A stretch of DNA of 64,000 nt from Aquilaria yunnanensis (taxonomy: Eukaryota; Streptophyta; Magnoliopsida; Malvales; Thymelaeaceae): contig CM077599.1 of NCBI GenBank assembly GCA_039654915.1, forward strand, positions 23,373,501-23,437,500, in the 5' to 3' direction. Positions 1 through 64,000 of this stretch are shown here, piece by piece. The notes beneath the pieces are model-generated. The model saw only the letters and a list, made by a program, of their open reading frames with translations, did not search any database and was not told the DNA's origin. The position numbers and the translations under genes were made by a program. Numbering within the stretch: the first letter of the stretch is position 1; each line of letters starts with the position of its first letter.

Positions 1-998
1 TGCACAGGCTAATTCTTTTGGTTCTGGTAATCAGCAGATGAATATGCTTGGTGTAATTCAGGTACAGATACAATGGCCTTTGCTTAATATTTTTAAATGG
101 TAAATTACTTCATAATCTGAAATTTTGGCTGGATACTTCAGTCCCAGAAAACAGCAGAGCTGATTCTTGATCTGAAAGTGAGCACCATTTTCAGTAGTCC
201 TGGGAACGCTTCTGTTGAAACTGCCAATATAATCTCAAGAGTGAGTATTCTGTGATGCTCTTAACTGTCCCCAATGCCCCCAGTGAACATGGGGGAGAAT
301 GAAACTGTACACACAAGTCCAGATACACATCATGAGCATATATCTTTACTTGATTTTGATTACCTGAGATTGTTATAGGTGCAAGAAGCTGCTGATTGCT
401 TGGGTGCAGATTGTGTGCCAAGATATGTGGAGATGAAACAGATTCAGGAACTTGATGCTGAAGACATCTTTCAGCAATCAAAGAAGGCGGGATATCTGAA
501 CCAAACCCCTAGTATACCTATAATTTCCCTGCTTAATATAATAGGAAATATTTGTATGACAAGATACCTGACACTTCTATTGCTGCCTAGATTCTAAGTC
601 TGGTCACTTGTTCTTACCAGGGCACAAGTGACTTCTCAGTTATACAGCCTGGTTCCTTGCATGGACTAGATGATGAACTTGCATCTATGCTGTGGCATCA
701 GTCCGGGAGGGCGTGGCAGTTATTGCTGTCTAAATTATCTGATGAATCAGAGCCAGAAAAGATTATTGTTGCCGTTGGTCATCCTGCAGTTCACATAGCA
801 TTGATGGCGCACAGCCTGAACCTTACAAAAGAATGGATGGGATCTTTTCATCTTGATGCCGGGAGCATCAGTGTGGTTGATTTTCCAGATGGACCAACCA
901 GTAGAGGTGTTATCCGATGCATCAATTATACTGCACATCTAGGGAGATGGGCGATACCCATTACAAGATTGACTTCGGATGATGAAGAGCTCTTCTAA
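1..998 (+). CDS. 2-carboxy-D-arabinitol-1-phosphatase-like protein, 3' part (four exons)
   Basis: This is the C-terminal part of a chloroplast-type phosphoglycerate-mutase-like phosphatase. The family is annotated as probable 2-carboxy-D-arabinitol-1-phosphatase, which removes phosphate from the Rubisco inhibitor CA1P. The exons I read are 1-61, 142-240, 379-486 and 621-998, all joining in phase 0. Introns 1 and 2 are GT-AG; intron 3 (487-620) appears to use GC-AG. The last exon holds the family's VGHPAVHIALM stretch with its histidine and the closing LGRWAIPIT block near the C terminus. The upstream exon has the characteristic DCLGADCVPRYVEMKQ segment. The N-terminal half, with the first catalytic RHG region and any transit peptide, lies left of the window. 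Family assignment is by recognition of these blocks; the substrate is inferred from the family name. Confidence 0.8.
487..620 (+). other. Putative GC-AG intron
   Basis: The reading frame of the phosphatase runs to AAGAAG at 486 and resumes in phase 0 at 621 after TTCTTACCAG. The base pair after 486 is GC, not GT. No GT donor nearby keeps the frame and the expected protein order. GC-AG introns are a known minor class in plants, usually with an AG|GCAAGT donor. Here the donor is AAG|GCGGGA, which is a weak match. Confidence 0.55.
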
Positions 999-3900
999 AT
1001 GCAAAAGATCCCGTCTTGCCTTGAAGAGCATTCGAATCAATGTACTTGTTGGGAAGTGAAATATGGATTAAGGGGACAATGTATAGTCAAGCTAAATATG
1101 TGGAATCAAATTCATTTGAATGCCAATATTATGTTGATAAAACAATTCATTTAAAAGTAAATTTTTATGATGTTATTAAATTTTTATGAATTTTTTAATA
1201 AGATCATTAAAAAATTATACTTTAATAAGATTATAAAAATTATATTTTTAATGAATTATTATACTTATATAATATTAATTTTTAAATAAAATTTGTTTTA
1301 GGTAAAAAAGATATAAAAATAAAAATAAGTCATTTTAAATTAAATTAATTTAGGTTAAAATGAATTAGTTCTAATTATAAATAACTGCATTTTTACATTC
1401 CTTTTTATAATGAAAGCAGTAAAACAAATTCAACAACATTCCTGTCATGTGATTTACAGTACTAGACTAATGCTTGTTATTGTAGTATTTTAGTATAATG
1501 TTCATCCCAAGATGAACATACACCAAAACTAACAAATTCAGACAACAGTAATAAATGATCAAATAACATAATTTGAGAATTGGAAAATTGTAACTCTGAA
1601 TTGGATGATGTATAGTGGTGTTTATGTTTACCTTGTCCACAATAAACCAATACAGGAGTTAGCAATAATATTCTAGGATCAAACCCTTGATACTTATATG
1701 TTATATTACTTACACAATAGAATCATAATCTCAAATTTGACAAATCTATTGAGGTTCCTTTTAAAAATAGATGGATAAGTAAAACGCCGCTTCTCTATTT
1801 GAGGGTTGTGATTACCCAATCCTAGAATTCTATTGTATGATCCTAAATTCATATCATCTGAACCTGTTAATTTTGGTATACATCCACCATATGGACCTAC
1901 GAAGTCCCCTTGTAATTGCGCCTTTGTTACAATATTAAGGATTCAACTCAAAATCTATTTGACAGTTGATGGAGAGCTCTCACTGTAATACTTTAATTCA
2001 ATAATCACCCATTGACTTTCAATAAGTCTCTGTTTGAAATGATCACTATAGTGTCCCTAATAGCTAACAATAACAGTAGACTTCATAATCCTCTGCAGCA
2101 TTGAAAAATATGGTTGTAAAAAGAGAAAAAAAAAGTTATGGCAACTTAAAAGTACAATGAGATGTTAACTGAGGCAAGTTTTATGCAGTAGTAGTAATCC
2201 ATAATGCTTATGAGGGGATAAGTTAATACATATACTTGTAACTTCAGATATGTTAGCCGAACCATTATAAATAAAATTATGAAATTTGAGGGAAGTATAG
2301 AAGATCGTATACAAATAACTTTGGAAGATAAAAGACATGCTTTGGGAAGTGAAAATTTTTTTACATACATGAACTCAATGATGGAAATAATTTACTTGAA
2401 AATATTAAGTAACTATAAGGGATCAAGAAAATGGTTTATTTAATTTATAATTTCAAAACATTTAATGTCAATAAAAATGATGCAACATATATACGTGCCT
2501 AATAATAATGTATAAGGTTATGAATTATCATTTTTAAAAGTGCAAAGATATCATCGAGAAAATAAAAGTGATTTTATAAAGTCGAGAGGCTAATTATCTT
2601 GCAAGTATGTACTTATGATGACTAGGATGAATACTTAAACAAAATTAGATACCAAATTGACTGCAAATATTTAATTTATTTCAAATTTTTCGTAAGTCAT
2701 GCCTAATGTTATATATGTATTATGGATTCTCTGTTTTGGCACCTTTAGAACACCGGAATAGGATAAATTTATTTCAATACTCTTTTTGACGGCCAAAGCT
2801 TGTAGATCAATACGCTTTCCGTGTCAAGTTGTTTCATTTTTTTTTTATATTCACTATTCACAATAATTAATCTATAATTTTTTATATTTAGTATTTTAAT
2901 ATATAATTGTAAAAATTTTATATATAAATTATAAATGAAGACTTATAATCTTTAAATATAGTTCTTTTAAATTTTTCTAATAAATAATAATATGAATAAA
3001 TTCAAACAAAAATGGATCGAAGAATATGAGATAAATGAGAGTAAAAAATATGAGAATTACAACTGGGAAGGAGAATAGTGATTAACTATGTCCAGTTAAC
3101 CATAAACATTCAAACACATTGAAACCATCGCTAATGAAAGGACAAAAATGATAACATATCTTAAAGAAACAAGCAAAAACATTACTTCTATCATAAATAT
3201 TCACCGAAATAACTCATTGATATGCTTACTTAGACCAAGTTACATGAATAGTGGTTAACTCAAGGTAAGATTGCTGCAGATATAAAGCAAGAAGCTTGTA
3301 GTCCATATGTTGACAGTTATAGGGACCAGTATTGGCAAAGCAGTGAACCGATCTTGATGATCAAATACATTATAGAATCAGTAAATTTCATCAATATGAG
3401 CTTGAGTTTTGCAGCCAATACACGATAAAGATCAGAAGCAATATATGGAATGTTCTTTGTGTATCAACATGACATTAATCTAATTAAAAAATAGAGACAT
3501 CGAATGACAAAATATTCTAAATTCAAAAGCTTTGCTCATAATTGCCGTGAGGATAAATCGGGACCAGATGGTGTACAATCTCTAAGGGGGGCCTTCCCCT
3601 AATTATTGTTCTTTTAAGAATATGAAAGTCTTTGAATACCTAATGACGACTGAGCTTTGGCATGGGAAAGAAAATAGATAAGTCATGGCCAAAGGGTCGT
3701 TAAAACCAAGAAAACAATTGCAATCAATATGGAACGCACAAAGAAACATCTGCAACCAAAATAAATGAAACTACATCTACTTGTGCAGCCAACAAAATGG
3801 CAAAAGATGCAGGACATCCCTTCCCCCCGCCCTCGCCCACAAAACCAATGTCATTTTGTTTGGTTCGATCATCTTTCAAATCCTTAATAAACCGGCATTC

Positions 3901-4395
3901 CCACCCTTAAATAGTATAGATACCTCCTTCAAAACCATATAGACTTGTATCCCTACTTCTAAGTATAAAAAGGAAATGACACTTACTTTTACAGTATATC
4001 ATATCTCACTAACTTATCAATCATGTAGGACCTTATAAGGTGATTATAGAACAACAACACAGTGTAGAAAAAGGAAACATGGATTTTAGGATTGTAAGAA
4101 CCAATTTGCAACCTTGCTCTACTTTAGATATATTATATCATCAAGGCTAATCAAATTCAAAACTACAACTCTTAGCAATACAATGTAGTTAGTGATAGAG
4201 ATGTCAATAAGTCACGTTTAGGGAGGATAGAGAAATCTTCATACCCTACTCAAATACTCCCCACAATCCCTTAGTGGATATGGTTCCCTTGCCTAAACCC
4301 TCTCTCGTATCATGGCAAGTAGGGTCAGGTATTTTATCTACAATACTGGCCTAATTGTTCCACATAATAGAAAATAAATTAAAAACATGTAAATT
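999..4395. other. AT-rich intergenic DNA, no gene seen
   Basis: About 3.4 kb after the phosphatase stop codon. It is strongly AT-rich around 1140-1370 and 2820-3000. The open frames here are short, lack plant codon texture and match no family I know. A GGGATGTCAAT-like patch near 4200 resembles the ends of small hAT elements but has no partner I can identify. Confidence 0.6.
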
Positions 4396-5345
4396 AATAT
4401 AATTTACCCTTTCAACTCTTGAACTTGGTTGACTAAAACCTTTACCCCCTGAACTTTAACTTGAGGCAACTCAGTTTTTGAACTTGCGTAAATAGGTTAG
4501 TCAACTCCTTTTGACTGACCATACACATCAGATAATGGGATGGAAGTAGACATTGTTTGCCTAATTTTGTACCTTGCTTTCGCTCTTGTTCTCAAATAAA
4601 TGGAAGCTATTAATGAACCCAACAATTCCATCGTGAACAGCGTCGATCATGGGTTGTAGAAGGTGACCTATGCCAAGTGGGGGAAGCATAAGTCAAACAC
4701 CCAATCCTAATAGAGTAAGATTTATTGCCCCAATGAAGTCCAGACTAATGGTGAAATTTGTGCTTCTACGACTTTGATTGAGAGCATCAGATTAAGGCTC
4801 AAGATGTCGTTGCAGCAACCACAATTGCTAGAGTAGTGCCAAACCTAAGCCTTAGATTAGATGGCTAAGGCTAAGGATAATAATGTCGATGCCTCCAAAG
4901 CTAGAGGAAGAGAAGAAGGTGGAGCCAAAGCTAGAGAAAATTGGCCCAATTGGACATATTGGTTTCCTAATTTCTTTTTGAAATACATCAATTTGTGCTC
5001 ATTAAACTCATCCATTGTACTGAACAAAATCCCATTAGATTTTATATTATTCAGCAAGTTCTTTGTCTGAAAGATCGACCAGTCATCCATCCCATCCCAT
5101 CTGTCACTAACATCATTAGAGTGAACTAGGTCTTGTAGAACTTGCTCATTTCTTCAAAATCCAGCAAGATAGACTCATTTGTTTCCTTTCCTTCAATTCT
5201 CCAACAGGGGCTTTAGTCAAAGAGGTTGACTAACCTACTTAAGCAAGTTCAGAGGCTAAGTTAGTCCTAATTCAAGTTCAGTGTATAAGTGTCTTGATCA
5301 ACCAAGTTTAGAGGCTAAAAAGGTATTTTTGCCTTATTCTATGCA
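4396..5345. mobile_element. Non-autonomous DNA element with ~120-bp imperfect inverted repeats
   Basis: The left end (about 4400-4520) and the reverse complement of the right end (about 5200-5340) share successive blocks: a TTGAACTTGG-type block, a CTGAACTT block, and AGGTTAGTCAAC. This layout is typical of Mutator-like or foldback elements whose ends resemble one another. The internal 0.7 kb includes an ATGGCTAAGGCTAAGG stretch and GAAGAAG-rich sequence that could be a captured coding scrap, but I recognise no protein. I could not define a target duplication with confidence. Confidence 0.5.
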
Positions 5346-5533
5346 TGACTAAAACAACAACTAGTAGCTTTTTTTTTTGTTTCTCTTTGTGACCAGGATC
5401 CATCAAAAGAAGGTTAAACATTAGCAGATATTTGTAAGGGGCCAGTATTTGGGTTCTTAGCACATGTTGATGTGTTGATTAAAATTATGTTGCACCAAAA
5501 GCATAAAAAGAAAGAAAGAAATAAACCTTATAT

Positions 5534-5543
5534 GTAGAGAAAG
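5534..5543. repeat. 10-bp target site duplication, left copy (right copy 6446-6455)
   Basis: GTAGAGAAAG abuts the TIR on both sides of the element at 5544-6445 without mismatch. Perfect identity suggests a fairly recent insertion. Confidence 0.85.
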
Positions 5544-6445
5544 GGGTAAATTCCCTTTAGGGTCCCTACCCTTATCACATCGTCATAAACGAGTCCCTAA
5601 CCTTCATTTTGTCTTCTTAAAGTCTCCAACATCCTTATTTCTGTCTCAATTATCGTCATTTCTTCATTTTCGTGGTTAACTTTAACAGAAGTTTTGTGGC
5701 AAATGCCAACATTAATCTTACATTTTTTTATTCTCACTCTAATAGCCCTCAAGCAAATAAATTTATCACTATAACTATCATCTCCTCGTCTCTCTCTCGC
5801 GATGGAAATCCTCAAAAGCTGCCAAAATGATGCCTTGTGACTCGATCTTATCATGCTACCTCCATCGCTTGATCTCCGAGCACCCTGTCATCATCTTCAG
5901 CGGCTCTGCTTGTTGCATGTTCCACGTCATGAAAAAGCTTCTCGTCACAGTTGGTGTCCACCCCACCGTCATCAAGCTTGTCGACGATGAGATCGACTCC
6001 TTCCCTCCTTCCCCACAAGACGACCACTGCATCACCCCCTGCCTTCTTCATTGGCAGTGTCCCTGTCGGTGGCCTCGAGTCCCTCGTCGCCCTTCACCTC
6101 AGCGGCCACCTCATCCCCAGGCTCGTCAAGGTTGGTGCCCTCTGGGTATGAAATTATCCCTACTTAATCCGGTGGCCTAAGATGGTAAGGGAGGAAGAGA
6201 GGAAGAGATGATGGTTGTAATGATAAATTTATTAGCTTAAGGGTTATTTGAGTAGGAATAAAAAAATGTAAGATTAATGTTGGCATTTGTCACAAAAATT
6301 CTGTCAAAGTTAACCATGAAAAAGACGGAATGATGACGATTAAGACAGAAATAGGGAAGTTGTTGGCTTTAAGAGGACAAAATGAAGGTTAGTGACCTGT
6401 TTAGGACGATACGATAAGGTTAGGGACTATAAATAGAATTTACCC
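5544..6445. mobile_element. Pack-MULE carrying a glutaredoxin sequence
   Basis: A 902-bp element bounded by long inverted repeats. The left end 5544-~5802 and the reverse complement of ~6190-6445 match through shared blocks such as GGGTAAATTC, TTCATTTTGTC, GGTTAACTTT and GCCAACATTAATCTTACA. It is flanked by a perfect 10-bp direct repeat GTAGAGAAAG at 5534-5543 and 6446-6455, in the 9-11 bp range of Mutator-like elements. Between the TIRs lies a gene-derived segment rather than a transposase, which is the definition of a Pack-MULE. It sits about 160 bp upstream of the start codon of the small NFD6-like gene, so it may have displaced or modified that promoter. Confidence 0.85.
5827..6151 (+). 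pseudogene. CC-type glutaredoxin, frameshifted, inside a Pack-MULE
   Basis: The first part reads from ATG at 5827 and contains SEHPVIIFSGSACCMFHVMKK, the thioredoxin-fold start of plant-specific CC-type (ROXY) glutaredoxins. Here the active-site motif is CCMF, where most members have CCMC or CCMS. The C-terminal part continues one frame over, with FIGSVPVGGLESLVALHLSG and a final GALWV before TGA at 6149-6151. GALW[LM]-type ends are typical of the subfamily and are used to bind TGA transcription factors. The shift falls near the C run at about 6030-6045 and looks like one extra base. Length (about 105 residues) fits a full glutaredoxin, so the whole coding region was captured and then broken. 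No introns are seen, as is normal for many CC-type genes. Confidence 0.8.
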
Positions 6446-6455
6446 GTAGAGAAAG

Positions 6456-6604
6456 TGTATGGGGAGAGAGTCTGGGCTTCAGGGCCCAAATCAGGTGAGC
6501 ATTGGCCAACCCATCAAGAAGAGCAAATCGATAAACTTTGCGAGGTTTTGCAGAGGTTTCAGGGCTCTCGTCCAGGACAACAGCGACACCCGGAGGGCCT
6601 AAAA
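6456..6604 (+). promoter_or_regulatory. Probable 5' UTR/proximal promoter of the small NFD6-like gene
   Basis: About 150 bp between the right target duplication of the Pack-MULE and the start codon at 6605. GC content rises toward the gene, and I see no clear TATA box. If the transcription start is near here, the core promoter must lie partly in the inserted element or has been separated from its upstream sequence. Confidence 0.35.
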
Positions 6605-7684
6605 ATGGCGGTCGCCTCAATCGCCGGAAGATCCACTTATCTGGGGCCACTCATGAGAACGACGACTGCGGGAGTCAGTGGCAGGATCCAAGTTTCTCTT
6701 CCAAATCCTTCTCTTCGATCGAACTTCGGCCTTCGCCAGACCCGCATCTCGTCCCCGCCTTCTCCTATCAGGTTTTCATTTGCTTGCTACTCTTAATTCT
6801 TATTTCTGAGGATTATTGAATGTTTCTGTGATACTCTGTTTTGTTTTGAACGATGGATGTGGAAGGTTGGTTCGGAGGGAATTGAGCACACTTCAGCCAA
6901 TCCACAGCGCAATTGCATCTGCCTGCCTTGTCTCCAAGCTTCCCCGCGATGTAAACGCTTGCGCCGAAGGTATTCTTCTTCATAAATTTTTCAATTAATG
7001 GTCAGACTATTCGATAGAGCTGCATTTTTTCCTTTTTTTTTTTTAAAAAAAAAACAAATTCCGGTTGGAAGCCTTTTCTTGTGAACAATGTGGGTGACCG
7101 GCTAGAAATGTTTTGAGTTTTCTGTAATTGTATTAATCTAAAATCTTAGGATTGTAGTTTACTAATAGCTATTATTTATTGATTCAGCTAATGGTTCAAG
7201 CTAATTATCGATGCCATTGGATAAGGCGTTAGGTGTAAAATAGTTGTCTGAATGTCGAATGGCTAATGAAGTTATTAGGGATTGTGGTTTTATGCTGTCA
7301 TTTGTGAAGGAGACACAGTGGACTCTTTGAGTTTATCTGAAAAAGCTCCGCATATAAGGATTTGGAGTCTGAATTACTATTAGGTGGTATTTCTTTTCCT
7401 CCCTTTAGTGTTTAGCCGCAGGTCTATAAGTGATTCGAGTGGGTGTTTCCTGGTTGACTGATTTTTTATCTCATAACTTTTCCCTCTAATCTTGTCTGTT
7501 TGCCTTCCATTGTCTTCCCAGCAATGAAATTATCTGCTATTTCTGTTTGCGGTTCAGATCATTTTGTTGCTAATTGATTGAAATATAAACCCTGGAAGTA
7601 ATTGCTGTATTAGTATTTGTTAATACTTATTTTCCTAATTGCTAATGGCAGGTCGATTTGCTAACTATTTCAGTCCTATCTGAC
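6605..7684 (+). CDS. Small NFD6/NOXY2-like organelle-targeted protein (three exons)
   Basis: The exons are 6605-6771, 6866-6969 and 7653-7684, with GT-AG introns and phases that join exactly into a 100-residue protein. The N terminus (MAVASIAGRSTYLG...) is rich in Ser, Arg and Thr with few acids, like a mitochondrial or plastid presequence. Exon 2 carries the family block RRELSTLQPIHSAIASA followed by LVSKL. Exon 3 adds the short end RFANYFSPI. This architecture fits the plant family that includes NUCLEAR FUSION DEFECTIVE 6 and NONRESPONDING TO OXYLIPINS 2, tiny mitochondrial or plastid proteins whose transcripts often have alternative last exons. Reading through the exon 2 donor would instead end at ILLHKFFN (stop 6996-6998). 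The exact molecular role is unknown. The call rests on the conserved core and the clean splice phases. Confidence 0.75.
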
Positions 7685-8002
7685 AGCAACCATTTGTAGA
7701 GGTTGAAGCTTGCTTCTGTTTCTTGCAATGCTGCTTACATCTTACTCATTTCATGAGTGACGGTCCAGCCTTGGAAGATCACTATCTGGAACATTTTATT
7801 TGTCCAGGTTTATTTGCATAGGAAGTTGGTTGTTAGCTCAGATAACTCTTCTATCTTGCAATGATTTGATTTTTCATCCGACTGATGAATTATGTTCTTG
7901 TCTTCTTGAAACATCTTTTCTGATCTGTATGAAAATCTGTTCCTTGTTACAATCCACTTGGTCAAGGTTTTAGTCAAGGTTTGAGTAAGTGTACTAGATA
8001 TT
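7685..8002 (+). other. Probable 3' UTR and downstream flank of the NFD6-like gene
   Basis: T-rich, non-coding sequence after the TGA at 7682-7684. The next MULE-like insertion begins at 8003, so transcription may end inside this stretch or within the insertion. I see no unambiguous polyadenylation signal. Confidence 0.4.
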
Positions 8003-8412
8003 AGGTAAAATTCAAATTTGGTCCCTTAACTATTTAGTTTGTCTTAAAATGATCCCTTAACTTTAAAAGTGCCTATTGAGGTCCTTAACTCAAGCAAAGT
8101 GTTCAATTTGAGTCCCGTCCGTCAGTTGAGCTGTTATTTTGGGATGGACTTGCCTATGTGGCATTCACATGGCTTCCTCTTTAACTAAAATGAGTGCCCA
8201 TTTTGTATAGAAATCAAATATTAAATACAAACTGACACAAACAAATAAAAATAGGACTTCAATTGTAAATAATCCAACATTTTCTTCTTCTCCCAGACTC
8301 TCTCTCTCAAAAATTTGGCGTCGCCTGATGTCACCAGTGGAGAAGAAATCCATTGGTCGGTGGAAAGGAGATTCGTTGGCCAGTGGAGAGGAGATCCGTT
8401 CAGCGTCCCTCG

Positions 8413-10811
8413 TGTTATAGCCCTTCTAGTGGAAAGCGTGTTTGAGGAAGGTAAAGTGTTCTAAATTAAGTTTAGAACCTTAATTCAAGTTTACATAGCA
8501 AGAATAGAGAAGTTTAGCAAAGTTTACTAAGTTCCGAGAAAGATAAAGCATTAAACGAGGTTTAAGGGTAAAATGGTAATTTTGAATTCTAAATAGCCTG
8601 GACGAGTCCCAAGCATAACTTAACTTTCAACCTTAACCCAAACTTGAAGAATAAATAAGAATTTAATCAAGAGTCACTAAGTTACCAAAGATGGGGGACT
8701 TAAGTGAATTAGCTTAATACTTTGATGGCTTGTATGTTAAGTAAGGGTTTAAGAAGGGGTAAGTGAGGGATGGCTGCCATAACCACGTTTTCAACATTCC
8801 CACCCTCATTTTGCTCTCAAATTCTCCTTGGAACAAGAAGCTATCAAGGTATATAAGTTAGGAGGAGCTCATTTCAAGTATTAAACCATGATTTTGGAGC
8901 TTAGAAGAGTGTTTTCTCCCATCCCCTATTTTTAGTACGTGGTAAGTATTGTGTTCTTGATTGAGTTTATGTTAATTAGTTAGTTTGGAGCTTGGGTTTT
9001 GGTTAAAAAGTAAGATTTTAATGTTTAGTGCTTATGTTTTTGCTTGGAACTTAGGTAACACTTTGTTGGGCTTAGTGGATTGGAAAAGAGTTTGATTTTT
9101 GCTTGTTACTTGGAGTTGAGGTAAGGGAGTTATGTTTTCAAGTTTAATTAATGCTATTGGCTTGAATTTTCTTGAAGAATTCGAGTGGTTCTAGCTATAG
9201 TATTGATTAGAAGTGTTGGTTGAATTGTGGTGGACTATGAAGTTTGAGAGGATTTGGATGATGTTATAGGTCATCATAGATTGGCTTGTGATAGTTGGTT
9301 ATGTTATATGCAACATGGTCTATGAGTATATGAAGTTTGGAGGCTTTCCAAGCATGTTTGATATGTATAGGAAGTGTCCAAAGTTTATAGCAGCAAAATG
9401 CGCCAAATTCTACAGAAATGCAGATTGGCAACACGTTGCCAATTATAGGTCGAGGCCTGCGACACGTCGCCAATCCAGAAAAAGTTCACAGAACGTTACC
9501 AACTGTGGCGATGTTTCGCCACAGACAAAATGGCTGAATTTTTCACATTTTGCTAGGATGATCCAAGTGAGACCTAAGGGGGTTCTTAGAGTACCTTGGG
9601 GTCTAAGGATTCCAGGGGTACTCCGAGACTTTCAGAAGTCTCACAAGAGGTAAGAGTTTCTTTGAGTTTTGTAAGATTTCATGGCTGCTTGTGCAACAAG
9701 TAAGGAAACTAGGTTGCAAATGAACATAACTAAGAACCACTAGCTCAGGTGAAAGGTTTAGAACTCTTTGCGACCTAGTCGTGCCGTTAGCCACGAGGTT
9801 GCAAGGTGAAACCTTGTTCGTCTAGTCTACAAGGAGGTCTTATGGCCTAGTCTACAAAGTTCCACCATAATTCCCCTGGATAATGACTAAGGGAAGGCTA
9901 CATGATGGCATCAGTAAGCTACGACTTACTAGGAGCGAGTTAGTGGCCAGAACTCGTTAGGCACGGAGTGATGCCCCGTGAGGAGGACTAGTTTGAGGAG
10001 GGGTTTTAAAGGCCTAGTTATATGTACATATATTAGACCCCCATGCTGTGTGAGCTCGCAGTAGGTTACATATGTTATCATATGTAGAGTCCTAGTAATT
10101 TTCTTGCAGGTACACAGAAGACCCCTTACTGAGAATGTTGAATTCTCACTCCCTAGTTATGTTGTGCAGATACTGAAATTGTTGGGCCGGGTAACCGCTG
10201 AGGGTTATCGCGGTAGTGGCTTTTGTGCAGGTATTGTACTTGAGAATCCTTATGATTCTAGTCTACATGAGTATGCTTGAGTAGTTTGTTGGTCAAGTAA
10301 CAGTACTAACTAGAGTATTCCTTTGGCTGCAGAGCCTAGTAGCACTGGACAATGACTTTTGAGACTCGCCACTGGGACTAGCATCCAAGGTGGGAGTTAG
10401 ATCAAGAAGATATCAGTTGAGGCTTGTATATATATACAGTACTCTTAGTTGCCTCCATAGTCCATGTTATGGAGAGTTCTAGACTCTATGGTTGCTCTTA
10501 GGTGAGGGCATTAGTTTACTTTATGTATAAATTTTCCACGAGTTGTTATGTGTAGTAAATTCACATAAATGTTGATTTTGTATGCTTTAGCTATTTGTAC
10601 TTATTTTCTATAGAAATTACTTGGCCAAGTTAACGTTTATGTTTTTATTAATCCAAGTCAAAGCATGAAGAGCATGCATATTGTATATTCTAGGATAATT
10701 AACTAGTATCATGGGATTTAATCCGCGTACATATACAACTAGCCAATTGCAACTACCGTGAGACTAGTTCTCACAGGGCTTCCTGGGCATGGGTCAGGGA
10801 CGGCCGTGTCA
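8413..10811. mobile_element. Solo LTR, 2.4 kb, Ty3/gypsy-type
   Basis: The segment starts TGTTATAGCC and ends GGCCGTGTCA, and is flanked by a perfect 5-bp direct repeat CCTCG (8408-8412 and 10812-10816), as expected of an integrated LTR. There is no primer binding site, gag or pol between, so this is a single LTR left by recombination. The last 60 bp (TCACAGGGC...GGGTCAGGGACGG) resemble chromovirus Del/Tekay LTR ends, which is a recollection of family style and not a search. It contains hairpin-forming motifs at 9426-9520. Confidence 0.75.
9426..9523. repeat. Cluster of three short hairpins inside the solo LTR
   Basis: TTGGCAAC-AC-GTTGCCAA, GCGAC-AC-GTCGC and TGTGGCGA-TGTT-TCGCCACA follow each other within about 100 bp. 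Each has complete self-complementary arms and a 2-4 base loop. The sequences are related (variants of a GGCRAC..GTYGCC theme), so they look like degenerate copies of one unit. Confidence 0.6.
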
Positions 10812-11755
10812 CCTCGTCTTGGTCTTTTTTCTACGTGCTTTGATTTTGTCGCCGCCTCCCTCAATTTCGTCGACCGACTCCTTTGCCAGCACCACCCAAC
10901 TCAGTCCTCATTCTTCGTGCTTCAATTTGGTCACCCTACATTCTTCGATTTGGTCGGCTGCTTCGCTAGTGTTTGGATCTTGTTTGGATCCAATTCTCTC
11001 CATCTCTATTGATCGTTTGAAAGCTGCATTAGTCGACGGCGAGAATGAGATGGCGGCAACGGTGAGAGAAGATTTGGGTCTTAGAGGAGTAGGAGGAGAC
11101 GGGATCAGAGAATCGTAGGATAAGGAGACAGAATCGCTGATTTCCTCCTCCAGTTCATATTCTCCGTTGTGACTTCCTCCTTCGCCACCGTCTCCGTCGC
11201 AATTTCATCCTCCTTGGTCACCGATTTCATCTTGCAGTCGCTGATGTGGTTGCTCGTCTTCGTCTTCCTCCAATTTCATCGTCAATTTCCTCCTCCAGCT
11301 CGCCATCTTTGTCATGATTTCCTCCTCGATCATTGTCTCCGTCATCGTTGAGATTTAGTTCACCGCCTTTGTCACCATTGCTAACTCTGTTTCCGTCGCG
11401 ATTTCCTCTACCATCACAGTCTCTGTCGTGATTTCGTCTACAGAGAATTAATCTGAGAATTAAGGCTAATCTATATTTTAAGTCATAAGATTTTGTATTT
11501 CTGGCAGTTTAGGTTTAAATTTTTTATTTCTATACAAAATAGTCACCCATTTCAGTTAAAGAGAAAGTCACGTGGCATTATGGGTGCTACGTAGGCAAGT
11601 TTCATCTAAAATAATGGCACAAGTGACGGATGGACTCAAATTGGACATGATACTTAAGTTAAGGGACCTCAATAGGCACTTTTAGAGTTAAGGAACCATT
11701 TTAGGACAAACTGAATAGTTAAGGGAACAAATTTGGATTTTACCCACTAGATATT

Positions 11756-12719
11756 CTTCAAGAGAATCAGCAACCATTGTACTGGTGGGACTGTCCTCAG
11801 GTTTTTAAATATTTACAGAATACTTTCAGATATGGCATTTAAATACTATAAGCATCTGAATTAGATTAAGAATACACAAGGAAAAGTGCATGTATGATAT
11901 TTCATCCGGGTGCAAATCGAATTATGAGTTCTGTATAACTAAAAAGACTGGTAGATACGAGAAGCACAGAAATGACCATAAAATTAAATAAAAATATAAA
12001 TGCATGGTCTAACAATTTATAGATTTTCTTAATGGCAACAATTACAAGGCTGCTATGGACTGGCACATGGAATGGGCTTTAAACATTCAGTTCCATTTTG
12101 GCGTCGGTGCCAGTACATACCTATTTTATTGGTTGCTAAGGAACGAAATTCAGAAGTCCTTTTCCCCTTCTTGAAGTCAAAATGCATACAGTTATCTTTG
12201 ATATGCAGGAGTTTGGGTAGATTCTTGTTCTGTTTTGGACATGATGGATCATATATATCATGTTTGGCTCCATCGGAGTGTTAGAAACTTAGAACTTACG
12301 GGCATGTGACTAGTTGGATGGTTGCCTTTGCATTCTTATTTTGTCTTTCTGGGCTATCATGTTGCTGATGGAACTGCGCAATGTGCCTGAGATAGGGGGC
12401 AAGGCTGATATTATTGAATCTAGAAAAATTTAGGATCTGTGTAGTTTTTTTTCTTTCTTTGGTTTGGAATTGGGACAGAAATTACTCTATGTAGTAATTT
12501 CAACTTCTCAGGCATGAAATGATCCAAGGTCGTATGGAAGTTTAAGCACCTTCAACAGGTGTTTGCTAAAGATTGATTGGAATTTTAAACACCTTGTTCG
12601 AGGTAGTTTGAGCCTTATTCTGAGTTTGGCTTCTGTGTTGAACTGAATCCATGATGATCTTAAGAACACCATCAGAAGGACAAGAACCTTTGCTACCCTC
12701 TTTTACAGCCATTTAATTT
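11756..12719. other. Intergenic DNA, no gene seen
   Basis: Moderately AT-rich sequence to the right of the MULE-like element. Open frames are short and match nothing I know. It could be the distal 3' flank of the NFD6-like transcript interrupted by the insertion, but nothing in the bases proves this. Confidence 0.4.
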
Positions 12720-13007
12720 ACTCCCTCTGTCCCATAATATTTCTCTCCTTTGCCTTTTTGTAGAAATTGCGGATGTTGTGCCATGTAAACTGGTTAAGCA
12801 GTTTCTCCAATGTTACTTCTCACAAAATTAGCATGGTCACAGCAAGCATATGGGCTTTACAGAATAGGAAAGATAAATTTGGAATAAGATATGTAAATAT
12901 GGAAAAGTGACTATAAATTTGGAATAAGATATGTAAATATGGAAAAGTGACTGCATATATTGGGACATAAAAATTGGGAGAGTAAAAAAAATTATACGAC
13001 GGAGGTA
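12720..13007. mobile_element. Decayed Stowaway-like MITE with an internal tandem duplication
   Basis: The left end CTCCCTCTGTCCCATAATAT matches the well-known CTCCCTCCGTCCCAWAATA start of plant Stowaway elements. A GGGACATAAA stretch and a GACGGAGGTAA block near 12961-13007 represent the opposite end, now damaged. The inside carries two perfect 40-bp tandem units (12873-12912, 12913-12952). Confidence 0.55.
12873..12952. repeat. Perfect 2 x 40-bp tandem duplication
   Basis: The unit starting ATAAATTTGGAATAAGATAT and ending AAAAGTGACT occurs twice head to tail with no mismatch, so it is recent. Confidence 0.9.
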
Positions 13008-16000
13008 ATAATAAGTTTCATAAAGCAAAATGCTAAAATTTCATATACTCTTGCAAGCATGTCTATGTGTAAGAAACCAGTCAATAAGCCCCACCAAACC
13101 TAAAGATGCCAGATTACTACCTGTTAAAAAATGACAATTTATTTTGATTTGTACTTGGTAGCTTAAGTTTAACTTGGTGTAGGAGTGTCCAACACATTAA
13201 CAGGCAACTTCCGTATTACTGATCTTCATTTTCACCCTACTTAACTCTGAAACATGCAAATAATGTGTATTAGAGGTTTAAACTTTTTCAGACATTTTTT
13301 TTCTTTTTGAATTAAGTATATATAAAAGCACTGCAACAGCTTAGTAATCATGGGTTTGCTTCAATTTACAAAAATTTAACTCTTTCAGTGAATGTTGATC
13401 ATGTTACCATATAATGCTCAATGCTCCAGGGGTTTACAGGATGGCTATGCTGATGGTTTTACCTTGCACGCTATACAATTATGGTCTTAGCTAATTTTTG
13501 GGATAGGTGGGTTTACCTGGTTCTTTTGATAATCCTCTGACCCACATGTACCAATCTGGCAATCTCTCTCTCTCTCTCTCTCTCCCCCTGCAGCAAACAC
13601 CTAAAAAGTAGAAAAGAATATGAGAGAACACCAAAGATTGTGTGGATTGGAGGTCCAAGTTTTAGAGATTGAGAAAAATCCAGGCTATAGATAGATCTGA
13701 AAATAAAATGCCAAGTATTTTTTACTAACAGGTTGATATGAGAGGTCACAAAAGTTCGCCTAGAGTAGAAGAGGGACCTGTATGACTTGGTCAAGAGAAA
13801 AAAAATATATATCTGATGCATATGTTTTCCGTTAGAACTTTGCCAAATAATGTTGAAAGTCCAAAGATTGATAATTTGTGGGTTCAGCTTTCAGTTTCTG
13901 AACAGTAGTTTGAAGGGCAGAAGCAATTTCTTGTTGTTTAAACAAGGTCTTCAAAAATTTGGGGATATTGAGGTTGTATCATCTTAACTAACAAAATCAA
14001 TACCCATTTAGTAGAAGTCATAGGTACACTAAAACAATGAGAAAAGACATAATTCCTTTTCTAGGTGAACAGAGACGAAACAGAGTAGGTTTACTCACTG
14101 AATCAGCTAGAACAAAGTCATGTGTTTTATCTATCAGATAATTGATTGAAAGGCATATTTGTCTGGGATACTTGTTTTTCTGTTCTTGTGTACTAGCTTG
14201 CCCACTTAAAGCTGATATTGATTGAAAGTGAAGAGAAGAGGGATATAGAATTCTTGTATCTATGTGTTGCAGTATCTGTCTTATTGCTGCAGCCACCTGC
14301 CCTTCTACTATTATTTACTGTGATTTTAATGAATGCTGGGCCAATGCTTTATTGTTGTTGCCTGTATAAGATTGGAGCGACTCGTAGAAATGCTCTATAC
14401 GCAAAAGTTTTTAGATGTGATGGATCCCCGTTTTGAGGATCTCAGATGTCTTTAGTCCGGTGTTATTTGATGAAATGGAAGCCTTTTAGATTGTTGCTTC
14501 ATATGTGGTAATTCTCTCTGCTTTTGTTTCTGCCTGATTTCTCCATTTGCAGTTTGTTTCTTTGGACAAAGTTGTGACCGCTACTTTGAACAGCCATAAG
14601 GTCAACCCTATAGTTTGTATTTGACCAAATACAAGAGAATATAGCGATAGGTTGAGGTTCTTTTACCCCTCCGATGCATTAATAACTAGGTAAGCTTTTG
14701 CCTAATATGTTATTACAACTTGGCACGACGCCGTATTGAATAAATAACGGAAAAATAAGGAAAGAAAGGAGGAATGGAATCTCTGGATGACTTGGATTTG
14801 TACTTGTCAATCTTTCTTTGGTCTTGGCTAGAAAACGTGCCCGTAGTAGTAGCAGCTTACCAGAAGCAACCAAACTAATAGATTCTGCAAGTTGCATGGT
14901 ATACGGATATTAGGAAGTGCAGCTGAGGCTGGGAAGAAGGGTCATTGATGCATTTTTAGCCACCCACATGAATTAGACCCCAAGTTTTAATGGGGCTCCA
15001 TTTGCATCGAACCGAACCATGACAACAACACCATGGAGCCCTTAAATTGTCGAATTTTGGGCCACAGCCTGAGTGAGGCCCATGAGCAGATTTGAAACTA
15101 GGCCGTAATTTTCCACCTTGTCGAAGGGTCAAAAAAGACAGTTGAAAGTTTTTTGCTATAAGAATTCAGAAAAAGACAACAAAATGCATGGAAAGAACGT
15201 AGGACATAAACCCATATGCCCATTAATTTTAGTGTTTGGTCAACGAGGCTGGACGTTTTAATTAAACTCTGTACAGTGATGGGTACATGGTTCAAGTGTA
15301 GGGTGTTAAGATGGATCAAACAATTAATTAGTAGCATTTTATTTTAATTTACTTCGTTGTCTGACCAAGACGAGAATATTCTTAATTTATTATCCTATTA
15401 ATTAAATGCTCGTATTTTTTTATTGAGGATCATTAAATTTGTAGAAGAGTTTGCCTTGTGATATATATACATATATTCGTCCCTTGTTTGCGGAATTTGT
15501 TGGGTGTTAGAGCAGTGCCTTGTGACACATGGGTTCCCTTGGTTACAACTTCGTCCTACAAATAAAAATTTGAGGAAATTAGTAGCATTCTTTTGCAATT
15601 AATCTAGTGGTATAAACTTAATTATCACGTCAACTGCTTAATTTTATACGGATTTTAAATCCCCTAAATGTTTTTTCTTTCAATATTAGCAATTATATAT
15701 CGGTCAACATTAGAGAGCTTTAAGATTTGATTATACCGGACTGTGACCAAATTATACAACTTCAGTTGCAATATTATGTTTTGCGTGTAAGATATCAAAT
15801 AGTTTAAAACTATTTATTAGTCTATTCGCAATCTGACAATTTATATTAAATTCTCTCTGGATATCCTGTCGCTATACTATTGGTTATGGGTGAAACAAAC
15901 GGCGCCGTTCACTTTCTCAAAAACAATTTGCTCCCAAGAACAGCTTTGTAGCTTCTTGTGTTTCTTCCTACTTCTTTTTCCCCCCTTTTCAAGTTGGGTT

Positions 16001-19000
16001 GACATGCAATGCTGCTAACTTATTTCATTTTCTGAAGTTATTCTTTCTTTTTGCCCTGGTTTTCTATATTTGAAAACTTGGTTTCTTTTTGACATATATG
16101 AATCATCTGCAAATTGTAAAGCTTTTGGTACAACCTATACTTCTACGTTTAGGAAATGCTATTAGCTGCCAGAGGGGTTAAATTTTAGAAACTACAATAA
16201 CGGTGGAGAATACAAAAAGAATAGTGAAAGAGCTAAACATGTTTCATGGATAGCTTCATGAAAATTTGTGAGGATATGGTTGCTATGATAAACAGAATTT
16301 TATTATTGTCATTTTGTTATGAAGACTATATATAGTCACCGGGAATAAAATAATAGGTTATGTCTTAATATATTTAATACTTATCATCATGCACTTCAAT
16401 CTCTTCTCCTAATCTCATGTCTTACATCTCCAATTTCTTTTTTCTTTTAACAATACCCCAATGTTAAGTAAAATAAAAAATATTAAAACTAATAAAAAAA
16501 TAAACTTGAATAAATAATGACTAAAATAAAGACTTACAATAAACAAAGAGATCCATCCATTTCACTAGCAACGCAACTGGTAGTATATGTATTGAAACTT
16601 GGAAGAAAGAAATGCTGCCTTGGTGTGAATGGCATAAGTAACTAATGTCATCCTTGCAAGTCGACATGCCTGACATAATCCTGCTTCCTAATTAAACAAA
16701 GCTAGCGATGGGTCTCCCATTAAACATCACCTTGCTGTTGCATTTGAGTTGGCTAATTTTGCACAAGTTGTTGCCCTTCTGCGTCCTTCTGCCTTTTTTA
16801 TTTATTCCCGCAAACAAGTTGCTTTGTAATCACTATTATTAGCTTTAGCTGCACATCATAAGCGACTTTTTGTCGTTTTCATTAGCTTTGATCAATGAAA
16901 AACTTCATTAGTCAACGTTGGCTAAGAGTAATTTTTCCATTAAACCTTTTAATTTCTATTGGTAAATTTGACTTCGATCTTTTTGAAAGGTTCAAATTTA
17001 CCATCAATGTTTTGTGCTAGAAGCTAATTTGCCACCGACAATTAAAATTGCTTAATATGGCAAATGTTAGCAAAAGAGAAAAATTGAAGTTTCAATTTCT
17101 AGTTTCATATACCTAACATTTTGGCCTTTAAGTTTCTAAATCTACCATTTTCATTATCGTTTTCGCTCTAGCAAATCCCTGTACCCTTCGCCACCCTATG
17201 TCCTTTCCGTCATTGGTGTTATCTCCATTTTTCCACACATTTTGACAACTCTCCCGGAAATGCTCTCTAGAACAAATCATGATCAAATAGGGTTCGTTTG
17301 ATGCACGTGGGCCTAAATTTAGAAATGCTGCAGCTTTATAATAAAGGATTGATTATAGTAGCAATGAAGGGTTAGTGGACGACAATAAGGAAGATGAAAA
17401 CATGAAGGCTCAATAATGAGGGTGTGTGGTCAAAATCTATTTAGGTGTTGTGAAAAATTTAGATAGCAAGAGGTTAAAGAGAAAATTTTTAGAAACTAGC
17501 TTAAAAGTTGTACTATGAAATATTATCATAACAAATAAAATATTTTTACCATTTAATGGCCAATGATAAAATTGGCTTCAATTAAAATGTTAATGGCAAT
17601 TTGTCTCTGAAAAATATTTAGTGGTAAAATTAATCTACCATTATATTTACTTACACGCACATATATATTCTCTCGGGCTTCTTTCTTAAAAACAAAAATG
17701 TAATTTTTATAATTGTCGATGATTTAATTATCTAATATTTAATGAGAAAAAAAATCTAATTGAGAATAATGCAAAAAGCCTTGGTGCTGAACTTAGTGGT
17801 TCGGTTTTGTGATAGAGAGCGGAAAGTGAGATAGGTTTGGTGAGAATTTCTTGGTATTGCATAAATGAGGCCAAAGGAGACCGGACGTCCTTTAACTGGG
17901 ATTCTTTATTCTCTTCTTCTACAATGTTGTTGGGCTCAGCTCATCACGTTGTTTCTTCTGCACTTGAATTAAAATTCTAATTTTGAACGTCGTCTAATAC
18001 GTATAACTTGGATTTTTCAATTATAAATTTCCTTTGAGCTTTACGTTGATGATGAAAGGAGAGAAATTTTGGAATCTGCCGGCCATCCCGCCCAAGCTCG
18101 AAAGAAGAACAGCCAACAACTCCTATAACTTAAAAAGTTGTGCCCGAATAATCCCAAATTTGATGATTGGATAATGATGGCAGGTCAATTAGTTTATTTT
18201 TTATGATTGATATATGTGATTAGTTACATTAATTAATCTTGGGGCTTAGTGTAGGAAATTATCTGGCAGTTGAAATAGATTAACTATGATCATACGATCT
18301 AATTAATCTTGTCAAAGGTATTAGGTGTTTTAGTTTAAAAAATTGGCTGTAGGACCAACTAATTCCCAACATCAACAAGTACTTTTGCGAAGTGTAAATA
18401 AGCTACTCGCTAGGATTTTCGTGGACAGGTATGAAATCCTACAGCTGGAGAAACCAACTTAATTAATTTACTTCAAGATGTGTAGAGTACGAGCAGGCAT
18501 GTTTAACTTGGGAAGTCCCCGTTTTTGTCCACTAAAAAATATATATTTTTTGTAACATTTTCAATATTCCTATTTTTTTTATTTTTAATATTTAAAAATA
18601 TGCTTTACAAATATACAAGAAAAAAGATATTAGTATTTTAGGTAATAAAAGGAGAATATCAATCTTTTTCTACTCAGAAAGTAATAAAACTAGCTTTATA
18701 TGACATTTTGGGGGAGAGAGTGAGAGGAGCAGAATCGGCCCAATTTAGCTATTAGGTTAAAGGCGTGGGGACAATATTTTTATTATTTTAATATAATATT
18801 TTTTCAACAATTTTTAATTTTCATTTCATCTGTCCAAGTTGAGCTATTTGCCCTTGAGGCAGGCCTTTCTGGGGTCCATACTCCATAGCAAGGTCTATAG
18901 TCCTTAACAGGTCATTATGCTTGCAAAATAAAGCCTGATAATTTTTCCTTTCTTCTTTTGGACAGATACACTATTGGTCAAATCCCTTCTGATAAACTCT

Positions 19001-20434
19001 AAAACAACACCCACATGCAGGTCCTAATGACAGGCTTTGTCACTCCTTTTCTGTCTCTACCTCTCTCTTTCGGTTCAAGCTTTTTAGGGCTCTTATATAG
19101 CCACTTTAAACAACTTTAATATATGTATTGGGCTTTCTTTACTGTACTCTTAGCTTTGGAAGAATAGTTCACATAATTAAAAGAATTTTGTGGTTTGTAT
19201 TATAAATAAAAATGATCATACTCCTGAGATTTATGGCGGGAAGAACAAGGATGAAGGAATCAATACCAAACTCCTGAGATATAATGCCTCTCCTTCACAA
19301 CTGCGGCCACATGAAACAAAGTATACTAGGTACCATTGAAAATAACGCCCAACATTTTAGTATCAATGTTTAATTAGTTAAAAAAGTACCGCACTACCAA
19401 CAATATGGCATAACTTTGTAACTTTATATAGTTGATTCTCTGTAAAAAAAAATTAAAAATTAAAAATTAAAAAGAAAACAACTATACTAATTTCATATTT
19501 TCCGTCAATAACTAGACGAGGGCGAAAGGGGAAAACAACGCAAGTTTGTTTTCCCACATTATATATGCAATTCTTTTTTGTGAGACTTTGGAGAGAAGCA
19601 GCTGAGGATAGGTCTGAAAACTCGAAATTTATTTCGTAGGGACAACAACATCACTGTCATAAGGAGCCATACTGTCTCCTCCTCCTATCCATTCTAGAGT
19701 TACAGAACAAAAAAAAAACAGCCGACATATATAGTTCATAATATATAGTCGCGTCCCGTTTGTACAAATTCTTTTAGGAATAATTAACCCACTTATTAAG
19801 AAACCAAGTTTCTTCAGACAGGAAGTTAACTTAATTGGTATCATTTAAAACGTGAAGATCGAATGTTCAAAGTCTCGAACAATCTTTTCAGTTTGATCTT
19901 TTGGTTTAAGGCATCTCGTAGTCGAAACACAAACAAAATGTAGGAGATGAACAACAAGCGACATAATCTTTCAATCTAAGCCAGAAAGGACCACTTAGTG
20001 AAAGAAGATGCCCCTCTAATGTCATATGTTAAGAACATAAATTCAATGTATCCGACATTTTTAACAAGGGAAATGAATAGATAACAGTTGGTTATAATTC
20101 ATCTCAAATACGTACAGTTGAATTAATATGGGACATGGTCACATGGGCAACACACCATTTAGAAAAACGGACTGTGCGACTAGTGGAGGCAGCTCTAATA
20201 AAATCATAATCGATTGGCATTGAAGAGATAAGCTAGCTAAGCTATATAATGTTTGGGAGAACAATACGCAGATATGTGTGTAAATGCTTAGAATATTTGT
20301 GAGGGGACCCGTAGAAGAGCTAGTACATATATCACGATCAGAAGACAACGGCGGACATATGCAAGAAAAAATTATATACAAAGAAAACTAAACAAAAAAA
20401 CACAGGCCAAAACGACAAAAATTTCTCGGGAAAA
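13008..20434. other. Gene-poor AT-rich region
   Basis: About 7.4 kb without a gene I can support. It contains a (TC)n microsatellite at about 13561-13583 and several AT-rich runs. Short open frames around 14.0-15.6 kb and 19.6-20.4 kb have no recognisable domains and no consistent splice structure. Degenerate MITE-like pieces are likely but I cannot bound them. Confidence 0.5.
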
Positions 20435-20790
20435 GACCTTTTCAGTCCTGCAATTTTTTGAGTTTTACCAAGTCAGTCCTTAAACTCTCTGATTTTTCAA
20501 ACAAGTTGCAAAAAGTTTGAATCTTTAACTCTATTAGTTTTAAAACTTTTGGAATTCCATTTGGCTAATGGAAAATGCTAATATGGCTTTTACCACCATT
20601 TATTTCGGTGATTAAATATACACTTTTCAAATCTTAGTTGCTTACTTGAAAATTTTAACAAAATTTACGGGTCATTTTGTATCAATTTGAGGACTAAATT
20701 GAAAATTTTAGAAAAAGTTATGTACCAAATTGTGATTTCTTAAAAGATGGGGAATTATATTGTTAGTTTCTCATATTCGGGAATGAAGCG
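20435..20790 (-). repeat. Dispersed repeat copy, inverted relative to 25810-26165
   Basis: The reverse complement of this segment aligns over most of its length with 25810-26165. Shared blocks include ATTTTCAATTTAGT, TTTGGTAC, GTAAGCAACT/GTGAGTAACTG, AATATATGNTG-like spacing and a final GTAAAACT..AGGACTGAAAA. Two copies in opposite orientation 5 kb apart indicate a local dispersed element family with degenerate ends. Confidence 0.6.
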
Positions 20791-21211
20791 ATTGAATCAA
20801 TATGTTATTTTCTCGTTATAATGCATTAATTTGAAAAATCAAGTGTAACATGAATGGGAGAGACAAAAATGTTTAAATTCGGGGGAAACAACATAGCGTT
20901 TTATGTCTGACATTTTTTTTTCACGGTTTAGTTGCCAGCGATTTTGACAGACTTACAGTTAGATCATAGCTCAATATTTGTTTGATGGGCACCCAACCTA
21001 CTCAGTTGGAGTTGTTTTTTTTTTTTTTAACCGATAAACCAATGATAAAGTAGAGGAGGTGTGATAAGCGTTTAATATTTTAAATATCGAAGCCATGCCC
21101 TGCTCTTTGGAGGTGGAGCTCCAAACCGTTTGATAAACAAAGACATATGAATTCTAATTTGTGAGAGAGTAATTATAAACATTCTTCAAAATTGAATAAA
21201 AAATACTGTTT

Positions 21212-21612
21212 TTAGGAAAACTTAAAATAATCTCTCGTGGTTTGGCCTTACCTACACTTACCCTTTAAATTTTGAAAACCTAATTTTGGCTGTGCGCTAT
21301 CTATCTTTTAGAAATTTTAATATCTCTAATGCTTATTTTCTAGCCATTTTGAATTTTCAAATTTTCTTCTCTATAAACACAATTTTCTCTATGTAAATGT
21401 AAATCAGTATTTTTCAAATATCAGTTAATTGTGAAAAATTATCAAACATTTTAAAATTACTATAACATAGTAACTAACATTTTAAATTAAGGTTTTAGAA
21501 GTTTGTTGTGGGACAATGTAAAGGAAGTAGAAAGTAAAGTGTAGGTTTTTTAAAGCAGATTAGGCAAAGTGTAGATTAAAGTAAATCATATGGGTTTTTG
21601 TAATTTTTCTCT
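21212..21612. repeat. Decayed foldback element
   Basis: The left half reads ...GGTTTGGCCTTACCTACACTTACCC, and the reverse complement of the right half reads ...TTTACTTTAATCTACACTTTGCC followed by matching AAAACCTA and CTTCT blocks. It resembles the foldback elements at 38818-39271 and 39585-40022 but is more diverged. Confidence 0.5.
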
Positions 21613-22246
21613 TTATTAAATATAAAAAGATGATTCAACCTGTGTTGCTCCATCACTTGTGCATCAGGAAAATATTTACTCTACCAGAGCAAGCAAAATT
21701 TGAGCTCTTTGTAGAGGAGGTCATTGTGTCCATCTACAAAAATACTGAATGACAATGTAAAATGACTAGAGACCACTAGAAATATATGATAATGCATGAT
21801 AATGTTGGTAGGTAAAAGTAACAATATCCTAAGATAAAGAAATACCAGATCATCATGCTGTGACATTGAAGGTTAGACCCTAAAAAAATAAAAAAGAAAG
21901 AAAAAAAGAAAGAACTCATCAACTGATGAAGATTGCAAGGTTTGGAAAAAAATAGTTTTTTATGAGTAGTTATGTACTTCAATAATACCAACAAAAAGTA
22001 TTTGTGGACAAATTTGTAGGTTTATGTTCTTTTGTACAATAAATTTTTATTTGTTGATAAACAACTTCAATTACTACAAAGAATGTTTTTGTTTAATTTT
22101 TTTGAGTGCATATAATCAACATTTCACAGATAAAAATCCACAAGTTTGTTTTTTATTTATAGAAAGATACTGAAATTTCATTTAAATATAAAAAAAAAAG
22201 CCTCATGAGTTGTAATAAAAAGTAACTCACGATGAAAAGAATCCAC

Positions 22247-23035
22247 CTATAATACATAAGAATCTTTAGAAAAATCCATTTTTGAAAGATGATGAGCTAG
22301 GGAATTTGCCTCTTGAAAACAATGAGAGATAATCCATGTAAGGGTTTTTGCTAGTAAGCCATACACATTCTTAATGGCCTCCCATCCTTCCAATCGAAAA
22401 TAAAGAGAGCTTCTAAAAGCCCCTATTACCTCCAATGAGTTAGACTCCATGCTAGCTTATGTGAATCAAAGTCACACACCAAGCTATGCCCTTCTTTCAC
22501 AACCATGCATTCAGCAAAAAATGCCTTGCACAGACCATGCAATGGTACCACCAACACTGCTTGGACGCTTTCTTTCTCATCTCGAATCACTACACCAACA
22601 CCAATCTTGTCATCCCTGCCTACAGTAGCATATGTGTTCAACTTCCACCATGCAGATGGAGGACTCTACCATGAAGCTATTGACCATTGCTCTAGGCATA
22701 AGTTTAGGCACCGAACATCATTAATAGCTTGCTCTACATGCTAACAGAAGGATGACATATCAAACTTTTGGTGCCTATGGGCCTACTTTGTTTTTAAAAA
22801 ACCATATGGACTAGATCGTGATGAAGAAGTGCTATCAATGTTCATCAAATCGATGCTCATGCAACCACTAGATCTACTCTATCATATTAAGGTAGTCCAT
22901 ATTTGTAACAAAGAAAAGGCATTGAGCTTCCCATACTGCCTTTACCGCCTTACAATCCTCATGATATGCATCATTATATCCATCCCAATATTGCACAATG
23001 GACACTTGCTCACCTCTAGCAGGAAAACACCCAAT
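22247..23035 (-). pseudogene. LINE-type remnant: RNase H (RVT_3) and zinc-binding RT region
   Basis: On the minus strand the order is a CPLC...H....C..A..VW-like zf-RVT segment (about 23030-22870), then an RNase H-like domain (22674-22247) split over two frames. Recognisable pieces are IGVGVVIRDE, FAECMVVKEGHS, MESNSLEVI and the terminal EANSLAHHLSKMD. These are the hallmarks of plant RVT_3 domains. Two catalytic aspartates appear replaced (NTYA for the usual TDA, ESNS for ESDS), and a frameshift near 22440 separates the halves. The reverse transcriptase core to the right is not readable. It is a dead, 5'-truncated LINE copy. Confidence 0.7.
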
Positions 23036-23639
23036 GTAGGGTCACCATATGAATCTTTTTGTCTTACTGAAGACCTGCGACCTCCAAATCATCATCCACA
23101 TTAGCTTATTTGATGTTGTGATTTCTTTGTTTCCATAATTCTAAAGTAAGTGGTATCCACTTTCAGCCAAATACTTATCGTGATTATTGAAGTGCCACAC
23201 TAACACATCATCTTTTGCATTAAGGTTGGGCTGGACCACAATGATGGGCCCAACATCCACTTAATTGAAAATTTGATTTAGGAGTCACATATTACATCCA
23301 CCCCTTGGTCCATCATGGGGTCATTCACTGTCCAATCCTCTCTTATACAAAGGGGTCTATGGCAATGGCTTAAAGAGAGATCCCTTGATAGCCAAGGATC
23401 CCACTATACCCTCAATCTGCCACTACCCACTATCTATCAAACTCCTTTGAGCAACACACTATGACTTGCCAAAATACTCTACCATGTGAGGGAATGAGTA
23501 TTACCCTTCTTCGCATCAGGAAATGAAAAGTGACAAAAGTAGTTATGTTTTAGCACCTACATACATGAGGAGGTAGGATTTGTGAGCAATTGTCACTCTT
23601 GTTTTGCAAGCATACTGATAGCTGAAGGGCTATCGCCTA

Positions 23640-24290
23640 CATGACTTTCTTATTGGTAGACCTAACACTACCCTCGGGAATTTATACGACCAACTCAAAA
23701 AAAAAACTCTTTGCCATCTTTGGGAGTGTATATTACCAACCTCAAGAACATAGGTCTATCATCCTCGATAGAATAAATGCCTCCCGAAAACGGTCCGCGC
23801 ATCCGAAGGTCTTTCTTCAGTCACCATCAAGGAAAATCCTTGATCGAAGGGTCTCTAATCCCCGAGGGGTCTTAAGGAGAAACGATAAATACAGTTGGGG
23901 GATCTCTAATAAAAACCTTACACATGCCCCTACCCTCTAGGTATAACCTCCTATGCCCAGTTATAGACACCTCTCCCTAAAAGTACGAACCAAATCCGGC
24001 TGAACACGTGTCCTAATCTACTCAGGCTAAGCATAACGGTCTCCTTCTCTCAGCCTCCTATAAATACACGGGGGAGGCACCCAGGTAAAGAATGAGAGGT
24101 ATCCTCCTTCTCTGTTCTTTATTCTTAACTCCTAACGACTTATCTCTTCGCATACTGATTTGGGTGTTGAAGATCCTTCCCCCGAAAACATATTTCGGAG
24201 AGCTCCCAACCTTTGTTCTTTATGTGCTGCAGCTCCTACTCAAGTGAAGGTTTACCAGAGGTTCAACATGTCATACATTGAAAATGTGCT
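23640..24290 (+). mobile_element. LTR-like fragment with promoter signals
   Basis: This segment is more GC-rich than its surroundings. It has CTCCTATAAATACACGGGGG near 24055-24075, a good TATA box followed by a C-rich start region, and then ACTGATTTGGGTGTTGAAG about 100 bp later. That combination is typical of the R-U5 part of plant gypsy-type LTRs. No paired LTR, primer site or coding part is seen, and its ends are not defined. Confidence 0.45.
24060..24070 (+). promoter_or_regulatory. TATA box of the LTR-like fragment
   Basis: CCTATAAATAC followed within 40 bp by a purine-rich AAAGAATGAG stretch. Spacing fits an LTR U3-R junction. Confidence 0.4.
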
Positions 24291-25304
24291 AGAGTTTTGG
24301 CAAAAAAAAACAAAGTTTTTGGTTCAAATCTTTTGTTTGTCCCTTATCTTATCTTTTTTCTCAAATTAATCCCTAATTTATTTTAGGTACACATATGTGC
24401 ATAAATGAAAAATAATAAATATGTAAATGCATACCTTCATAAAATTTTATTATTTATATGTAAAAGTTTATTCACTTACATATCTATAACATATCTCTAA
24501 TCTCACTACATATGTATGACATGTTTTATACATATCCATCAATTATTTTATATATTGAGTTTCATACGTATCTGTAATCAATTTGTACATCATTGGTGAA
24601 TGTATGTAGATAATATGGGGTCAATAGACCCCATTTTTTCCAGAAAAATATTGATAAGAGATACATAATTAAATAATTTGATCATTTTAAATTTTTTACT
24701 GGACCCCTATAATTTTAGCGATATCTATTGGAACAAAATATAACATTCCCCCCCCCCCCTTATATCAAGAAAGTTAGAAAATGAATTAGTTTCTTCTCTC
24801 CATTAACAATTAGGATAATGGCAAAAATCCTATCCGGCCCTTTGACTTTCACACATTTTCCTATTTAGGCCTTGAACTTTTTTTTTGTGATATTTTTTTC
24901 TAATTCAAATATAAGAAAATTTATGAAGATAATCAAGCATAAGATAAAGTTAATAAGCTAAGTGGAAGATGTATGTAAGGGCTAGAATGAAATTTTTGTG
25001 TCTTACATTCTGTATGACATATGTATCTCACTCATTTTCTTTATAGTTTATATATTTTTTTAGTCGTTCGACCAATGATAGAAAAAAAAATACTAAAATT
25101 ATAGCATTTTGTAAATTTTCTTCTAAAAAATATTTTTCAACATTATTTAATGTTAGGATTTAATATATATCTACACACACATATGAAACCCCCTTTGTAA
25201 AAATTCTAGATCCATTACTATTAGACATATATCTACTTTTGGTGGGAAGTGAGATTTAACATGTTCACACATTTTTTTTTATGGACGGTTGAACTCATAT
25301 ATAT
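24291..25304. other. AT-rich intergenic DNA with a 12-base C run
   Basis: No gene is seen. A homopolymer of 12 C occupies 24748-24759 within AT-rich sequence. ACATAT-rich stretches near 24470-24600 are simple-sequence-like. Confidence 0.5.
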
Positions 25305-25540
25305 TACTTCCTCTGTCTCACAAAAGCTATCTCTTTTATTATTCATAACAATTAATTTATGATTTTATTTTTTTTAAAATTGATTATAAAATATGAATTT
25401 TTTATATGAAAATGGAACTTTAAAGATTATTGTTTCTAAATATCATTTTTAAATACATATTAACATAAATATATTGAAGTCAAACTTTAGTCAAATAAGG
25501 TAAAATGGCCAACTAATACGAAACTGATAGAATTTTTAAT
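25305..25540. mobile_element. Stowaway-like MITE, one end clear
   Basis: TACTTCCTCTGTCTCACAAA begins like the consensus start of Stowaway elements (CTCCCTCCGTCYCA). The other end near 25540 is degenerate, so the border is uncertain. Confidence 0.45.
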
Positions 25541-25809
25541 ATATAGGTAATTTATCTGTGATCTCTTTTATACATATAATACATATTATTTATACAGATC
25601 TTTTACTTCCTTTATACATTGAGTTTGTTTATATCTGTCTTCTGGCTTATACATATGTCTAATTTTGGGGAGACATGAGATTTGATATGTTCACACTTGT
25701 TTTATACTATAAAGGATAATTTTGGAATATAAATATATATAAACATAAGGGGTAAGGAGCACATTAGATCTATCCATTATTTGGAGTTACAATTTGCTTC
25801 ATTCCCCAA

Positions 25810-26165
25810 AATGAGAAAATTACAGTATAGATCCTTGATTTTTGAAAAATTATAATTTGGTACCTATATTCTTTGAAATTTTCAATTTAGTTCTTAAATT
25901 TTTTGAAAAATTACAATGTGACACCTAAACTTTGGTAAAGTTTTTATGTGAGTAACTGTGATTTGAAAAATGATTTAGTCATTAAAATATATGATGTTAA
26001 AAGTGCCATGTTAACATTTCTGTCAATCAAATAAACTTTTACAAATTTTCAGACTCACATAGTTGATGGTTTAAATATTTTAAGACTTATTCTTTTTGCA
26101 AATCTGAGTCTCACAACTAATTTGGTAAAACTGTAACCATTGTAAGACTGAAAATGTTCTTTCAC
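25810..26165 (+). repeat. Dispersed repeat copy, partner of 20435-20790
   Basis: This is the plus-oriented copy of the family described at 20435-20790. Its right end has GTAAAACTGTAACC...AAGACTGAAAATGTTC, matching the inverted copy. Non-coding. Confidence 0.6.
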
Positions 26166-26499
26166 AGACTCCTCCCGTAACTAGCCAGAACAGTGAGCCA
26201 AGATCGAAGAGTTCTAGGGAGACTGAGGAATTAATGTTAAAAATAAAAGAGTCCCATTCACCACCTTCAATTCCTCTTTGAATTCGACCATCCAAACATT
26301 AGCATGATTATACCCAATTATATATCTTTGCTGACAAAAGAAAAAGAAAATTTTTTTTCTTGTGGGGTTTCTCAGAATAATACAGATATACCTATTTCAT
26401 CAAATTCAACTGCATAAATAAATACTACATAGTACATTCTTATATAGGACTAGGGGCTTACAATATTCACGCACTAGTTATTTCATATATTAACTGTAT

Positions 26500-26945
26500 T
26501 TGATGGGTACATTTTGCGAAGAGTTTGTAATTTTTATTTTGTTTTAGTTCATAACTCATTGATTATTCTCTTTTATATTAAATTTATTAAAAATATTTTA
26601 TTTTAGTCCACTATTATATAAAATTTGTTAACTCGGACAAATGTTCTCACAAAGGTGCAAACATGAAATGAAACCCGATTCACGTAGATGAAAACTGTCC
26701 ATCAAATATCAAAATATTATTCCAAAATTGAAATTCACTAAATAGTAATTATCAAAAATTTTATATTGAGATTTTAAAAATTAAAGTAAAAAAGTTACTC
26801 TGAGTTAATAACTTCTATCTAGTGAAGAGCTAAAACAAAACATTTTTGAAAGATTTTAGATTAAAACAAATACTCTTTCTGTAAAAAGAAAACCATAAAC
26901 TAAAAAAAGTTGAACTATTTCCCCTTTTTGAAAAGTTTTAAACAT
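26500..26945. repeat. Foldback element related to 34488-35078, decayed
   Basis: The two halves are imperfect reverse complements. A TTTTGTTTTAG, TTAACTC and AAATATTTTATTTTAG series on the left is mirrored by CTAAAACAAAACATTTTTG and GAGTTAATAACTTCTATCTAG on the right. The same blocks occur in the better-preserved element at 34488. Confidence 0.5.
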
Positions 26946-27466
26946 AGAATTTTTTTTACTACTCTTATTTAAACTCTCAATATATAGAATCTAAGAAGGA
27001 ATCTTTTCTTTTTCAATCCCCATTTAAACTCTCATTACAAAAAAATCTTTAAAAAATTTATGAATTTTAGTTTAGTGAAAAAAATGGAATAATAACATAA
27101 TATACATATCTTAATTTCTGTACCCGAAAAATGTTTCACCTATTATGAGATGGAACGAGAATTAAAAATTAGATACAACACTCTCCTTTTTCCATGAGAT
27201 ATAAACTATATTTTTCACAAGGCACCCATGAGGTTAATTTACTAATTAGGCTTATGCCTCAAGTTTGATAAAATTACTCTTTACGCTTTGTGAGTGTGAT
27301 TTTCAAGGTAAGAGGGGAGTATGACAGTTAGCAAACCCTAGGATGAATAATCTGATTGTCGTTAAACTTCAGGGAATCTTCTACAGGTTTACCCACTAAT
27401 TTACTCACTCTTGCCGCTGAATCTCCTTGATGTACAAACTACCACTACTAAAAAACACACTTTTTC

Positions 27467-27780
27467 CAATGGCCATTTCCAACGGCTTTGTGTTGGAAAT
27501 TTTAAAATTTCCAACGCGAAGCCGTTGGAATTAAGACGTTGGAAAACCTACCGTTGGAAGTCAATTTTCCAACGGTCAAAATGAGGGCCGTTGGAATTTC
27601 CAACTGTTAGCCATTGGAATCTGAGCAGTTGGAAATTTTCCAATGGCTCTCTGTTTTTTTTTTTTATTTTTTCCATTTTCCAACGGCCAAGGCAGTTGGA
27701 AAAATTTCCTTGGTAGTTAGAAAAATTTCCAACGGCCTTGGCAGTTGGAAATCTTTCCAACTGCCAAGGCCGTTGGAAAG
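27467..27780. repeat. Left subterminal repeat array of the CACTA element
   Basis: About a dozen copies of TTCCAACGGC-like words in either orientation within about 310 bp, several paired as hairpins (for example GGCCTTGGCAGTTGG facing CCAACTGCCAAGGCCG). Open frames across it are translations of the repeat and are not genes. Confidence 0.85.
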
Positions 27781-28137
27781 TAAGTTTTTTATATTTTGTA
27801 TATTCTCGTTCCATTTTAAATGCGTGTCATTAAACGTGAAACGACTTAGGCGGTTCAAAATGATTGTATCGTATGTAATCACATTCTGAACTGGTGCATG
27901 TGCATAAATGCAGTTGTAAATCTCAATAAAAACATACACAATTGAAAGTACATAATCATATCATAAATATAGTTATAACATACACATAAAAGCATACACA
28001 ATTGAAATTACAATATCATGACACAAATATAGTTACAATCCACATTAAAACATATATAATTGAAATTACATACTTCCATTACTCCTAAAAAGTGTTTGTT
28101 TGTTGATGAACACAGAAAGTAAAGTGATATACCTGAT

Positions 28138-28335
28138 CTAGTCATCATCGGATCCCGAGGCATCAATATCATTCTCTGGGTGCGCGGGCGAAGGAATTCC
28201 AAGTCGTTCACATATGTACTCCATCTCCGCTCGTTGTCTCCTCTTCAGTTGCTCCAACTTCCGCTCATAATATGATGCTTGTTGTGCTGTATGCTCCGCA
28301 ACCACTCGCTCAACTTGTTCAGTGAACTCCGGCGT
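28138..28335 (-). pseudogene. Last exon of a CACTA-encoded protein (transposase-associated, coiled coil)
   Basis: Read on the minus strand from a CTTAG acceptor at 28340-28336, the exon is open for 65 codons and ends at TAG (28138-28140). It contains TEQVERVVAEHTAQQASYYE, then KLEQLKRRQRAEMEYI, and ends with an acidic DASGSDDD tail. A charged amphipathic helix with an acidic C terminus matches the C-terminal part of the plant En/Spm-type transposase-associated family (Transposase_24/Ptta). Upstream exons have been replaced by AT-rich simple sequence, so no full protein can be made. Family assignment is by resemblance only. Confidence 0.6.
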
Positions 28336-28339
28336 CTAA

Positions 28340-28782
28340 GTTACTATTATTATTACTACTACCACTCTTAGTATAATAGTAATTATTTTATTTATTATAA
28401 TTATTATTAATATTATTATTATTATATTGATTATTATTATAATTATAAATATAATAATAATTATTATTATTCGTAGTCATATTATTATTGTCTTTGTTGT
28501 CATCGAACAATACATCATTATTTAAATAATAATTATTATAATTATTATTATAGTAATCTAAGTTTCATAATACTTATTTTAATTAATATTATTATGATTA
28601 TTGTTACTATTATTATTACTACTACCACTCTTCGAATAATAATAATTATTGAACTTATTATTAGTATATTTATTAGTATTATTATTATTACTTTTATTAT
28701 TAAAGTTCTACTATAATAATAATTATTTTAATTAGTATTATTATTATTATTATTATTATTATACTACTCTTATGTAATAAAA

Positions 28783-28841
<59 letters not shown>

Positions 28842-29220
28842 CATTATATAACTTCTCTTAGTATAATAATTACTAATTTACTTATTAGTATTATTATTAT
28901 TACTGAAATTATTATTAAGTACTACTCTGAGTATACTTCAACTGACTTAAATTATTATTATTATTATTACTTTAATTAATATCATTATTATGATTATTTT
29001 AGCTCGTACCTTTGTACAATAATTACTATTTTAATTATTATTTTTACATAGTATTATTAATATTACCATTACTATTTTTATTATTATTATTATTATTATT
29101 ACTATTATTATTATTATTGTACTACTACTCTTAGTATAATTATTATTATTTTTATTACTGTTATTACTATTAGTATTATTCATAATACTATTATTATTAT
29201 TTTTTTTTTTATTAAAATTC
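28340..29220. repeat. (ATT/TTA)n-rich expansion in the CACTA interior
   Basis: Nearly 0.9 kb of imperfect ATT/AAT trinucleotide runs, including a perfect run of about 20 units near 28785-28842. Interspersed TACTACTCTTAGTATAATA words recur every 100-200 bp, so the tract looks like repeated amplification of a larger unit and not a single microsatellite. Confidence 0.8.
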
Positions 29221-29939
29221 TTATTATTGACACATATTTTATTAAAGGTAAATTTTAATCAAACAAATTTAGTTAAGTATAACTACTTTGAACGTTTCTA
29301 CTAATTCCAAAACTGAAAACCTTATAAACATATTCCCAGCTAAATATTATTAATTAAACTAAAACTGTAAAATTAACCCTAAAAACCCGAAAATAATAAT
29401 AAAATTAACAAAATGGGTAAAAATTAAAAATTCTAATGGGTGTCCTAGCAAATCTTCACATCAAACCATGAACCACTTAAAATCACATAAGAAATATTTA
29501 AAGCATTTTTCGGATAAATAATTTAAAAAATTATAAAAATACGTAATAAATGCAAAATACCTCAAAATCCTTCCTTCAAATGCGTTCTTTCTTCCTTCCA
29601 ATCTGCTAGAACAAGTAAAAAATTACACACATTAAAGTTATTCAACAAAAACCATGAAAATCGAAACAAAAAAAATTTAACCCGAAACGAACAAAACGAA
29701 AAATTTTCACACTTACCTACAGATCTAGGAGTTAGACCACCAGATCCAAGAAATCAGCCTCTAAGCGACGTTAATCCAGCCCTAGGAGACTTGAGAAAGG
29801 TGTTGTGTGTGCGTGTGGAGAGAGAGAGCGAAGGAAGAGAGCACAGAGAGCAAAAACGGAAGCTGAGGAAGAAGACGAAGTTGCGAGTTGAGGGGGACAT
29901 TTAATTGCCAAATAATAACTTAAACGGTGCGTTTTGAAC

Positions 29940-30612
29940 TTAAGTTTTCCAACGGCTTAGGCCGTTGGAAATAATTTCCAGACTTTTACAAATTTTCACG
30001 TAAAACGGTGTGTTTTCAATTTCCATTTTCCAACAACTTAAGCCGTTGGAAATAATTCAAAATTCTCACAATTTTCAAATTTAATGAAAACTTCGTTCTT
30101 TAAAATCAAAATTCCCCAAAATTTTTCAAACTTACTGGTGCTTCATCTTTCAACAGCTTAGGCCGTTGGAAATAATTCATTTTCAAAATTTTCAAACTTG
30201 GCTAAACCGCTGCATTCTGTACCTTCATTTTCCAATGGCTTAGGCCGTTGGAAACAACTTTTAAATCAAAATTTCAAAAATGTTCAAACTTACTGAAAGC
30301 CATGATTTCTGTTACCTCATTTTCCAATGGCCTAGGCCGTTGGAAATATTTCAAGTTTTCAAAATTTTCAAACTTAGTCAAAACACTGATTTCTCTAACT
30401 TAATTTTCCAACGGCTTAGGCCGTTGGAAATAAATTTAAATTGATTATACTTAATTCCAACGGCTTCGGCCGTTGGAAATACATCTTATTTTCAATTTCT
30501 TAATTTTTCCAACGGTCAAGCCGTTGGAAATTTTTTTCCTCTTTGTCCAACTGCTTAAGCCGTTGGATATTCTCCAACGGTCAGACCATTGGAAGTTAGG
30601 CCGTTGGAAAAA
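29940..30612. repeat. Right subterminal hairpin array of the CACTA element
   Basis: Ten or so hairpins with arms TTTCCAACGGC and GCCGTTGGAAA and a loop of about 4 bases (often TTAG). They occur near 29944, 30020, 30146, 30226, 30320, 30402, 30452, 30505, 30545 and 30570. Spacing shrinks from about 80 bp to about 30 bp toward the terminus. Between them are AAAATTTTCAAACTT-like spacers, so each period is hairpin plus spacer. Confidence 0.85.
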
Positions 30613-30713
30613 TTTATTTTTTTAGTAGTGTACATCCGTCCGGCTCTGCAACCAAGCAAAGTCCAAAACGTCAACCAAGCAAATTGAGTTGGGAATGGTT
30701 CAACGAAATGATA

Positions 30714-30948
30714 TTCCCCCGTCTCGTTTTAGTTAGCCTTTTATTTCTCTATTAAAATTTAACTTAAATATATCTATATTAATGTGTTTTAAGAAAATTC
30801 ATAAAAATTGTATATAGAAACTATAATATTTAAATTTTTTTTTTCATATGAAAAATCATACTTTTATGATAAATTTTAAAATAGAAGAAATCATAAATTA
30901 AATGTTGCAAATAGTAAATATGATAACTTTTATAATACAAAGGGAGTA
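30714..30948. mobile_element. Stowaway-like MITE
   Basis: Begins TTCCCCCGTCTCGTTTTAG after TA and ends ATACAAAGGGAGTA before TA. The ends are inverted relatives of the Stowaway consensus and the flanking dinucleotide is TA on both sides. It is AT-rich inside, without coding potential. Confidence 0.65.
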
Positions 30949-33614
30949 TAACCTATAGCTGAGTTTGCTGAATGGACAAAACTAGTAAAGGTTAGGCTTT
31001 TGGGAAATCAGTTTGGTTCAATTTTATTAATGGACACCAAACCACAAGTGGAATAAAATGTTTTTTTATTGATATGATGAACCGAAGCTCATTGCCCTCA
31101 CATCCCTAGCCCACTTTTAGATTTCCACGAGCCTGGTATTCTTGTAACCCTTGGAAATGATTCACTGAAAAGACCTTTCTGATATTTTGTTTTTGAAAAA
31201 TTTTGGTTTGGTTCAATTTTACAAATTATATAATTGAAAAGTAATTCACTTATTTATATTGATTTTTATGTCTTACTTCAATTTCAAAACTAGCTAATTA
31301 GGGATGGCAGATAGGTGAAATCCGCTATCCGCAAATATCTATTTGTAATGTATAGATAGATGGGTAAAAATACTTATGATGAGGCGGATATGGATAACAA
31401 AATATACCCGTCTAGCGAATACGGGAGCATGACGGATTTGGGGTACTTGTGACAGATTTACCCTTCATACCTGTGAAGTTAAAATACCTAATATATCCTT
31501 TCTAAATCTCTAACCCTAATGTTATCCCTCTTCGCCTCCACCTCAAGACCCCTATCATCTCATATGATTTAGAAACTCTTTTGTCCTTCACAGATCTGAT
31601 TCAAATCGTCTATCTTTTCCAACTTTTTTCTTACCTTAAGAATCTCGTTCTGTTTCTTCCTAATCCAAATGGATTTGTTTTGCAATGATTATCAACAAGT
31701 ACTCGATTCCTTACTAATCCAGTTTTCCCAAGCAAGTTTGTGATGATGGTGGTTGCTGCTTCAGTTTATATGGGGTTTCTCTCCCAGATTTGGTGGTTGA
31801 TGCCAATGATGACTTCTTCACTCAAATCATCATGAAGGAAAAGCTTGATGGCAAGGAACTAGCTAGAAAAAAATCAGATTTTCATTTTCAAACCTTTGCC
31901 TCATGTCCTCGATTTTCTTTCCTCGTTAAGAAATAACTCAGCTTTTTCACAAGTCACAGTTGTTGCTTTCTTGAGCCATCTTGCAAATGTCGGACTTTGT
32001 GGTCCATTACAGGTAGTTGATGACATTTTTTTTTTGGGTGAACTTTCATTCTGGGTTGTAAACATTTGTTGTTAGGCCTAATCAATTGGTTAAATTAGTT
32101 GTAACCGAAACCGAATAACAAATCTTTTTTTGGTTTTTGGTGTTAAGTAAAAATAACTGAATAGACTGAATTTTTTTTCCCCGAAATCTAAAATAACTTA
32201 ACATCGATTTAAACATTTGGTTTTCGGTTATTTAATTGAATAACCAAAAATTCTATGGATGAGAAATCTGGAAGAAAATAAGGAGGAGGAAGCTTGTGGC
32301 TGGAACACGACGACGATGAGGAGAAGGAGGAGGTCGGTGAAATTTAGGCTAAGATTGACTCAATCAACCGAAATCTAGCCTAAAATCGACTAAATTGACT
32401 GAATCTAGCCTTCTCGACGGCATTTGACAATGGTGAGGGAAGCTATTGTCTTAGTGGCTTGAAGTGTGAGGGAATATTGGACAGACCTGATGCGAAGGAG
32501 ACCGAGGGATGAGAGTCAAAGAAGTCTGAAGGAGAGAAATCTGAACGAGAGAAAGGAGAACGACATCCCTTAAGGTAAGAAACATAAAAGGCTTAACGAA
32601 TGGATAAAATGATGTCGTTTTGCCAATAATATTTTGGTCACCAAATTTTTGGAAAGCGGTATTGATAACCAAACTGAAATATTAATTTAGTTATTGATTA
32701 ATACCAAAAACCAAATTTGTCCTTTTATTCGATCACCAAAAACTGAAAAAAAAAATTGGTTATCTGGTTAATTCGGTTAAAATCAAACTTTTGCTCCCCA
32801 TATTTGTTGGTCTTTCCTCCCAATCCAATTTCACAAGTTACCTGATTTTGAGATTTGCACAAGAAAACTAATTTTTGTACATAAATAAAATTAAAGCTTA
32901 AGCCAATGAGACAAGTGTGTGTGTGTGTATAGAAAACTTTGGACAACTTTCAACTATGTAGAATAAATTACTTGTGCACGTTCCCAATAATCTTCTTGTC
33001 AACACTAGTGGCCCAATTCGTTTAACATAATCAGGTTTTGATTAATGTGTTTTGACGTTTCAGGTCGGGTCATACCCAGAACCGAGCTCAAACAAAAATA
33101 AAATCACCCCTAAAGTTCATCACGCCTCCATCGCTGCAAATCAACTGCTAATCTAAAGTAATCCCAAGCAAATCAAAACGGCTAGCCTTCGACACAGAGC
33201 GTTGTTCTTGTAATCGTAGTGGCCAGCCTCTGACACGAGGCTACTAGAACAGGAGAACGCTCATAGGGTGGGAGAATTAAGAGCTAACACCAGCCTTATC
33301 TTTTATCATCGGTGGTGGATTTCAAAGGGCGAGGACTAAGAGTAATGGCAAATTGTAATAACAATGAAAATATGGGCTAGTTTTGTGAGAGCTATTAGTT
33401 AGACCCACATACAAGCAGCCCAGGAGTCAGAAAAACGTGTTAACGTGAGTTTGTAGCCAATAAACAAAATGGCTGTTTAACGAATCAAATAAGTATCGAA
33501 CTCCAGCATACTAATATCATTCCCAATTAAACCATTAGCTTTGATGCCACTCATTGAAGTGGTCTAAATTGATGAGATCCATCAAATGAAATGCTACATT
33601 GAGATCCATCAAAT

Positions 33615-33655
<41 letters not shown>

Positions 33656-34477
33656 ACTTTGAAGTATGTGGGACAAGTCAGTGGGACACATCCCTAATAT
33701 ATTGACCTATTAAATAATTTTTTTTTACAAGAATTAATCTAGATATGAAATTTCTTATCTTTTAAATTTATTTTTCATCTACTGGTTACTTCTTCCTCCC
33801 TACATTTTGTTATGTGGTAGTGGGTATCCGGAACTGACCCGACTCAACCCGTTTTTCTCAAGTGAGGTTGGGTTTTGGTGTAGGTTCAACTAGGCTGGGG
33901 TTGTGAAAATTGAAAATCCGTGTCTGTTTTTCAGGTCTTTTATTTTTTATTTTTTTCCCTTGAACTGACCTAAATCGGACCTATGCACACCTGTAAATTC
34001 ATCTAGTATCGCAATCAATCGTAATTCGTAAACTAAATTTTGACATGATAAATAGAAATAATTTTTTCACACATGCCACATTATATCGTCATCTCTAATT
34101 ACCACTATTTTCTTAACAGATTCATGACATTTGAAATCGAGATGATATATTTGGAGCGATTCCGTAACTTTTGTAGTTTAAGGAAGACGGTGAAACATCA
34201 CATTCGCTGAGAGGAGCATGGCGTCATTTTCCTCCAAAATCAATATTTCCGTCTTAGTTCTCACATATTGTATCACCTTCATCTTCCTATTCCTTTCTTT
34301 TATTTTTTGATAATCAAAAATTAAATTTTAAGAAGAGAGGAGACTGAATAAAAATTTGCCCACCGAATAAAATATCAATTGCTGTAATAGTTTTTCCAAA
34401 CCTTTAATACTAAAAATCATTACCGAATAAATTTTTAAATTTTTAGCACTTAATAATAACATTGTTCCTAAACATAG
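30949..34477. other. Intergenic region of decayed transposon pieces
   Basis: No intact gene. Near 31300-31470 a GGGATGGCAGATAGG start with GGCGGATATGG-type words resembles hAT-type small elements. Near 31770-32011 a coding-like piece of unknown origin is seen. At 32085-32795 inverted CGGTT-type ends (AACCGAAACCGAATAAC against GAATTAACCAGATAACC) suggest another small element. Near 33820-34005 a GACCCGACTCAACCCG patch ending GTGCACACC-like is hAT-like. A (TA)n run occupies about 33621-33652. Confidence 0.45.
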
Positions 34478-34487
34478 CCTAAATAAC

Positions 34488-35078
34488 AAGTAAATTTTAT
34501 GGATGATCTCTGACCTTTAATCATTATTTCCTTTTAGTTCCTAATATATTAAATGTTATGTTTTAGTCCTGAACCTATTAAAACGTTTCATTTTATTCAT
34601 AAATTTATTGAAAACAGTTCTTTTTTGTCCCAATTTAATGAAATTTATTAACTCAAGTATTTTTCAAATAACAACTTTTTAGATCATAATTTAAACTATC
34701 TGGCAACTGTTTTACAATAAATTTAATCTGTATAATAATTTTTGTTACAGTTAATAAAAAATTTAAATCAAATTTTTTTTCTCTTTGTAAATTAAATTTA
34801 TTTCATTCAGAAAGAAAAAAAAAAGTACTAATTTAAATTATCTGTTTACTGTAAAAAAAATTAAACTGTTTAAATTTACTGAAAAACAGTTACTAAATAT
34901 TTAAATTAAAATTTTAAAAGCTTCTATCAGATAATTATTCTGAGTTAATGAATTTCATCTAGCGAGAGACCAAAATGAAACAATTTTAATAGGTTTAGGA
35001 CCAAAACAGAACATTCCATAAGTTAGGGACTAAAAAAAATAATAACTAAAGGTTAGAGACCATTTACTCCATTTGCTC
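34488..35078. mobile_element. Foldback MULE-type element, 591 bp
   Basis: The element is an imperfect palindrome over its whole length: GATCTCTGACCTTTA at left, and GGTCTCTAACCTTTA when the right end is reverse complemented, followed by matching TTTTAGTCC and GTTTCATTTT blocks. A perfect 10-bp direct repeat CCTAAATAAC flanks it (34478-34487, 35079-35088). The 10-bp duplication is the same length as in the two Mutator-like elements at 5.5 and 8.0 kb. Confidence 0.75.
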
Positions 35079-35529
35079 CCTAAATAACTTTGGATAAACA
35101 ATTTGAGCTAAATAATCCATTTGTTTGTATCACTATCTTCAAGACAACTCTTTCAAGTTTCAACATCTTAACCTACTTTTAAAAAAAATAATAATCAAAC
35201 ACTCTTCATACATAAACGGGAATTCCTTTTTTTTTTTTTCCAAAAAAAGCGCCAAATTACAATAAAAAGGTCTCCTATAAATCGTGGGATGAATTAATTA
35301 TCACCAAAGCCCATGTAAGGAATTAAAAAGCACCCATGATCGTGTAACAGCTAATGGTATTACTCCGACTAGGTCCAGCTTCTTTTATGCTATGAATTCT
35401 TTCTTTCTCTTATTTCCTTTTCTTCAATTTTCTTTTTATGTATTCCTATGAACTGTCAAAAGTGATTAAAGAAACCAAGCTTCGAGAGTTTCTGATTCAA
35501 TCTTTCTCTTTTCCTTTCTTATAAGATAC

Positions 35530-35806
35530 ACAGGGATTTTAGGGGAGAGAGAGAGGGAGAGGCTGGCAGAGAATCATATTTAATGCATATGGTTCTGTCA
35601 GTTAAGTTGATTTCCTGCTTTGTTTTCTCTACATCACACCATCAAGTTTCTTCTTTAGAAAACTGAAAAACCAAAGAGAGACAGTTCAAAAGCACTTCCT
35701 TTGTCTCCAGACCCATTTCACACATTCATTTCTTCTCAGACCCCAAAAGAAAAAAAAAACCCCCATTTTTTATTTTTTCTTGCAGGAACTGTTTCTTCTG
35801 TCTATA
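35530..35806 (+). promoter_or_regulatory. 5' UTR region of the DUF868 gene with a likely UTR intron acceptor
   Basis: GA-rich leader (GGGGAGAGAGAGAGGGAG near 35541) followed by T-rich sequence and TTTTTTCTTGCAG at about 35773-35785, a strong splice acceptor 22 bases before the start codon at 35807. The donor of that UTR intron is not obvious. Confidence 0.45.
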
Positions 35807-36709
35807 ATGAGAGACATAGTTTCTTGTTTCAACGAGAACGCCGTGAATGTGTCCAGTGCTTCATGTTCTAGCTATTCAGGCAACGCCTGTATTTCTCCGG
35901 CCCTAACCCCTTCCGTCCAGAACGCCGTTTCCAGCCTGTACAGAGTGGTCCTGTCCTCCAAGAAACAGCTCTTGCTCAGAGTCTGTTGGTGCAAGAATCA
36001 GACAGGGCAGGGCCTAAGCATTTATTTTGGCGATGACCCATCAACCAGCTTCAAGCTGAACACCAATTCCAGGATTTTCAGGAAGAAAAAGGGCACCAAG
36101 CTCATCGAATCCGACAATTCTAGGATCGAAGTCTTCTGGGATCTTTCCACTGCCAGGTACGAAACAGGGCCCGAGCCAGTTGATGGGTTTTATGTTCTGG
36201 TTATTGTCGATTCGGAAATCGGCCTAATTCTAGGCGACATGGCCGAGGAATCTGTGCTGAAGAAGATAAAGGTCAACCCTTCGGTGGCCAAAGTCAACCT
36301 AATTTCCAGGCAGGAGCATTGTTCCGGCAACACCATTTACTCGACCAAGGCGCAATTCTGCGAAACTGGGATTGTTCACGAGATTCTGATCAGATGTAGC
36401 GGAGAAACCGAAGGGCTGAAGACGCCGGTTTTGTCCGTTTCGATTGATAAGAAGACAGTGATTCGAGTGAAGAGGCTGCAGTGGAATTTCAGGGGAAATC
36501 AGACGATTTTTGTTGATGGGTTGTTGGTTGATCTGTTGTGGGACGTTCATGATTGGTTCTTCAGCCCTGCTTCTGGTTATGCTGTGTTCATGTTCAGAAC
36601 AAGAAGTGGTCTGGACAGCAGGCTTTGGTTGGAGGAGAAGTTGGTCCAGAAAGATCCAGACAGAGTTGAATTCTCATTGTTGGTCTATGCCAGTAAGAGC
36701 ACTTGTTAA
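35807..36709 (+). CDS. DUF868 family protein
   Basis: A single open exon of 300 codons. The ATG at 35807 (MRDIVSCFNENAVNV) is chosen because the family starts with this block; upstream in-frame codons lack an ATG and cross the splice acceptor. Diagnostic segments are SPSVQNAVSSLYR-like (TPSVQNAVSSLYRV), KKQLLLRVCWCKN, a GLSIYFGDD block, RIEVFWDLSTARYETGPEP, KVQFC-like KAQFCETG and WNFRGNQTIFVDG, ending with SLLVYASKS. DUF868 proteins are plant-specific, about 280-330 residues long, and have no established biochemical function. Length and motif order are normal and I see no damage, so the gene looks functional. Confidence 0.9.
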   Translation: MRDIVSCFNENAVNVSSASCSSYSGNACISPALTPSVQNAVSSLYRVVLSSKKQLLLRVCWCKNQTGQGLSIYFGDDPSTSFKLNTNSRIFRKKKGTKLIESDNSRIEVFWDLSTARYETGPEPVDGFYVLVIVDSEIGLILGDMAEESVLKKIKVNPSVAKVNLISRQEHCSGNTIYSTKAQFCETGIVHEILIRCSGETEGLKTPVLSVSIDKKTVIRVKRLQWNFRGNQTIFVDGLLVDLLWDVHDWFFSPASGYAVFMFRTRSGLDSRLWLEEKLVQKDPDRVEFSLLVYASKSTC

Positions 36710-38817
36710 TGAAATTAACTTGTTCATTTTTTTAAAAAAAAAATTGTTTGTTGGAGAATTTGAATCTCCCATTTTTCTTCTTAGTTCTCTTTCTACTTGA
36801 AGGAATTAGAGTGAATTGGATACTTAGATTCTTTGATCATGGCAGGAAGGAAAATAATATGGCCTGCTGCAGATATTCTTAACTTCTGAACTGCAGAAAT
36901 GTGAATCACAGATATTCTTAACCTCTGAGTTTCTTGGTGTTTGTTCTTCTTTTTCTTGGCCCCTCCATTTCCTGCTCTTCTTTTAACAGAAATGTATGAA
37001 GTTTATCACATTAGTTCAAGGATGTTTAGTTTTTCCTCTCTTTTTTTTTTTTTTTTTATGGAGGTAAAAATGTGAGTATATAAGTTTGGTGATTAAAGTT
37101 CAAATAATTGAAAAGCTATAGCATGAATGGGAATTGAAATGACAGGCCAGACAGACAAGCTTTTGTTGTGTTTTGAAGGGTGCCAGTGAAGATTTCCCGG
37201 AGATGTTCAGATCATGTTGATAGATATGAGGGAATATTGCTTTTGAGTTTCGCCTTACGAGGACAGAATAAAGTTAAGAATCTCCTGATGAAAATCAGTT
37301 ACATCTTGACCATGAAATTTCACAGTTTTGGAGTTTTCAAATTCAATTTCCTGGTTCGAAGTTGCTTTATAGGGTAATTGTCTTCCTGCATGCCTCATTA
37401 AGAAAAAGGTAACTTAATAACTTCTGGTTCATTGAGGTACACTGAACATACCTAACAAGATAATTTCTGTAGCAAATGTTTTTCAGGGAAACGTTAAGCC
37501 TTGATCAAATCATCATGTTTTTTTGCCATTTTTTTTTGCTTATGAAACTGTATTTCCCACCACTCAAGTTCGCAACTTTAAGGTCCCTGAGCAAATGTTT
37601 TATAAGAATGTGAGTTAGTTTGGGTAAACAAACTTTGAAGTGCCTCTCTGCTTATTACACAATTTTGGCTGTCTCTGTGTAATCATGAACAAGATCAAAT
37701 TTGTTCCTGTCACCATCTCTATAAATTTCTTTCTTTTTTTTTTTTAAAAAAGTTGTTCCTGTCAGCGCTGTTGTGGCCCAAAGTTTGGAGATCGCTAGCT
37801 AGAGCAATGGAGTATGAATCAACTTAGGTGGTCAACCTCAAGCGTAAACCTGTAACCCAAAAGCAAGTTTGAATCATCACGCATGCTGGGTTTCAATTTG
37901 TTTCTTTCAAAACTTACGTCCTTTAGGGGTTTGTCCCTTGTGTCCTAGGACCTTCCTCTAGCAATTACCAACTCATATAGGTCCACAAGCTAGAACTAGG
38001 AGGAACAAGACACTTTGGAAATGGGCACTTGACTTTCATTTTGCCCTAAAACCCTAGGCAATTTATTTGTGCTGTATATTCTGGGCAATTCGTTTGACCA
38101 CACCACCAGGATATATATATATATATATAAGGGGTAGCCCTAACATTTAGTATTTTGGCTCCACCCATGGCCTTGAACCTGTGAAATGTTAATGAGGACA
38201 ACTAAGGATGCTAATAATAACTCTCTGCTTCGGCATTATTTACACAGCTCAAAAAGAGGGAGCGACCCTTGCAGAATGTGTGATGGTGAGAATAGTGGTT
38301 GGCACGCCTGGTCCACCACTCTTATCATTTCCTTTTGTCCAATTTCCCTTTATTGATCACTTAACTTTATGTAAAATTTCAATTTGGTTACTGATGTTCT
38401 ATTGGAAGCAATTACATGACTGAACTTGAACTTATTTTGTTTGCGCATCTCCATTTTGTAAAAAATAATACATCAAATTTCCTAATTTATCGTTTTTTAA
38501 CCTAAAAGCTAGAGGTGGAGTCTCTAGGAACACATAACTTTCGTTTAAGTTGGTTATTGTAGGTCTTAAAAAGAGAAATAAAGAAAAATTGAGTCATCTC
38601 CTTGTGAGGAAAATGGCTTATGATCATACAAGTTGGATTTCATTTGCGCTCTAAGATTTTGTATCAAGGAAAAAATAGAGCAAAGTGATTTGAGTTCAAA
38701 ATTGAAGTTAGGTAATACAATTTAAAAAAAAAAAAAAAGGAATACTAATAACCCGGTTGAAAACGGGCTTGAAGTTAGAGACCGGCAGTACGCACTTAGG
38801 GAGTGCAATTTCTTTTG
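36710..38817. other. 3' flank of the DUF868 gene and intergenic DNA
   Basis: The first 200-300 bp probably hold the 3' UTR. Beyond that, no gene is seen. Simple sequences include T runs near 37041 and 37736 and an (AT)n run at about 38110-38128. Open frames are under 75 codons and lack known motifs. Confidence 0.5.
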
Positions 38818-39271
38818 GGAAAGTTACAATTACTCCCCTGAAGTTTACCCTAACTTATAGTTTGCCTCTTTATTTTTAAAAATCTACATTTTGCCCCTGA
38901 TTGTTTTATACTGTCCGATAACAACTTCTGAAATTGTAATTCAAACTATACGATAGTCATCTTTTAGTAATGTCGGTCTCTCCAATATCTTTTTTTATAG
39001 TTAATAGACATTTTAGATTATTATTTTTTCTTTTTTATAAATGCATTTTCTTCCTGTAAATGCATATTAGTATTTTTTAAAGGTTAGTTAGCTATGAAAA
39101 AATATTAAAAACTTAAAATTATTGAAACATAGTTATCAGGCAGTTTAATTTAGGGTTTCAAAAGTTATTGTTGGACACTATAAAGGAAAATAGGAGTAAA
39201 GTGTAGGTTTTTGAAAGTAAGGGGGTAAAGTGTAGGTTAGATAAAACCACAGGGGCTTTTGTAATTTACCC
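38818..39271. mobile_element. Foldback element, 454 bp
   Basis: The left end GGGAAAGTTACAATTACTCC and the reverse complement of the right end GGGTAAATTACAAAAGCCCC begin an imperfect palindrome covering the whole element (AAAAATCTACATTTTGCCCC against AAAAACCTACACTTTACTCC). Flanks ATTTCTTTT (38809-38817) and TTTTCTTTT (39272-39280) match at 8 of 9 bases, a probable 9-bp target duplication. Confidence 0.65.
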
Positions 39272-39584
39272 TTTTCTTTTTGCCTGTTTTTGATTTCTTT
39301 TCCAATTTGTCTTTTTCCTTGGTTTGTATAAGTAGCTTCTGGTGGCATTGTCAATTAATTTTGTTCCTTGATAGTTTATCAAGAATTAGATGTGTCTATT
39401 TTGCAATATTCAATTCTATCAGTTTTTGACATCAAAAGCAACATCTTTAGTTTTTGGTAATTTTTTTTAAATCTTGGTGCTTCACAGATTATTATTGTAA
39501 CAACTAATTTACACAGTTTAATTTAGACTATTTAATAACTGTGTAGAGCTTATATCATTGAATGATTGTGCCTTTTTTTTTTTT

Positions 39585-40022
39585 TGATAATTACAATTTT
39601 CCCCTAAGATTTAGATGAAATTATATTTTGTCCATTCTATTTAAAAAAATATACAATTTGCCTCCTACCTTTTTAATTTAGTTTGATGGCAACATCTAAA
39701 ATTTTAATTTAGACTGTAAGGTAATCATATTTAAGTAATTTCAATCTATATGATACTTTTTTTACAATTAATTAACATTTAAAAACTATTTTTTTCATTT
39801 ACAGAAAGAAAAAAATTGATAATTTAAAATACTCATTAGCCGTAAAAAAATAATCATACAGATTAAAATTACCAGAAAATGGCTACCATAATGTTTAAAT
39901 TAATATTTCATAAGTTTCTGTCCGATTGCATTAAAAAGATTTAGGGTAAAATATATATTTCTGAAACAGTATAAGTAAAGTGTAATTTCACTTAAATCTT
40001 AAGAGTCAAATTCTAATTATCC
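39585..40022. mobile_element. Foldback element, sister of 38818-39271
   Basis: GATAATTACAATTTTCCCCT on the left mirrors GGATAATTAGAATTTGACTC on the reverse complement of the right end. Inner blocks AAGATTTAGATGAAATTA and AAGATTTAAGTGAAATTA also pair. No clear target duplication, because the left flank is a T run. Confidence 0.6.
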
Positions 40023-41565
40023 TTAACACCTGATACACGGGGCTAGTTACCACCCTTAAGGCCATAGCAAAAAATCTAAAGGCTGTAGTGTTAGTTGAAA
40101 AAAAAAAATCAAATAAAAATTGCATGTAGGGAATCTAATTTATTGGCCAAATTAATTATTAGAGGATATAAAGTTATTTTTATATGGAATTATTTACACA
40201 CATATATACCAGGTTTAAGTGAATGACACATAAATTTTGGCTGCACGTAGCCATGTCTATGAGTTCGGATTTAGGGTTTTAATATGGATACCGTTTCGTG
40301 TACTACACCCTATAAAACTTTTTAGCTACGTCCGGTGGGCAAACCAATAGAATGGAAGATGGGTTCTCATTTTCCTTGCGGGTTTTGTACGTTCAAATTA
40401 AATGAAAACATGCATTTGCATGGGCAAACTGATTTTCAAGGTGCGAGGATATATAGACAGCTGTCTGCAGGCCAAACAATATAATGTGCTAGAAATTATG
40501 TGACCCAGAGGCTAGAGGAGGAATACCTTTTATGAAACTCTTGTCAGACAAGATGATCGGCAAAATGACAAATGACTATTGTATCATGTGGTTCGTTAGA
40601 TTTTGGGTCGTAACCTACCAGTGAGATTTGATTTTTTTTTTCTTTTTCTTGTATTCGATTTTTTTATTATATAGTAGGTATATGTAGATTAGGTAGTTAA
40701 CTAACTCTTGTCCATCGCATGATTTTAAATATTACTCCTTTCATCCTATATTCATTAGATGATTTAGTTTGGCACATAGATAAAAAAAATAAAAAAATTT
40801 ATATATTGTTTCTATTTTTTATATTAAATTTTTATATATAAATCAATAAAGTTGAACTTAGGGTTTGGTATATTTTTTTGGTTTTAGTGTACTTTTATAT
40901 TTTTAGGTTAATGAGGATGAATTGTTCTAGTATTTTTTTAAAGTGAGAGTTGTATTTTATATTTTTTAAAAAATAATATTTATTTTTTTTCATTAAAAAA
41001 TAAATTAAGAAAATTGGAAGTGAATATTAAAATAATAGTTTGAAGGATAATATGGTAAAGAATTTATTGAAATGATAATTGTACTTTATAAAGAGTTTGG
41101 TTGGTAAAGAGAGGATGATAAGGAGGCAGGTTGGTGACAAGGCTGATAGCACCAGAGAGGTTGTCGTCTCATCTTGTGCGAGAGGAGAAGACATCGAGAC
41201 AGGCGGCCACCACAACTCAGAAGCTAGCAGTTCAAGGTGAGATTGTGCGTCGGCGATGGCAGTCAAAGCATGGCGAGAGGATGATTCATTGGATCGGAGA
41301 TGGTAGACTATTGCGGGAATTGGTAGCTCATCAATGATGCAATTAAAGCGTCAGCTGGGGAGGTGGAGAAGCAATTAAACGGTGGCGGAGTGCAACTGGG
41401 GAATAAGTAAAGAAGGTGTGGAGATGCAATTAGAAGGAGAAGGCATGAATTTGGGGAAGAGGGAAGAATAGCTACTAATGGGACATCTATTAGGCATGAG
41501 AATTTGAATTTTGATGCGCTTGTTAAGGGGCCGAAAATTTTAGAGGGATGGATCTTTATACTAGG
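40023..41565. other. Intergenic DNA
   Basis: No supported gene. AT-rich to about 41090. A GC-richer patch at 41100-41480, with many GGAGAAG and GGCGA words, has short open frames but no known domain and may be captured sequence. A TACTCCTTTCATCCTATATTC word near 40734 resembles a worn Stowaway end. Confidence 0.45.
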
Positions 41566-41850
41566 GATGACAATTGGGTGGATCGGGTCAGGTTTGGGTC
41601 AGATTATTTAGGTTTGGATTTAATCGGGTTAGCATAATTTTGGGTTCAGGTCAGGTCATTTGGGTTTGGGTTGATTTCGGGTTAGCAGATTTCGGGTTCG
41701 GGTTTGGGTTGGGCCGGGTTCATTTGGGTTTGGGTTGAATACAGGTCGGGTTGCTTTCAGTCTCGGGTAATTTCAGGTTGGGTTATTCGGGTTTCGGGCC
41801 AAACTCAGGTTGATCAGTCGGGTTTATTCGGGTTACTAGACCCTAGTGTA
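41566..41850. repeat. GGGTTTGGGT-rich block, hAT-type subterminal style
   Basis: Starts TAGGGATGACAATTGGGTGG and continues with about 20 variants of GGGTT, GGGTCGGGT and GGGTTTGGGTT. A GGGATGACAAT start followed by GGGT-rich subterminal repeats is common in plant hAT elements. A matching right end is not found in the window. Confidence 0.45.
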
Positions 41851-42439
41851 TAAGTTGAAATCACTTAATTAATTCAATTTTTTTTCCCAATTTTTGTTAA
41901 AATTTAAATTAAGTAATTTGTTTTTTGGTGCAATTAATAGTATGTTCAATTAAAAAATTCATAAAAATTTTCTTAAGTATGTTTTGACAAATTTGTTACA
42001 ATATCCAACTTTTAATGTGAAATTGTTATGAATTATAAATGTAGCTCATTATTATTCTATTACTATTAGTGACTAAAATGTAAAATTTTAAAAAATTTGG
42101 GTGAAAATGTAAAAAAAATGAAAAGTTTTGGGACCCATGTTGCAATTATTATGGGTGACTGGATTGAAAATATTCAAAATTTTGGCACGTTATTACAATA
42201 TACTTAGAAGTTTATGGAGCAATGTTGTAATTTTGATAATTGCTATCCTAATCATCAAACTTACTAAATATGGAAGTTACTTGATTAGAGCAACCCAAAT
42301 ATGGAATGAAACTTATTAAATATGGACGATTTTGAATATAAAATTTAATAAATATGAATGTTCCAAACAAATGAAAGTTACTAAATATGTAAACTCCAAA
42401 TATGAGAGTGAGAGTGAGACTTATTAAATATGAAGGTAA

Positions 42440-43190
42440 TAAGGGTTAGCTGATTAGGATTTATGTGTTAAATTTAGGATAAAAGTTAGGGATAAGATTA
42501 AATGATAGGGTTTAGGGTTAGGATTGATGGTTTATATGGTTAAGTTAAGGCCAAAGTTTAGGTTTTATGGTAAAGGTTAATGTTTCAATTAAGCTTAGAG
42601 TTTGGATTTAGTGTTTAGGTATATAGTTTACAGTTAGAATTGAGAGCTTATGTTTTACGTAAAGTAAATATTTAGGGTTTTAGGTTTAGGGTTTAGAGTT
42701 AAGAGTTTAGGGTTAGGATTGATGGTTTATATGGTTAAGGCTAGAGTTTAGGTTTATGGTGAATATTAATGTTTCAATTAAGCTTAGGGTTTAGATTAGG
42801 ATTTAGATTTAGATATACAGTTTGCAGTTAGAATTAAGGGCTTCTGATTTAGGTTCAATAAATGTGTAAGGTTTTAAGGTTTAGGTTTAGGGTTTAGAGT
42901 TAGGAATTTAGGGTCAGGATTGATGGTTTATATGGTTAAAGCTATAGTTTAGGTTTATGGTAAAGGTTAATGTTTCAAGTAAGCTTAGGGTTTGGATTTA
43001 CTGTATAGGATTTAGGTTTAGATATATAGTTTACAATTAGATTTGAGGACTTGTGGTTTGGGTTAAGTAAATGTTTAGGGTTTTAGGGTATAGGTTTAGG
43101 GTTTAGAGTTAAGAGTTTAAGGATTATGGTTTTAGTAAGTTTAGGGTTTAGGGTTTAGGGTCTAACTTTAGGGTTTTTGGTGATGTTAGG
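42440..43190 (+). repeat. Telomere-like (TTTAGGG-derived) tandem array, ~197-bp period
   Basis: The word GATTGATGGTTTATATGG occurs at 42522, 42717 and 42918, giving periods of 195 and 201 bp. Each unit is built of degenerate TTTAGGG, TTAGGGTT and AGGTTTAGG words, with shared landmarks (AATGTTTCAATTAAGCTTAG, ATATAGTTTACAGTTAG). A last partial unit ends in TTTAGGGTTTAGGGTTTAGG near 43140-43162. It looks like an interstitial array in which telomere-type repeats were built into a longer monomer. Confidence 0.75.
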
Positions 43191-43225
43191 ATAAGGTAAG
43201 GATTAAAGTTGTGGTTAAGGTTTAG

Positions 43226-43572
43226 GTTTACACCCAATTTGTTTTAACTTTAGTCAATTGACTACAAAATGACTTTTTCTTATTTTTACATCTTTTTTAC
43301 TTGAAACTAATTTTAATTAAAAGCCAATATTATGTAGCTACAATAATCAATTGAAAATATAATTTTTATAATCTTACTAAATTTTTATGAATTTTTCTAG
43401 TTTCAAGTCTTAAAAAAGAAAAATTCATAAAAATTTAACAACATCTTAAAAATTTATTTTCAAATTGATTATTGTATCTACATGACATTGACTTTCAAAT
43501 GAAATTGGTTTCACGTAAAAAAGATAAAAAAGTTAAAAAAAGTTAGTTGACTTTAGACGAAACGAATTGCCC
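43226..43572. mobile_element. Small foldback MITE (possibly PIF/Harbinger-like)
   Basis: ACCCAATTTGTTTTAACTTTAGTCAA at the left pairs with the reverse complement of GACTTTAGACGAAACGAATTGCCCC at the right, followed by TTTTTTACTTGAAAC/TTTTTTACGTGAAAC and ACAATAATCAATT on both arms. TTA lies at both borders, which would fit the 3-bp duplication of PIF/Harbinger MITEs, but in this AT-rich context it could be chance. Confidence 0.55.
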
Positions 43573-44357
43573 CTTATAGTCTAAGGTTAATAAATTTAAG
43601 GTTAAGTGTATTTAAAATTAGAGGCAAATAATTAAAAAAAAATATTACATTTGTTGGTAATTAGAATATAATGAAGACAAATAAAAGAAATTAAATTGTA
43701 AATACCCTAATTTAATTGAATTAGATTTTAAATAAAGAAGAAAATTATATTAATTAAATTAAATAAAAAATAAACTTATTTAATATAATAAATTAATATT
43801 AATTTACCAATTAAATTTATCTAAAACCAAAAACCAAACCTCCAATTTGTGCGCCAAAATGAAAAGTGCAAATTTATTTGTATTACTTTGTGCGGTAAAT
43901 GAAAACTTGAAAGTAACAAACTAATAATAATAAAAAAAAAAAACAGAACCCTAAACGTTTGTTCGGCTGTTCGAGACTTTGAGTTCGATTGAGAGTGCAG
44001 CGAGTCTGCGGCAAGCGAATAAGCGACAGCTTCGGGCGTTTTCAACAAAAATGGAAACAGAGAAGAGCAACCAGTGGCACTCGCGCTTAACAGCTCAACG
44101 GCGCCGGCTATCGTCTTCGTCTCGTCGGCGTACCTCTATGTCTGTTCTGCTCCTTTCTCCTCCATTGGCTTCTCAGCTGCAATTCCTGGGAAATTCTGCT
44201 GTCTTTCTGCAGTTTTGCTGCCTTTCTTCTTCCATTGGCTTCTCAGCTGCCTTGGGTATTTGGTTGCCCTTTTCCTCACTTCTGTATTTCTAATGACTAG
44301 TTCCCTTTTGAGTTGCCCTATTATTTTGCTTACCTGCTATTTGGTTGGTGTTATTAA

Positions 44358-44883
44358 GGATTTGTCTTTCAATGAGTTATATGGAGATATACCTTTTTCA
44401 ATTTCAAAGCTGAAGCAGTTGGAAAATCTGTAATGTTCTCCCCCGAGAATCTCCTTGCTTTGCTTTCTTGACTTTGGTCTCTTGCTACATTAATTGTTAC
44501 CACTTCAAATGAATACGTAGGATTTTGAAAAACAATCAGTTAATTGGACCAATCCCTTCGACTCTGTCACAAGTTCCCAACTTGAAAGTCTTGTAAGTTT
44601 TTAGATTTTAGCCCTGTTTTATTTCCTCATGCTTCATAGATAAGCATTTTTCAACTCTTCTCACAAATTGTTACAGGGACCTAGCGCAAAATAAACTCAG
44701 TGGTGAGATACCGAGGCTTCTCTACTAGAATGAGGTCCTGCAATACCTATGAGTGTATTCATGCTCTAATTTATATTTTCACTTAGCTTATGGTCTACTT
44801 GATATACCATTATACCTAGTCAATTTTTGCTGGTCTTCTAAATTATAGTCTTGGTCAGTGGTTTGCGAGGAAATAATCTAAAG
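44358..44883 (+). pseudogene. ERECTA-type LRR receptor kinase fragment (exon-intron structure retained)
   Basis: Three exons of exactly 72 bases (44358-44429, 44521-44592, 44677-44748) and the start of a fourth (about 44859) encode successive leucine-rich repeats. The blocks are DLSFNELYGDIPFSISKLKQ, ILKNNQLIGPIPSTLSQVPN, DLAQNKLSGEIPRLLY and then LRGNN. The order, the 72-base exon size and the split leucine codon at each junction match ERECTA-family receptor kinases, which control stomatal patterning and organ shape. The copy is dead: TAC TAG AAT replaces the usual tryptophan codon, the donor after exon 3 reads ATGAGT instead of GTGAGT, and the acceptor before exon 1 is AA instead of AG. Introns are kept, so it was copied as DNA and not by retroposition. 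Confidence 0.8.
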
Positions 44884-45254
44884 TTGCAAATGGTTTCTAT
44901 AATTGAATAGAATCAGTCATCCTGTCAATTAATAGTACCTAACAGAATTTCTCAAATTTTTTGTCATTTTGACAGGGAAATTCTGTGGATTGCTTGTTGC
45001 TTTCATGTTTGATTAAATTTGGGTATTTTCATTTACTGAACCTATTGTGTTTCTCAAACTTATTATGCGTCACCTAGAAAATTGGTTAGAAGAAGAAAGA
45101 GATGGTGCCATTCTTTTTTTTTTCAACTAATGATACTAATAACTCATGGGCATGTTCTTATAATCAAATCCTGAGAAAGAATCAACTCATTGCTTAGTTT
45201 GTTTGTAATTTTCTGTGCTTCTGAAGATACTTATTTTATTTTTAATTTACAGCA

Positions 45255-47259
45255 ATGGAGTCAACAGTGGACATGTCTAGTATAAATGGAGATGATGCTA
45301 ACAATCAAGAGGCTAGAATTGGAAGTGGTTCTAAAAGAGGGAAAAACAGGACTTGGTCAACAGTTTGGAATGAGTTCGAATCCATTGATGGTGAGCTGTA
45401 TCCAGATAAGGTGAAAAGAGCCAAATGCAAACATTATAAAATAAAGGAGTACAAGGCAAATTCCACAATAGGAACAAAAAATCTTTTGCGTCATTTGAAA
45501 AAGTGTGAAAAGTATCAGAGTTCCTTAAATGGTAGTGGTAGCAATGAAGAGTCATCGCATCGAAAGTTAGATGAAGCTACCTGTAGGGAATGGCAGTGTA
45601 GAATCACAATCAAACATGGGTTACCATATTCGTATGTTGAGTATGAAGAGGTACGTGGTTACAATTCATACTTGAACCCTGATGTTAAGCATGTATGTCG
45701 AAACACTCATAAGAATGAAATTGCTAAGTTCCATAAGAAATTGGCAGAACAACTTAGATCTTTTTTGGAGAATCTTCTTGGAAGGATTTGCTTAACTCAT
45801 GATATATGAACATCACTGATTGATGAAGGGTATCTTTGTGTCACTGCACATTATGTAGACATTGGTTGGAAGTTGAGGAGTAAAGTTTTGACTTTTCTAA
45901 ATCTTGAGCCACCACATAATGCTAATATATTATATGAGAAAATATTTGGTCTCTTGAAAGAGTGGAGGATTGAGAACAAAATTTTTTCCATCACATTAGA
46001 CAATGCTAGCAACATGACTAGTATGCAGGCTTTGTTGTGTGGCCAACTCAACCTTCGAAATGGTTTGATTTGTAGAGGAAAATATTTTCATATTCGTTGC
46101 AGTGCACATATTTTGAATCTTATTGTTCAAGATGGGTTGAAGGTAGTTTCTGGACATCTAAAAAAAATCAGAGATAGTATTTTATATGTTCGTAGATCAG
46201 AAGCAAGAAGGATTAGGTTTTTTGAGTGTGCTCAAGTAGTTAGGGTAAACATTTCTAAATCATTATGGCTAGATGTACCTACCCGGTGGAATTCTACTTA
46301 TTTGATGCTTGAGAGGGCACTTGTTTATCGTTCAGTATTTTCTCAGCTGCAAATTATTGACACATGTTATGAACATTGCCTTAGTGATGTTGAGTGGGAC
46401 AAAGTTGTAAAAATGCAGCAATTTTATAGCCTTTTTATGAAATGACAACTCTCTTTTATGGTTCTGAGTATCCCATTGCGAATTTGTACTTTGAGAATGT
46501 GTGGAGAATGCAAAAGTTTATACTGGAGACATGAATAATTCGGACTTACAAATAAAAGAGATGGCACAACAAATGAATGAAAAGTTTCAGAATTATTGGA
46601 AGGATTTTTCAGCAGTTCTCTCATTTGCAGTTGTACTTGATCCTCGTTATAAGTTGGCCTTTCTCAAGTTCTGTTATGAGAAATTGGGTACTGCTCATGC
46701 TTCTAAATGGTTAGATGTTCGAGATGAACTATATTTTCTTTTCAAAGAGTATGAGGCCTGTGGTGGTGGTTCATTTCACTCATGTGAAGTTGGAACTGGT
46801 GGTGGGCAATCTTGTCGAGAAGTAAACTCAGATCTTCTTGTAAGTAGACTATTTTCCTAATATTATGCTTGCATATAATTTTTATATGTTGTAAAATACT
46901 TTCAAAATTGATAGATATATTGATGTGGATTTAGGATTTTTGCCCAAGATTCAATGGGAAGTTTTAACTTGAAGTCACAGTTTGATCTTTACTTGGATGA
47001 GCCTAGAAAGCCAATTGAGTTGAAGTTAGACGTCCTTGCTTATTGGAAAGAAAATGAAGCACGATATCCAATCATTGCACAAATGGCAAGGGACATATTG
47101 AGCATTCCTATCACAACTTTTACTTCAGAATCAACTTTTAGTATGGGTAGTAAGATTCTTAACAAATATAGGAATCGTCTTGTTCCTGATAATGTGCAAG
47201 TTTTACTAACATCTCATAACTGGTTATATTGTTACGAAGGTATGGTTTCTCTTTTATGA
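45255..47259 (+). pseudogene. hAT transposase (RICESLEEPER/DAYSLEEPER-like), broken
   Basis: An acceptor TTTAATTTACAG precedes the ATG at 45255. The parts, in order, are a BED zinc finger with CKHYK, where the second cysteine is Tyr, then RHLKKC (residues about 30-75); a DUF4413-like central region with NEGY-type text (DEGYLCVTAHYVDIGW), LDNASNM and RCSAHILNLIVQDGLK; and a C-terminal hAT dimerisation domain (QFDLYLDEP, LAYWKENEARYPII, FTSESTFSMGSKILNKYRNRL). Breaks seen are an in-frame TGA at 45807-45809 where family members have Trp, a frameshift near 46430, a second near 46500, and an unreadable join at 46835-46950 that may be a small intron. The transposase cannot be made as one chain. Confidence 0.85.
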
Positions 47260-48039
47260 TTTTTCTTTAATTTTCAATATATCATAGTTGTTGCTAATTT
47301 CTTTTTCTTTCTCAACCAACTCAGCTGAATAGTATGAATTGAAACATCTGAATGGCATAGAAGTGGAATTAGATTCATCGACCAATTCTGTTGCATCTTC
47401 TAATTTGGTGTAGAGGTAAAATTGAGTCTAGTCACTATATAGTAGTTAAGTTTTTAGTGCTTTTAGACAATAGCTTACTTGATAACTAAGGATATAACTC
47501 TATATTTTATTTTTCTATGTGTTGACACCCAATTTCGTCCGGGTTTTTTTTAAAAAATTTTTTTTAAAAAAAAAAAAAAAAAAAAAACTAATTAAAAAAA
47601 AATTATCATTATTATTATTATTATTGCTAAAAAATTTTAATTATGTTAATTAGTTTAAAATATATTTTTATTTTGAGAAGATTTGATTTAAAATAATATA
47701 TGTGTGAATATGTATGTGTTTGAAATAAAAATAAAATTTCAGGAAAAAATGAAAAAAAAATAAAAGTTTGAGGTAAAAATGACAAAATTAAGAAGTTTCA
47801 GGCAAAATTGACAAATTCTGAAAGTTCCAGGAGCATTTGGCAGTTTTTCACATAAAATTTTGAGCCTGCCGACGTTTTTGGCTCAAATTGACAGAAAACG
47901 ACAAAATTGTCAAAATCAGAAGCTTCAGGAACTTATCCAGAGGCTGAGAGACGTAAAGGACTAAAATTGTCATTTTACCAATTTAAGAGATAAGTTTGAA
48001 ATTTTTTATTAATTTATCCGTCCACAGTTCAGCTAAGCT

Positions 48040-48055
48040 CCTTCTATAAATACCC
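48040..48055 (+). promoter_or_regulatory. LTR promoter TATA box
   Basis: TTCTATAAATACCCCC, followed by a C-run and CAGTTCTGAACACAG about 25 bases on, a plausible transcription start. This would place the U3-R junction near 48070. Confidence 0.6.
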
Positions 48056-48224
48056 CCCCAAATTCAGTTCTGAACACAGAAAAAAATAGCAAAAAAACTT
48101 AGAGCTCCGTTTTAAAAAAAAAAAAAATTACAGGCCTTAGCCCCAGCCCTCTTCCCTTCTTCCCCAGAAAGCCAAAACTTTTTTTTCTTTTCTCTGTTCC
48201 GTCTCTCTCTCTCTCTCTCTCTCG

Positions 48225-48545
48225 CCGTGCCCACCACCGCCGTCCGCCGGCCACCACGCCTCCGCCCAGCCGTCCTGCCGCCGTCGTCCGGCCGTCCCGC
48301 CGCCGTCGCCGTCGTACCCAGCCTGACGTCCGCCGCCGCGCCGTTCCCCTTTTCTTCTTCTCTCCTTGCGCCGGCTGCTGCCCGCCGCTCCTCCACCGCC
48401 CTCCGCTTCGCGCCGTTGCCCCTCCGCCCGTGCTCGCCGTCGCCCTGCGCTTCCGCCCCCACGCCCTTGCGCCCCGTGCCCTCGCCGCCGCTCGCCTGGC
48501 TGCCCCTCCCTCCCCCCACGCCGTCCGTGTCGCGCCTCTTTCCTG
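48225..48545. other. GC-rich, CCG-rich block within the AT-rich LTR
   Basis: About 320 bp of CCGCC/GCCGTC-rich DNA just downstream of the putative transcription start, following a (TC)n run at about 48203-48223. Open in several frames on both strands because stop codons are rare in such sequence, so I do not call a gene. Confidence 0.7.
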
Positions 48546-49731
48546 GGATTCAAAAACAAAAACTAAAGGGTATAACTCTTGTTTTGTCTTCTATCTTTTC
48601 AATTTCTTTCACTTTGGTCACTAACCTTTTATTTTGTTCTTGCAGAATTAATTCCTAACTATTTTAATTTTTACTTGTTTATTTATTTGTTATTATTACT
48701 AACCTTTTTTTTATTGTTGTTATTAACAACTAACAACTAACTTGACTAACTTTTATTATTATTGTTATCACTAACTTTTATTTTTGTTATACTAACAATT
48801 AATTGTGCTAACCACTAACTTTTATTATTATTGTTATCACTAACTTTTATTTTTGCTATACTAACAATTAACTGTACTAACTTACTAACTTTATTATTAT
48901 TATTGTCACTAACTTAATAACCTTTTATTATTGTTATAATTGTTACTAACTTACTAACTTTTATTTTTATTGTTGTTATTATTGTTAACGATTAAATCAA
49001 TTAACATCATTAACTTTTATTATTGTTATTATTAATTTTAACCATTAACTTTACTAACTTTTGATAATTTTTATCATTGTTGTTAACAACTAATTTTTTT
49101 ATTTTATTATTATAATTATTGTGGATGACCAAAAAGGCCCACTTTATTATTATTAATTGTCTTTTGGTGGTTAAATTTATTTCACTTTTAATTATAAACA
49201 ATAATAACAAATTAAAAATTAAATAAAAAGAATTTTATGTGAATAATTAAATTTATTAAGGTTAATTAAAAATCATTTTTAAAAGCCAATTATCTTTTGT
49301 TATTTCTAAAACATATATTTCTTAAAAAAAAAAAAAAAGAGAACAACAACAAAAATTTAATCTTTTATTCCTTTACTAAAATAATTGAATAAACATAAGT
49401 AAATAACAACTAATTAAAAGAAAATCCTTTTATGTGAATGATTAATTTTATTCTTTAAGACTAGCATAAATGTTTTAAGAAAAAAAAAAAAAGCTAATTA
49501 TCTTTTATTATTTCTTGAAGGAGCAATAAGAAAAATTAATTAACTTTTTATCCCTTTTATTAAAATTAATAAACAAACATAATTAAATAATTCTAAATAT
49601 ACAAATCAATTCTTTTTTAACATATCTTTAAAGTAATGATATTAAAATTTAAAAATTCAAGAAAAATCCAATAAAATTATAATTAAAATTAATAATTAAA
49701 AATTAAAAATTAAAAATTTTTAAAAATTAAA

Positions 49732-51410
49732 TTCCATGTCCAAATGATCCGCCAGGATCCATGGCTTGGAAATATTTTTAAATAAAGTATACAAATAAAT
49801 TTTTCTTTATTAAAAATAAAAACTTTGGACTAATATAATAATTATTTAATAAAATATAAATTTTTAGCTTTCTTTATTAATAAAAAGAATAAAGGAGTAA
49901 AAATTTTCTTGGGCTAATATTTTACTTATTTCTTTCAAAATAATAAAAAAAAAAGATATAACATTTTTTTTTTGTTTCCTTTATTAAATAAAATTTTATT
50001 CAAATGATTTCAAATAAAGGTAATAATAAAAATCTTTTAGCAAACAAAAAGAACATAAAAAAATCATATAAATATCAAAAACTTTTTATACATATAAATC
50101 TTTGATTTCTTTAATCTTTTTTCAAAATAAATTATATAAATATCAAAACTTTACCTTTATTTTCCTTATTAAATAATCATTTTTGCTTAATTTTTTTATC
50201 AAAAATAAAACAAACAAATATTAAGATTTTTATTTTATTTTTGAAATATATATATAAATTTCCGGTTTCATCATTAAATAAGTAAAGTTTTGTTTACTTT
50301 TTGATTCACCTTTTATTAAATAAAATATTAAGGCTTCACTTTTATTTTTAAAATATACATATAAATCTTTAGTTTTTTTTTTCATTAAATAAACAAAACC
50401 TTGATTAAATAATTACTTTCTTGGTTCATCTTTTATCAAATCAAAAAAAATAAGCTTAAAAAATAAATATGTATAAATATCAAGACTTTCTTTATATAAA
50501 TCTTTTCTTTATTATTTTATTGAATAATTAATTTTGGTTAATCTTTTAAATAAAAAAATCAAATACATGAGAATTAAGATTTTATTTTCAACTCTTTTGT
50601 TTTCTTTGGTAAATAAATAAAATCCTGGTATTAAATAATTATTTTTATAAAAAATTAGTTCATGGTATATTGGCTGGAAACTGTCTCGTGCCCGCTTTCG
50701 AGCTGCTTCACCTGGTGAAGAGGGTCTGGCTGAGTAACAACGCCCCGTACCATGATCAAAGATTTTTTTTCTTATTTTTTTTAAATTCTTTGATTCCTTT
50801 AAATTAACTTCTTATTAAATAAAAAAATTAATTTCTTTTGAATTCTTTTATAAATTAAGAAAAAAATCAGATAAAAATAAAAGAAAGATAAAAAAAAAGA
50901 AATAAAAGAAAGATAAAAAAAGAAATAAAAAAAAAAGAAGATAAGAAAAATAAGATAAAAGATAACAAAAAAAAAATAATAAAAAGAAAGAAAGAAAAGA
51001 AGTAAAAAAAATATAAAAAAAAAAAGAAATAAACAAAATTTTTTTTAAATTAGTTAACATTAAAGATCATTAACAAAAACTCTAAAATTTCATAAATAAA
51101 AATAAAAATTTATAATTTAGTAATTAAACTAAAATTAATTCTATAATAAATAAGAATTATATAATTAACTATAAATTAAATCAACTTACATATCCAGATG
51201 ATCCGTCAGGATCTGCGGTTTAAAAAAAAATATCACCCTTTTAATTAAATAAATTAAATAAAAAAAAAAGATAAAAATCCATATTTACAATATGGATTAA
51301 ATTATTTAAAAGTTCACCAAATTCCGTGTCCAAATGACTCGGCAGAGTCCATGGTTCGGAATCAAAAATCTTCCGTGTCCAAATGACTCGGCAGAGTCCA
51401 TGGTTCGGAA
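49732..51410 (+). repeat. Dispersed 40-bp hairpin units with matching base changes in the stem
   Basis: Units at 49732-49771, 51322-51361 and 51371-51410, with a weaker one at 51191-51221. The inner stem is GATCC-gcca-GGATC in the first and GACTC-ggca-GAGTC in the next two. The outer stem is TTCCA...TGGAA in the first and TTCCG...CGGAA in the others. The loop-side word TGTCCAAAT is constant. Paired changes that keep both stems suggest that folding matters, either in RNA or as DNA. Confidence 0.65.
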
Positions 51411-51687
51411 GTATAAAATTTCATACAAACTAATTAATTTAAAAATCCACATTTCGACTAATCCAGTTAAAATTTCTAATTTTGAAAATTAACTGAGAAT
51501 TATTTAAAAGCAAAGTAAAACAAAATTAAAATCAACTAAGGTGCCAATTTTTGGGCGTTTTAACAAAGTTGTTTTAACGTAACCGTACTCCCGATCCCCG
51601 AACTCTCGCAGACCAATTTTAAGGTGACCAATCGAGCTAAGAAAACTGATTGGTGGCGACTCCCGAAAACCCGACGTTGCCACAGCC

Positions 51688-51706
51688 TGGCGACTCCACT
51701 GGGGAC
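51688..51706 (+). other. Primer binding site complementary to tRNA-Arg
   Basis: TGGCGACTCCACTGGGGAC, starting three bases after the LTR end. It complements the 3' end of plant tRNA-Arg (acceptor stem ending GGAGTCG plus CCA), with one difference in the T-arm side. Confidence 0.8.
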
Positions 51707-52311
51707 ATGCGACGTTAGTGAGTCGAGCCTAAAGTTGATTTGTTTTGATTTACTTTGCTTTACTATTATGTGGATTTATATATTATATTTACTTAAGTAA
51801 ACATGCATAACGCATTCACAAAATGAAGCTCTATACCCGAGCTTCCTTAAATCAAACACGATTCTTTCTAAGCGGAATTGGTGTTGCTGTCCTTGTGAGG
51901 CCACGGTCTCCAAGCCTTCACCGGTTTCAAAGTAGCGAAGTAGTGTATTGCCTTCTGAGACGGTTAGTCTCTGCATGGGCCCACGAAAAGCTACGACTCG
52001 AATTAATCCATTCCTTACATAAACCCTAGAGGGTAAGGAATCGGGCCGTCACTATGATTCAGTGACGGGATTCGGGAACTATCCCTTGCCTTTTTGATAA
52101 ACCACCTTCTGCATGTAGAATTCCTTACTCCACCTTAGAACCAGCCATTAAGAATTTCCCATGCCTCGGTTCCCATTTCCATAGGTTTTGTTTTATCTAT
52201 ATGTTTGTATGATCCTATGTGTTATTTTTTTTACTAACTCTATTTTTCCTTATTTTTCCGGCATATACATTTCATCATTAAAGATAAGTATTTGGTGAAA
52301 GAACTATTATC
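51707..52311 (+). other. Leader between primer site and ORF1
   Basis: About 600 bp, not coding by its texture. It probably holds packaging and ribosome-scanning signals, none of which I can point to. Confidence 0.5.
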
Positions 52312-54006
52312 ATGGATATTCTCGATTATCTTCCCACGGCTGTTACTGGATCATGGAATGACACGGTAATCGAAACTCAGCCTGAAGCTATGGAATATTC
52401 CGAAACGGCTCAAAAGCTTCACGGAGATGCTCTGACATCCCATTCTCACGTACAGCTTAAGGACCAGGTATCGGTCCGGATAAATCAGAACGACACCACG
52501 GAATTGTTGCAAGTCTGGAATAGTTGGAATTCTACTGATCGGGAAGCTTTTACGGCAAAATATGGTCACATCACTTGCCTACTAAAGGTTACCGTTGATG
52601 CATCACTTGTCCGGGCTCTAATACAATTTTGGGATCCATTTTATCGATGCTTTTCTTTCGATAAGATGGATCTGGTTCCAACCATTGAAGAATACAACAG
52701 CCTCTTGGGTTGGTCCTCCGACTATCCAATCGAGACTTATCAACATGATAGAAGAACGGAGCCTCATCGAGCCCTAGCAAAATTATTGGATATGCCAGCT
52801 TCCAGTCTTCAAACCAAGTTTGCAACAAAAGGATCTCGAAAATTTATCAGTTGGATCGACTTAAAACAATTAAGTCACGTTCTCCCTCAGAAAAATCAAC
52901 GACGCAAGCTTTTCGCCTTGGCGATATATGGCCTGGTAGTCTTCCCAAGAATCGTCGGATTTATTGAAGGAGACGTCATCATATTATTTGAGCAAGTCTG
53001 CAATGCCCAAGTAAATCCGACCTCAGTGATATTATGTGAAACTATCAGGGCATTAAACTTTTGTCGCCAAAGAGGAGGCAAATTCATAGGATGTTCACAT
53101 CTCCTCAACGTTTGGATCAAAAGCCACCTTCCTTGTGAGAAGCAACATTTTGGAAATCGCTTTTCAAAGGACTTCATCCCAATTGAAGCCTTTTTGAAAA
53201 GTGAAACCACTAATCATGATAGCAAGGAAGCATGGGTTGACTACTTCAAGAACATCAGCGAATTCCAAATTGAATGGAGAGCACCCTGGTCCACCACCAC
53301 CCGCATAGTTTACCGTTGCGGCAATTGCCCGTGGGTTCCTCTCTTAGGCATATGGGGAGGAACAAGCTATGCTCCAGCCCAAGTACGTAAACAATTTGGG
53401 TCCATGCAATTTATACCCATGACACATAACCTGAGCAAGTTGGAGTTTTCACATGAAGATCCAAATTCAAATAAGCTTGCAATGGGTATTTCAGTTGCAT
53501 GGAAAAGACCTTTCATATTAAAGTCAGGCCCTATTATTTCTCCTACTGCGTATTATGAATGGAGAAATAATCGGAAAGAAGGAACAGTTCTTCCCGAAGA
53601 GGTCATCAGAAAATTGGCAAAAAGAGAGTTGGAGAAAGAGCTAGAGGAAGAAAAGGAGAAGAACAAGAAGATGCTCTTCGACATACAACAGCTCAGTCAC
53701 AAAACACAACTCCTCGAAGAAAAGATCGAAAGCCAAAAACAAGTCATCACCGAATTAGTTGATGAAACCGATCAAACAGAGATGAGAGCAAGATATTGGG
53801 AAGATCAATACAGATTTTCTCAAGAACAGCTTCAAATATTTTTGGCAGAAGTCAGAAAAGTGACTGAGCAAGCCCAACTAATGGGCGAAGAAGCCAAGGA
53901 GTTAGAAGAATTGAGCTGCCCTACTCCATCAGTGAATATTCAAAAAATGATGGAGTTTATTTCAAAGGCCAGAAAGCAATACTGTACTTTGGGCCGTTTC
54001 TTTTGA
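52312..54006 (+). CDS. Ogre ORF1 protein (unknown function)
   Basis: A 564-residue frame between the leader and gag, the place where Ogre elements carry ORF1. The central region contains LVRALIQFWDPFYRCFSF, a PTIEEYNSLLGW block and LFALAIYGLVVFP, then a WRAPW...CGNCPWVPLLGIWGG block. These resemble the plant mobile domain and the DUF7745-type proteins. From about residue 440 to 545 it is a long charged coiled coil (LEKELEEEKEKNKKM...). The role in Ogre replication is not established. A start upstream is excluded by the lack of in-frame ATG in the leader. The frame shows no damage. The gap to gag is about 190 bp and there is no overlap, so ORF1 and gag would need separate initiation or splicing. 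Confidence 0.85.
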   Translation: MDILDYLPTAVTGSWNDTVIETQPEAMEYSETAQKLHGDALTSHSHVQLKDQVSVRINQNDTTELLQVWNSWNSTDREAFTAKYGHITCLLKVTVDASLVRALIQFWDPFYRCFSFDKMDLVPTIEEYNSLLGWSSDYPIETYQHDRRTEPHRALAKLLDMPASSLQTKFATKGSRKFISWIDLKQLSHVLPQKNQRRKLFALAIYGLVVFPRIVGFIEGDVIILFEQVCNAQVNPTSVILCETIRALNFCRQRGGKFIGCSHLLNVWIKSHLPCEKQHFGNRFSKDFIPIEAFLKSETTNHDSKEAWVDYFKNISEFQIEWRAPWSTTTRIVYRCGNCPWVPLLGIWGGTSYAPAQVRKQFGSMQFIPMTHNLSKLEFSHEDPNSNKLAMGISVAWKRPFILKSGPIISPTAYYEWRNNRKEGTVLPEEVIRKLAKRELEKELEEEKEKNKKMLFDIQQLSHKTQLLEEKIESQKQVITELVDETDQTEMRARYWEDQYRFSQEQLQIFLAEVRKVTEQAQLMGEEAKELEELSCPTPSVNIQKMMEFISKARKQYCTLGRFF

Positions 54007-54199
54007 AAATAATAAGCTTTTGGTGAATGTAATTGAGAAATTCCACTATAATTCTTCTTTCACCAAGTATTTACAATATTCATGCATGCATCCATCACAT
54101 CAATCATACACACATAGAATCTAATAAAATAAATATTTCCTTTAAAAGGGTAAAATTGGACCTCAACACCGATATTCAACTCGACTCCAAACAAGATTA

Positions 54200-57100
54200 A
54201 TGGCAGAACAAGCCGAAGGACGTCTCATGGAGATGGAGTCCAAGATTGAAAGTATGTCAGAACAGATGAAACAATTGATGGAATTAATCAAAGGGAAAGC
54301 AACTCAAGTCCCCATCAAAGAAGTACAAGATCCCACTTATCCCCCGGGATTCACCCCGCAACGAGTCTCAGTCCAAGAAAACCTGTTTCAAGAATCAGGA
54401 CCCTCTGCTAGTGTTCACCTGAAACAAGACACTGTACAGGAAGAGAAGAAGACATTACCAAAAGATGAAGCAGAATCTCAAAAAATCGAGACAATAGAGA
54501 AAAGACTGAGAGCCATTGAAGGAGGCACTATATTCGGATCCCTTTCAGTGGATGACCTCTGCTTAGTGCCAGACGTCGTAATCCCTTCAGATTTTAAGGT
54601 GCCAGATTTCGTAAAATACGATGGAACGAGTGATCCCATCACTCACATCACTTTGTTTCTCAGAAGACTACAACCACTTACCAAAGATGAGAAGGTGTGG
54701 ATCGCACTTTTTCAGGAAAGTCTCACAAAATCAGCATTACAGTGGTATCTAAGCCAAGGTCCAAGAAACATAAAAACTTGGAATGACCTTGCTCAGGCCT
54801 TCATCGGCAACTATAAACATGTTATGGACTTAGCTCCGGATCGCCAAACTCTCCAAAACATGGAGAAGAAAAAAACAGAAACTTTTAAGGAATACGCCCA
54901 ACGATGGAGGGACTTAGCTGCACAAGTACAGCCACCCATGACAGAAAGAGAAATGGTCACTTTGTTTGTCCAGACACTGAAATACCCATATTATGACAAA
55001 CTTATTGGCAATGCGGCAACTAACTTCTCCGACGTAGTCATGTCTGGAGAAAGGATCGAGCATGGTATCAGGACCGGGAAGATTACTGAATCCTTTAGCG
55101 ATCCTATGAAAAGAGGAGGACCTTCTAGAAGAAAAGATGAAGAAATACAACAAATCGGACGAGGAAGAGGGATTCCCCTCGTGGGTACCGTGGCTACCGG
55201 ACCTCGCCTATCCTATTCTGCCAACAGGCCCAATTATTATCCTACCAATAGGCCCAATGATTATCCTCCAAATAGGCCCAGTGATTATCTTCCCAATAGA
55301 CCCAACAATTATCCTCTCAACAGGCCTAATCAGTTACGGCCACCTGTTCCGACTCCTCCAATGCCTGCACCAAGACCAAGAGAAATTTTCGCACCGATTC
55401 CCATGACTTATACTGAGTTATATCCAAAACTCATCCAGAGCCAACTCATTCACCCAATTCCCACAAGGCCATTCGAACCCCCATATCCAACATGGTATGA
55501 CCCTAAACTAAATTGCCCATATCATGATGGTGCCGTGGGCCACGGACTCGAAAATTGCATAGCATTGAAGCGTATAGTCCAACAATTAATTGAGTCAAAG
55601 TGGTTGGACTTTTCCGATGAACCAAACGTCACTCATAATCCATTGCCTCCTCATCAAGCCAAACCAGTCAATATGATGGAAGAATACTGGCCGATGAAGA
55701 AAACAGTCAATGATATCATAACCCCTCTTAAGCATGTATATTCATGCCTTGTGAAAGAAGGGATTATCACAGGAAAGTCTTCTGGAAATAAAGAAGTCGA
55801 GCATGAGGAATGGTGCAACTTTCATAACAGTAAGAATCATTCTATCCAAGAATGCCCAGAATTCCGTAAAAGTCTACAAAGTCTCATGGACTCCTCCCAA
55901 ATCATTGTTTTTATGTCAGATAAAGAGGATGACGTGAATGTGATAATTAAAGAACAAGAAGTCAATATCATGCCAAGGCCACTAGTCATTCCAATCTCAA
56001 AATCTGCTCTCAAGCCTTTAAGAATTCAAGTTCCAAAGCCATTCCCGTACAAATCAGACAAAACTGTTCCATGGAACTATGGCTATACTTCTAACATCAC
56101 ATCAACTCCGTTAGAAGTTGGGGGCATGACTAGAAGCGGTCGGTGTTATTCTCCCGAGCAAATGAACAAGCTCCAACAAGAGAAGAATGTTACGGATCCA
56201 GCAAATGGACCTATTAACACATCTAAAGAGCAAGAGATGCCTCGAGCAGTAACAGATGAACAAGCTACTGAGTTTCTTAAACTCATAAAGCAAAGTGAAT
56301 ACAGCATCGTGGAGCAGTTGAACCGTCTGCCAGCAAAGATCTCCATACTTTCATTGCTCTTAAGTTCTGATGCCCATCGAGAAGCTCTTCTCAAAGTCCT
56401 GAATAAGGCTTATGTTGAACAAGATATCTCCGTGAACAACTTTGACCACCTTGTCAACAACATCACGGCACAAAATCTCATCACATTCACTGACGATGAG
56501 ATACCAGCAGAAGGAAGGGGTCACTCTAAGGCTCTACATATTTCGATTAAATACAAAGATCGGATTATGGCTAGAGTTCTGATCGACAATGGATCAGCTC
56601 TAAATGTAATGCCATTAGAAACTTTACATAAGATCGGTTTAGACCCATCACACCTCAACAACAGTCATATTGTTGTTCGAGCATTTGACGGAACGAAGAG
56701 AGATGTTGTTGGAGAAATAGAGCTACCAATAGGGATTGGTCCCTGTCTTTTCCACATCACATTCCAAGTCATGGATATTTGTCCATCTTATACCTGCCTG
56801 CTGGGAAGACCATGGATCCATATGGCCGGAGCAATTCCTTCTTCATTACACCAGAAAATGAAATTCATTATTGAAGGAAAGATAATCACGGTCTTCGCTG
56901 AAGAAGACATCCTGCTATCAAGACCTGCGGATGCTCAATATGTCGAAGTCAATGAAAATATACCTGATTGTTCCTTCAGGTCTTTTGAGATTGTCAATGC
57001 TGCTTATGTCAGCGAATATGGAGAAGAACCCATTCCTAGCATCTCTAAAACAAGTCGCATGGTTGCCAAACTCATGATAAAAGGAGGATACTCACCGGGG

Positions 57101-57507
57101 TTAGGACTGGGACAAGATCTACAAGGAATCACAGAACCATTGAAAATCACCACAAATGAAGGGAAATACGGCCTAGGCTTCACACCGACAAGACATGATA
57201 AAATGAAGGCAATAGCTGAAAAGAGAGAAAAGAGGATTGCACGATTAACAGGGCATCCTCTCCAGGAAAGAAATCTGGATATCCCTGAAATCACCGAAAC
57301 GTTCGTGAGTGGTGGTCTCATTCCAAAAAATGAAAATGAAGGCAAGCTGACTATCAACATCAACAAGTCTTTTGAAAGTCTTTCTATTCAGGCAATCATC
57401 AGCGATTCACCTGAAGAGGAGGAGCTCATTCAACCTTGTGGCCCACGGGATGTGCTGAACAATTGGGAGGCGATAGAACTGCCTGTTATAATTGAAAGCT
57501 TTCCAAA
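54200..57507 (+). CDS. Ogre gag-protease, 5' exon of the gag-pol frame
   Basis: Open from ATG 54200. Domains: a short coiled coil (residues 5-35), a Ty3-type gag (about 130-295, KVWIALFQESLTKSALQWY and ETFKEYAQRWRDLA), a proline-rich tandem repeat of NRPNxYP (342-377), and two knuckle-like motifs in which a histidine replaces the second cysteine (C439-H442-H448-C453 and C539-H542-H547-C552). A retropepsin follows with D796-N-G-S, and a G-patch (about 952-994) comes after it. Read without splicing the frame stops at TAA 57509-57511; splicing the intron at 57508 removes that stop and enters the RT frame. The active site D-N-G rather than D-T/S-G is common in this lineage. Confidence 0.85.
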
Positions 57508-57709
57508 GTAATCTAATAGTAAAAACCTCCTAAAGAAAGGTTCAATCAATAGGGTGTAGTCTTTGTTTAAGTGAACCTTTTAGTTATTGCTTTTTATTCC
57601 AATAAAGTTGTGATTTATGCACATTGTAAATAAAGTACCAGTTTGCATCCATCTCATTCGTGCCATTTTTTTTTCTCTCTTCTCTTTCTTTCCTCTCTGG
57701 ATAATGCAG
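57508..57709 (+). other. Intron between protease and reverse transcriptase
   Basis: The donor CCAAA|GTAATC and the acceptor GGATAATGCAG|A follow a pyrimidine-rich tract (57667-57699). The upstream exon ends in phase 2, one base at 57710 completes the codon, and the next codons are in frame with the polymerase ATG at 57741. The unspliced reading has a stop, so splicing is needed for a continuous gag-pol chain. An intron at this place is established for Ogre elements; its exact borders here are inferred from the bases. Confidence 0.8.
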
Positions 57710-60700
57710 ACCCAAAACTCTCTTTGATGACAATGAAAGAATGAACTTTGATAATCCTGTAAACACTACCGACTCGGATGACGAAGATCTTCAAGTATCT
57801 CCTGAGCTATTAAAAATGATTGAGCGAGATGAAAAAGAAAGAGCAACAAGTCAAGAACCAACTGAGGTATTCAACCTGGGAGACAGTCAGGATGTAAAAG
57901 AAGTCAAGATTGGCACTTTATTCCCTCCTGAAGAAAAAGAAGAATTAGTCCATTTATTGAAAGAATATGTGGATGTATTCGCTTGGTCATACCAAGATAT
58001 GCCTGGCTTAAGCTCAGACATAGTACTACACAAAATACCTTTGAAGCCTGGGGCGAAGCCTGTCAGACAGAAGTTACGAAGATTAAAGCCGGAGTTAATC
58101 TTAAGAGTAAAAGACGAGATTCGAAAGCTATGGGATGCAGGATTTCTTGGGGTCGCTGAATATACAGAATGGGTGGTTAACATTGTCCCAGTCGAAAAGA
58201 AAGAAAGTGGGAAACTAAGAGTTTGTCAGGACTACCGGCCTTTGAACGAAGCCAGTCCTAAAGATAACTTCCCACTTCCTCATATTGATACACTGGTGGA
58301 TAATACCGCAGGAAACTCCTACTTTTCCTTCATGGATGGTTTTTCTGGATACAATCAAATCAAACTTGATCCAGATGACATGATAAAAACTGCTTTTATT
58401 ACCCTTTGGGGTACCTTCTACTATAAGGTGATGCCTTTCGGGTTAAAGAATGCTGGTGCTACATATCAAAGAGCCATGGTCACGTTGTTCCATGACATGA
58501 TGCATAAAGAAATTGAAGTATATGTGGACGACATGATCGCCAAAACTTTCACTGCTGGGGGGCATCTAAAAGTGCTAAGAAAACTATTCGATAGACTTCG
58601 CAAATATCAATTGAAGTTGAATCCTGCCAAATGTACTTTTGGAGCCTCTTCAGGAAAGTTATTGGGTTTCATAGTCAGCAAGGACGGGATTCGAGTTGAC
58701 CCGAGTAAAGTCAAAGCGATACAAGAAATGCAACCCCCGAAGACTCCAAAACAAGTAAGAAGTTTTCTGGGTAGAATCAACTTCATAGCAAGGTTCATAT
58801 CACAATTGACGTCCAAGTGTGAACCGCTTTTCAAATCACTAAAGAAGAACAATCCGATTGAGTGGAATAACGAATGCCAAGAAGCGTTCGAGAAAATCAA
58901 ACGATATCTATCAAATCCACCAGTCTTGATACCACCTCGATCCGGAGAACCGTTGATTCTATATTTATCCATACAGGATTCTTCATTAGGATCCGTATTG
59001 GGTCAACGTGATGAGACAAGCAAGAAGGAGCATGCAATTTACTATTTGAGCAAAAAGCTTACCACATATGAAGCTAAATACTCAATAGTAGAAAAGTCCT
59101 GTTGTGCCCTTGCATGGGTAGCACATCGACTACGACACTACATGCTCAACAACACAACATTACTGATCTCCAAGACTGACCCCATTAAGTACATTTTCGA
59201 GAAACCCGCTTTATCAGGCAGGATTGCAAAATGGCAAATGCTGTTATCTGAATACGACATACAGTATGTCACCCAAAAGGCCGTAAAAGGAAGTGTGATC
59301 GCTGAATATCTGGCTGATAGAGCATTGGAGGATTATGAGCCCATGAGAATGGACTTTCCTGATGGAGATATAATGACGATAGAACAGGAAGTCGATGAAG
59401 AAAATGAAACATGGAAAATGGCATTCGATGGAGCATCTAATGCTTTGGGACAAGGGATCGGAGCTATACTCATCTCTCCAAGCGGAGAGCAGTTTCCCCT
59501 CACAGCAAAAATTACATTTCCTTGTACCAACAATATAGTAGAGTATGAAGCATGTGCTATGGGACTCCAAATGGCATTGGATTTGAAAGTGCGAGATCTC
59601 CGAGTCTATGGGGATTCCGCATTAGTCATATATCAAATCAATGGAGAATGGGAGACAAGAGATTCAAAATTGATCCCTTACCAAAAGCTTATACTAGACA
59701 TGACTCGAAGATTTAACAGTATAAGTTTCCATCATCTTCCAAGGGAAGATAATCAAATCCCAGACGCTTTAGCTACTTTGGCTGCTATGTACAAGATAAG
59801 CGACCCTGAGCATACTCTTGTGTTCGAGATGAAAATAATAGATTCTCCAGCTTATTGCATGAGCATCGAAGAAGAATTGGATGGAAAGCCTTGGTATCAT
59901 GATATCAAGAAATACCTCCAAGAACGAACATATCCACTAGAAGCATCAGAAAATGACAAGAAATTTCTACGAAGATTGTCAATGGGTTTTCTTTTAAACC
60001 TAGACATACTCTACAAGAAAACCGCAGACTCGATGCTACTTCGCTGTGTAGATACTCATGAAGCACGAAAGATCATGGAAGAAGTTCATTCTGGAATATG
60101 TGGAGCACACACTAGTGGTCATACCATGGCAAGACAAATAATGAGGGCTGGCTACTATTGGCTCACATTGGAAAGTGATTGTATTAATCACGTGAGAAAA
60201 TGTCACAAATGTCAAATATATGCCAACAAGATCCAAGCTCCACCCACCCCTCTTAATGTAACAGCAATACCTTGGCCTTTTGCCATGTGGGGAATTGACG
60301 TCATTGGAGCCATTACCCCTAAAGCTTCCAATGGTCACAAATTCATCCTAGTGGCAATTGACTACTTCACTAAATGGGTAGAAGCTATGTCATATGCAAG
60401 TGTGACTCAAAAGGTGGTATGCCGGTTCATTAAGAAAGAAATCATTTGTCGTTATGGGCCGCCGGAATGTATCATCTCAGACAATGCCACGAACCTGAAC
60501 AATGCAATGATGCAGACTTTGTGCCGGCAGTTCAAAATCAAACATCTCAATTCGGCACCTTATCGACCAATGATGAATGGTGCAGTAGAAGCGGCCAATA
60601 AAAATATCAAGAGAATTGTTGAAAAGATGATCGTCACTTACAAGGACTGGCATGAGATGTTACCTTTTGCACTACATGCTTATAGAACTTCTACCCGTAC

Positions 60701-61139
60701 TTCTACTGGAGCAACACCTTTTTCTCTGGTATACGGTATGGAGGCTGTATTGCCCATCGAAGTTGAAATACCTTCATTAAGGGTACTAATGGATACTCAA
60801 TTAAGAGAAGCAGAATGGGTCAAAGCTAGATACGAGCAATTAAATCTAATTGATGAAAGAAGAATGATAGCCCTCTGCCATGGGCAACTTTATCAAAGAA
60901 GGATGATTCGTTCTTACAACAAAAAGGTTCGCCCACGACAATTTCACGAGGGTGACATAGTGCTCAAGAAAATTTTACCCATGCAACATGATTCAAGAGG
61001 AAAATGGACACCAAATTATGACGGGCCATATGTCGTGAAGAAAGCATTTTCAGGAGGGGCACTAATTCTGACAGAAATGGATGGACGAGAATTACCGAAG
61101 CCAGTAAATTCGGATGCAGTAAAGAAATACTTTGCATAA
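57710..61139 (+). CDS. Ogre pol: reverse transcriptase, two RNase H regions, integrase
   Basis: The 3' exon of the gag-pol frame. Numbering from the internal ATG 57741 (1132 residues): RT at about 105-345 with FMDGFSGYNQI (D199), FGLKNAGATYQ and the YVDD box (261-264); a Ty3-type RNase H at about 400-520 that looks weakened (IQDSSLG replaces the usual motif); an archaeal-type RNase H at about 555-685 with D563, E601, D625 and D675 all present; and an integrase with an HHCC-type head (H783, H793, C821, C824) and catalytic D853, D914 and E950. The tail (1060-1132) has the FHEGDIVLKKIL and WTPNYDGPYVVKK blocks. An inactive first RNase H with an added archaeal RNase H is a mark of the Tat lineage. 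No frameshifts or stops. Confidence 0.92.
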
Positions 61140-62527
61140 TGAAGAAATTTTCAAACAGAAGGGGAGAAGTGGATACAAGGTTACCAAAGTTTATTTGATC
61201 AAAGTTGTCAAAGAGAGCTTTCTTCTCTTACACTTTCATTATCTATCTGTACCCAAGATTTTCATATTACTCATAAATAAAAAGCCAATTTTCTTTAACT
61301 TACCTTAGATTCTCACGTTCAAAATGCTAAAGTCGCTTCTATCCAGTTCTTTTCCTTCAAATCTCACATTCTTACTAGCCTTAAGTGTGCAATAAATTAT
61401 GACTTTTGAAGGAAGAATAGTAATAATTAAAACTTAGAAAAAACAAAGACCGTAGATTACTTTGATAAGCTTTATGAATTAAAACAGGTAAGATTGAGGT
61501 CCTGCTTTGCGAGCGGCACAGAACATAGGCTAACAAAGAAGAAGGAGTAACAAATCTTTGGGAGATAGCCTTGGTGGTAGCCTGAATGATCGCTTCAGAA
61601 GTCTTAACACGTCCATGTCAGCAAGAAAGAATCATACTCACGAATATCTCAACAGGGACAATTATCCAGAGAGGCATAAAGTACGAGGCGGACATTAAGG
61701 AAATTGAAGCCAAAATTTAAGAACAAATCAAGGAAAGAAGATTTTTGAAAAGAGTTAGGCTTTTGAGACAATGGACAATAGCTGGAAAGCGAGACAATGA
61801 ACAACAGCTGGAAAGCAAGACAAGGAACAACAGCTGGAAAGCAAGACAATGAACAACAGCTGGAAAGTGAAACAATGGACAACAGTTGGAAAGCATAAAG
61901 AGATTCAACGATAGAAGGCAATTACAAAGAGGATCCAGTAAAGCAAAGATATAAAAAATAAATCCATCAGTTACACATGCTCTGCATTCATGCATTTGAC
62001 ATCATGCATGCATGGCATACAGAACAAGGATCAAATGGGAAGCGTATCCACCGCACAGTCACAGCAGTATAAGCTGACGTCTCAGTGACATCCGTTTTTA
62101 CCAATCTACCGCTGGATGCACAGTTGATATAGTGGACCCAGCCCCATCAGCAATTCAAGGATAAAGTAGACAATATTGTCAAAATCCTGGTAATCAATTC
62201 AATAATCGAGGCTACACCGGGATGGACAGAATTGACGCCAGCTTAGCGGTATCCAAGATAAGAAATAGCTATGGTCAAAGATAAGCGTGGATATCGAGAA
62301 ATATTGTCGTCGAAAGCAGACAATGGATTCAATAATCAAGGACTGGATCAATGTCATGCCTGATGAGATATCAAAGATAAGAAATATCTATGATACTAAA
62401 ATAAAGTAGGATCCACTTTTCCGGTTAAACGGCGGATACGGTACTCCGTGACTCTCAAGTCGGTTCTCTCAGTTGCCCATAATAACTGATTCCTTCACCC
62501 CTTCTTTCTTTTACTTCCTCCTAGAAA
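61140..62527 (+). other. Untranslated region after pol
   Basis: No gene is seen in about 1.4 kb. It contains the 26-bp tandem array at 61765-61894. Near its right end (62490-62524) a pyrimidine-rich tract ends in CTCCTAG just before the next ATG, so it may include a splice acceptor for the downstream ORF. Confidence 0.6.
61765..61894 (+). repeat. 5 x 26-bp tandem repeat in the Ogre 3' region
   Basis: Units of GAGACAATGAACAACAGCTG + GAAAGC start at 61765, 61791, 61817, 61843 and 61869, each 26 bp and differing by a few bases. Tandem repeats in this part are known for Ogre-type elements and can seed satellite DNA. Confidence 0.85.
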
Positions 62528-63076
62528 ATGGATCCTACTTTTTCCGCCTTGCGAAAGTATTTCCCTTCTCTCCCAATGAACATCCTAAAAAAGATCTACC
62601 AAGTTCGCTGTGAACGATTAAGAGCTCTGATGCATAAAGGAATCCCTGAAGATGTGCGGTGGTTAATTGAAGCTAAGGTTCGTCTGGCAGGTGAAATCCC
62701 AGAGGCATTTGTGTCTTACATGCCTGGTGTTGGCAAAAGTTCTTATGCCAGAAAAAGAAGAGCGAAAAGATTACAAGTCTGCCATAAATGTGGTAGGTGG
62801 ACTTGTAAGACTAGGTGTCGTTCTTTAGGAATGATCTCCAATAATCGAGAAGATAAAATACGGTTCATCAAGAATGGCTTGAGTAAGGACTCATTGGATG
62901 ATATCCAATTGACTCTTGAGACGCATTCTTGTGGATCTGTGCAACGTGAAATTCTTGATTTATGGAGTATTTTTCATGAAGAACGAGACCGTTACAGTCC
63001 CGGGAATCTGACTTTAAACGACCCTGTTTGCCGGTTTGTAAGAAAGCTGGATGGGAAGCAGATCCTCGACTCATAG
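62528..63076 (+). CDS. Extra ORF copy 1: 182-residue basic zinc-motif protein
   Basis: Open from ATG 62528 to TAG 63074-63076, downstream of pol in the same orientation. Features: N-terminal YFPSLP (11-16), a helical stretch with RGIPEDV-like text (KGIPEDVRW, 37-45), a basic run SYARKRRAKR (72-81), then C85-C88-C93-C97 spaced CX2CX4CX3C, RSLG (98-101) and FIKNG (113-117), and an ETHSCG...LNDPVCRFVRKLDGKQ tail. The basic patch plus metal-binding cysteines suggests a nucleic-acid-binding, perhaps nuclear, protein. The order basic patch, cysteine cluster, FI..G resembles cysteine-rich nucleic-acid-binding proteins of carlavirus-like plant RNA viruses. That is pattern recall, not a search. An AG at 62523-62524 after a pyrimidine tract may be a splice acceptor. 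Confidence 0.75.
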   Translation: MDPTFSALRKYFPSLPMNILKKIYQVRCERLRALMHKGIPEDVRWLIEAKVRLAGEIPEAFVSYMPGVGKSSYARKRRAKRLQVCHKCGRWTCKTRCRSLGMISNNREDKIRFIKNGLSKDSLDDIQLTLETHSCGSVQREILDLWSIFHEERDRYSPGNLTLNDPVCRFVRKLDGKQILDS

Positions 63077-63365
63077 AAGCCGTTAATGCCGTTACTGGAC
63101 GTAAAACCAGTGGAAGATGTGAGCCACAGTCACAATTACTGTACATACAGTTTGTTATATTTGGAAAAATTTGCATTTTCTTTTGACAGATGTACATGCT
63201 CCCCTAAGTGTAATCGACACGTTATCCCTTTTCATCACTATAAATGCGTGTTCTTCCTTCTGATTAAACAACAGATAAGATACCCCGTGACTTCTAAAGT
63301 CGATTATTCCAGTTTCCTGTAATAACTGATTCATTTCCCTCTTCTCTCAAATTCTTCTCTCATCA
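63076..63365 (+). other. Spacer between the two extra ORFs
   Basis: 290 bp, non-coding. It includes the shared downstream and upstream tails of the tandem duplication and a possible TATA box. Confidence 0.6.
63239..63245 (+). promoter_or_regulatory. Possible TATA box upstream of extra ORF copy 2
   Basis: TATAAAT preceded by CAC and lying 121 bp before the ATG at 63366. The corresponding position upstream of copy 1 does not have it. Confidence 0.35.
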
Positions 63366-63914
63366 ATGGATTCTACTCTTTCTGTACTGCGAAAATACTT
63401 TCCTTCCCTCCCACTAAAAGTCCTTAAAAAGATCTACCTTGCTAGATGTGAAAGAATCAGAGTTTTTACACGCAAAGGCATTCCCGATAATGTGCAGTGG
63501 ATAATTGAAGCTAAGGTCCGTTTGGCGGGTGAAGTTCCAGATGCATTCATGCCCCGCATGCCCGGTTTAGGTAAAAGCCGTTATGCCAAAAGGCGAAGAG
63601 CAAAGAGACTAGGCGTGTGTTATAAATGTGGGCGATGGAATTGTAATACTAAATGTCGCTCTTTAGGATACATCTCCATAAATCGTGAAGATAAAAGAAA
63701 ATTCATTAAGAATGGCCTGCGTAAGGAGTCTCTGAAAGATATCCGAGAGACTCTTGAAACGCATTCTTGTGGAAAAGTGCAAGGTGAAATTATCGGTTTA
63801 TGGAGGACTTACCATAAAGAACGAAACCGTTACAGTCTTGGGAATGTGATTTTAAACGACCCCGTTTGTCAGTTTGTAAGAAAACTAGATGGGAAGCAAA
63901 TCCCCGACTTATAG
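63366..63914 (+). CDS. Extra ORF copy 2: paralogue of 62528-63076
   Basis: Exactly 182 codons, the same length as copy 1, with no insertion or deletion between them and about 70% identity by hand count (127 of 182). The cysteines C85, C88, C93 and C97, the basic run (SRYAKRRRAKR), GIPDNVQW, RSLG, FIKNG, ETHSCG and LNDPVC are all kept, and many differences are conservative. The duplication includes about 90 bp upstream (CCGTGACT...TAATAACTGATTC) and at least 85 bp downstream (TTACTGGAC...GAGCCACAGTCA). Offset between the copies is 838 bp. The end of the window cuts the unit, so more copies may follow. Confidence 0.75.
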   Translation: MDSTLSVLRKYFPSLPLKVLKKIYLARCERIRVFTRKGIPDNVQWIIEAKVRLAGEVPDAFMPRMPGLGKSRYAKRRRAKRLGVCYKCGRWNCNTKCRSLGYISINREDKRKFIKNGLRKESLKDIRETLETHSCGKVQGEIIGLWRTYHKERNRYSLGNVILNDPVCQFVRKLDGKQIPDL

Positions 63915-64000
63915 AAGGCATTGAAGCCATTACTGGACATGAATTAGTGGAAGATGAGAGCCACAGTCATGATTGCTGTACATATAAGCTGTCATTTGTC

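Follow-up and report, generated by a model that had tools for sequence, protein, structure and literature searches.

A candidate accessory module of virus-like nucleic-acid-binding and LONELY GUY-type genes in two lineages of plant Ty3/gypsy retrotransposons

Behind the pol gene of a retrotransposon of Aquilaria yunnanensis lie tandem copies of a small ORF resembling the nucleic-acid-binding, cysteine-rich proteins of plant viruses (NABP, or CRP), followed by an ORF of the LONELY GUY (LOG) type. We read them as an accessory module of plant Ty3/gypsy elements, made of a small, basic zinc-finger protein that is akin to the NABP/CRP of carlavirus-like viruses or closely mimics them, and then of LOG. 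With the transfer and the roles proposed below, we give this reading a probability of about 0.5. Positions are those of the window, the whole stretch of 64,000 nucleotides that was analysed (contig CM077599.1); features lying past its end are given in window-equivalent coordinates.

The carrier element

The sequence past the window edge was taken from L010, which contains the continuation of the element and supplies a third NABP copy, an intact LOG-type ORF, an array of 73-bp repeats and, finally, the 3′ LTR. Window and continuation together give an Ogre-type element of 25.2 kb, flanked by the target-site duplication CTATG (47515..47519, repeated outside the window at 72732-72736, just 3′ of the 3′ LTR). 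The 5′ LTR (TGTTGACACC...TTGCCACA, 47520..51684, + strand) and the 3′ LTR (68564-72731, L010:5064-9231, outside the window) are 99.83% identical, with four mismatches. A primer-binding site, TGGCGACTCCACTGGGGA (51688..51705, + strand), is presumably of the tRNA-Arg type. Three intact ORFs follow on the + strand: ORF1 (52312..54006, 564 aa), a DUF7745/plant mobile domain (PMD) protein; a gag-protease ORF (54200..57511, 1103 aa), in which Retrotrans_gag and G-patch domains were recognised and aspartic protease matches stay below the Pfam cut-off; and pol (57741..61139, 1132 aa), encoding reverse transcriptase, RNase H, a second RNase H (RVT_3) and integrase. The first-pass annotation had placed the small ORFs downstream of pol in an Ogre element, and this holds. 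Location within an LTR was rejected because self-comparison and the downstream sequence position both LTRs elsewhere.

Assignment to the Ogre type, using the lineage features described in PMC6317226, is supported by the PMD ORF and by an additional RNase H that separates the first one from the integrase. RVT_3 was found at pol residues 570-680, ahead of the integrase zinc domain (770-827), and ORF1 scored 36.4 bits for PMD (cut-off 34.9) and 187 bits for DUF7745 (cut-off 26). According to PMC6317226, 57% of Ogre elements have a PMD ORF upstream. The carrier is a young family of high copy number. For the second small ORF, a first look gave 8,653 genomic places; 150 were scored, all 150 of them 100% identical. 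Being young and abundant, it allows success and gene content to be compared inside a single genome.

The NABP-like and LOG ORFs

Copy A (62528-63076, + strand, 182 aa, pI 9.7) lies in tandem unit 1 (62417..63259, + strand), and copy B (63366-63914, + strand, 182 aa, pI 10.2) in unit 2 (63258..64000, + strand), which runs on past the window. They had been described as two 182-codon ORFs, 838 bp apart and about 70% identical; we find 838 bp from start to start and 127 identities over 181 residues (70%), free of gaps. Both are real, but the count of two is really three, since copy C (64179-64727, L010:679-1227, outside the window) sits past position 64000, in a unit that begins at about 64086. 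The basic run reported next to a zinc motif was recovered as well: A and B keep RRAKR directly before CX2CX4CX3C (C85, C88, C93 and C97), plus FIKNG.

Each of A, B, C and LOG is, judging from substitution patterns, under purifying selection. This had been proposed for A and B, and their pairwise dN/dS of 0.26 bears it out. Paralogues gave 0.25-0.32. Between subfamilies, counting pairs with dS >0.05, values were 0.12-0.17 for copy A (9 pairs), 0.14-0.36 for copy B (9 pairs), 0.12-0.16 for copy C (2 pairs) and 0.13-0.21 for LOG (2 pairs). One C pair, differing at three places only, counts against this, with dN/dS of 0.57 (dS 0.008). Broken copies also occur, as 4 of 25 full-length A copies contain stops. 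When divergence between A and B was simulated under a null model, only 16 of 2,000 runs kept a stop-free frame, and a mean of 79 amino-acid changes was obtained (minimum 63), against 55 observed. Null runs and dN/dS rule out random open frames. It could still be argued that the ORFs are functionless passengers, open by chance or through the youth of the element: at 99.83% LTR identity, there has been little time for decay in this one copy. Against this stand the dN/dS of 0.12-0.36 between diverged subfamilies and paralogues, and the uniformity of the relatives, as 66 of the best 120 listed are exactly 182 aa long and 118 of these 120 start with Met. Unless gene conversion has distorted these dN/dS values, we consider the passenger explanation extremely improbable.

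The intact LOG ORF (65316-65945, L010:1816-2445, outside the window) is predicted to encode a LONELY GUY-type cytokinin-activating enzyme of the cytokinin phosphoribohydrolase family. It matches TIGR00730 at 149.6 bits (cut-off 96.35) and PF03641 at 106.7 (cut-off 27), retains the motif PGGxGTxxE as PGGFGTLGE at residue 111, and has Arabidopsis 2a33 as its best PDB relative. For NF058542, an NCBIfam equivalog model used to name bacterial and archaeal proteins, the score was 98.7 bits, below its cut-off of 300. A YgdH/LOG domain is already known from LTR retrotransposons of Citrus and Populus (PMC9289625, citing Steinbauerova 2011). As here, a LONELY GUY-type domain travels aboard a plant Gypsy element; the difference is that LOG is here tied to NABP-like genes, and in two lineages. 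The section of PMC9289625 on the screen reporting these domains makes no mention of NABP.

Likeness to viral proteins

The suggestion of a virus-derived protein was upheld for profile likeness, but not for origin. Copies A, B and C all exceed the Pfam cut-offs for PF01623 (Carla_C4) and PF05515 (Viral_NABP), and among 99 family members 90 match Carla_C4 and 92 Viral_NABP at E<=0.01. In L001, an element from another plant, the ORF is above the cut-off for Viral_NABP and slightly under it for Carla_C4. The match is confined to a core of about 34 residues; the first 65 residues of the protein and the last 83 match nothing. CX2CX4CX3C is found in 102 of the best 120 relatives listed, whereas carlaviruses are reported to have CX2CX9CX4C or CX2CX12CX4C (PMC3689765, PMC9559581); the carlavirus-like pattern C..C.{8,14}C.{4}C occurs in 1 of these 120. 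Because the likeness sits in some 34 residues and the zinc spacing differs, a viral origin of the ORFs stays at plausible.

These limits leave room for a NABP of non-viral ancestry within the same module, its basic run and CX2C zinc ribbon having arisen by convergence or come from a plant gene. Shuffled sequences retaining only the Cys, Lys and Arg positions matched Carla_C4 in 2 of 5 cases (18.4 and 12.4 bits, under the cut-off), meaning that this pattern alone can reach 18.4 bits. The original core, however, scores 33.1 bits for Viral_NABP over 78 residues and none of 9 shuffles match, most members share that match, and no plant host-gene family is prominent among the best 120 relatives listed per search. 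We regard non-viral ancestry as quite possible, at somewhat less than even odds.

What is shared with carlavirus-type proteins is a basic run directly preceding a Cys-rich motif that opens with CX2C. Residues K75, R77, R78, A79 and K80, immediately ahead of C85, each reach 90% conservation or more among 99 sequences, so that the basic motif adjoins the zinc finger. The proteins described here differ in their length of 182 aa, their unmatched termini and their spacing, and in being encoded after a retrotransposon pol in three copies; the carlavirus CRP gene is 3′-proximal in a flexuous RNA virus and overlaps the coat protein gene. Scans of viral contigs gave no relatives. With a 77-aa profile, 403 proteins were obtained at E<=10, none being named viral among the best 120; a later family search (584 relatives) again had family members among the best 120 listed and yielded no viral sequence. 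Neither phage relatives nor related solved structures were found for copy B. One relative, P0012, bears the automatic source name "Viral nucleic acid binding".

The module in an Athila-like lineage

The annotation had proposed looking for the same ORF downstream of pol elsewhere, and it was found in other elements and other plants, with 318 relatives in one protein search and 584 in another. None of the findings named beforehand as refuting the proposal was made (no viral profile likeness, dN/dS near 1, or frames in one element only). In the A. yunnanensis genome, an NABP-like ORF directly follows pol at 29 of the 30 top-scoring integrase loci of Athila-like type, and at 17 of the 30 LOG comes next; at the other 13, no LOG was found within the 1.5 kb seen. 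These loci belong to older, mostly broken elements with the order pol-NABP(-LOG). Homology to the Ogre element begins at 62416/62417, the left edge of unit 1, in 29 of 31 loci. Other contexts vary: L036 has copy A alone, and L035 A and LOG only (1.5 kb seen). L001, the sole Athila-type sequence scanned, has a pol fragment with integrase domains and no RVT_3, then NABP, with no LOG-sized ORF listed in the 1 kb 3′ of it. We take L001-type elements to be Athila, a lineage without the second RNase H ahead of integrase, in part on an Athila integrase motif. Among Rhamnella gene models, P0091 joins an integrase piece to NABP, and P0114 joins NABP to LOG.

From the carriage of these genes at Athila-like loci and the single point where homology starts, we infer that the NABP+LOG module moved between two retrotransposon lineages, NABP being triplicated in Ogre. 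The direction would be from Athila-like to Ogre, through template switching or DNA recombination. In a tree, 19 host Athila-like NABPs and Ogre copies A, B and C form one clade (100/99), with A sister to Athila-like plus B and C (96/83), so that one single capture is not certain. A common gene set in two lineages points to an exchange of virus-style accessory genes among mobile elements. The complete scenario is tentative, and we hold it to be rather less probable than its opposite: an ancestral Athila-like element captured a flexivirus-type silencing suppressor and gained LOG, this module for counter-defence and hormone supply moved whole to Ogre, the suppressor was triplicated and the element multiplied to a very large number of almost identical copies.

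Possible roles, precedents and expression

Silencing suppression is a reported activity of viral CRPs, one of which has been described as a transcription factor (PMC12172455). By analogy, NABP would be a nuclear nucleic-acid-binding protein that boosts element expression, most likely by shielding element transcripts from host RNA silencing.

LOG family proteins make active cytokinin; here LOG may raise it in the same cells and favour a dividing, permissive state. If NABP were mainly a transcription factor, it could reprogram host cells towards division together with LOG, in the manner of chrysanthemum virus B p12, a carlavirus CRP for which a transcription-factor role leading to hyperplasia is reported (PMC12172455). 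LOG follows NABP in both lineages, but its absence from the 1.5 kb seen at the 13 loci means that the pair may not be obligatory, and we find this role rather unlikely. A role within the particle of the element, as an RNA chaperone of the nucleocapsid kind or as an aid to packaging, with no action on host silencing, would fit a strongly basic protein (pI 9.7-10.2) with a zinc motif, present in three copies and adjoined by retroelement genes in the contexts seen. Yet the element already has its own gag, L036 and L035 show a single NABP copy within the 1.5 kb seen, and many other retrotransposons are not known to carry an NABP-like ORF; we judge the chaperone role improbable.

Lying in sense orientation between pol and the 3′ LTR of a member of the OTA clade, the ORFs recall the extra ORFs (eORF/aORF) described in plant Ty3/gypsy elements (PMC6317226, PMC7264820). 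The 2019 survey took in ORFs from 250 codons upwards (PMC6317226), so that one of 182 falls below its limit. The main texts of both papers lack the string "carla", and that of PMC7264820 also lacks "NABP"; no NABP-like ORF in a retrotransposon appeared in titles or abstract starts among the matches listed. The role and source of antisense extra ORFs are described as largely open (PMC7264820), and for extra ORFs either a regulatory function or descent from an unknown virus has been put forward (PMC11963269). Orchid Gypsy elements carry an m6A demethylase, whose AlkB domain also occurs in flexiviruses (PMC9289625). They likewise gained and retained an RNA-directed accessory gene, but the protein is another one, found in Phalaenopsis only in that screen. 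Insect retrotransposons captured viral SF1 helicases, for which an anti-silencing role is proposed (PMC6338049); there too a virus-like gene lies within a retroelement, but as helicase domains in insect elements instead of separate small ORFs in plants. The extra ORF described here has a recognisable plant-virus relative, some members of which are reported silencing suppressors, and relatives in several eudicots. Linked to a hormone enzyme, it is traceable across two lineages via a precise junction. Function can therefore be tested using single proteins, and the case exemplifies modular accessory-gene exchange among retrotransposons.

As for expression, a TATA-box-like TCATCACTATAAAT precedes ORF B (63232..63245, + strand) and recurs ahead of copy C (L010:557-570) and again ahead of LOG (L010:1769-1782); no motif of this kind was found upstream of copy A. 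Copies B, C and LOG may thus be transcribed from TATA promoters of their own, splicing being the other route considered. The sole Rfam match in 61100-64000 fell short of its gathering score of 60, at 28.7 bits. Right after ORF A, a possible hairpin (63092..63113, + strand, low confidence) shows one compensatory change, in L001, among seven sequences of which several are near-identical.

The ORFs and their Ogre-type element

The two ORFs located after pol, ORF A (62528-63076, + strand, 182 aa) and ORF B (63366-63914, + strand, 182 aa), lie 838 bp apart and their proteins align without gaps, with 127 of 181 residues identical, in agreement with the roughly 70% of the first-pass annotation. The RRAKR basic run, CX2CX4CX3C and FIKNG, reported there in this order, are kept in both. 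At the DNA level the repeat extends past the ORFs (62419-63147 against 63258-63984, 76.7% identical). Differences between A and B fall on the codon positions as 36/29/59, and an A-B dN/dS of 0.26 bears out the purifying selection proposed for the pair. When 124 random changes were introduced in 2,000 runs, the mean number of amino-acid changes was 79 (minimum 63), versus 55 observed, and 16 of the 2,000 runs remained stop-free.

The ORF had been described as kept in two copies. Both are present, but the count does not hold, as a third, ORF C, was found at 679-1227 of L010 (the next 9.4 kb past the window end), 72% identical to B and 68% to A. Further on come a 209 aa LONELY GUY-type cytokinin-activating ORF (LOG, L010:1816-2445), which would be 238 aa from an in-frame ATG upstream, and, between LOG and the 3′ LTR, outside the window, a 73-bp tandem repeat array (about L010:2962-4938). 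The 5′ LTR (47520-51684) and the 3′ LTR (L010:5064-9231) are 99.83% identical, with four mismatches, and the TSD CTATG flanks the element on both sides. From these mismatches and substitution rates in the literature, we take the insertion to be roughly 37,000-69,000 years old. The element is 25,212 bp long, in a host genome of 842 Mb, and each of its reading frames, from ORF1, gag-protease and pol to A, B, C and LOG, is uninterrupted in this copy. Its assignment to Ogre stands: RNase H is followed by a second RNase H ahead of integrase, and gag is preceded by a plant-mobile-domain ORF, features taken from a description of the lineage (PMC6317226).

A 26-bp unit (about AGACAATGAACAACAGCTGGAAAGCA) is present in tandem copies in the spacer after pol (window 61766-61895), an in-frame 24-bp tandem repeat in gag (window 55214-55333) encodes Asn/Pro/Tyr-rich repeats, and the 5′ LTR contains a repeated 40-49 bp palindromic-looking motif (window 51322-51419, similar near 49733 and 51190). 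ORF fragments just upstream of the 5′ LTR (window 45255-47259) presumably resemble a hAT-type transposase. In the gag-protease ORF (window 54200-57511), the protease region is followed by a G-patch domain, which has been reported in LTR elements of several dicots (PMC9289625).

Searching the genome with protein B yielded 8,653 first-look candidates, presumably including other copies of the family; of these, 150 were scored, and all 150 B loci were 100% identical, full length and stop-free. A, B and C were all present in 8 of the 8 loci returned. Among 14 further loci, selected for an intact B (four being the same places as earlier ones), all had A-B-C-LOG in order and stop-free. Twelve loci found with the protein of L001 (contig DAIEQH010000041.1) are A-type copies. 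Within the stretch seen, A and B are accompanied by the whole or a part of C in nine of them, the exceptions being L030 (without B), L035 (without B and C) and L036 (only A); A has a stop in four of the 12, and C in one. Relative to the window copy, and for pairs with dS above 0.05 only (nearly identical pairs left out), dN/dS was 0.12-0.17 for A (9 pairs), 0.14-0.36 for B (9 pairs), 0.12-0.16 for C (2 pairs) and 0.13-0.21 for LOG (2 pairs). For one near-identical C pair, separated by three differences, the ratio was 0.57. Two loci, L002 and L003, are mosaic: their B is that of the window, their A is only 91-93% identical, and there is an abrupt shift in identity on passing from A to B, suggestive of recombination between subfamilies.

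Likeness to viral proteins and relatives in other plants

Similarity to the viral profile Carla_C4, for which a search had been proposed, was indeed detected: PF01623 scores 24.1 bits with A and 24.8 bits with B (cut-off 20.9). PF05515, Viral_NABP (nucleic-acid-binding protein), is matched by A with 28.8 and by B with 32.7 bits (cut-off 23). When the protein was cut into pieces, the match was confined to a 34-aa core, GxGKSxYA..RRAKRLxVCxxCxRWxC; neither the 65 residues before this core nor the 83 after it matched any profile when searched separately. At E≤0.01, Viral_NABP was found in 92 and Carla_C4 in 90 of 99 family members. As a control, the 85-aa core of B (unshuffled, 33.1 bits for Viral_NABP and 29.9 for Carla_C4) was submitted to four full shuffles and five keeping Cys, Lys and Arg in place. 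Viral_NABP was recovered in 0 of the 9 shuffles and Carla_C4 in 2, both of the Cys/Lys/Arg-keeping type and under the cut-off (18.4 and 12.4 bits). Based on this outcome, the likeness at sequence level exceeds composition, yet is partly the Cys/basic pattern.

A protein search gave 318 relatives at E≤0.001, and a second-clade profile 584, the best 120 being listed each time. Among the best 120 of the 318, 66 are exactly 182 aa long, 118 begin with Met, 102 have CX2CX4CX3C, and 115 are closer to A than to B. The majority of listed relatives carry no source name; the sources named among the matches listed are Rhamnella, Populus x canadensis, Populus alba, Xanthoceras, Acer, Striga and Parasponia, all of which we take to be eudicots. 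Other sources thus contain A-like as well as C-like copies: identity to A is 92% for relative P0001, and identity to C is 85% for P0002.

A second lineage with the same genes

L001 is recorded as a contig of a bacterial metagenome-assembled genome, reads as a plant retrotransposon, and is probably a contamination. Its pol end lacks a second RNase H and is 31% identical to the window's pol; about 200 bp after it lies an NABP-like ORF 72% identical to A. This segment is placed between direct repeats of about 61 bp (L001:1601-1657 and 2434-2494, 82% identical), whose score was reached in 0 of 1,000 shuffles. Of the protein relatives, P0091, fused to an NABP-like ORF by the gene model, has an integrase end 70% identical to that of L001 and 25% to the window's, and in P0114 an NABP-like ORF is joined to LOG.

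With the L001 integrase end as query, the window's genome yielded 8,631 first-look candidates; 150 of them were scored and the best 30 inspected. That the same ORF occurs downstream of pol elsewhere was confirmed, integrase being directly followed by a complete or partial NABP-like ORF in 29 of these 30 Athila-like loci. LOG or part of it was present in 17 of the 30, within the 1.5 kb seen. The NABPs are mostly broken, one of the 30 being stop-free and full-length.

The junction was compared between the Ogre element and these 30 loci plus L001. For 29 of the 31, the left edge of homology lies at window 62416/62417; one more begins to match at 62431, and one shows no homology. Within the Ogre spacer 61140-62416, 2 of the 31 match over short stretches of 22 and 29 bp. 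The homologous stretch spans one NABP unit, with a right edge at 63146-63265 in 27 of 30, at 63119 in one and near 62880 in two, and, in the eight loci examined for it, a second stretch surrounds LOG, at about 65220 to 66208 in window-equivalent coordinates. Because the Athila-like homology consists of one NABP unit and then LOG, B and C were apparently added in tandem within Ogre. A 50-row tree groups the Ogre A, B and C proteins with 19 Athila-like proteins of the host, P0001 and P0002 (100/99); within this clade, B and C are nested among Athila-like rows and A, with P0001, is sister to the rest (96/83). Sequence evidence establishes the anatomy of the module, its conservation and its sharing between two lineages. 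Because what was observed in other plants is the Athila-like type, we infer a transfer from Athila-like to Ogre; it may have involved two captures, or one capture and gene conversion.

LOG, proposed role and possible expression signals

LOG scores 149.6 bits with TIGR00730 (cut-off 96.35) and 106.7 with PF03641 (cut-off 27), and is below the prokaryotic equivalog model NF058542 (98.7 vs 300 bits). Its nearest solved structure is 2a33, Arabidopsis At2g37210, and it keeps PGGxGTxxE, which we take to be the LOG-family motif. LOG in plant LTR elements is already known, a LOG (YgdH) domain having been published for Citrus and Populus (PMC9289625).

Viral cysteine-rich proteins of this type are described as silencing suppressors, and one as a transcription factor (PMC12172455, PMC3689765). 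An endogenous flexivirus replicase is reported in cucumber, in an article whose passages on it do not mention NABP (PMC3136472). Most likely, the NABP would be a putative nuclear nucleic-acid-binding accessory that aids the element's expression against silencing, while LOG would shape the cell's hormone state alongside it.

The motif TCATC(A/T)CTATAAAT precedes B, C and LOG, 33 nt before the start codon in the case of LOG. No other exact copy was found in the window or L010, and one further place, with one mismatch, is at 37713; allowing up to one mismatch, chance alone would give 0.03 occurrences in L010 and 0.28 across the window. This motif may act as a promoter. In L001, a pyrimidine tract ending in CAG upstream of the NABP module resembles a 3′ splice site, and could be used as such.
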